DNA of 30,944 bases from a virus (IMGVR_UViG_3300037493_003534:1-30944), one strand, 5' to 3'. Shown: positions 1 to 30,944, numbered from the stretch's first letter. Translations and numbers: made by a program. Notes: generated by a model from the letters alone, not told the origin.

Positions 1-2244
1 TGTAACTCTCGTAAATGCTGAATGAACAGCATTCTCAAACAGACTAGTAATATCCTTAATCACCGCTTCATCTTCCGGTCCCTTTTCAAAATCATAATGA
101 AGGTCATAGCGAGCAATAGGATTTGAAGGTCCATTATGTTTTAAGATTTTGCCGGACTTCACACGCTTGGGAATATTGACGAATTTTGAAAGCCCGCCCA
201 TAATCTCATATGGTCTTCCCTCTAACATTCCCACAAAGAAGGTCCACTTTTCTCCATGAACGCTCATTGTATGAATATCACAGATTAATTCCTTGGGACG
301 CTTGGGAGCAGAATGCTCTGTGAAAGCTTTTCTGTCGTCAGTCTTCTTTGTCTCTTGCGATACAAGAACACCAGCCCTTGAACCATCACGATATACAGTA
401 ATTCCCTTGCATCCCGACTCCCATCCAGTCATATAGATAGACTTGATTACATCAACAGAAGTATCCGCTGGAACGTTAGTAGTATTAGAGATTGAATGAC
501 AAATCCATTTCTGCGCTACCGCTTGCGCTTTGGTCTTATTTACCCAAACGATATCATTTGAACAGCCGCCCCAATATGGACTCTCTTTCGGATCCGTCTT
601 CCCTGTAATATCCATCCAGGTCTTAAACCAATGATGATAGACATTAAATTCCTGCCACTTGTCTCCCATATTATCCACATAATCAACCTTGACAGAATTA
701 TCTGCGGCCGTAATCTTCTTACGACGCTTATACGCAAGCATAAATGCTGGTTCAATACCAGAAGTTGTCTGTGTCAAAACTGACACGGAACCTGCTGGTG
801 CTGTGGTTGTGTTAGCGATATTGCGCCGGCCATACTTTGCCCAATCCGCTTTCATCTCCGCATCTTCATTCATTATGCGATTAATGAATGGGTGGTCTTT
901 CTCTAATTCATAATCATAAGCCGGAAAGGCTCCACGCTCTTTCGCAAGCGTAATGCTTGAACGATAAGAGTTGATAGCGAGATGCTTATAGACCTCTTCA
1001 ATAAGCTCGACGCTCCCTTCCGAACCATAGACGGTGTTCATAGCCGCTACTGTATCTCCAATGGAGGTAACACCTAATCCAGTTCTACGACCTCTAATGC
1101 AAGCGGTTTTAATCTTATTCCATAATTCAATCTCAGAAAGCTTAACATCTGGTGCCTCTGGGTCAGCATCAATCTTGGCAAGAATTTTATCTATGTTCTC
1201 TAATTCAAGTTCAATCATATCGTCCATAAGACGTTGAGACATGTTGACAACTTCGCCATATTTCTTATAATCAAATTTTGCTTGGGGAGTGAAGGGGTTC
1301 GCCACGAAGCTGACTGTATTGACGAGAAGCAAGCGGCAACTGTCATATGGAGACAAAGTAATTTCTCCACAAGGATTGGTCGAAACTGTCTGAAATTCTG
1401 GATAAGCATCGGCAGGAGACCATTTCTTAATGGTATCCCAGAAGAGAATACCAGGTTCAGCAGAAGCATGAGCACTCTCATTAATCTGGTTCCAGATATG
1501 ATTAGCATCAACGTTCATTTTCATAGAAGGATTTTTGGAGTCAACTGGCCATCTAAGTTCAACGTCAGTCTTATTCTTTACCGCATTCATAAACTCGTCA
1601 GAGAGACGAATAGAGATATTAGCTCCCGTTACCTTCTTCAAATCACGCTTAATATTAATAAACGTTTCAATCTCTGGATGATGGACAGAGATAGAGAGCA
1701 TAAGAGCACCACGTCTACCCCCTTGCGCTACTTCTCTACAAGTGTTAGAAAAGCGTTCCATGAAGACAGCGATACCATCGGTGGTTTTAGCCGCATTATT
1801 TGTATAAAGACCTCGTGGTCTGATTGTAGAGATATCTCCACCAACCCCACCACGACGTTTCATAATCTGCGCTTCCTCTTGGTCAAACTTAAAGATACCC
1901 CCATAGGAGTCCGCTGGACTGTCTATAACGAAACAATTTGAGATAGACGTAATCTGATATGGGTTTCCGATACCGGCCATTGGAGAGCCTTGTGGCACGA
2001 TATATTTAAATTGGTCCAGATGAGCGAAGATTTGTTCTTCTGATAAGGGATTAGGATAGCGGGCTTCAATTCTAGCAAATTCTTTTGCTAGACGATGATG
2101 CATATCTGTTGGTGTCTTCTCATAGATATTACCTTGCTTATCGGTCAAGGCATATTTTGTGATAAAAACTTTAGCTGCCAAGTCATCGCCATTAAAGTAA
2201 TTTTGTGATGCCGCTAAAACCTCATCGAATGAAAACGTTGTCAT
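1..2244 (-). CDS. nrdJ: Adenosylcobalamin-dependent (class II) ribonucleotide reductase, C-terminus cut by window edge
   Basis: Reduces ribonucleotides to deoxyribonucleotides, giving the phage its own dNTP supply. An open frame of 748 codons runs from the ATG at 2244 off the left edge. Reading the minus strand I see an early Cys (about residue 104, ISNCFVIDSP), the active-site NPCGEI (Asn290, Cys292, Glu294), a second Cys at 303, then TTSGIEPAF and GCKGITVYRDGSR, which are typical of the B12-dependent vitamin B12/NrdJ family. No intein or intron interrupts the frame. The start is supported by AAAGGGAAT eight bases upstream. I found no separate small subunit nearby, as expected for class II. 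I looked for a cobalamin riboswitch in 2245-2520 and did not see one. Known of the family: it needs adenosylcobalamin and no oxygen, so the host must make or import B12. Class certain, subtype very likely. Confidence 0.95.
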   Translation of the reverse strand, partial: MTTFSFDEVLAASQNYFNGDDLAAKVFITKYALTDKQGNIYEKTPTDMHHRLAKEFARIEARYPNPLSEEQIFAHLDQFKYIVPQGSPMAGIGNPYQITSISNCFVIDSPADSYGGIFKFDQEEAQIMKRRGGVGGDISTIRPRGLYTNNAAKTTDGIAVFMERFSNTCREVAQGGRRGALMLSISVHHPEIETFINIKRDLKKVTGANISIRLSDEFMNAVKNKTDVELRWPVDSKNPSMKMNVDANHIWNQINESAHASAEPGILFWDTIKKWSPADAYPEFQTVSTNPCGEITLSPYDSCRLLLVNTVSFVANPFTPQAKFDYKKYGEVVNMSQRLMDDMIELELENIDKILAKIDADPEAPDVKLSEIELWNKIKTACIRGRRTGLGVTSIGDTVAAMNTVYGSEGSVELIEEVYKHLAINSYRSSITLAKERGAFPAYDYELEKDHPFINRIMNEDAEMKADWAKYGRRNIANTTTAPAGSVSVLTQTTSGIEPAFMLAYKRRKKITAADNSVKVDYVDNMGDKWQEFNVYHHWFKTWMDITGKTDPKESPYWGGCSNDIVWVNKTKAQAVAQKWICHSISNTTNVPADTSVDVIKSIYMTGWESGCKGITVYRDGSRAGVLVSQETKKTDDRKAFTEHSAPKRPKELICDIHTMSVHGEKWTFFVGMLEGRPYEIMGGLSKFVNIPKRVKSGKILKHNGPSNPIARYDLHYDFEKGPEDEAVIKDITSLFENAVHSAFTRVT

Positions 2245-2496
2245 ATCTATTATTCCCTTTACGTGCGTTCTTTAAAGACAAGTGTGCTCGACCTTATTAT
2301 CCAGTAATGGATTAAAGTCTAATAATCAACCACAATAGGTTGAGTATGAAATGATATTGAGTGTAAGTTTACGATATGTGAATTAAAATTTAAACGTATT
2401 CTTTTTCACCCCAGGTCCTCCTAAGTATTCCTAAGAAGAGTTTTTCTCCGCTAGAATTTCTGTTGCTTTAAAAATAATAATTCGTTTATATATATA

Positions 2497-2524
2497 TTGA
2501 AATATGGTAACATTACTGTATAAT
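2497..2524 (+). promoter_or_regulatory. Sigma70-like promoter overlapping the annotated polymerase start
   Basis: TTGAAA, 16-base spacer, TATAAT (2519-2524). Transcription should begin near 2531, downstream of the ATG at 2523 that lies inside the -10 box. If this promoter is used, the transcript cannot contain that ATG. Confidence 0.6.
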
Positions 2525-3797
2525 GATAAAGTACCTTCTAGAGCCAGTAACGTACCATAGCAAAGAAACCGACCTCATCCTCAATAGAGGAAATGGAGTA
2601 GAAGTGCTTGCTCCTGAGACTAGACTGAAACTTTCAGCAGATACAGAGGAATTCACAAGTGAGTCGCAGTTTCTCGAGTTTTGTCGCATTCATAATATAA
2701 GTTTTCCCATATGGCCGCCGAAGATTTGCTCCAAAGTTTATTCTGCGCTCCTCCCTCAGGACTATGACCTCTCCTCTATCCCTTGGAAAGCTTCCTTAGG
2801 TGCTCTTCATTATAAAGAAGAACTGCTAGCATTAGTTAAACCACTAGAAGATAGATTTACTAATGACCTAACAGATGCTTGCTATTGGAGAGAACATTAT
2901 TCTGTTTATATGAATAATTTGTTTAATAGTATGACGCCGGCTCACTTGGATACTAAACTCTATAATGAATTCTATGAAGAAGCCGGCGGCTCTCAAAGAA
3001 AAATACTTCGCTCCTTCTTACCTGATAGCTATGGACAATGTAAGCAAGCAACTTACTCCGGTGCTCATACTATCACAGGTCGTCTTAAAGTTATGGATGG
3101 TCCAGATATTCTCACTCTTAAACGTGAATATAGAAAAATGATTGTCTCCGCTCATGGAAGTAAAGGCAAGATTTGTTATCTAGATTATAGTTCCTTGGAG
3201 CCAAGAGTTCTTCTTTATTCAAGCTCTAATATTGCTTCTATTGGTAGGGTTCCACAAGATATATATTCCAAAATGCTTACGGACCTGAATTTAATCGAGA
3301 AGCTACCAAGAGCCGCAGCCAAGCTTGCTATTCTCAGCATAATGTATGGTCAAGGTGAAGAGAATACAGTAAAGGCTTTATCAAAATATATTGAACACCC
3401 GCAAGAATTTCTGGATGCAGTTAAAGAATACTTCGATATCGAGAAACTTAAAGAATCCCTTGCTGACGAGCTCCTGGCGTCTAATGGCAAAATTATCTTG
3501 AACAAGTATGGGCGACCTATCTTCTGCGAAGATACCAAGCCGTATGCGCTTTTAAATTATTATGTTCAATCCACAGCGGTTGATGTAGCTCTTCATGGGT
3601 TCATGAACATCATAAATAGGTTGAAAGAGTTTGAACTTGATGCTATGATAAGACCAATCTTCATCCTACATGATGCTTTGCTGTTAGATATACATGAGGA
3701 TGCTTATCATGTTATATCAAAATTAGAAGCCTTAGGTTCTGGTGGGATTAAAAAGTTTGAGGACGTTAATTTCTGGTTAAGAATGGAAGAAATATAA
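2523..3797 (+). CDS. Family A DNA polymerase, polymerase domain only
   Basis: Template-directed DNA synthesis; the likely phage replicase or a repair polymerase. In the 424-residue frame: TITGRLKV (about 183-190), motif A with catalytic Asp221 in CYLDYSSLEPRVLL, motif B RAAAKLAILSIMYGQG (263-278, Lys267, Tyr275), and motif C FILHDALLLDI (His383, Asp384). These are the palm and fingers motifs of PolA enzymes. No 3'-5' or 5'-3' exonuclease domain is present, and at 424 residues it is much shorter than E. coli Pol I or T7 polymerase, so proofreading must come from another gene or be absent. Motif C is HDA rather than the usual HDE. Start uncertain: the ATG at 2523 overlaps a promoter -10 box. 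An in-frame GTG at 2604 preceded by GGAG five bases upstream would give a 397-residue protein and fits the promoter better. The next gene begins one base after the stop. Confidence 0.9.
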   Translation: MIKYLLEPVTYHSKETDLILNRGNGVEVLAPETRLKLSADTEEFTSESQFLEFCRIHNISFPIWPPKICSKVYSALLPQDYDLSSIPWKASLGALHYKEELLALVKPLEDRFTNDLTDACYWREHYSVYMNNLFNSMTPAHLDTKLYNEFYEEAGGSQRKILRSFLPDSYGQCKQATYSGAHTITGRLKVMDGPDILTLKREYRKMIVSAHGSKGKICYLDYSSLEPRVLLYSSSNIASIGRVPQDIYSKMLTDLNLIEKLPRAAAKLAILSIMYGQGEENTVKALSKYIEHPQEFLDAVKEYFDIEKLKESLADELLASNGKIILNKYGRPIFCEDTKPYALLNYYVQSTAVDVALHGFMNIINRLKEFELDAMIRPIFILHDALLLDIHEDAYHVISKLEALGSGGIKKFEDVNFWLRMEEI

Positions 3798-3798
3798 G

Positions 3799-4041
3799 AT
3801 GGCGATATCTATATACAATTGCTGGCATTGCCAAGCAAAATTAACAGGAGATGAGCCAGAAGACATTTTTTTCTGGTGTAATAAAGATTGCTATGATAAA
3901 GATACTAGATACCACCTTGCAACAAATGATAAAGAGCCGGAACCAGAGATTAAAGTTGCAGATCCTCAAACTGAAAAAGAGCAGAGACGAACTAAAATTC
4001 GCAACACTATTGCTAAAATCAATTCGAAACTCAAAGATTAA
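3799..4041 (+). CDS. Small zinc-ribbon-like protein, function unknown
   Basis: 80 residues, starting one base after the polymerase stop and therefore probably translationally coupled to it. The N-terminal half has a Cys-x2-Cys pair (CWHC, about residues 8-11) and a second pair (CNKDC, about 27-31), a plausible zinc ribbon. The C-terminal half is charged and probably helical (EKEQRRTKIRNTIAKI). The family is not recognised. Its position suggests a replication-associated accessory role, but that is inference only. Confidence 0.7.
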   Translation: MAISIYNCWHCQAKLTGDEPEDIFFWCNKDCYDKDTRYHLATNDKEPEPEIKVADPQTEKEQRRTKIRNTIAKINSKLKD

Positions 4042-4088
4042 TCTTGAGGATGATTTCCTCAGAGAAAGAAACGTGGTAGAAAATAAAA

Positions 4089-4523
4089 ATGATAACAAAT
4101 GTTCAACTCACCCTCATGGTGCTGAAAAGTAAAATAACAACAGTCCTCGTTTGTCTCGTATGGCTCTATAGCCTATTGATGGCTGCAATGTTTCCAGATA
4201 ATGGTCTTCTGCTGAACATACTCGTTCAATCAGTTATGCTCACTTATTTCGTCAGCGTTTCAATCGTCTACCATCTTAAGCTTGCAAATACCCCTGAACA
4301 AAATATACAACGAAACGTTGTTCATGGCGCTACGGTTACGCCTTCACCTGCTCTCGCCGCACTTATTAGTTTAGATGCTGCCACGGTTGCTAAACCTAAG
4401 ACTACCATTCGTAAACCACGAAGAACTAAGGAAGATATTGCAAAAGCAAAGAATATCAAGGCAGCCAAAGAAGCTGTCGCTAAAGCAACTGCAACTGCTC
4501 TACAAAAGAAAGCGAGTAATTGA
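4089..4523 (+). CDS. Small membrane protein with Lys/Ala-rich tail
   Basis: 144 residues. Two hydrophobic stretches (about 15-35 and 39-63) look like a membrane hairpin. The rest is soluble and ends in a Lys/Ala-rich, probably helical tail (about 100-144, KTTIRKPRRTKEDIAKAKN) that could bind nucleic acid or the membrane surface. The start codon has only a weak ribosome site; a later Met at residue 10 is possible. Function not recognised. The stop overlaps the region of the next start. Confidence 0.6.
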   Translation: MITNVQLTLMVLKSKITTVLVCLVWLYSLLMAAMFPDNGLLLNILVQSVMLTYFVSVSIVYHLKLANTPEQNIQRNVVHGATVTPSPALAALISLDAATVAKPKTTIRKPRRTKEDIAKAKNIKAAKEAVAKATATALQKKASN

Positions 4524-4525
4524 TA

Positions 4526-4747
4526 ATGTCAGCAACACGTCATAGATTTTCAAAATGCGGTCATAAAGGGTTCGGAGCTTTTTGTCATAGATGCGATACC
4601 GCAGATAAACTAGAAGCTAAAGCAAAAACTGTTAAGAAAGCTGAACCTAAAGAAGGCAAGAAGGTTCTCGGTCTAGATGAAGCAGGTAAGCTTATGGAAG
4701 AAGCTACACGCTTGCGTAGCGTTCCTGGAGCGTCGGTAAATGACTGA
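4526..4747 (+). CDS. Small protein with N-terminal Cys/His cluster
   Basis: 73 residues from the ATG at 4526; a TTG two codons earlier is possible but less likely. The N-terminus has CGHKGFGAFCHRC (about 11-23), a compact Cys/His set typical of a small zinc finger, followed by a Lys-rich linker and a short helix. The last codons overlap the aminotransferase start (ATGA at 4740), which points to coupled translation. Function unknown. Confidence 0.65.
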   Translation: MSATRHRFSKCGHKGFGAFCHRCDTADKLEAKAKTVKKAEPKEGKKVLGLDEAGKLMEEATRLRSVPGASVND

Positions 4748-5924
4748 GCTAGGTTCTAGCATCATTGATAGCATTGAGGCAGGAGGCATTGTCTCCATTA
4801 GAGATAATCTAATAGCGATGCAGAGCAAAGGAAGAAAGGTTTATCGTTTAGAAGCTGGCGACCCTTCTTTCTCTACTCCTCCTCAGATAATCGAAGCCAT
4901 CAATAAAGCGCTTGCAGATGGTCATACTCATTATACAGCCGGCGCAGGAATTATGCCGTTGCGTGAGGAAATATTTCTAAAACTTACTAGAAAGAATAAT
5001 ATCCCACTCTCTAGTCCAGAACAGGTTCTAGTAACAAATGGTGCTATGCATGCGCTCTACATAGCATTCAGAGCATTATGTTCTCCTGGAGACGAGATAC
5101 TAGTTCCAGACCCAACCTGGACTGAAACAGCAGATAACGTGACGCTTGCTGGTGGTATCCCTGTTAGAGTTCCATTAGACGCCGAAACTGGATATCGTTA
5201 TAGTGCAAATGTTATTAAAAGATATATTACGCCTCGTACCAGAGCTATAGTAATTAATAGCCCTCATAACCCTACTGGCTCTGTATGTAGTCGTGAGGAG
5301 TTAGTAGCGATAATTGATTTGGCGGCTGCACATAATCTTTATATTCTGTCTGATGAGGCATATGAGGATATTTTGTTTGATGGCCGGCAGCATATCAGCA
5401 CAGCCTCCATCTCTACTAACAAAGTAATCTCTGTCTTCTCATTCTCTAAAAGTTATGCTATGAGTGGTCTTAGACTTGGTTATGTAGCAACGACTGACAA
5501 GCTACTACTCCAGCGAATGTCTAAGCTTCTAAGATGCACCATTAATGGTGTAAATTCGGCTACGCAGTATGGTGGGATTGCGGCATTAGCTGGTCATGGG
5601 TTTGGTGGCTGCGGTAGTATGCTGGATGAGTATCACGTTAGACGGGATGCTCTCTTGGATGGCTTAAAGGATGCCAAGTTAGTTCATAGTTTCAAGCCTG
5701 AGGGAGCCTTCTTTTTATGGGCTCGTATTGATGGTGCTTGGGATGGTTATGAAGGCAAGCGTGATGGTTGGGCAATGACGAAGTATCTTGTGGATACTAT
5801 TGGAGTTGGTAGCGCTCCTGGGGAAGTCTTTGGGAGGTGTGGTGCTGGACACGTTCGTTTTGCGTTCTCGTGTTCTACTGACCAAGTTCTTGCGGCTTCT
5901 AAGTTATTGGCACAAGCTCTTTAA
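4740..5924 (+). CDS. Class I/II PLP-dependent aminotransferase
   Basis: Fold-type I pyridoxal-phosphate enzyme moving an amino group between an amino acid and a 2-oxo acid; the substrate cannot be told from sequence. 394 residues, the usual family length. Visible signatures: NGAMHAL in the PLP phosphate region (about 100-106), NSPHNPTG (173-180), SDEAYED with Asp205 and Tyr208, the Schiff-base lysine in SFSKSYAMSGLRLGY (Lys237), and HVRFAFS near the end with the substrate-carboxylate Arg. The enzyme looks intact. The ATG overlaps the previous stop and GGAG lies about nine bases upstream. A strong terminator follows. Central amino-acid enzymes of this kind are uncommon in phages, so this may be an auxiliary metabolic gene taken from a bacterium, or an enzyme for modifying a nucleotide or small molecule. 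Codon use looks like that of its neighbours. Confidence 0.93.
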   Translation: MTELGSSIIDSIEAGGIVSIRDNLIAMQSKGRKVYRLEAGDPSFSTPPQIIEAINKALADGHTHYTAGAGIMPLREEIFLKLTRKNNIPLSSPEQVLVTNGAMHALYIAFRALCSPGDEILVPDPTWTETADNVTLAGGIPVRVPLDAETGYRYSANVIKRYITPRTRAIVINSPHNPTGSVCSREELVAIIDLAAAHNLYILSDEAYEDILFDGRQHISTASISTNKVISVFSFSKSYAMSGLRLGYVATTDKLLLQRMSKLLRCTINGVNSATQYGGIAALAGHGFGGCGSMLDEYHVRRDALLDGLKDAKLVHSFKPEGAFFLWARIDGAWDGYEGKRDGWAMTKYLVDTIGVGSAPGEVFGRCGAGHVRFAFSCSTDQVLAASKLLAQAL

Positions 5925-5949
5925 GATAACTGAAAAGAACAGAAATAGA

Positions 5950-5996
5950 AACGCCGCCCAGACTTAATTGTTTAGGCGGCGTTCTTGTATTTTATT
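5950..5996. terminator. GCCGCC/GGCGGC terminator between converging genes
   Basis: AACGCCGCC (5950-5958) pairs with GGCGGCGTT (5975-5983) and is followed by a T-rich run. It sits between the aminotransferase (plus) and the gene ending at 6002 (minus) and probably works both ways. Confidence 0.85.
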
Positions 5997-6001
5997 TACG
6001 T

Positions 6002-6208
6002 TCAAGTTCCTCGAGGTAAATTCTTTGGTAGGAGCTGTATTATGAGACCTTTAATTACTTCCGCTTTTTTAGCGTCTCCTTGGCTTTCAGCATCTCTTAG
6101 AGCGGCTAATAGTTTATCGACACTTTGTGTTTCCCTAAAATCGCCTTCTTGTTGTTCTTCTATTGCTTCTTTGATTAACTGTTTAAGTTGTCTTACTGAG
6201 ATTCTCAT
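6002..6208 (-). CDS. Small protein with shared N-terminal tag MRISVRQLKQLIKE (copy 1)
   Basis: 68 residues. The first 18 (MRISVRQLKQLIKEAIEE) match the starts of three other genes in this window, while the rest is unrelated and helical (SVDKLLAALRDAESQGDAKK). The tag is amphipathic and contains I-K-E followed by Ala, a match to the L/I-x-E cleavage rule of T4-type prohead proteases. The likely role is a small internal head protein delivered by this tag; this is inference. The ribosome site AAGGAATAAT is strong. It lies directly behind copy 2, probably in the same transcript. Confidence 0.8.
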   Translation of the reverse strand: MRISVRQLKQLIKEAIEEQQEGDFRETQSVDKLLAALRDAESQGDAKKAEVIKGLIIQLLPKNLPRGT

Positions 6209-6225
6209 AATATTATTCCTTATGT
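6174..6225. repeat. 52-bp direct repeat, copy A
   Basis: Identical over 52 bases to 6537-6588. On the minus strand it covers the ribosome site and the first codons of the tagged gene, so leader and tag were duplicated together as one DNA cassette. Confidence 0.95.
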
Positions 6226-6238
6226 AAATTAACTTCTT

Positions 6239-6571
6239 TTAGTATTGATTACGTCGTGCTCTTCGGCGTCTCATCTCTGTAACTGTTGGTGATTGTTTTG
6301 CTTTGGCACGAGTTTTTGCGCCCTGTATTGTGCTTCTAAAGGTATCAATTAAATATTTAATATCATTCATTGATAAATCTTTTATGGCTGACTCGTCCCA
6401 CATTTGTTTCATATTCTTTATAAGTTCTTCTTTATTAGCCTGCCAAGCGCTTTTTGTGCTTGTGCCACCAAAGATATTTGGTTGTTCTGAGCCCTCTGGA
6501 ACTTCCGTTTGCGCCGCTTCTTCTACTTCTTCTTTAATTAACTGTTTAAGTTGTCTTACTGAGATTCTCAT
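6239..6571 (-). CDS. Small protein with shared N-terminal tag MRISVRQLKQLIKE (copy 2)
   Basis: 110 residues: tag (MRISVRQLKQLIKEEVEE), a low-complexity linker (about 19-45), a helical middle (KEELIKNMKQMWDESAIKDL) and a very basic C-terminus (EMRRRRARRNQY) that could bind DNA. A basic body after a removable tag fits a protein packed with DNA in the capsid, like the T4 internal proteins; this is inference by analogy. First gene of a two-gene minus-strand unit. About 30-60 bases upstream lies a 36-base element shared with the unit at 11858. Confidence 0.8.
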   Translation of the reverse strand: MRISVRQLKQLIKEEVEEAAQTEVPEGSEQPNIFGGTSTKSAWQANKEELIKNMKQMWDESAIKDLSMNDIKYLIDTFRSTIQGAKTRAKAKQSPTVTEMRRRRARRNQY

Positions 6572-6588
6572 AATATTATTCCTTATGT
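6537..6588. repeat. 52-bp direct repeat, copy B
   Basis: Perfect copy of 6174-6225. It contains the start region and ribosome site of the gene ending at 6571. Similar but diverged versions occur at 11530-11580 and 11822-11875. Confidence 0.95.
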
Positions 6589-6598
6589 TAGCCGACGC

Positions 6599-6634
6599 TG
6601 AATTTAAATAGTGTTCTATTAATTGTTTTGCCGG
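6599..6634 (-). promoter_or_regulatory. Conserved upstream element of tagged-gene unit 1
   Basis: 32 of 36 bases match 11882-11917, both upstream of a tagged gene. On the minus strand the core reads ACACTATTTAAATTCA. It may be a late-type promoter core, comparable in AT content and position to T4 late promoters but not the same sequence. Confidence 0.45.
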
Positions 6635-6638
6635 CTAG

Positions 6639-6667
6639 TTTAAACGATATTGTGTTTCTGGTATCAT
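6639..6667 (+). promoter_or_regulatory. Promoter TTTAAA-N17-TATCAT for the HD-domain gene
   Basis: The -10 box ends six bases before the ATG at 6674, so transcription should start on the A of the start codon and give a leaderless message. Confidence 0.65.
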
Positions 6668-6673
6668 AAGTCT

Positions 6674-7309
6674 ATGAGTAAATCAAACACACCAGATAAT
6701 CACGATGACCTCCTAATCAAAGTTCAAGAGAATTGGGATAAGGTTAAGAGCCTCGTCAATCGTATAGAAGATGAAAAGGTTAAAGCCGGCTGTATCGCTT
6801 TGACAGATCATCTATATGATAGAATGGCTGTTGCTCCTGCTAGCACACGCAAAGAATATATTGGTTGCTTCGTTGGTGGTCTAGTCTGGCATTCCCTTAA
6901 TGTTCTGAGAACTATGAACTCACTGAGAACGTCATTGGATCTAGGGGATGAAGTATCCGCAGATAGCATGATTTTGCTTGGGCTATTTCACGATATTGGT
7001 AAACTAGGAAATGAAGATAATGACTACTATGTTCCTCAAAATAGTGAATGGCACAGGGAGAAACTAGGTCAACTTTATGAAGTCAATAAAGGAATGGGAA
7101 ATGTTCCTGTTCCAGTGAGAACTCTATGGTGGTTAAATAAGTTTAATATTCCTCTCTCTGAGAATGAAATTCACGCTATTCAATCATTGAAGTTCAATAA
7201 CGAAGAAGTATCTTTTGTTCCCGGCACTAATGAAACTTGGGAACCTTGTCTTCTTCAATCCGCTATCCGAGGTGCTTGTATTAAGTACCGAAATGTTGCC
7301 GGATTATAA
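6674..7309 (+). CDS. HD-domain phosphohydrolase
   Basis: 211 residues. HD-superfamily metal site: His73 in GGLVWHSLNVL, His106-Asp107 in LLGLFHDIGKLGNED, and a later His (SEWHREKLG). Members hydrolyse phosphate bonds in nucleotides or signalling nucleotides; the substrate here is not evident. In phages such enzymes often act in nucleotide pools or against host alarmone or cyclic-nucleotide signals, which is inference. I chose the ATG at 6674 over an upstream TTG because the promoter -10 box lies directly before it and no ribosome site is visible, consistent with a leaderless start. It precedes the replication genes. Confidence 0.85.
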   Translation: MSKSNTPDNHDDLLIKVQENWDKVKSLVNRIEDEKVKAGCIALTDHLYDRMAVAPASTRKEYIGCFVGGLVWHSLNVLRTMNSLRTSLDLGDEVSADSMILLGLFHDIGKLGNEDNDYYVPQNSEWHREKLGQLYEVNKGMGNVPVPVRTLWWLNKFNIPLSENEIHAIQSLKFNNEEVSFVPGTNETWEPCLLQSAIRGACIKYRNVAGL

Positions 7310-7473
7310 TAATTTTCTATATATTAGTATACAAATAATCATCAGTAGAGTATAATTAACTAGGTATAGAAGAGCACACCAATTATAGACTTCCAATTCT
7401 CAATTATGAGACATTTAAGTCTGTGCCTCTTTTATATATGACAAGTCCCTAGTAAGGGCAAAGTAGGTAAAAT

Positions 7474-8316
7474 ATGGCCGGTTATAATTTAGACGCTATT
7501 CGTTCAAAAATCAATCAACTATCAGGCAACAAGAAGGGTGGCGGGACTGCTTCTGGAACAGGCGAGAAAACTAAAATCGCTTGGTGGAAGTCAACCCTAG
7601 GACAACATGATGTTCGCTTTCTTCCATATTCACACAATGGCCAACCATTTCATGAGGTTAGCTACTATGACACAAGACTGTTAGCGGAACGTCGTTTTGT
7701 TTCTGGCGTCCAGTTTGGTCTACCGGATCCAATCTTCAATCTTTTTACTGAGATGAAGAAAGACCGCTCCAAAGAGGCTTGGCTTCAATGGCGTAATCTG
7801 CAAGCAAAAGAGCGCTATTATGCTCCAATCATCGTTCGTGGTGAAGAGGATAAAGGCGTTCAACTTTGGGAGATGAACAGTGCGCTCGTTAATGAAATCT
7901 ATGGAATTCTAGCAAGTCCAGATTATGTCGATGAGAACCTTATGGACCCACAGAAGGGTTATGACTTCACAATCAACGTGACACCCACGGATAAGATGTT
8001 CAATGGGTCTCCTGTTAAGAAGATCACACCGCTTCCCCGTCGTAAGCCAAGTCCGCTTGCTACAACGGAAGAAGGAATCAAGAAGATTATGGAAGGTATT
8101 CCTAGTCTTGAAGCATACTTCAAGGCGCAAGTGAAGACTGAGGAAGAGTGTCATACGATGCTTGAAAACTTTGCGGCCGGAGGTTCTGTTCCTGAGGATG
8201 AAACTCCTGCTCAAACATCGTCTTCAACTGGAACTTCGAAGGAGTCTTCTGAGGCTGCTAACGTTAAGGTCCGAGCTTCAAAACAAAAAATCGATGATGC
8301 CTTCAAGGATTTATGA
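7474..8316 (+). CDS. gp32-like single-stranded DNA-binding protein
   Basis: 280 residues. The central part matches the T4 gp32-like family: TKIAWWKSTLGQHDVRFLPY (about 33-52), RYYAPIIVRGEEDKG, LWEMNSALVNEIYGIL, YDFTINVTPTDK, and PVKKITPLPRRKPSPLA. The end is Ser/Glu-rich with an acidic tip (IDDAFKDL), as in proteins that recruit replication partners. Only one Cys is present, so the T4-type zinc site is absent. It coats ssDNA in replication and recombination, working with the recombinase encoded next and with the polymerase. AGTAGGTAA precedes the ATG. A terminator follows, so expression is separate from the recombinase. Confidence 0.9.
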   Translation: MAGYNLDAIRSKINQLSGNKKGGGTASGTGEKTKIAWWKSTLGQHDVRFLPYSHNGQPFHEVSYYDTRLLAERRFVSGVQFGLPDPIFNLFTEMKKDRSKEAWLQWRNLQAKERYYAPIIVRGEEDKGVQLWEMNSALVNEIYGILASPDYVDENLMDPQKGYDFTINVTPTDKMFNGSPVKKITPLPRRKPSPLATTEEGIKKIMEGIPSLEAYFKAQVKTEEECHTMLENFAAGGSVPEDETPAQTSSSTGTSKESSEAANVKVRASKQKIDDAFKDL

Positions 8317-8353
8317 CGGAAAACGTACCCTGAAGTTCAGTAACTAAATAAGA

Positions 8354-8395
8354 GAAATGCCGCCAGAACTTAAATGTTTAGGCGGCGTTTTTCAT
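8354..8395 (+). terminator. GCCGCC/GGCGGC terminator after the ssDNA-binding protein gene
   Basis: GCCGCC and GGCGGC flank a 16-base loop and are followed by GTTTTT. Confidence 0.88.
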
Positions 8396-8405
8396 TACAT
8401 AGAAG

Positions 8406-8434
8406 TTTAATTCCAGCGATAGTTCTGTTAAGAT
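8406..8434 (+). promoter_or_regulatory. Promoter TTTAAT-N17-TAAGAT for the recombinase operon
   Basis: Fits the family seen through the window. Its leader carries a good ribosome site, AAAAGGAAA, before the ATG at 8461. Confidence 0.55.
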
Positions 8435-8460
8435 GAAATTTGAAAAGGAAACGTGTAATT

Positions 8461-9723
8461 ATGGCCAAACCTGTAACAACAAAGAAAAGTGAAGTAAAGC
8501 CGGCAATAGAAAAGACTAAAACAGCACAAGATAATGTAACCGATGATTTCTCCGCTGACCTCATTAAAATGATTAATAAAGAACACAATTCCAAAATTGC
8601 GTTCAACCTGGGGACCGATACAGCACCAACAGATGTTAAACGCTGGATTTCAACCGGCTCTAAACAAATGGACTATATCATCTCCAATAGAAGAGATGGT
8701 GGTCTACCAGAAGGTCGTATCGTTGAAATTCAAGGACCTCCCGGCATAGGTAAGTCTACCCTTGTCTCTCTCATCGCTCGTTCTACTCAACAAATGGGTG
8801 GTATCGCTGTCTATATCGATACAGAAAATGCTACCAATCCAGAAATGCTTGCAAATATGGGAGTTGATGTTGCTAAACGTTTTATCTTTGTTCAATCCCC
8901 TTGCACAGAAGAGATTTTGAACGTTATTGAAAGCACAATTCTTAAAGCCCGCTCAATGACAAAAGATGTTCCGGTCACTGTTATCTGGGATAGCGTAAGT
9001 CAATCTTCCCCAAGAGCGGAACTTGAAGGTGACTATGACCAGAACTCTATTGGTCTTCAAGCAAGAGTGCTCTCCAAGGGTATGAGAAAAATTGCTAACG
9101 TAATCGGGGGACAAAATGTTCTGCTAGTCCTAGTTTCACAGCAAAGAATGAAAATAGGAGTCCTTTACGGGGATCCGGTAACGACTGCTGGAGGTATGGC
9201 TATTCCATATTCAGCTTCTGTTAGAATACGTTTGGATGGCGGCTCACAAATTAAAGATAAAGATGATAACGTTATTGGTATCAACTGCACTGCAAGAACT
9301 ATTAAGAATAAAGTTGCTAAACCATTCCGAAAGATTGGGTTCCGTATTTTATTTGGAAGAGGCATCTTTGAATCCGAAGAACTATTTGATCTTCTTCGTG
9401 TTCATTGTAAAGAGAATGCTAAAACCCCTTGCAAGACTAATGGTAAATTAGTTTCTATTGATGGTGAAGGAGCGTGGAAGACCTTTACTATTGCTAATGA
9501 AAAGACTGGCGAGATAGAGACGGAAGTTAAATTCTATAAGCAAGACTTTGGCCCGAAGGTATTGGATGTTCCAGAGTATAAGGAATATGTTGCCGCTCTT
9601 ATGGATGCCGCACTTGTTCTTGGTACAGGTTCGGCTATTGAAGAGCACCAGACTTATGAAGAGAGTCCTGAAGGTGAAGTAGGTGCTCAAGGGTCTTCTG
9701 CTGAAGATATTGTTGTAAACTGA
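8461..9723 (+). CDS. RecA/UvsX-type recombinase
   Basis: 420 residues. Catalyses homology-directed strand exchange in repair and recombination-dependent replication. Visible: Walker A QGPPGIGKST (91-100), IDTENATNPEML in place of the RecA E-N-A segment, a Walker B strand VTVIWDSVSQSSP, and the L2 region YGDPVTTAGGMAIPYSASVRI. There is an extended N-terminus (about 60 residues) and an acidic C-terminal tail (GSAIEEHQTYEESPEGE). Closer in layout to phage RecA homologues than to host RecA. The ATG at 8461 is preferred over TTG 8440 because AAAAGGAAA lies just upstream of it. Followed after 14 bases by dUTPase, one operon. Confidence 0.92.
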   Translation: MAKPVTTKKSEVKPAIEKTKTAQDNVTDDFSADLIKMINKEHNSKIAFNLGTDTAPTDVKRWISTGSKQMDYIISNRRDGGLPEGRIVEIQGPPGIGKSTLVSLIARSTQQMGGIAVYIDTENATNPEMLANMGVDVAKRFIFVQSPCTEEILNVIESTILKARSMTKDVPVTVIWDSVSQSSPRAELEGDYDQNSIGLQARVLSKGMRKIANVIGGQNVLLVLVSQQRMKIGVLYGDPVTTAGGMAIPYSASVRIRLDGGSQIKDKDDNVIGINCTARTIKNKVAKPFRKIGFRILFGRGIFESEELFDLLRVHCKENAKTPCKTNGKLVSIDGEGAWKTFTIANEKTGEIETEVKFYKQDFGPKVLDVPEYKEYVAALMDAALVLGTGSAIEEHQTYEESPEGEVGAQGSSAEDIVVN

Positions 9724-9737
9724 AAAGGAAAATAGAG

Positions 9738-10208
9738 ATGACTGATAGACAAGGAACGATAAAGGTTTTATTTAAGAAACTATCTCCGGGGGCAAAGATA
9801 CCTACTTCGATTGGAGAAGGTAATGTTGGTTTTGATGTATATTGTGATGAGGAGGTAGCGATACCTTCTATGAGAACAAAGAAGATATCTTCTGGTATTC
9901 AATTAGCAGATGCTTCTTCACAGGATATAGCCGGCAATAGTATCTTTCTTAAAATTGAAGGCAGAAGTGGATTAGCGGCACGTGGAGTCTTTCCTATCGG
10001 TGGAATAGTTGATATTTCCTACCGTGGAACTCTTGGTATAATGTTAGCGAATATGAGCGATGTTACTGTTATCTTTAAGCCCGGCGATAGAATAGCTCAA
10101 CTTGTGGTCTATAAGGTAGGATGCTCACCAGAGGTCCTAATGGCTGAAACTGACGTAGTTGCGGAGACAACCAGAGGAAGTGCCGGGTTCGGATCAAGTG
10201 GGGCCTGA
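9738..10208 (+). CDS. dut: dUTPase (deoxyuridine triphosphatase)
   Basis: Hydrolyses dUTP to dUMP and pyrophosphate, keeping uracil out of DNA and feeding dTMP synthesis. 156 residues, the trimeric family length. All five motifs are visible: GFDVYC (motif 1), GRSGLAARG (2), GGIVDISYRGTLGIML (3, with the catalytic-water Asp and the Tyr that excludes ribose), GDRIAQLVV (4) and RGSAGFGSSG (5). Complete and probably active. AAAAGGAAA upstream; a terminator follows. Confidence 0.96.
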   Translation: MTDRQGTIKVLFKKLSPGAKIPTSIGEGNVGFDVYCDEEVAIPSMRTKKISSGIQLADASSQDIAGNSIFLKIEGRSGLAARGVFPIGGIVDISYRGTLGIMLANMSDVTVIFKPGDRIAQLVVYKVGCSPEVLMAETDVVAETTRGSAGFGSSGA

Positions 10209-10237
10209 CAGTCTTATAACGTAATCCACAAATAAGA

Positions 10238-10276
10238 AACGCCGCTAGACCAATAAAGGTTTAAGCGGCGTTCTTG
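10238..10276 (+). terminator. GCCGCT/AGCGGC terminator after dut
   Basis: AACGCCGCT (10238-10246) pairs with AGCGGCGTT (10264-10272), then a T-rich tail. Confidence 0.88.
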
Positions 10277-10300
10277 TATTATATTCGGCTAAAAACATTG

Positions 10301-10329
10301 TTTATCTTTATATTCAGTTATGATATGGT
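10301..10329 (+). promoter_or_regulatory. Weak promoter TTTATC-N17-TATGGT
   Basis: The -10 is weak, but the geometry (six bases to the ATG at 10336) is the same as in the other leaderless genes. Confidence 0.35.
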
Positions 10330-10335
10330 TAGAGT

Positions 10336-10482
10336 ATGAATACTTCAATATATTTTACAGTCTCGAATAGTTCCACAAACCAGACCTACGGCTATTTCTC
10401 CTCCAAAGAGCAAGCTACCTATTATATCATATTGTCCGGCTCTATGGATGACCTGATTATAAAAGAATTCAATAGAGTTTAG
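10336..10482 (+). CDS. Small hypothetical protein
   Basis: 48 residues, beginning MNTSIYFTVSNSSTNQ and ending IIKEFNRV. Has no ribosome site but sits six bases after a possible -10 box. The stop overlaps the -35 box of the next promoter. No family recognised; it could be a small regulatory peptide. Moderate confidence that it is a gene. Confidence 0.45.
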   Translation: MNTSIYFTVSNSSTNQTYGYFSSKEQATYYIILSGSMDDLIIKEFNRV

Positions 10483-10506
10483 AAGTGGGGCAGGACCTGT
10501 TATATT
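10478..10506 (+). promoter_or_regulatory. Promoter TTTAGA-N17-TATATT with structured leader
   Basis: Fits the promoter family. The leader 10508-10550 can fold into a stem: GAGGTAGAGATGA against TCATCTAGCCTC, imperfect. It may be a stabilising or regulatory 5' hairpin. Confidence 0.5.
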
Positions 10507-10572
10507 AAGAGGGTGAGGTAGAGATGAACTAAATCATCTAGCCTCCCCTAACAAAAAAGAGATAGAAGAAAC

Positions 10573-10815
10573 ATGTCATACGCATATCGTCAGTTCCCAG
10601 AGTCCAAAGTTGTCAAGTCAGTTAGCCTTCGCACCAGCGAGAATGGCGCCAATAACATCCTTCATGTCAAGATCCGCTCAACCGGAAATGTCTATGAGTA
10701 TCGTATGGGTTCCAAGCGCACTGAGAACTTCGTCAATGAGGCGTTCTGGGGTGGAAATATTCTTAAGGCCTTCAAGACCGCTACTAAGGGTCTTCAGTCT
10801 ACGCTCGTAGCCTGA
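10573..10815 (+). CDS. Small protein, possibly KTSC-like
   Basis: 80 residues. The centre, LHVKIRSTGNVYEYRMGSKR, followed by a helix and aromatic residues (NEAFWGG) and a basic helix, loosely resembles the KTSC fold, whose role is unknown. The gene is GC-richer than its neighbours, with codons like those of the VWA and MoxR genes, and has its own promoter, leader hairpin and strong terminator, which suggests high expression. Family assignment weak; existence of the gene is well supported. Confidence 0.65.
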   Translation: MSYAYRQFPESKVVKSVSLRTSENGANNILHVKIRSTGNVYEYRMGSKRTENFVNEAFWGGNILKAFKTATKGLQSTLVA

Positions 10816-10844
10816 TTACTAAAACCACCAAAACTGAATGAATG

Positions 10845-10878
10845 AAAGCCCAGATAGAAATATCTGGGCTTTATCATT
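10845..10878 (+). terminator. Strong intrinsic terminator
   Basis: Perfect 12-bp stem, AAAGCCCAGATA with TATCTGGGCTTT, loop GAAA, then a T-rich stretch. Confidence 0.92.
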
Positions 10879-10887
10879 TCTATATCC

Positions 10888-10893
10888 TATAAT
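10888..10893 (+). promoter_or_regulatory. -10 box TATAAT six bases before ATG 10900
   Basis: Perfect TATAAT placed to start transcription on the ATG. No clear -35 at 17 bases, so a weaker call. Confidence 0.45.
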
Positions 10894-10899
10894 TTATTT

Positions 10900-11229
10900 A
10901 TGGTCAACAGTGATTTCATAATTGGCAAGTTATATGTCTATTCAGATTATAGCTGGAATTCTTCTTATGAGAAGGAATATAAGCGACTGAATGATAACAT
11001 ATCATTTCATATGGCGCCTATGCTAGGACAACGTGGGGATTTAGAACAATTCTTTAATGTTAAAGAACCATTCTTAATCTTAGAGAAACTTTATATTGCC
11101 GCCACAAAAGTTAAATCTATTCAAAATGCTGAATTCTTAACTTATAATAAATGGCAAGTGAAAATTCTGGTCAATGAGAATATCGGTTGGCTTTCTATTT
11201 GGGATTATGAATTCTCCGAACTCGTGTAG
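10900..11229 (+). CDS. Hypothetical protein
   Basis: 109 residues, rich in aromatic residues (LYVYSDYSWNSSYEKEY, WLSIWDYEF) and probably a small beta-rich fold. Family not recognised. The ATG lies six bases after TATAAT and lacks a ribosome site, so translation is probably leaderless. A bidirectional-looking terminator follows. Confidence 0.65.
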   Translation: MVNSDFIIGKLYVYSDYSWNSSYEKEYKRLNDNISFHMAPMLGQRGDLEQFFNVKEPFLILEKLYIAATKVKSIQNAEFLTYNKWQVKILVNENIGWLSIWDYEFSELV

Positions 11230-11261
11230 TAAGTTGTTTGCCCGGCCAAATTATAAAGAAA

Positions 11262-11310
11262 AACGCCGCTTAAACTTTTAAGAGTTCAGGCGGCGTTCTT
11301 ATATTGTTAA
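11262..11310. terminator. Terminator between converging genes
   Basis: AACGCCGC pairs with GCGGCGTT across an inner AACT/AGTT stem, with T-rich sequence after it on the plus strand. Lies between converging genes ending at 11229 and 11323. Confidence 0.85.
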
Positions 11311-11322
11311 ATAGATGATCAA

Positions 11323-11568
11323 CTAGGCGACCATTCTATCAAGAATTTCTTGTTTAAGTTCTTTGTAATCATAACGATCGTCCGCACGAACCGCATCCTC
11401 AAACATGTCAACTAGTTCTTCTTTTGAAAGACGGCCTCCACGCTCAGACGGCTCTAGTCCTTGACGATCAGCGTTAATACGCTCCTCGGCCCAATCATCT
11501 CTGTCCTCGCCTGACTCTTCAATTTGTTCTTTAATAATTTGTTTAAGTTGTCTAATTGAAATTCTCAT
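11323..11568 (-). CDS. Small protein with shared N-terminal tag MRISIRQLKQIIKE (copy 3)
   Basis: 81 residues: tag MRISIRQLKQIIKEQIEE, then an acidic, helical body (SKEELVDMFEDAVRADDRYD) unlike the other tagged proteins. I-K-E then Gln again fits a prohead-protease site. The ribosome site AAAAGGAATAAT is shared with copies 1 and 2. Second gene of a minus-strand pair with copy 4. Proposed internal head protein, by inference. Confidence 0.8.
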   Translation of the reverse strand: MRISIRQLKQIIKEQIEESGEDRDDWAEERINADRQGLEPSERGGRLSKEELVDMFEDAVRADDRYDYKELKQEILDRMVA

Positions 11569-11597
11569 GATATTATTCCTTTTCTTTCTTTGTTTTA

Positions 11598-11858
11598 CTA
11601 TTCTAACTCTGCAATTAATTTATCGATTAGATCTGATACATCTGGCCGGTCATCGCCATCCACAAGCTGAAGAATATTTTTCTTTAATTTTGCAACCTTT
11701 GGATTACGATCTTTATCAGTCCAACCACCTCGCTGAGATTCTCTACCACGTTCACGAGGAAGCGCAGGTCCTCTTGGGCCAAAATCTTCTTTATCTGACC
11801 AACCTTCTTCTACTTGCTCTTTAATAATTTGTTTAAGTTGTCTGATAGAAATTCTCAT
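11598..11858 (-). CDS. Small protein with shared N-terminal tag MRISIRQLKQIIKE (copy 4)
   Basis: 86 residues. A longer frame opens at 12011, but the tag begins at the internal ATG 11858, preceded by AAAGGAAAA, so I place the start there. Tag MRISIRQLKQIIKEQVEE is followed by a Gly/Pro/Arg-rich stretch (about 23-45, PRGPALPRERGRESQRGG) and a C-terminal helix (VSDLIDKLIAELE). Upstream is the 36-base element also found before copy 2. First gene of the pair. Confidence 0.8.
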   Translation of the reverse strand: MRISIRQLKQIIKEQVEEGWSDKEDFGPRGPALPRERGRESQRGGWTDKDRNPKVAKLKKNILQLVDGDDRPDVSDLIDKLIAELE

Positions 11859-11881
11859 TATTGTATTTTCCTTTAACCGGT

Positions 11882-11917
11882 TGAATTTAAATAGTGTCCC
11901 ATTATTTCTTTTGCCGG
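11882..11917 (-). promoter_or_regulatory. Conserved upstream element of tagged-gene unit 2
   Basis: Matches 6599-6634 at 32 of 36 bases, same distance class and orientation relative to a tagged gene. Probable shared promoter core or operator. Confidence 0.45.
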
Positions 11918-11949
11918 TTTTTATTTCACTAAAAGCCCGGCACAATTCG

Positions 11950-11978
11950 TTTAAACTAAATTTCAACTCTGCTAAACT
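11950..11978 (+). promoter_or_regulatory. Promoter TTTAAA-N17-TAAACT
   Basis: Drives the membrane-protein gene at 12002, which has a ribosome site AAAGGAATAA before its ATG. Confidence 0.55.
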
Positions 11979-12001
11979 TAAAACTATCCCAAAGGAATAA
12001 A

Positions 12002-12286
12002 ATGAAAGCAATATCAGGTTTCATCTCAGCAGTGCTCTCCCAAGTAGTCATCGGCCTAGTAATAGGTATGCTCTGGAATTACAGCATATCCCCTCTCGGC
12101 TTACCAAATATGTCTATGACTCATGCTTGCGCCATATGGTGTCTAATAGTCCTAATCACCACAGTAATAACCTATATCGCCACTAACATAGTAATGGTAG
12201 TTATTGAATATTACCGCAAACTTCAACTGGCCGAAACCGTAGAAGCACTCGCTAAATTAGATAAAGATAAGTCAGAAGAAGACTGA
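12002..12286 (+). CDS. Small two-span membrane protein
   Basis: 94 residues. Two hydrophobic segments (about 5-26, FISAVLSQVVIGLVIGML; and about 44-70, IWCLIVLITTVITYIATNIV) and a charged helical tail (AETVEALAKLDKDKSEED). No signal cleavage site is obvious. The family is not recognised. Size and topology would suit a superinfection-exclusion or lysis accessory protein, but nothing specific supports either. Good ribosome site and own promoter. Confidence 0.7.
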   Translation: MKAISGFISAVLSQVVIGLVIGMLWNYSISPLGLPNMSMTHACAIWCLIVLITTVITYIATNIVMVVIEYYRKLQLAETVEALAKLDKDKSEED

Positions 12287-12294
12287 TTATATCC

Positions 12295-12945
12295 CTAACG
12301 CTGACCTTCCGAAGCAAAGAAGACTGCCGGAGGTATCATCTTAAGCGTCCGCTCTATCATGTCTAACGTCTTAATCATTTCTAACTTAATATCATTAAGA
12401 AGCCTATGATAAGGCTCAGATGGCATTTTTGGCGAACCCTTGGCTATAATATTAGCCTTAAATAATCGCATCAATTCTTCCTTAGGAGCATAATCTGCTC
12501 CCATACCAACTCGATCTTCATTTAACATTCCAGTTTGATGAAGACCAATAGATATATAAGGAGTAGCTCTAAACTCACGTTCAATATCATTTATTGACAA
12601 AACAGCGTCTGACTGTTGTTCTGGCGTAAGTTGCTTCATTAACTCTTTATGAACCTTAGAGATGGCTTGCTCAACAATATCATGGAATTGTTGCTCTGAA
12701 CTCACACCGTGAGGAGCCATATCCATAATTCTTTGTAAAACATTATCATATATTTCTTGCCGCTTAAAGTATAATTTACCCATAGGCTCTGGGTCAGGTG
12801 CCCCATTTCCCATTTGAATAGTCACATTCGCTTCTGGTGCTCCATTACCTGCTTGAATAGCAATAGTTTGCTCCATTTGCTCGTTAAGCACTTGAAGCCT
12901 CATCCAACCCTTGAAGCGCTCAGATTCCGATATAATGTTTCTCAT
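12295..12945 (-). CDS. Possible internal head protein with a different N-terminal tag
   Basis: 216 residues. Starts MRNIISESERFKGWMRLQVLNE, then Gln: an amphipathic N-terminus ending in L-N-E, which fits the T4-type L-x-E protease rule though it differs in sequence from the MRIS tag. A two-copy internal repeat follows (TIAIQAGNGAPEA / NVTIQMGNGAPDPE, about 32-58). The rest is helical (LQRIMDMAPHGVSSEQQF, EAISKVHKELMKQL). Family not recognised; the head role is inferred from the N-terminus and from neighbouring tagged genes. No clear ribosome site. TAAATACT lies about 15 bases before the ATG and could be a late-type promoter core. Confidence 0.6.
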   Translation of the reverse strand: MRNIISESERFKGWMRLQVLNEQMEQTIAIQAGNGAPEANVTIQMGNGAPDPEPMGKLYFKRQEIYDNVLQRIMDMAPHGVSSEQQFHDIVEQAISKVHKELMKQLTPEQQSDAVLSINDIEREFRATPYISIGLHQTGMLNEDRVGMGADYAPKEELMRLFKANIIAKGSPKMPSEPYHRLLNDIKLEMIKTLDMIERTLKMIPPAVFFASEGQR

Positions 12946-12956
12946 ACCGATAAGTA

Positions 12957-12985
12957 TTTACTCTCAACCGCATTTGTTATATAAT
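12957..12985 (+). promoter_or_regulatory. Promoter TTTACT-N17-TATAAT
   Basis: Upstream of the gene at 13002, which has AAAGGA before its ATG. Lies between divergent genes. Confidence 0.6.
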
Positions 12986-13001
12986 TAATTAAAGGAACTA
13001 T

Positions 13002-13223
13002 ATGGCTAACTATAAGAACAATAAACCAAAATCATATAAAGGCTGTTGTGGTCTCTGTTGTCTCTATGACACAGATGGAAGACGAAATGGTCGCCGACAC
13101 ACCATTCAAGAAGAACGCTTTTATATGAATGCTGATGAAGAAGAACGTGATTACCTTCGTCTTCGAGAAGAAGAGTTTTACGATGATTATCTAGAAGAAG
13201 ACGCAGAAAAGGCGGCCGTCTAA
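13002..13223 (+). CDS. Small Cys-rich acidic protein
   Basis: 73 residues. A Lys/Asn-rich start, then CCGLCCL (about 15-21), which could bind metal, a basic patch (GRRNGRRH), and a strongly acidic, helical second half (EEERDYLRLREEEFYDDYLEEDAE). Family not recognised. Good ribosome site (AAAGGAACT). Ends inside a hairpin terminator. Confidence 0.7.
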   Translation: MANYKNNKPKSYKGCCGLCCLYDTDGRRNGRRHTIQEERFYMNADEEERDYLRLREEEFYDDYLEEDAEKAAV

Positions 13224-13242
13224 TAAAAGACGCCGCCTTACC
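13209..13242. terminator. Hairpin terminator between converging genes
   Basis: AAGGCGGCCGTCT pairs with AGACGCCGCCTT with a one-base bulge. The 5' arm is inside the end of the 13002 gene. T-rich sequence follows on the minus strand, so it probably serves the gene ending at 13274 as well. Confidence 0.75.
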
Positions 13243-13273
13243 ACATCACTTGCCAAAAATCTACTAGAAATCC

Positions 13274-13801
13274 TTAGGCTATAAGCTTATAAAGTTCTGC
13301 TTCGTGAATAACTTGCACTCCAAGTTTCTGAGCCTTAGCAAGCTTGCTTCCACCTTTATTAATCGCTGAACCTTGAAGAAGATAAGTTAGACCTTTGGTT
13401 ACGGCGGTCTTTACTTCTCCACCATGCATTATGATAATTTTATCTACAACAGCCCGGGAGAGATGAGCATGTTCTCCAGTCATACAGAAAGATAAGCCGG
13501 CTAACTTCGTGCTAGGTTCCACTGCTATAAAATGAGTCTTGGCATCGCTAGCATGTATAGACGCTATTCCAGATTCCGCTACCAATATCTTTAATGAATT
13601 CTTACTATTCCATTGATCTCTTCCACCAAGACCTATCATATTGTTTTCAAGAATAATATGATAATCGCCAGTAGTAAAACTATAATACTTAGTTGAACTG
13701 CCGATTGCTTCATAATCTACACAATGAAATGGTCTAGTCGTTAAAACATACTTGCCAGGTATAAAGTTATATAATTCAGCTGGGAATTCAATGGTTGGCA
13801 T
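13274..13801 (-). CDS. BRCT-domain protein A
   Basis: 175 residues. The C-terminal ~78 form a ligase/RFC-type BRCT domain: LAGLSFCMTGEHAHLSR, IIIMHGGEVKTAVTKGLTYLLQG, SKLAKAQKLGVQVIHEAELYKLI, with the usual G-G turn and the pattern of a conserved aromatic or hydrophobic residue near the end. The N-terminal ~98 are a different, beta-rich region I do not recognise. BRCT domains bind DNA ends or phosphopeptides, often in repair complexes. The downstream partner of a second BRCT gene starts ten bases away. GAGGGG precedes the ATG. Confidence 0.85.
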   Translation of the reverse strand: MPTIEFPAELYNFIPGKYVLTTRPFHCVDYEAIGSSTKYYSFTTGDYHIILENNMIGLGGRDQWNSKNSLKILVAESGIASIHASDAKTHFIAVEPSTKLAGLSFCMTGEHAHLSRAVVDKIIIMHGGEVKTAVTKGLTYLLQGSAINKGGSKLAKAQKLGVQVIHEAELYKLIA

Positions 13802-13811
13802 AATTCACCCC

Positions 13812-14393
13812 TCACACAAAAAACTTAAAGAACTCAGACTCCGATATCATTTTAATACCATGCTTCTTAGCATATAGAATAGTATTACTAGCCGTACTAC
13901 TACAATTGATAACCAAATTTGTTTTATCAGTTGGTTTAGGACTATACACGCCGCCACTTAATTCAATTAAGTTCTTAAATGTGTTCTTAGGGTAAGCTGT
14001 TGCTGCCCCAGTAATTGTAATGTCATAACCTTTAAGGTTTTCTGTTAAAGGGCAATAAAACCAAAACTTCAAGTCTTCTTTGATAATAGTTTTATAGGTG
14101 TCATTCCATACTACTTTTAAGCCGGCAATATTATCCATCAAATGTCGTGGCTTAGGATGATTTAGTTCAATACCGGTTATCATATGAACATTCTGTTCAA
14201 ATAAGATACTATCCAAATCCTCATTCGTCGGTGCCCAAGCATACTTATGAGAATTCTTCCATGTCTCCGCCATTAGCGTATAGACAATGAATTTACCAAG
14301 CGCAGGTACCTTAAGCGCTTTTGGTATACGATGTTTATAGATCATCGTATTTCTATCATGCCCACAGGGCATCCATTTATTGTTTAATTTCAT
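13812..14393 (-). CDS. BRCT-domain protein B
   Basis: 193 residues. C-terminal BRCT (LKGYDITITGAATAYP, LIELSGGVYSPKPTDKTNLVI, ILYAKKHGIKMISESEFFKFF, about 118-193) after a longer N-terminal region that differs from that of protein A. The start shares its A with the stop of the gene before it (TAATG), so translation is coupled. Two BRCT proteins in tandem could form a heterodimer in a DNA repair or end-binding complex; this is inference. Confidence 0.83.
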   Translation of the reverse strand: MKLNNKWMPCGHDRNTMIYKHRIPKALKVPALGKFIVYTLMAETWKNSHKYAWAPTNEDLDSILFEQNVHMITGIELNHPKPRHLMDNIAGLKVVWNDTYKTIIKEDLKFWFYCPLTENLKGYDITITGAATAYPKNTFKNLIELSGGVYSPKPTDKTNLVINCSSTASNTILYAKKHGIKMISESEFFKFFV

Positions 14394-14848
14394 TATCTAA
14401 TGTTTAATGCTTTGCGGCGTTCAAAATCATTTATATCTCTAAGATTACTAAGCATCTTGGATAAGACTTCTTTCCACGTCTCTACTTTACCACAAGCTCC
14501 ATCATTATCTAAACCATTAAAATCTGTCATATCAGCATAGAGCCCGCTTAGTTTATCTATAACAGAAGATATACCGTCATGGTCATTAAACAATGACCCC
14601 TTTATTTCTTTATGAAGAAAATGTTTGGCAATCCATCCAGTTCCCCCACTAGCAAGCGTGACACGGACTCTTACATTAGTTTCATCTAATACTAATACGA
14701 CTTCACCAATATCGTCTCTATGAGTAGTTCGACCATTACCTACTGAACGGTCAGTGTCATATACCGTAATTAGGTTATACTTTCGTGTACCAAAAGTCCG
14801 ACCTACATGACTTTTCATATGAGATTTTAATTTACGATTAGACGACAT
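14393..14848 (-). CDS. Hypothetical protein upstream of the BRCT pair
   Basis: 151 residues. Basic N-terminus (SNRKLKSHMKSHVGRTFG), a beta-rich middle with SH3-like spacing (EVVLVLDETNVRVRVTLASG, then GWIAKHFL), and a helical C-terminus. Family not recognised. Its stop overlaps the start of BRCT protein B, so it is part of that unit and may act with it. Confidence 0.7.
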   Translation of the reverse strand: MSSNRKLKSHMKSHVGRTFGTRKYNLITVYDTDRSVGNGRTTHRDDIGEVVLVLDETNVRVRVTLASGGTGWIAKHFLHKEIKGSLFNDHDGISSVIDKLSGLYADMTDFNGLDNDGACGKVETWKEVLSKMLSNLRDINDFERRKALNIR

Positions 14849-14876
14849 AGCCCTAAATATAGGACTACTTTATCTT

Positions 14877-15182
14877 CTACATTATCTTTTTAAAGGGATA
14901 AACGTTTTTAATTTCTTTGATAAAGAATTTACCAGGTGAAAGCCCGGCTGTCTCACTTCCGAACAGTTGCTCGGCAATGCCAGGTGGCACGTTGTAATAT
15001 CCATAAGCTCCTGTACCGCTCTTAAACTTCACAATCAGGCTCTGCATCATCTTATTATAGGTCGCCTCTGAGAGCGTGCTGGAGCCACTAAACACCATGG
15101 TCTGTTCATGGCTTTTAAGTTGTTCTCCGGCAATTGCCATAAGTGGTCCCCAAATATCATTCATCGGATCGTCTACGGGCAT
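14877..15182 (-). CDS. KTSC-domain protein
   Basis: 101 residues from the second ATG. The first ATG (15188) lies only one base from the GGAG ribosome site, while the second (15182) has proper seven-base spacing. The C-terminal half, QSLIVKFKSGTGAYGYYNVP, then GIAEQLFGSETAGLSPGKFF and IKEIKNVYPF, is a good match to the KTSC family, small proteins of unknown biochemical role common in phages and bacteria. Follows the two-part gene at 15263 across a terminator. Confidence 0.8.
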   Translation of the reverse strand: MPVDDPMNDIWGPLMAIAGEQLKSHEQTMVFSGSSTLSEATYNKMMQSLIVKFKSGTGAYGYYNVPPGIAEQLFGSETAGLSPGKFFIKEIKNVYPFKKIM

Positions 15183-15200
15183 ATTCATTCTCCTTCTTTT

Positions 15201-15235
15201 AAAGAAAAGGGCCAGGCTTTAAGCCCAGCCCCCTT
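15201..15235 (-). terminator. Terminator for the gene ending at 15263
   Basis: On the minus strand GGGCTGGGCTT pairs with AAAGCCTGGCCC and is followed by TTTTCTTT. Confidence 0.88.
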
Positions 15236-15262
15236 GTCATCTACCAAGCAATCTGCCTACTA

Positions 15263-16240
15263 TCAGTCAGCCTCGTCCTCGTCAATGACGAGGGTCTGGA
15301 TGATACCCGAATGACGTAGCGACCATGCTTCCACAGTCTCATCGGAGTCAACACGGGCAAGATCAAGACGGATCTGACCACCACGACCACGAAGCTGCGA
15401 CTGCTTATTCACAATGAACGTCCCAGTAAGCTCGGGAACCGTCGCCGTGATGGTAACACGCTTATTACCCTCGGCACCCTTAAGCGCCGCAAAGACGCTC
15501 TTAAGCTCCGTGGCCTTCTCCGTGTTCTTCTCGAAGACGGCTGGAACATCTGCCTCCGATGCATATCCAATCATATTACCATCGACGGTCATATTGAGGA
15601 TATACTGACTCTCTGGCGTCCCAGTGGTAATGGTCTCCTGGGTGTCATTGACCAGCTCCATAAGCTTGGAGCCGCCCTTGCCCTTTCCGGTCTTAATCTT
15701 AACGACAGACCAATCGCCAGTAAAATGGCTCTTTGCACCGACGAAGGTGAGGTTGATATTCTGGCCGGCCGTAAGACCTGCGATTGCTGACTTTAGAACT
15801 GACTTATCCATGTGTTTATTCTTCTCTTTACTTGAAACATTGTTGTTGTTATTGACACGAACATTTTTAAGAGAAGCAACCCGTGCCGTGCTGTTCTCTA
15901 TTGTCTTAATCTTAACAGATTCCGCCGGCGTTATAAACTCATTCCGGTCTTTTCTTTTCATTACATTATCAGGATTATTGCCAACAGCTGTCCGCACCGA
16001 ACTATCAGCAATTACCTGATAACCATCAACCCAGGTGTTCGAACCCATTACACGATAACGGGGACCATCATTCGTCATAATCCCAAGCGCAATATCAACC
16101 GTATCGCCGCTGATATAATCATCGCCAATATGACTATTGACATGAAGCTTGGAAAGAACAATCGCCTTACCAAGACAAACATCAGCGGGACGCTTACGGT
16201 TCCAGTCTGCCCACTTATACTTTGAACGCTTCTTTATCAT
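15263..16240 (-). CDS. Two-part protein of unknown function
   Basis: 325 residues in one frame. Part 1 (about 1-125) is basic and beta-rich with GDTVDIALGI and NTWVDGYQVI. A linker of five Asn (about 130-134) follows. Part 2 (144-325) begins at an internal ATG (15811) preceded by AAAGAGAAG, is GC-richer, and contains ITATVPELTGTFIVN and an acidic tip (VIDEDEAD). Base composition changes at the junction, so this may be a fusion of two genes, or part 2 may also be made alone as a 182-residue protein. No family recognised. The strong codon bias of part 2 resembles that of the VWA and MoxR genes. Confidence 0.75.
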   Translation of the reverse strand: MIKKRSKYKWADWNRKRPADVCLGKAIVLSKLHVNSHIGDDYISGDTVDIALGIMTNDGPRYRVMGSNTWVDGYQVIADSSVRTAVGNNPDNVMKRKDRNEFITPAESVKIKTIENSTARVASLKNVRVNNNNNVSSKEKNKHMDKSVLKSAIAGLTAGQNINLTFVGAKSHFTGDWSVVKIKTGKGKGGSKLMELVNDTQETITTGTPESQYILNMTVDGNMIGYASEADVPAVFEKNTEKATELKSVFAALKGAEGNKRVTITATVPELTGTFIVNKQSQLRGRGGQIRLDLARVDSDETVEAWSLRHSGIIQTLVIDEDEAD

Positions 16241-16275
16241 AATTTATCCGTTATTATGCAAAAATTCTTTTTTGT

Positions 16276-16284
16276 GATATAATT
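16276..16284 (+). promoter_or_regulatory. Extended -10 promoter TGATATAAT
   Basis: TG-A-TATAAT with no convincing -35. Transcription would start near 16290 and run into the gene-poor stretch. Confidence 0.45.
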
Positions 16285-16346
16285 ACAAATGGCGCTTTGA
16301 TTAGTGGCGCTGGTAGCGTAAGCTCTTCTGAAAGGAATGAATATAA

Positions 16347-16424
16347 ATGGCTAATCACTCCGCACCCAGTTCCTACCGCAATTCAACAATAAGGGCTGTT
16401 GATGACAAGGCGACTGATTGTTAG
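16347..16424 (+). CDS. Possible 25-residue peptide
   Basis: Starts MANHSAPSSYRNS and ends DDKATDC. AAAGGAATGA lies just upstream and a promoter about 60 bases further. Too short for family assignment; it could be a leader peptide or chance. Confidence 0.3.
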   Translation: MANHSAPSSYRNSTIRAVDDKATDC

Positions 16425-16578
16425 GAGTATATATCATTGGTAATCCTTTTCCTAACAGGTCATTAAAAGAAGCTAGGATATAAACTGAAAAAGTAATTCA
16501 GGGGCAACAATGAGAAATAAAACTCCGGCTTTAAAACGCTTGGTAAGATAGGTCTAGGATGACCGCTTCTTAGAGCCC

Positions 16579-16998
16579 TTATGCTTTTTCATTTGGCCAG
16601 ACATATTCCAAGCCAGGAACTTCTGTCCAACCATACTTCGAATACCAATCAAAATTCTTGCTCAATAGCTTGCTCCGGTGTGAAGCATGAAAATTAGCAT
16701 CGCCAACCCAATAAGGTGCAATAGCATTATTGAGATCACGGATTCCCATAAATCTTGGGAGCAGAGTGTCCTTGTAGCCTCTACTGCGCCACTCCTCAAT
16801 CATTGCTATTCCATACTCCACCAAGGAAGGAACATGTCCTCGCCACATCTTAACAGCTGGATGATTCTTCCAGCCATATTCAGGTTCAGTAAGAGCCTTG
16901 ATAATTTGCCAAGTCTCTACACGTTGTTTACCTAGCCGTCTCATATCCATAACAGAGGCAGATAGTTTATAATCAGGATATGGTAGAAATGTCTGCAT
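16579..16998 (-). CDS. Pyrimidine-dimer DNA glycosylase-like protein
   Basis: 139 residues. MQTFLPYPDYKLSASVMD, then RRLGKQRVETWQIIKALT and GWKNHPAVKMWRGH match the family annotated as pyrimidine dimer DNA glycosylase / MSMEG_6728-like, which is related to T4 endonuclease V. These enzymes start repair of UV cyclobutane dimers; the function of most members is untested. A longer frame opens at 17091, but the ATG at 16998 has AAGGAAATTG directly before it and begins the conserved region. Overlaps the end of the upstream gene by 26 bases, so coupled. Confidence 0.85.
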   Translation of the reverse strand: MQTFLPYPDYKLSASVMDMRRLGKQRVETWQIIKALTEPEYGWKNHPAVKMWRGHVPSLVEYGIAMIEEWRSRGYKDTLLPRFMGIRDLNNAIAPYWVGDANFHASHRSKLLSKNFDWYSKYGWTEVPGLEYVWPNEKA

Positions 16999-17356
16999 CA
17001 ATTTCCTTATAATAAGTCGGAAGGGCGGGGGATAGATTTTTCTCAAAATAAGAGGCCGGCAACATAACTGGTGCTTCCTCATATAAAGCAACTACCCAAC
17101 GGTCCCGCCAACCATAACCGTTTACATAAAGATAGCTCTGCGTATTCTTATCCAATTGATGATGCGTTAGAATATCAAGAACAACAATAGGAATATTACA
17201 TTTAATCAACAGCTTCTTAGCACGGGGTACCTTAGGCTCATAATCAGTGTGAAGCCGCCAAATCCCTCTATCCTGCCAAGTCTCGTAAGCTATCAACCCA
17301 TAAGGCTCGTCGCTATCGCAGATACATAAGGAACCAATCTTAATCGGTTTTAGCAT
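16973..17356 (-). CDS. Hypothetical protein
   Basis: 127 residues, rich in Trp and Tyr (GWRDRWVVALYEEAPVMLP), with beta-strand pattern and no membrane segment. Family not recognised. Its 3' end overlaps the glycosylase gene by 26 bases and it follows the terminator of the VWA gene, so it probably has its own promoter, which I could not identify. Confidence 0.65.
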   Translation of the reverse strand: MLKPIKIGSLCICDSDEPYGLIAYETWQDRGIWRLHTDYEPKVPRAKKLLIKCNIPIVVLDILTHHQLDKNTQSYLYVNGYGWRDRWVVALYEEAPVMLPASYFEKNLSPALPTYYKEIDADISTIS

Positions 17357-17372
17357 TTTTCACTCACTGGCC

Positions 17373-17400
17373 AAAATAAAAGGGCGGAGAGAATCCGCCC
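17373..17400 (-). terminator. Terminator of the VWA/metallopeptidase gene
   Basis: Minus strand: GGGCGGA, loop TTC, TCCGCCC, then TTTTATTTT. Confidence 0.9.
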
Positions 17401-17407
17401 CATTATC

Positions 17408-18778
17408 TCAGATGGTCTTAAACTTACCGCTGTCCTTCTTCATGCAACACACCAGGTCGCCAGGACGCATTGCCTCAGTCGAGCCCGTCGGCGTGATAAC
17501 CCAAAGAACCTTTGCCCCAAGAACTTGGCCCATCGTCGGAGCGTAGCCATCGGTAAGGATGATGATACCCGACCAGCGATTCTTATTCTTCGAATCATTC
17601 ACGAAGTTAGCGACGGCCTGGAAATCCGTGCCACCACACCGGGTCCGAAGACACTGCGGATTTGCATCGCCCTTCTTCCAGACCTTATGCGAATTCTCGT
17701 CAATCTCGGTATCAAAGTGATACACGTCAAGCTTCGTAAGGTTAGCAAGCTGTCCAAGCTCACTAAACAGCATTGCGATATCTTCGTCGGCCATGGAACC
17801 GGACTGGTCCATGAAACACGCAAAGTTTGCGACCATCGGGCGACGAACGCCGGGATGAATATACGGCATCTTCTTATTGATGCGCTTAATCGTGGTATTG
17901 CGGTCCGTCGAACGAGCACGCCCGATAAAGTTCCGAATGATGCTCTTCCAGTCAACCTCATTCGAAAGCATCTTACGAATCATTTCCTGGATATGCGCAG
18001 GAACCGATCCCCACTGATTGCTACGGTCGGCACGCTTGGAAGCACGCTCGATAAGATCCTTCATCTTATCACGCATTTCCTCGGCCATTTCGGGATCAAG
18101 GTCGGCCCAACCATCGTGCGAATCCATCGTGCCCATGCTATCAAAGATGACCTGCATCGACTCGTCGTTATCGCCCTGCTCCTCACGAATCTTCTTCAAT
18201 TCGTCATAGTAATAATCGCTCGCCTGAATTGGAGGCGCATTGGCGATAAAATCGGCATACTTGTTTTCGCCCGGCTTCATCGAACCGTCCTTCTGCTTCT
18301 CCAAGGGACGCACACCCGGGATCAGACAAATCTTAGGAAGACGGTTAGCACCGATAATGCTGTTAATCGCAAGATCGGTCGCCCAGTTCCACATCATCTG
18401 GTCGCTAGACTTCGCAACGCTACGGTGGAAGATATGACCGAAAATAACATGGTAAAGCTCATGGCAGATAACGCCCTTACGCTCCTCACGAGAAAGATCA
18501 CGGAGAAACTTAGGAGAATAACCCATGATAACCTCATGGCGAGCACCATTCTTACGGACGCCGACGTATGCGGTCGGACACGCAGAATCGGCAATCTTCG
18601 TGATATCAAGAGAGACACCACCAAGGAACGGATCCGTCATATACAGTTCTAGGAAATCGTAATCGAATTCGTCGGCACGCAGGAGCGTGTTCTCGGCAAT
18701 TTCCTTACGGGCAGCAAGGGCAGCCGCCTTGTGCTCTTCGTCGGTCTTCGGATTCTGAGATGCGTTGTTCGTTGACAT
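17408..18778 (-). CDS. Metallopeptidase-like / VWA protein, partner of the MoxR ATPase
   Basis: 456 residues with two regions. N-terminal: a zincin-like site ICHELYHVIFGH (His106, Glu107, His110, His115), as in the DUF2201 family. C-terminal: a von Willebrand A domain with MIDAS residues DQSGS (324-328), Thr384 in GGTDF, and LTDG (Asp410), which bind Mg/Mn and a ligand. Proteins with this pair of domains commonly work with MoxR AAA+ ATPases that remodel targets; such a gene lies at 20384. Both are GC-richer than neighbours. Promoter TTTAAA-N17-TATAAT ends six bases before the ATG, so the message should be leaderless. The role in phage biology is unknown; target remodelling or counter-defence are guesses. 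Confidence 0.9.
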   Translation of the reverse strand: MSTNNASQNPKTDEEHKAAALAARKEIAENTLLRADEFDYDFLELYMTDPFLGGVSLDITKIADSACPTAYVGVRKNGARHEVIMGYSPKFLRDLSREERKGVICHELYHVIFGHIFHRSVAKSSDQMMWNWATDLAINSIIGANRLPKICLIPGVRPLEKQKDGSMKPGENKYADFIANAPPIQASDYYYDELKKIREEQGDNDESMQVIFDSMGTMDSHDGWADLDPEMAEEMRDKMKDLIERASKRADRSNQWGSVPAHIQEMIRKMLSNEVDWKSIIRNFIGRARSTDRNTTIKRINKKMPYIHPGVRRPMVANFACFMDQSGSMADEDIAMLFSELGQLANLTKLDVYHFDTEIDENSHKVWKKGDANPQCLRTRCGGTDFQAVANFVNDSKNKNRWSGIIILTDGYAPTMGQVLGAKVLWVITPTGSTEAMRPGDLVCCMKKDSGKFKTI

Positions 18779-18784
18779 ACTTTC

Positions 18785-18813
18785 ATTATAGCAGTCCCAG
18801 AGCCGAATTTAAA
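18785..18813 (-). promoter_or_regulatory. Promoter TTTAAA-N17-TATAAT for the VWA gene
   Basis: The best-matching member of the family. The -10 box is followed by six bases and the ATG at 18778, giving a leaderless transcript. Confidence 0.75.
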
Positions 18814-18935
18814 CCAATAATCGGAAAATAAAAATATATTTTTGTCAATTGATCAAATTCTTTAAAACCGGGGCTCTGCACCTCGACCTGACGAGCCACG
18901 AATCGCAGTTTATTTCATTAACCCATTTTCCCATA

Positions 18936-19045
18936 TTTTTTCTGTGGAAGGCTACCAATAGAAGCAAGAAAAGCTCAGGAATTCACGGCGACTTGCCAGC
19001 CTGCAAGCTAAGTAGCTGAAATTACATAAGAAAGCCGCCAGCCCT
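18936..19045. repeat. Imperfect direct repeat, copy A, at the end of the GIY-YIG gene
   Basis: Shares CCCATTTTCCCATA near its left end and a region near 19005-19045 (CTAAGT, TGAAAT, ACA, AGAAA, CCAGCC in order) with 20182-20262. It overlaps the 3' end of the endonuclease gene. Confidence 0.6.
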
Positions 19046-19967
19046 TGTGGCTTGGCCGTTTACTGCGCAAAACTTCGGACATCTTACAGGATAGCAAGCT
19101 ATGGGCCCGGCAAAAGTCTTCAAGACACTCGATTCTTAGAAATTGTTCTCCCGTTGGAGATATCAAGGGATTAAGAGATAAGTCATAAATCTTCGCTGAA
19201 GGGTTCTTCATTCCGGCGATCTTTGAACAAGAGGTGCCTTTTCGTTTTGAAGGCCGGCCCTTATTTGCTTGGCTAACTTTGTTCTTGGCTTCTTCGGAAT
19301 GATGCCGGCCATACATCGCATTATTCTCCCCAGCTTGCTTCCCAATATTAGACTCAGAGTTCTTCCTATTGGACTCCTCAGACTGCTTCTTGCCATACAT
19401 AGGATTCCCCTCGCCAGCATTCTCTTCTTTAAGTCTATTGATTCTACGCTTTCCGGCTTCCGATTCATAAAAGGCTTTCTGTGATTCACTCATTGTCTTT
19501 CGGTCTTCTTCTGTGAAGACATGTGTTCTCCCGCCGTCTAACACGTTACAGACTTTACGACCTCCGTGCAATTTCCTATATTCCTTTATAAGCTCTTGTT
19601 CCCTTTGATCTAGTCTCAACCTCTTCTCGTCATCCGAAGCCAAGGAAGAGACATCTACGACCTCTACAATAGAGAATTTAAGAAAGTCCAGGTTGCCTTC
19701 TTTCTTATAGTGTTTCTGGACCGAACGCTTAAGCTTAATATTTGAACCACTTCTCTTATCAATATGAACCGGCTTAAGAAGATCTCGTTTGTAATCCGCC
19801 CATCTTTCCTTTAACTCTCTTCTTGTCTGACCTATATAGACATTCTTGGAAATTGTGTTTTCTATTTTGTAGATAATAAACCTTGTTCTCGAATGTTGCT
19901 CTCCGCTAAATTCATAATCCAAATTCCATTTCAATTTTTCGTCGCCTTGAACTTCTAGGTTTTCCAT
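19008..19967 (-). CDS. GIY-YIG homing endonuclease with NUMOD motifs
   Basis: 319 residues. Free-standing DNA endonuclease of the Seg/intron-homing type that spreads its own gene by cutting a target and being copied in by repair. GIY-YIG core: FIIYKIENTISKNVYIGQTR (about 31-50), an Arg-containing helix (LKERWADYK), and Glu in a later helix. DNA-binding region: two NUMOD3-like units (EGNPMYGKKQSEESNRK and GENNAMYGRHHSEEAKNK, about 184-228), then a C-terminal helix-turn-helix-like part ending HKGWRLSYVI. AAAGGAAATCAAA precedes the ATG. It lies between the VWA and MoxR genes and is bounded by imperfect direct repeats, consistent with a recent insertion. Confidence 0.93.
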   Translation of the reverse strand: MENLEVQGDEKLKWNLDYEFSGEQHSRTRFIIYKIENTISKNVYIGQTRRELKERWADYKRDLLKPVHIDKRSGSNIKLKRSVQKHYKKEGNLDFLKFSIVEVVDVSSLASDDEKRLRLDQREQELIKEYRKLHGGRKVCNVLDGGRTHVFTEEDRKTMSESQKAFYESEAGKRRINRLKEENAGEGNPMYGKKQSEESNRKNSESNIGKQAGENNAMYGRHHSEEAKNKVSQANKGRPSKRKGTSCSKIAGMKNPSAKIYDLSLNPLISPTGEQFLRIECLEDFCRAHSLLSCKMSEVLRSKRPSHKGWRLSYVISAT

Positions 19968-20181
19968 TTTGATTTCCTTTGATGTTAGAGCTTGGGGGCC
20001 CCTAGCAATAAATATACGGGGTTTTTGATATAGTGGATAATATTATTTCAAGCTTGCTGACCCCTAGAAAGAATGTCACCCCTAGGAAAAGTTTCCACCT
20101 CCCTAGCACTACTTATGAATAGAGCAATTTAATCAAAAAACAAATTCCCATATTATTTTATAGAATAGCTCGAGGTTCCTA

Positions 20182-20262
20182 CCCCATTTTCCCATAGTAA
20201 TTCCAGCCGACTTCCCGACCCCTCTCCTAAGTGCTTGAAATCACACAGAAAACCAGCCTAGA
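20182..20262. repeat. Imperfect direct repeat, copy B
   Basis: Resembles 18936-19045. It includes CTAAGTGCTTGAAAT (20227-20241), the reverse complement of the 15-base repeat at 24240 and 24760. Reads on the minus strand like a degenerate endonuclease gene end. Confidence 0.55.
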
Positions 20263-20281
20263 AAAATTCTTTTTTAATTGG

Positions 20282-20310
20282 TTTAAAAGGGACGTTTTAT
20301 TTGTTATACT
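20282..20310 (+). promoter_or_regulatory. Promoter TTTAAA-N17-TATACT for the MoxR gene
   Basis: Transcription should begin near 20317, downstream of the earlier in-frame start at 20231, which places the true start at the ATG 20384. Confidence 0.7.
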
Positions 20311-20383
20311 GAGTATATCAAGACGAACGAAACGACTCGCTCCTAACTGCTCCCAAGATTACGAAAGATTACAGAAAAGAAAT

Positions 20384-21655
20384 ATGTCTAACCTCGCTCT
20401 CCCAGTTTCCATGAAGAATTTCCAGAAGCTCGTCGCTTGTGTCGGTCCCGACATTACGATTTGCGTCCGTGGCGGTCACGCCAAGGGCAAGTCGGAAGGC
20501 GTCTACCAGAGCGCACAACAGCGTTTCTCCGAGTTTTATCGTGATCCGGCGAACTGCGCTCGTGCCGTCGAAAAGCTTGGCTCCGGTGTGCTCTCGCATG
20601 GCCGTGCCGCCGATAAGGTTAAGGAGTGGCGATACGATATGGGTATGCCCATTGTCGAACGTCGTTTGTCACAAATGACGGAAGGTGATATCATTGGTTT
20701 GCCGATTATGGAAGGTAATTCGACGGCATTCCGTCCTTGCGACTGGCTGATTCAGGCGTGTGAGTTCCCGGTTGTTCTGTTCCTTGACGAGCGCAACCGA
20801 GCGCTTGAAGGTGTGAAGCAGGCTGTTTTCCAGCTGGCAGACTCCAAGGCCTTCTATGGGCACCGTCTCCACCCTGAGACTATCATCGTGATTGCTGAGA
20901 ACATCGGCGATGCTTACACGGTCAACGCAAGTGATCCCGCAGAGACGAGCCGAGCGGCTACGGTTCTCCTCGATCCGACCAAGGAGGAGTTTCTTGATTA
21001 TGCGGCTACCCGTTGCGATGGTGCGCTTGTGAATTTCCTTCGTGAGAATCACAAGTTTATCGAGCACGATGATCATTTCGAGGCGAATAAGAAGTATCCG
21101 GACCGTCGTGCCTGGATGAAGCTTGACGGTGAGCTTACTCGCCTTGGGCTTTACGAGCACCCGGAAGATCATATGTTCTACGTCCTTACGGGAGCGTTCT
21201 GCGGTCTTGAAGTCGCAGGTGCCTTTAAGAAGTATTGTTCGGAGCGTGACCGGAACGTGTCGGTTGACGAAATCCTGAACGATTGGGATAAGGCGAAGCT
21301 TAAGCTTGGCAAGCTGTCGAATGAGGTTTACGTCGAAAACGTGAGCAAGATCGGTGACTGGCTTAAGAAGCATGAACTGACCAGCGACCAGGCTATCGAG
21401 CTTGCACGGTTCTTCCATGATTGCCCGCCTGAGCCGATGATGGCTTGCTGGACCCTGCTCCAGAAGAATACGAAGAACCTCCTTAAGGTTCACGTTCATG
21501 TTCAGCAACTGATCGTGCGTCGAGCCACGGGTTCGGATACGAGCGATCTTGTCGCTCCGGTTCGGTCGGCATCGGCTGCCGCAGCGGCAACGGTTGCTAA
21601 GGCATCGGTTGCAGGAGCGGCTCCCCCGCCCCGCAAGCGTGGCGCCAAGAAGTGA
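20384..21655 (+). CDS. MoxR-type AAA+ ATPase
   Basis: 423 residues. ATP-driven remodelling protein, expected to act with the VWA protein encoded at 17408. Walker A GGHAKGKS (30-37), Walker B VVLFLDE (130-136), sensor-1 strand ETIIVIAENIGD with Asn173, and an Arg-bearing segment near SRAATV. The end is Ala-rich and basic (SASAAAAATVAKASVAGAA, then PPPRKRGAKK). The family also resembles CobS, but the VWA partner here is DUF2201-like rather than CobT, so I prefer MoxR. The upstream part of the frame (20231-20383) contains the promoter and is not coding. GC-rich with biased codons. A terminator follows. Confidence 0.88.
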   Translation: MSNLALPVSMKNFQKLVACVGPDITICVRGGHAKGKSEGVYQSAQQRFSEFYRDPANCARAVEKLGSGVLSHGRAADKVKEWRYDMGMPIVERRLSQMTEGDIIGLPIMEGNSTAFRPCDWLIQACEFPVVLFLDERNRALEGVKQAVFQLADSKAFYGHRLHPETIIVIAENIGDAYTVNASDPAETSRAATVLLDPTKEEFLDYAATRCDGALVNFLRENHKFIEHDDHFEANKKYPDRRAWMKLDGELTRLGLYEHPEDHMFYVLTGAFCGLEVAGAFKKYCSERDRNVSVDEILNDWDKAKLKLGKLSNEVYVENVSKIGDWLKKHELTSDQAIELARFFHDCPPEPMMACWTLLQKNTKNLLKVHVHVQQLIVRRATGSDTSDLVAPVRSASAAAAATVAKASVAGAAPPPRKRGAKK

Positions 21656-21679
21656 TCGCTAGCCGATAGTGCTGAATGA

Positions 21680-21711
21680 GAAAAGAGCCGAAAGGCTCTT
21701 TTCTCGTTTCT
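21680..21711 (+). terminator. Terminator of the MoxR gene
   Basis: AAAAGAGCC, loop GAAA, GGCTCTTTT, then TCTCGTTTC. Confidence 0.92.
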
Positions 21712-21769
21712 GTCGTTTGAACGGAAATTTTCGGAAGTGAGAATTTGATTAACTTTTAATTCAATCGAG

Positions 21770-21798
21770 TTTATATCTCCTGCTAGACCTGGTATAGT
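21770..21798 (+). promoter_or_regulatory. Promoter TTTATA-N17-TATAGT
   Basis: Drives the gene at 21853; its leader has AAAGGACAGTG as ribosome site. Confidence 0.6.
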
Positions 21799-21852
21799 AT
21801 AGAAGTAGTCAACGAGAGAACAACAGCAACCTTTAAAAGGACAGTGATTAAA

Positions 21853-22458
21853 ATGGGTAAGAAGAACGTTAAGCGCCAAGGCGAGCGCACAGTAAAGTAT
21901 GCTTATCTCCGTGATGAGCGTGATCCCCGCCGTGTTATGACCGTCGCTCGCCGATGGGGTAAGAATGGCAATAAGATGCATTATGCTTATGCAATCTGTA
22001 ACCCAACAGAAGACCAGTTCCGTAAGGAAATCGGTCGTGCAGAAGCAGGGCGAAGGCTTGAAGCTTCGCCAGCTAAGATTCGTCCTCTGCAAGGGGAATT
22101 CATTCTCCGAGGCATTATCGAAGACCTCGCTTACAATGCTAAGGAAGATCGTGAGCGCAATGCACGCTCAATGGCTAATCAGTGGCTGGACGAGAATGAT
22201 CGTCGGATGGAAGAGGATTATCTGCTGATGTGCGAAGAGCAAGAGGCTGAGGCGGAAGAGTCGCCATGTCTTGGTGACTGTGCTGGATGCTCCTGTGAGG
22301 CTACTGTGGAGCTTGCAGAAGTAGATGAAGAGCTAGACGAGGAAGAGCCCGTGGTCGCACCAGGGAAGCGCACAAGAGCAAAGAAGAGTCGTAAGGAGAC
22401 GAGGGTGACTGGTGGTTGTACGCTAGCGTATAGCAATACTCAGGATGATGATCGCTGA
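21853..22458 (+). CDS. Hypothetical charged protein
   Basis: 201 residues. ATG at 21853 is preferred to GTG 21844 from spacing to AAAGGA. Basic N-terminus (MGKKNVKRQGERTVKYAYLR), a helical, Arg/Glu-rich middle (EDRERNARSMANQWLDENDR), a Cys cluster (CLGDCAGCSC, about 139-148) that could bind metal, an acidic stretch, then a basic tail (GKRTRAKKSRKETR). The mixture of basic ends and a Cys cluster suggests nucleic-acid contact. Family not recognised. Confidence 0.7.
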   Translation: MGKKNVKRQGERTVKYAYLRDERDPRRVMTVARRWGKNGNKMHYAYAICNPTEDQFRKEIGRAEAGRRLEASPAKIRPLQGEFILRGIIEDLAYNAKEDRERNARSMANQWLDENDRRMEEDYLLMCEEQEAEAEESPCLGDCAGCSCEATVELAEVDEELDEEEPVVAPGKRTRAKKSRKETRVTGGCTLAYSNTQDDDR

Positions 22459-22745
22459 AAAGACTTTTACTTTCATTTGCGGAGTTGCGGACTGCGACGA
22501 CATTTGCTAGATTGTCGAAATGAGAAGTGAGGTAGGTCATTAATTCCTCTTGTTGGTAATTTGATCTGAAATAAAGCCGGCTAAAATAGTTGAATTATTG
22601 AGGAGTGACCTGTATCCTACGGTTGGCGTAATTAACCATTCAAATAGGAAATTGACGATATACTATGTAATGTAGTAGAAGATATCTAAGAGGTGTCATC
22701 TGATTAGATATTCCAGATACCAATCGACTGGGAATTCTGGGACGT
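22459..22745. other. Gene-free stretch before tRNA-Met
   Basis: 287 bases. No open frame of note and no tRNA fold recognised. One GCCGGC site. Presumably carries the tRNA promoter, which I could not place with confidence. Confidence 0.5.
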
Positions 22746-22818
22746 TGCGGGGTAGAGCAGTGAGTAGCTCGCATGGCTCATAACCATGAGGTCGTAGGTG
22801 CAAATCCTTCCTCCGCAC
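22746..22818 (+). tRNA. tRNA-Met (anticodon CAT)
   Basis: Acceptor TGCGGGG/CTCCGCA, D stem GAGC/GCTC, anticodon stem CATGG/CCATG with loop CTCATAA, T loop TGCAAAT. T stem has one mismatch. CAT could also be the Ile isoacceptor after base modification. Confidence 0.85.
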
Positions 22819-23114
22819 CTAATGTAAGTGGGTTTTATGCCTCAAAAGCATAAAGCTGGTAGTATTGCTTACGAAGTTCTCTATGGGATTGTTTCATTTA
22901 CAATTGCCATTTTGTTTCTCCGATTGTGAATGCTCATGGAGTTGAGAGAGACGATATATTGACGCTAAAGCCCGTATTTGGTCTATTTGGGTTGCCCTAG
23001 CTAGTGTCGAAGAATCATTGTTTATATAGGGAAGTGGTCTCCATAGTAGTAGTCTAAACAGATGAAATATTGTGGAGACTGCGAGCTAATTTTGAATGAA
23101 AGCCGGCTTTCTTT
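22819..23114 (+). other. Gene-poor stretch after tRNA-Met
   Basis: 296 bases. Contains a 30-codon open frame at 22837-22929 (MPQKHKAGSIAYEVLYGIVS, then a hydrophobic end) that could be a tiny membrane peptide but lacks a clear ribosome site; a GTCTCCA/TGGAGAC inverted repeat near 23037-23080; and a 14-base palindrome GAAAGCCGGCTTTC at 23098-23111. Confidence 0.35.
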
Positions 23115-23423
23115 ATGAATTCTTGCGAACTTTGTTCCAGAAACGAGACTCTCACTTTTCATCACTTAATTCCAGTTACACTTCATTCCAAAAAGTGGTT
23201 CGTTAAAAACTACTCTAAAGAAGATATGAAAGCCGGAGCTATGCTATGTCAAGATTGTCATAATGCCATTCATCGGTTTATTCCAGAAAAACTCTTAGGC
23301 ACGGACTATACTACCGTAGAGAAACTTCTCTCTAACGAGAAGGTTGCTACCTTTGTCTCTTGGGTTTCTAAGAGAAGTGGCTTGCATAAAACAGACTTAC
23401 CTGTTTGGCATCGTAGAGGATGA
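23115..23423 (+). CDS. HNH endonuclease-like protein
   Basis: 102 residues. CELCSRNETLTFHHLIPVTL at the start gives the first Cys pair and the His-His of the HNH core (about 4-23), and LCQDCHNAIHRF (about 49-60) completes it with the second Cys pair and final His. Small stand-alone HNH proteins like this are common in phages and bacteria; roles include nicking, homing and restriction. A 14-base palindrome lies three bases before the ATG and could affect translation. Confidence 0.85.
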   Translation: MNSCELCSRNETLTFHHLIPVTLHSKKWFVKNYSKEDMKAGAMLCQDCHNAIHRFIPEKLLGTDYTTVEKLLSNEKVATFVSWVSKRSGLHKTDLPVWHRRG

Positions 23424-23446
23424 TTCCTAGAAAAGGGAAATGAAGA

Positions 23447-23632
23447 ATGACTGAAATTAAAGTTGGTGATACGGTTAAGTTGAAGATTGATTCTGACAAT
23501 AGAGTGCTCATGTTTGTCGAAGGAATCGATCCAGAAGATTCTGAATACCTTGAGCTAGTCTGGCTAGATAAGGATGGAAACGTTATTCAGCGTCGAATCC
23601 GCAAGATTGCCTTGGAAGTCGTTAAGATATAG
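23447..23632 (+). CDS. Small SH3-like protein
   Basis: 61 residues, MTEIKVGDTVKLKIDSDNRV and LVWLDKDGNVIQRRI. The short barrel pattern resembles DUF2158/YodC-like proteins, of unknown role; the match is by eye. First of three tightly joined small genes. AAGGGAAATGAAG precedes the ATG. Confidence 0.7.
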   Translation: MTEIKVGDTVKLKIDSDNRVLMFVEGIDPEDSEYLELVWLDKDGNVIQRRIRKIALEVVKI

Positions 23633-23854
23633 ATGCAGCCCGGCGATCTTATACGTCTTAAGCCTGACGAGTTTAAACTAGAACAGCATTCCAATTTAAT
23701 TATTGCGGAATTTGGCAGGGAATATACAACTGGCAAATTTGTAAGAGTGTTTAGACTCCTAGGTCCATCAAAGGGCGGGCCTCTAATCTTCTGGACGCAG
23801 GAGGCTGATTGGATCAAGAAGTATTTTGATGTAATTTCGCCAGGTTCTTTATGA
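23633..23854 (+). CDS. Small GDLIRL protein, copy 1
   Basis: 73 residues, starting directly after the previous stop. MQPGDLIRLKPDEF at the start and YFDVISPGSL at the end match the layout of the next gene, so these two look like tandem duplicates. Small beta-rich fold; function unknown. Confidence 0.7.
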   Translation: MQPGDLIRLKPDEFKLEQHSNLIIAEFGREYTTGKFVRVFRLLGPSKGGPLIFWTQEADWIKKYFDVISPGSL

Positions 23855-24105
23855 GAGTCGGGGATTTAATCAGGCTTAGAGATCCTTTTCGCAATAGCAC
23901 TTGTGATCCATTTTTGATCGTTAAAGAAACGATATTAACAGGAACCGGTCGCAGAGTATTTGATCTCCTCAATTGTGATACAGAAAGTATTAAGACTTAT
24001 TGCAACGCAATTGAAATTGAAAAGTATTATGAGGTTCTTTCGCCAGAAACGAGCAACGATAAGCCAGGGGTTTGCCCTGGCGACCGCTCCCCGGCAAAAA
24101 CTTAA
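23851..24105 (+). CDS. Small GDLIRL protein, copy 2
   Basis: 84 residues. Overlaps the previous stop by four bases (ATGA). MRVGDLIRLRDPFRN and YYEVLSPETS match copy 1. An extra tail (about 71-84) spans a GCCAGGG/CCCTGGC hairpin at 24063-24081. Function unknown. Confidence 0.7.
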   Translation: MRVGDLIRLRDPFRNSTCDPFLIVKETILTGTGRRVFDLLNCDTESIKTYCNAIEIEKYYEVLSPETSNDKPGVCPGDRSPAKT

Positions 24106-24111
24106 TATTGG

Positions 24112-24140
24112 TTTAAACTTTTTCTCGACTGTGTTATAGT
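24112..24140 (+). promoter_or_regulatory. Promoter TTTAAA-N17-TATAGT for tRNA-Ala
   Basis: Member of the promoter family, -10 box 13 bases before the mature tRNA start. Confidence 0.65.
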
Positions 24141-24153
24141 TAAGTTCTCTTAT

Positions 24154-24227
24154 GGGGGTGTAGCTCAGTGGGATGTAGCGCTACATTTGCAATGTAGAAG
24201 TCGTGAGTTCGATCCTCACCACCTCCA
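24154..24227 (+). tRNA. tRNA-Ala (anticodon TGC)
   Basis: Acceptor GGGGGTG/CACCTCC (one G-T), anticodon stem CTACA/TGTAG with loop TTTGCAA, T stem GTGAG/CTCAC with loop TTCGATC. Confidence 0.93.
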
Positions 24228-24237
24228 AATTTACCAA

Positions 24238-24279
24238 TAATTTCAAGCACTTAGATGAAATTTCGAATGCTTGAAATTA
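24238..24279. repeat. Perfect 12-bp inverted repeat between tRNAs
   Basis: TAATTTCAAGCA (24238-24249) and TGCTTGAAATTA (24268-24279) flank 18 bases. The left arm continues into the 17-base direct repeat TAATTTCAAGCACTTAG found again at 24758-24774. Confidence 0.9.
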
Positions 24280-24284
24280 TTTAT

Positions 24285-24372
24285 GGCGGGTTGGCCGAGT
24301 TGGTCTATGGCGCTGGCTTAGAATCCCAGAGTGCTCGAAAGGGCACCATTCGTTCGAATCGAATACCCGCTT
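24285..24372 (+). tRNA. tRNA with long variable arm, Ser (AGA) or Leu (TAG)
   Basis: Acceptor GGCGGGT/ACCCGCT (one G-T) and encoded CCA at 24373-24375. Anticodon stem CTGGC/CCCAG has one mismatch with loop TTAGAAT, which reads AGA; shifting the loop by one base reads TAG. T stem ATTCG/CGAAT. The long variable arm fits Ser or Leu. Confidence 0.75.
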
Positions 24373-24415
24373 CCATTGTTGAATGATTTCATGTAGTTAG
24401 CCGGCTTTTTATCCC

Positions 24416-24444
24416 TTTAAATTTTGTTACCAGTATGGTATAAT
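24416..24444 (+). promoter_or_regulatory. Promoter TTTAAA-N17-TATAAT
   Basis: Ends six bases before ATG 24451, so the message should be leaderless. Confidence 0.7.
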
Positions 24445-24450
24445 GGATAT

Positions 24451-24774
24451 ATGACTACATTCGAACAAGCATATGCCGGCGGCGCCGTGGGTCTTATCTC
24501 CTGGCTTAAGGATTCGCCTAACGGTGGACATAACCGGTTGACGCCAGAAGAAGTCGTCTTGGTTGCCAAGCTTATGAACAACAACCAGAATGACGCAGAA
24601 GTTCTAACTGTTTGGGGAGCTCTTCAACGGGATATGATTCATCTGGATATGATTCATCCCTTGATAGTAAATAGATTGTTGCAAGCGTGCGGTGTTCCGC
24701 CGATTTCAGCAGAAGAAATTGAAACAAACCGTCTCCGACGTGAAGCAAGTATGGGAGTAATTTCAAGCACTTAG
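24451..24774 (+). CDS. Hypothetical protein
   Basis: 107 residues. The ATG at 24451 is placed exactly at the predicted transcription start; the frame opens earlier, within the promoter, so I reject that start. Helical (TPEEVVLVAKLMNNNQNDAE), containing a six-residue direct repeat (DMIHLDMIHP). The last codons, GTA ATT TCA AGC ACT TAG, are part of a repeated DNA element also seen at three other places. Family not recognised. Confidence 0.7.
   Translation: MTTFEQAYAGGAVGLISWLKDSPNGGHNRLTPEEVVLVAKLMNNNQNDAEVLTVWGALQRDMIHLDMIHPLIVNRLLQACGVPPISAEEIETNRLRREASMGVISST
24758..24774. repeat. 17-bp repeat TAATTTCAAGCACTTAG
   Basis: Identical to 24238-24254; a 15-base part occurs inverted at 20227-20241; a near copy is the 3' end of the GIY-YIG gene (minus strand, near 19008). 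Here it forms the last codons of the gene. Confidence 0.9.
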
Positions 24775-24782
24775 CAACTCAG

Positions 24783-24811
24783 TTTAACTTTCAATAGGGG
24801 TCTGGTAAGAT
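24783..24811 (+). promoter_or_regulatory. Promoter TTTAAC-N17-TAAGAT
   Basis: Upstream of the SprT-like gene. The leader contains a 7-bp stem AGATGTT/AACATCT just before the ATG. Confidence 0.55.
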
Positions 24812-24843
24812 AGATGTTCGCAATGAAAGTGTAAACATCTTCC

Positions 24844-25263
24844 ATGTCCCTAGAGGAAATTCTAATATTGAAACTGAGAAGTGAACGTAAAGAGAAGCCA
24901 GTCAACTTATCCTATTCGAAGTCCATAGACATATGGATAAATGCGGCTTTACGCAAGCTAAAACTTGAAGACAAAATAGGTAAAATACATTGGCAACTTA
25001 ATGAAGAATTAAGTGGAGTAGTAGCAAGAGCTAAATTTCTAATAATAATGAATGAAAAAGTATTTACATATTTAGAATTTAGCCCGACCTTCTTTCATAA
25101 CACTCAATCTCAAAAACAAAGAAGAGAAATAGTTTATCACGAAGTAGCTCATGTGGTAGACTCTTATTGTGCCGGCTCTTCCGGTGGTCATAATAAAAAT
25201 TGGAAATACCTAATGAAGCTTGCAGGAGTGCCAGCCAAAACCTCTTATGAATTGATACGATAA
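24844..25263 (+). CDS. SprT-like zinc metalloprotease-like protein
   Basis: 139 residues. YHEVAHVVDSYCAG (about 98-111) is the HExxH zinc site with the downstream SSGGHNKNWKYLMKLAG, whose His is the third ligand as in SprT/Spartan proteins. SprT proteins in eukaryotes cut DNA-protein crosslinks; phage and bacterial roles are less known. No strong ribosome site; a hairpin in the leader lies just before the ATG. Stop overlaps the next start (TAATG). Confidence 0.8.
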   Translation: MSLEEILILKLRSERKEKPVNLSYSKSIDIWINAALRKLKLEDKIGKIHWQLNEELSGVVARAKFLIIMNEKVFTYLEFSPTFFHNTQSQKQRREIVYHEVAHVVDSYCAGSSGGHNKNWKYLMKLAGVPAKTSYELIR

Positions 25264-25649
25264 TGGGATATAATATTACACTTCACAATTATGATTTTAT
25301 CATTGCCGCCGCCGAAAAGAATAATGTTCTTCAAGCGCTTCACAATATGCCAGATATCAATTATTCTTGGGTCAGCATTGCTGAGGTAAAGAAGACGCAA
25401 ACTTTGGATGAAGCCATGTATGAATGGCGATATAAGCCGGAGTATGATGAGGGCGGGAATGTTATAGGTATTGATTTCTGTGGTGAGAAGCTTGGGAGCG
25501 ATGAAGAAATGTTTGCCGCAATTGCTCCCTTCGTTAAGCATGGAAGTTTTATTGAAATGCATGGAGAAGATGGCGCAATGTGGCGCTGGAAGTTTGTCAA
25601 TGGACAAATGAAAGAAATTTCTGCAAAAATTATTTGGGATGATGAATAA
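25263..25649 (+). CDS. Hypothetical protein
   Basis: 128 residues. Ends with a beta-rich unit (FIEMHGEDGAMWRWKFVNGQ, then MKEISAKIIWDD) of a kind seen in many phage hypothetical proteins. The first half is helical. Coupled to the SprT-like gene through a TAATG overlap. Function unknown. Confidence 0.7.
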   Translation: MGYNITLHNYDFIIAAAEKNNVLQALHNMPDINYSWVSIAEVKKTQTLDEAMYEWRYKPEYDEGGNVIGIDFCGEKLGSDEEMFAAIAPFVKHGSFIEMHGEDGAMWRWKFVNGQMKEISAKIIWDDE

Positions 25650-25656
25650 GAAGTAT

Positions 25657-25731
25657 TCGCTGGTAGCTCAGTTGGTTTAGAGCAAACCGTTGATAACGGT
25701 TAGGTCACTGGTTCAAGTCCAGTCCAGCGAA
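25657..25731 (+). tRNA. tRNA-Ile (anticodon GAT)
   Basis: Acceptor TCGCTGG/CCAGCGA, discriminator A, encoded CCA at 25732-25734. Anticodon stem AACCG/CGGTT with loop TTGATAA; T stem ACTGG/CCAGT. Confidence 0.95.
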
Positions 25732-25764
25732 CCAATAAAGAAATAAGGGGGATAAGAAGAAAAT

Positions 25765-26436
25765 ATGAAAGCCGGCTTTACATATATTATAATGCTACTT
25801 GACAGGTCTGGGAGTATGGTTTCTCTAAGAGAGGATACCATTGGAGGCTTCAATTCCTTTGTAGAAGAACAAAGAAAAGTTCCTGGAGAAGCAGTTCTAA
25901 CGCTTGCTCAATTTGATGACAAGTTTAAGATTTGCTATAAGGCTTTACCGCTAGCAGAAGTGCCTAAACTCACAGAAGAGACTTTTGTGCCTAGAGGCTC
26001 TACGGCACTAAGGGATGCGGCAGCAAGATTGATGATTTCAGCCGGCCAACATCTTTCTACCATGAAAGAAGAAGACCGACCAGAAAATGTCATCTTCGTT
26101 ATCATTACCGATGGTAAAGAAAATTCCAGTAAAGAGACGCCCGCTCATATTCTTAAAGAAATGATTGACCTCCAAACTAATGTCTATAAATGGCAATTCC
26201 TATTCCTAGGAGCTAATATGGACGCCGCCTTGGTAGCACAAGATATGGGCATGTCTGGATTGAGCTATAACGCTACAGGAGCAGGCATTCGGTCCACAAT
26301 GGACACAGCATCATCTTATGTCGGGAGCCGTAGAACAGGCAACCAGGACGCAGCGGAGCGTATCCTTAAGTCTAAGGACGTTGAGGATGAAGAAGCGAAG
26401 AAAGCTTCGAGAGATTTCAAGAAGACATTAATTTAG
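25765..26436 (+). CDS. Von Willebrand A-domain protein
   Basis: 223 residues. Almost entirely a VWA domain: MIDAS LLDRSGSMV (about 11-19), GSTALRDA (Thr about residue 80), and VIITDGKENSSK (Asp about 115). It binds a metal and probably a partner protein. Family resembles cytosolic VWA proteins of phages and bacteria annotated only as VWA. The C-terminus is charged (DVEDEEAKKASRDFKK). It could be another partner of the MoxR ATPase, but it has no peptidase half and lies 4 kb away. AAGGGGG and AAGAAG precede the ATG. Confidence 0.88.
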   Translation: MKAGFTYIIMLLDRSGSMVSLREDTIGGFNSFVEEQRKVPGEAVLTLAQFDDKFKICYKALPLAEVPKLTEETFVPRGSTALRDAAARLMISAGQHLSTMKEEDRPENVIFVIITDGKENSSKETPAHILKEMIDLQTNVYKWQFLFLGANMDAALVAQDMGMSGLSYNATGAGIRSTMDTASSYVGSRRTGNQDAAERILKSKDVEDEEAKKASRDFKKTLI

Positions 26437-26479
26437 TCATTTTAAATAAGTTCGGGTAAATTAGTCAATAATTACTTAT

Positions 26480-26737
26480 ATGACAAGTCCACCAGACAAT
26501 TTAGATGCCCAAGCTGTAGAGAAGGTTTTACGAACTTTGGATAGAGATTTAGCTACCATGGCTGTATTTTCTGGAATAAGTATGAAACTTGATAGCGTAT
26601 TGAAGACTTTAATAGTAGTCAGTGATATATCATATTTTAGAACAATGCAGAAAGAAATGTTAATACCGCCAGCCGTAGGTGAACTATCTGCTGTTGAAAT
26701 TAAAAAGCTTCTTAAACAAGATGGCTGGCTTCTCTAA
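26480..26737 (+). CDS. Hypothetical helical protein
   Basis: 85 residues, helical and Leu-rich (DAQAVEKVLRTLDRDLATMA, VLKTLIVVSDISYFRTM). No motif recognised. No ribosome site seen before the ATG. Confidence 0.55.
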   Translation: MTSPPDNLDAQAVEKVLRTLDRDLATMAVFSGISMKLDSVLKTLIVVSDISYFRTMQKEMLIPPAVGELSAVEIKKLLKQDGWLL

Positions 26738-26745
26738 AATATTGC

Positions 26746-26774
26746 TTTAAATTTTATTGCCGGCCTGTTATCAT
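26746..26774 (+). promoter_or_regulatory. Promoter TTTAAA-N17-TATCAT
   Basis: The same pair of boxes as at 6639. The -10 box ends five bases before ATG 26780; leaderless or nearly so. Confidence 0.65.
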
Positions 26775-26779
26775 AAGGT

Positions 26780-26950
26780 ATGGTCGAACAAGGAAATCTA
26801 AAACGGTTCTGGTGTAAGTTTACCAAGCATGACTGGCGTGTGTATCCGCTATGTGAGCATGAGCTAACTCCATGGGCAAAGAAGTGTAGTCGATGTGGAG
26901 AACTCCATATTGGTAGAAAGAATATGGATGAAGTAATTTATGGCGAATGA
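26780..26950 (+). CDS. Small zinc-ribbon protein
   Basis: 56 residues (MVEQGNLKRFWCKFTKHDWR, and CSRCGELHIGRKN). One Cys pair near residue 12 to 26 (WC...LC) and a second CSRC pair (about 36-39) could hold zinc. Starts five bases after a -10 box. The gene ends inside the start of the next one. Function unknown. Confidence 0.6.
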   Translation: MVEQGNLKRFWCKFTKHDWRVYPLCEHELTPWAKKCSRCGELHIGRKNMDEVIYGE

Positions 26951-27119
26951 AGAAGATGCAATATGTGATGGATTGCAAGCAGTATTAACTGATTATAATT
27001 TTCTATATTTGATTGCCGGCAATGAAATGCACGAAGAACTTATCCGAGAAGCAATTATCGGAGCTTATAAAGCCGGCTTCAAAGATGGTCGTGCCCTTAC
27101 TACTCGTTCAAAGGATTGA
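26940..27119 (+). CDS. Small hypothetical protein
   Basis: 59 residues (MANEEDAICDGLQAVLTDYN, ending GRALTTRSKD), mostly helical. Overlaps the previous gene by 11 bases and is followed almost at once by the next. No family recognised. Confidence 0.55.
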   Translation: MANEEDAICDGLQAVLTDYNFLYLIAGNEMHEELIREAIIGAYKAGFKDGRALTTRSKD

Positions 27120-27121
27120 TA

Positions 27122-27466
27122 ATGCCAAAAGGTATCCCAGGTAGCGGTAAAGCTAAAACAATTAAAACAAAAGCGGCTAAAATCAAAGCACCTCGCTCCG
27201 TGCGAGCCCCAGGAGTGCGAAAGATTAAAATGACCGCCGCTAATAAAAATGATGGAAAATATCAGTGCGTCCTCGTTGGTGATACATGGCACTCGATTCA
27301 AAGTCAATCTTCGCCCCCGTCTGTACGGGATGCTGGCGCATGGACGCTATGTGTTCTGTGGGCCACATTTAAACGTGGGTACACGGATCGCCGTCCAGAT
27401 TGTTTGGAGTGTCTAAAACATACAGAAGAGTATGAAAAGAAGAAGAACGAGGATGGAGAAATTTAG
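27122..27466 (+). CDS. Basic protein with C-terminal Cys motif
   Basis: 114 residues. Very basic N-terminal third (GKAKTIKTKAAKIKAPRSVR), then GDTWHSI, and GAWTLCVLWATFKRGYTDRR followed by PDCLECLKH, a unit with a Cys pair that recurs in the remnant at 28260. Possibly a DNA-binding protein. ATG 27122 preferred over TTG 27116. Function unknown. Confidence 0.7.
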   Translation: MPKGIPGSGKAKTIKTKAAKIKAPRSVRAPGVRKIKMTAANKNDGKYQCVLVGDTWHSIQSQSSPPSVRDAGAWTLCVLWATFKRGYTDRRPDCLECLKHTEEYEKKKNEDGEI

Positions 27467-27474
27467 TCGGAGCG

Positions 27475-27487
27475 CACACACACACAC
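27475..27487. repeat. Short CA-dinucleotide repeat
   Basis: CA repeated six times plus one C, between the basic-protein gene and the endonuclease gene. Such a tract is unusual in this window and may be a slippage-prone spot. Confidence 0.8.
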
Positions 27488-27515
27488 TGCACACTAAATC
27501 TTATACAATATAGAG

Positions 27516-28259
27516 ATGCCATACAAAAACAAAGAGGATGCGAAAGCTAATCGAGAAAAAGATAAAGATAAAGATAAAATAAAAGCTAAAGCTAGTCGTG
27601 AGAAGAACAAGGTTAAAAGAGCTATGTCTTATAAGGCCTGGTACGAGTCTAACAAAGACAAAAGAATTCTTTATTGCAAAGTTTATCGTGAATCTCGTAC
27701 AGAAATTGCAAGGGCAACGTGGCTGAATTATAAATATAAATTAACTATTGAAGAATATAATGAAATGTTGGCATTGCAAAATAATTCTTGCGCAAGTTGT
27801 GATATAAATCAAGATCAGTTATCAACAAATCTTTGTGTTGATCATAATCACACAACCTTTAAAAACAGAGGACTTCTTTGTAACAAATGCAATACTGCAC
27901 TTGGATTATTTAAAGATGAACAGCAAAATATGCTCAGAGCAATTGACTACATTCACAAAACCAGCAAGACAGGCTTTTTGGTTGAAAACAAGCACCGCTT
28001 CGTAAATCTTTCCATGAAAGAAACGTTAATAGAAAAGCAAAAACTAATCGATTCGCAAAATAACAAATGCGCCATTTGCAAAACGTTCATCAATATGAAA
28101 CCAGATGCAATAAGTGTCCGACCTTGCTTTGATCACAACCACAGTACAAGCGAAATTCGTGGGGCGTTATGCGTTAAATGTAATACCGCTATTGGAATGT
28201 GCGAAGACAACGTTTCCACATTAAAAAATATGATTAAATACATTCAAAATCACTCATGA
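27516..28259 (+). CDS. Double endonuclease-VII-domain (HNH-like) protein
   Basis: 247 residues with two copies of the T4 endonuclease VII-type His-Me finger core. Copy 1: CASCDINQDQ, then LCVDHNHTTFKNRGLLCNKC and NTALGLF (about 89-134). Copy 2: CAICKTFINM, then FDHNHSTSEIRGALCVKC and NTAIGM (about 188-230). Both keep the zinc Cys and the D-H-N-H. A lysine-rich N-terminus (KANREKDKDKDKIKAKASRE) precedes them. Single-domain relatives are holiday-junction resolvases or free homing enzymes; a tandem pair in one chain could cut as a pseudo-dimer. The gene splits a paralogue pair (27122 and 28260), which suits mobile behaviour. Confidence 0.88.
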   Translation: MPYKNKEDAKANREKDKDKDKIKAKASREKNKVKRAMSYKAWYESNKDKRILYCKVYRESRTEIARATWLNYKYKLTIEEYNEMLALQNNSCASCDINQDQLSTNLCVDHNHTTFKNRGLLCNKCNTALGLFKDEQQNMLRAIDYIHKTSKTGFLVENKHRFVNLSMKETLIEKQKLIDSQNNKCAICKTFINMKPDAISVRPCFDHNHSTSEIRGALCVKCNTAIGMCEDNVSTLKNMIKYIQNHS

Positions 28260-28439
28260 AACATTAAAACCCAAGAGCAAGCTGAGGCGCCTGGCGCTAA
28301 TTCGCAAGGGGCTTGGACTACATGTAGCATATGGGCAGCTTTTAAGCGTGGCTACAATCGTCAACTTCCAGATTGCCCATATTGTCTTAAACACGCTAAT
28401 ATTGATATATCCAATAAACTCGATAAAGGAAACGAATAA
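28260..28439 (+). pseudogene. Remnant of a paralogue of the 27122 gene
   Basis: 59 codons open directly after the endonuclease stop, in the same frame, with no start codon. The translation GAWTTCSIWAAFKRGYNRQL and PDCPYCLKH matches the C-terminus of the 27122 protein (about 19 of 27 aligned residues). The N-terminal part is missing. Likely left when the endonuclease gene was inserted or when the locus was duplicated; readthrough of one TGA would fuse it to the endonuclease. Overlaps the next ATG. Confidence 0.75.
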
Positions 28440-28738
28440 TGTACGTAGAAGATAATGGCGATATTATTGAATCAAACGCAGTTAATGGCGGCTATCAAAT
28501 TATTTATAAGTTCCAGAATGGTTATGGAGCCTCAGTCGTTCAACATGACATGTCCTATGGTCTAGAATTAGCTGTAATCAAATACAAAGACGACGGTCAG
28601 TGGGACTTGACCTATGAAACCCCTATTACCTCAGACGTGCTTGGGCATTTGACTCCAGAAGAGCTTAAGGAGCATCTGGATAGTATTCGTAAGCTTCCAG
28701 GAGCAACCGTCGCTCCTGTAATTGAGCCGGCAAATTAA
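28439..28738 (+). CDS. Hypothetical protein
   Basis: 99 residues with beta-rich start (YQIIYKFQNGYGASVVQHDM) and helical end (LTPEELKEHLDSIRKLPG). The ATG overlaps the stop of the remnant, so it was probably the neighbour of the intact paralogue. Function unknown. Confidence 0.7.
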   Translation: MYVEDNGDIIESNAVNGGYQIIYKFQNGYGASVVQHDMSYGLELAVIKYKDDGQWDLTYETPITSDVLGHLTPEELKEHLDSIRKLPGATVAPVIEPAN

Positions 28739-28751
28739 ATATTTTTATTGG

Positions 28752-28780
28752 TTGAAATATGTGCCGAAAGCTGATATACT
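28752..28780 (+). promoter_or_regulatory. Promoter TTGAAA-N17-TATACT for the tRNA cluster
   Basis: Close to sigma70 consensus, 23 bases upstream of tRNA-Leu. Confidence 0.7.
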
Positions 28781-28803
28781 GAGAGGGTAGACAAGAAGAA
28801 CAT

Positions 28804-28887
28804 GCTCGGTTGGTGAAACAGGCAGACACAACGGACTTAAAATCCGTCGGCCGCAAGGCCATGCGGGATCATTCCCCGCACCGAGCA
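28804..28887 (+). tRNA. tRNA-Leu (anticodon TAA)
   Basis: Acceptor GCTCGGT/ACCGAGC, discriminator A. Anticodon stem ACGGA/TCCGT with loop CTTAAAA; long variable arm; T stem GCGGG/CCCGC. Confidence 0.95.
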
Positions 28888-28899
28888 CTGAATTATTTC

Positions 28900-28983
28900 G
28901 GATTGGATGCAACACTGGAAGTTGCACCGGACTGTAAATCCGGCGTCCTTCGGGACAAGTAGGTTCGATTCCTTCCCAATCCA
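28900..28983 (+). tRNA. tRNA-Tyr (anticodon GTA)
   Basis: Acceptor GGATTGG/CCAATCC, anticodon stem CCGGA/TCCGG with loop CTGTAAA, long variable arm GTCC/GGAC, T loop TTCGATT. Confidence 0.93.
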
Positions 28984-28990
28984 CGAATTA

Positions 28991-29063
28991 GCAGGTCTGA
29001 TGTTTAATGGTAGCATGAAATCTTTCCAAGTTTTTCGAACGGGTTCAAATCCCGTGACCTGCT
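28991..29063 (+). tRNA. tRNA-Gly (anticodon TCC)
   Basis: Acceptor GCAGGTC/GACCTGC, discriminator T, encoded CCA at 29064-29066. Loop TTTCCAA gives TCC; anticodon stem has one weak pair; T stem CGGGT region intact. Confidence 0.88.
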
Positions 29064-29081
29064 CCAAGTCAAACAGTTGAA

Positions 29082-29561
29082 ATGAAAAAGAAATATTGCA
29101 AATATAGCGACGAAGCAATTAAAATTGCTGTTGCGGCGAGTGTTTCTGTCGCAGGAGTTTTAAGACTATTGGGAATAGACCGACCTTCTGGTGGATCTCA
29201 TGCTCATATTAGTCGTCGGATAAACCAGCTTGGATGTATTACAAGTCATTTTTTAGGTAAAGGTTCGAATTTAGGCCCTGACCATAAAGGTGGATGCGTC
29301 AAACAATCTTGGGATGAGATCTTGGTTCTCAGAACATCTGGATGCAGGGCGAAGTCTAATAGGCTTAAAAGAGCAATGATCGAATCTGGGAAAGAATATG
29401 TGTGTGAAAACTGTGGACAGATTCCGACGTGGCACGGAAAACCTTTGAGGCTTCAAGTCGAGCACAGAGATCGTAATTGGTTAGATGATCGTAAAGAGAA
29501 TATTTGTTTTCTGTGTCCAAATTGTCATAGTCAAACAGATGGTTGGTGTGGTAGAAAATGA
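29082..29561 (+). CDS. HNH homing endonuclease
   Basis: 159 residues. N-terminal helix-turn-helix-like part (YSDEAIKIAVAASVSVAGVL RLLG pattern, about 8-31) for target recognition, then the HNH core: CENCGQ (about 109-114), LQVEHRDRNWLDDR (about 124-137, His-Arg-Asp-Asn) and LCPNCHSQT (about 144-152). Free-standing enzyme lying between tRNA-Gly and tRNA-Val, a common landing place for such genes. No clear ribosome site. Confidence 0.88.
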   Translation: MKKKYCKYSDEAIKIAVAASVSVAGVLRLLGIDRPSGGSHAHISRRINQLGCITSHFLGKGSNLGPDHKGGCVKQSWDEILVLRTSGCRAKSNRLKRAMIESGKEYVCENCGQIPTWHGKPLRLQVEHRDRNWLDDRKENICFLCPNCHSQTDGWCGRK

Positions 29562-29570
29562 TTATCCAAT

Positions 29571-29643
29571 GCCCGAATAACTCAGCGGTCAGAGTGCCTC
29601 CTTTACACGGAGGAAGTCGGGGATTCAATTTCCTCTTCGGGTA
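29571..29643 (+). tRNA. tRNA-Val (anticodon TAC)
   Basis: Acceptor GCCCGAA/TTCGGGT (one G-T), discriminator A, encoded CCA at 29644-29646. Anticodon stem CCTCC/GGAGG with loop TTTACAC. Confidence 0.93.
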
Positions 29644-29678
29644 CCAGCCATATAATTTTTTTATATGAAATTCGTTAA

Positions 29679-29752
29679 GCCCTTATAGCTCAGCTGGATA
29701 GAGCGCATTTTTCCTAAAGATGAAGTCGCAGTTTCGAATACTGCTTGGGGCG
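29679..29752 (+). tRNA. tRNA-Arg (anticodon CCT)
   Basis: Acceptor GCCCTTA/TTGGGGC with a mismatch and a G-T. Anticodon stem CATTT/AGATG with loop TTCCTAA; T stem GCAGT/ACTGC with loop TTCGAAT. Confidence 0.88.
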
Positions 29753-29770
29753 CATATATATAACAGTTTC

Positions 29771-29849
29771 TCCGGTATAGCTTAAATAAGAAGTATTAAA
29801 GCCCTAGTTTGTAGCTTGGATGACATGAGTGAAAATCTCATTACCGGAA
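29771..29849 (+). tRNA. tRNA-Thr (anticodon TGT), unusual D loop
   Basis: Acceptor TCCGGTA/TACCGGA, anticodon stem CCTAG/CTTGG (one mismatch) with loop TTTGTAG, T stem ATGAG/CTCAT with loop TGAAAAT. D stem GCTT/AAGC encloses an over-long loop. The T loop lacks TTC. May be a degenerate or unusual tRNA. Confidence 0.7.
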
Positions 29850-29855
29850 ATATGA

Positions 29856-29926
29856 TCGGGGATCGTTCAACGGTAGGACAAGAGACTCTGAATCTCTGAA
29901 TCTAGGTTCGATTCCTAGTCCCCGAA
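29856..29926 (+). tRNA. tRNA-Gln (anticodon CTG)
   Basis: Acceptor TCGGGGA/TCCCCGA, discriminator A. Anticodon stem AGAGA/TCTCT with loop CTCTGAA; T stem CTAGG/CCTAG with loop TTCGATT. Confidence 0.93.
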
Positions 29927-29963
29927 CTAAATGATAAAGGTAGTATACTGGAAGAGGTAAGTT

Positions 29964-30944
29964 ATGGCAAAGTATAAGTTAGCATCGTTTTTCTCCGGCG
30001 CTGGTGGTCTTGATCTTGGGTTCAAGAACGCTGGATTTGAGACTGTATTCGCTAATGATATCTGGAAGGGGTGTCACGATACATTTGAGAAGAATCATGG
30101 CATTGTGATGACTAAGAAGTCTATTGCTTTGATTGAGCCTGGGGATATTCCGGAAGTTACTGGATTTATTGGAGGGCCTCCATGTCAGAGTTGGTCTGCT
30201 CTTGGCAAGAAGCAAGGTATTTCTGATCCCCGAGGAAAGTTGTTCTGGACCTATTTGGATTTAATTGCGAAGAAGAAGCCGACTTTCTTTCTTGCTGAAA
30301 ATGTTGCAGGAATGCTCTTCCCTCGATACAAGGGAGAACTGCAAAGGATCATTGATCAATTTGAAGCTATTGGTTATAATGTAAGTTTTAAGCTTTTGAA
30401 TGCGAAGGACTATGGAGTTCCGCAGGAGCGTAAGCGTGTCTTTATTGTTGGTTATAATAAAGATGTTATGGGAGATAAGAAGTTTGAGTTTCCCGCTCCT
30501 ATTAAGCGAATGATTACTTTGAAAGAGTCTATTGGAGATCTACCGCCGGCTATTATGGCAGGAGCGAAGGATCATACTTTGGATCAGGTATTCAATAATG
30601 AATATACCAGAGGTAAGTTTTCTGCACATTATATGTCCTCCAATAGAGCAAAGGGATGGAATCAGCAAGCATTTACTGTTGCGGCAAGTGCCCAGGCAAT
30701 CTCTATTCATCCAAGTGCCCCAGAAATGATTCGTTTGGGACATTATAACTTTAAGTTTGCTCCCGGCTTTGAAAGTTCTTATCGCCGTCTATCCGTTCGG
30801 GAGTGCGCTAGAATTCAGACGTTCCCTGATAATTTTATTTTCAAGTATAAGTCAGTATCTGATGGATATAAGATGATTGGAAATGCTGTGCCAGTAAAGC
30901 TAGCAGAAATTCTAGCAAAGAAAATCCTTTTGGATATTGAGGGG
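29964..30944 (+). CDS. C5-cytosine DNA methyltransferase, 3' end cut by window edge
   Basis: 327 codons open to the right edge. Transfers a methyl group from S-adenosylmethionine to C5 of cytosine in a specific DNA site. Motif I FFSGAGGLDLGF (about 9-20), motif IV GGPPCQSWSALG with the catalytic Cys, motif VI LAENVAGML, motif VIII QERKRVFIVGY, motif IX region RECARIQTFPDNF, and motif X GNAVPVKLAEILAKK. The target-recognition region lies between VIII and IX (about 160-255). GAGGTAAGTT precedes the ATG, and TATACT lies 15 bases before it. No restriction enzyme gene is seen in the window. The marked excess of GCCGGC makes that site, or CCGG inside it, a reasonable guess for the target. Confidence 0.95.
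   Translation, partial: MAKYKLASFFSGAGGLDLGFKNAGFETVFANDIWKGCHDTFEKNHGIVMTKKSIALIEPGDIPEVTGFIGGPPCQSWSALGKKQGISDPRGKLFWTYLDLIAKKKPTFFLAENVAGMLFPRYKGELQRIIDQFEAIGYNVSFKLLNAKDYGVPQERKRVFIVGYNKDVMGDKKFEFPAPIKRMITLKESIGDLPPAIMAGAKDHTLDQVFNNEYTRGKFSAHYMSSNRAKGWNQQAFTVAASAQAISIHPSAPEMIRLGHYNFKFAPGFESSYRRLSVRECARIQTFPDNFIFKYKSVSDGYKMIGNAVPVKLAEILAKKILLDIEG

Follow-up and report, generated by a model that had tools for sequence, protein, structure and literature searches.

Four small minus-strand genes in a fragment of an uncultured phage genome begin with a common peptide, MRIS[VI]RQLKQ[LI]IKE, that is likely to be a capsid-targeting propeptide, resembling the phage T4 capsid-targeting sequence (CTS) in action while differing from it in sequence. 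In related phages hundreds of unrelated proteins carry it, as does a gene next to the capsid protease, so that it is most likely an address label for head cargo. The window, that is, the whole stretch of 30,944 bases analysed here, is the complete IMG/VR record IMGVR_UViG_3300037493_003534. It is a phage fragment with T4-type replication genes (a gp32-like SSB, a UvsX-like recombinase at 8440-9723, and a family A DNA polymerase) and ten tRNAs, and its phage is T4-related. Neither the head module nor gp23 is present in the 30.9 kb fragment, so the link of the tag with the head is drawn from the contigs of relatives. The features in the window are the following:

5945-5990, minus strand: intrinsic terminator after t2-t1, GAACGCCGCC...GGCGGCGTT, -22.3 kcal/mol, z -6.3
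6002-6208, minus strand: t1, 68 aa, starts MRISVRQLKQLIKEAIEE, matches the tag profile
6167-6208, minus strand: tag of t1, residues 1-14
6239-6571, minus strand: t2, 110 aa, C-terminus basic, matches the tag profile
6530-6571, minus strand: tag of t2, residues 1-14
6604-6610, minus strand: TATTTAA box preceding t2-t1, a candidate for a late-type promoter element
11256-11303, minus strand: intrinsic terminator after t4-t3, -21.9 kcal/mol, z -5.7
11323-11568, minus strand: t3, 81 aa, matches the tag profile
11527-11568, minus strand: tag of t3, residues 1-14
11598-11858, minus strand: t4, 86 aa, matches the tag profile
11817-11858, minus strand: tag of t4, residues 1-14
11887-11893, minus strand: TATTTAA box preceding t4-t3, with ACACTATTTAAATTCA around it as for t2-t1
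12295-12945, MRNIISESERFKGWMRLQVLNEQ: fifth gene named by the original prediction, untagged

The original prediction had singled out t1 to t4 by their N-termini, and the tag profile matches exactly these four genes in the window, with E-values from 1e-8 to 1e-7. The N-termini read MRISVRQLKQLIKE or MRISIRQLKQIIKE and run on into AIEE, EVEE, QIEE or QVEE, which bears out the acidic residues described behind the tag. For t4 we took the ATG at 11858 as the start rather than the upstream TTG of a longer ORF. The assertion that the bodies share nothing was worded slightly too strongly: they are essentially unrelated in sequence, except for a faint similarity between t3 and t4 (equalled by 1 in 300 shuffles), which may be diverged paralogues. 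PHROGs and Pfam searches with the tagged proteins of the window gave nothing convincing, the best match being that of t2 to phrog_3951, of unknown function (E 0.00095), and t2 found no match in the PDB by sequence. The fifth gene was dropped from the set: even at E<=1 the tag profile gives no match to it, no convincing relatives of it were found, and apart from an I-S-E and an L-N-E near its N-terminus nothing ties it to the tagged proteins.

The four genes are paired in two bicistronic cassettes, t2-t1 and t4-t3, which have in common the ACACTATTTAAATTCA stretch and an AAGG-type ribosome site upstream of the first gene, and the stems of their terminators (GAACGCCGCC) are nearly identical. Each pair comes with a TATTTAA box, a ribosome site and a terminator of its own and has the look of an independent cassette; the two could be units of cargo genes, with a promoter and a terminator of their own, that would be readily duplicated and swapped. 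The TATTTAA box occurs within 90 nt of the start in 21 of 28 tagged genes from the window and its close relatives versus 8 of 236 other long ORFs (Fisher p 7e-19). We take it to resemble the T4-type late promoter element (TATAAATA), and as a candidate promoter element it would fit late expression of the tagged genes. The capsid genes of the relatives, located within operons, offered no TATTTAA comparison. The tagged genes of the window and of its closest relatives lie on the strand opposite to uvsX; an argument that they occupy the late-gene strand was abandoned because in one relative (G004) the head genes and uvsX share one strand.

The tag is far from confined to the window. With UvsX as query, 52 related viral loci were retrieved. 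For every start position in 2.79 Mb of related contigs, the N-terminal 18 residues were then given a position-specific score that had been trained on clear cases. At 18 bits or more, 127 proteins were found, with two others between 8 and 18 bits, and none of 53,559 reversed N-termini exceeded 9.2 bits; these 127 were not fetched by a DNA pattern, yet their score was seeded from clear cases. A search for the pattern MKITxxQLKx[hydrophobic]I[polar]E in DNA gave at least 120 stretches in viral contigs against 7 in bacterial and archaeal genomes totalling 257 Gb. Three of these seven share a single contig of 306 kb on which a prohead protease (S77) is encoded as well; it is almost certainly phage DNA that ended up in a bacterial bin. 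A pattern modelled closely on the tag of the window itself had no match in the viral contigs searched, from which near records may be missing. In total we collected 437 distinct complete tagged proteins (median 117 aa), which fall into 284 body clusters, 238 of them singletons. An alignment of 140 tagged proteins has the consensus MKITKxQLKxIIKEE, followed by almost nothing conserved, although some of this conservation follows from the sampling, part of the proteins having been fetched by a pattern that fixes those very letters. Few recognisable domains were seen among these 140 bodies, so each protein is to be regarded as a putative effector at most.

On long contigs the tag profile matches 30 times in 242 kb, 30 in 289 kb, 32 in 273 kb, 32 in 293 kb and 26 in 185 kb, as well as 8 times in a 320 kb relative and 22 times in an uncultured phage of 484 kb; these counts are approximate, as at least one loose match (E near 0.005) is internal to a gene and may be due to chance. 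By all these comparisons, the tag is a clade-wide feature of Far-T4-like phages, an assignment of its carriers that rests on the length of the capsid protein and on the set of head genes (PMC4360716). Amphipathicity of the tag was discarded as evidence: the hydrophobic moment exceeded 95% of shuffles in only one of seven peptides tested, not clearly above the shuffles.

The original prediction had suggested a search for a gp21-like prohead protease. The window fragment has no head module in which to find one, but a gene of the Peptidase_S77 family (that of T4 gp21) is present in two of its relatives, whose UvsX proteins are 73% and 62% identical to the window's; the S77 protein of one of them, compared with the PDB, matches 5jbl, a prohead core protein protease (E 3.5e-12). 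Tag and S77 protease occur together on contigs of relatives, G008 among them. The T4-like head module of the two relatives consists of a portal-like protein, a protein of about 290 aa, the protease, a protein of 155-159 aa, another of 160-165 aa, an acidic scaffold-like protein, and a capsid protein of the gp23 type, which has 639 and 638 aa in the two, versus 521 aa in T4. The 155-159 aa protein starts with MKLTKGEFRLMIKECIRELITEG in one relative and MKLTRSQFKGLMKECLTELINEG in the other, which is the tag motif. Extending the sample with the capsid protein as query yielded 80 more loci; 48 loci had a protease, or 45 after removal of duplicates. A gene scoring as tagged lies at most 1.2 kb downstream of the protease in 31 of these 45, and in 11 of the other 14 the motif, as judged by eye, is shifted by a few residues (e.g. 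MTRSELKEIIKECILEV or MSRVSRSQLKGIVKECLIEILSEG). Taken together, 42 of 45 loci show the motif at or near the N-terminus of a gene a short way downstream of the prohead protease, and often a second gene with a related start (MKLTSRLLKKIIAEEVAK) comes next. Gp23 is matched on 13 of the long tagged contigs, and every one of them carries S77 too. Counting against the capsid-targeting reading, S77 was detected in 15 of the 26 long tagged contigs and not in the other 11, which may be incomplete.

The end of the tag resembles the site at which the capsid protein itself would be processed. In T4, gp23 loses a propeptide of 65 residues (PMC9026906), which ends in FLTE, and in the alignment to T4 the column of gp23 E65 is occupied by [LI]-x-E in all 74 capsid proteins of these phages; P2 is K or R in 66 of the 74, and P1' mostly S or A. 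Immediately ahead of their catalytic domain, many of the proteases contain M-I-K-E with S or A behind it, where they could plausibly cleave themselves. The tag end, [LI]-I-[KR]-E, matches the capsid maturation form, usually L-[KR]-E, and two hydrophobic residues followed by [KR]-E occur at residues 8-16 in 65% of tagged (83 of the 127 score-selected proteins) versus 0.8% of untagged ORFs of the same contigs. Among the 437 tags, 86% have [LIM]-x-E ending at residue 14, a figure to which the collection pattern contributes by fixing some positions, and 275 have a second [LIM]-x-E within residues 15-30 versus 168 expected from shuffles. In most tags, P1' after E14 is glutamate, which never occurs there at the capsid site and counts against the capsid-targeting reading. 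At alternative [LIV]-x-E sites ending at residue 18 or 22, P1' is often more typical than at E14, and G, A or S frequently comes directly after [LIM]-x-E sites at residue 22; the second candidate in the window's tags would be [IV]-E-E at residue 18, with Q, A, S or G as the next residue. The candidate cut glutamates are thus E14, E18 or E22, and as a whole the end of the tag looks as a substrate of the capsid-cleaving protease would. Co-variation of P2 between tag and capsid site was looked for in the few lineages where the capsid P2 is N or Q, and was not seen, another point against the capsid-targeting reading.

Three other explanations have to be weighed. The least credible, a chance or artefactual likeness of short N-termini, could appeal to the shortness of the motif and to nothing further; it is refuted by the 127 proteins against none at the same threshold in the reversed control and by the E-values of the individual window matches, and its probability is next to nil. 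An unlikely, though more serious, account would make the tag an uncleaved docking helix for the core scaffold, the portal or the inner capsid, with the tagged proteins as permanent structural or assembly factors. It would agree with the motif-bearing genes of the head module, which probably encode core or assembly proteins, and with the glutamate that makes E14 an untypical cut site. It sits badly with the recurrence of hydrophobic-x-E motifs like that of the capsid site in or just behind the tag, and with a cargo so hugely variable in its bodies, unlike a structural set.

Rather less probable still is an expansion of paralogues, in which tandem duplicates of one ancestor would have fast-evolving bodies and an N-terminus kept for a reason that has nothing to do with the head, such as translation or binding to the membrane, the nucleoid or RNA polymerase. 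The promoter-like box, ribosome site and terminator common to both cassettes, the possible remote paralogy of the t3 and t4 bodies, and 33 same-strand neighbouring pairs among 146 tagged genes are what such an expansion would leave behind. It is opposed by the head module, where the motif starts or nearly starts one and often two consecutive genes, by the resemblance of the tag end to the capsid cleavage motif, and by the codon differences between the tags of close relatives, of which 1315 are synonymous and 1023 are not, an excess that suggests selection on the peptide. The capsid-targeting and release reading of the original prediction has the S77 protease in relatives, the motif gene beside it, and the shared hydrophobic-[KR]-E form of the capsid site on its side.

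As a capsid-targeting propeptide, the tag would dock its cargo onto the prohead core late in infection; the gp21-type prohead protease would then cut after a glutamate in or just behind the tag, leaving the body free inside the head, from where it would be ejected together with the DNA. Docking, cleavage, packaging, injection and host action of the tagged proteins are steps that we infer from sequence and from analogy. More tentatively, and leaning slightly towards doubt, we propose that large Far-T4-like phages use one universal tag to load some 30 fast-changing proteins into the head for delivery with the DNA, in which case the tag would give a readout of an early host-acting arsenal, almost all of it without recognisable domains.

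Proteins injected with phage DNA are normally found phage by phage, through virion proteomics. Should the tag prove to direct proteins to the head, sequence alone would suffice to assign to the virion hundreds of uncharacterised proteins from a phage group that is widespread yet uncultured, and the same proteins would be nominated as early anti-defence or takeover factors. The trick of a movable capsid-targeting peptide, as used by T4, would then be in use elsewhere on a far larger scale, and a new packaging tag would be at hand for loading foreign proteins into phage heads.

In T4, the propeptide of the internal proteins targets them to the core and is cut by gp21 (PMC9026906); these proteins are injected, IPI blocking a restriction system and IPIII being needed on one E. 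coli strain (PMC9026906, PMC9391042). The tag and the T4 CTS (of IPI, IPII, IPIII and Alt) are alike in being a short N-terminal peptide common to otherwise unrelated small proteins, in starting with MK and ending with a hydrophobic-x-E readable by a gp21-type protease, and in having carrier genes outside the head module. They differ in sequence, MKITxxQLKxIIKE versus the MKTYQEFIAE with which both IPII and IPIII start, in number, with about 30 matches per large genome versus the three internal proteins and Alt of T4, and in that the tag motif is also found on genes of the head module itself. Since T4 gave no match to the tag profile at E<=0.05, which also weighs against the capsid-targeting reading, and the resemblance is one of form only, we class the tag as CTS-like in action rather than as a homologue. 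The propeptides of the prohead-protease substrates in giant phages (SPN3US gp245, phiKZ, and 201phi2-1) are comparable in that head proteins are trimmed after glutamate, and many proteins are packaged and ejected in these phages (PMC10052503, PMC5694885). Unlike the tag, they are mostly long (two in SPN3US are of 20-24 residues) and are not described as one shared tag.

A further comparison is with the Far-T4 phages, an uncultivated clade with T4-type gp23, portal and replication genes, in which the capsid protein is reported to be longer than in T4 (PMC4360716), as is that of the nearest head-module relative (639 aa); for the window's phage this comparison of gp23 length was made by way of the two relatives described above. 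A text search of that paper turned up no description of N-terminal tags, nor was this tag described in the literature searched, which covered few subscription papers. The nearest cultured tagged phage is Flavobacterium phage vB_FspM_immuto, which was found by the profile search alone, tblastn of phage records with the tag peptide and with a head-module gene giving nothing; no published immuto virion proteome was found in the literature searched. Its tag is shorter and present in few copies (two clear). Like the relatives of the window, it has an S77 protease (gene 200) and a capsid protein (47% identical to that of a window relative). A shortened tag opens its genes 190 (MKKSQLRQIIKEAL) and 176 (MKKSQLREIIRKEL), and MKKSQIVKAVQEVLEE is the start of a small gene located between those for the portal and the protease.

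A few of the tagged bodies carry known domains: among the 140 aligned proteins scanned, matches were found to the L,D-transpeptidase YkuD, HEAT/LRV repeats, FliG_C, and RNase T/DNA polymerase exonuclease. A conserved tagged protein of 294-295 aa is encoded on contigs from relatives of the window (L078, L082, and L087), and the HEAT/LRV-repeat protein on L107, as follows:

L078:6026-6910; L087:270-1157; L082:10949-11833, conserved 294-295 aa protein with the tag motif at its N-terminus
L107:11643-13268, tagged protein with HEAT/LRV repeats

The one copy of the 294-295 aa protein that was tested, that of L078, gave a weak match to sigma-70 region 4 (20.2 bits, below the cut-off of 24.1). Should the tag act as a head signal, the virion would carry a sigma-like factor in the form of this protein.

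In the cultured Flavobacterium phage vB_FspM_immuto, gene 191 (843 aa; MW353176.1 around 115972) contains a tag-like stretch of 24 residues that is internal rather than N-terminal; it may be an internal cleavage site, or else a chance occurrence.

The window itself encodes the following proteins:

4740-5924, plus strand, class I/II aminotransferase (Pfam E 2.5e-56)
13274-14393, minus strand, two adjoining genes whose products both carry a BRCT domain at the C-terminus
16579-17091, pyrimidine dimer glycosylase of the T4 endonuclease V type
17408-18778, minus strand, DUF2201 metallopeptidase/VWA protein
19008-19967, GIY-YIG endonuclease with NUMOD3
20231-21655, plus strand, ATPase of phage family phrog_1297
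24844-25263, SprT-like protein
27516-28259, recombination endonuclease VII

The two BRCT genes are possibly a duplicated pair, and the aminotransferase gene is a possible auxiliary metabolic gene. The DUF2201 metallopeptidase/VWA protein and the phrog_1297 ATPase together resemble a MoxR-VWA pair.
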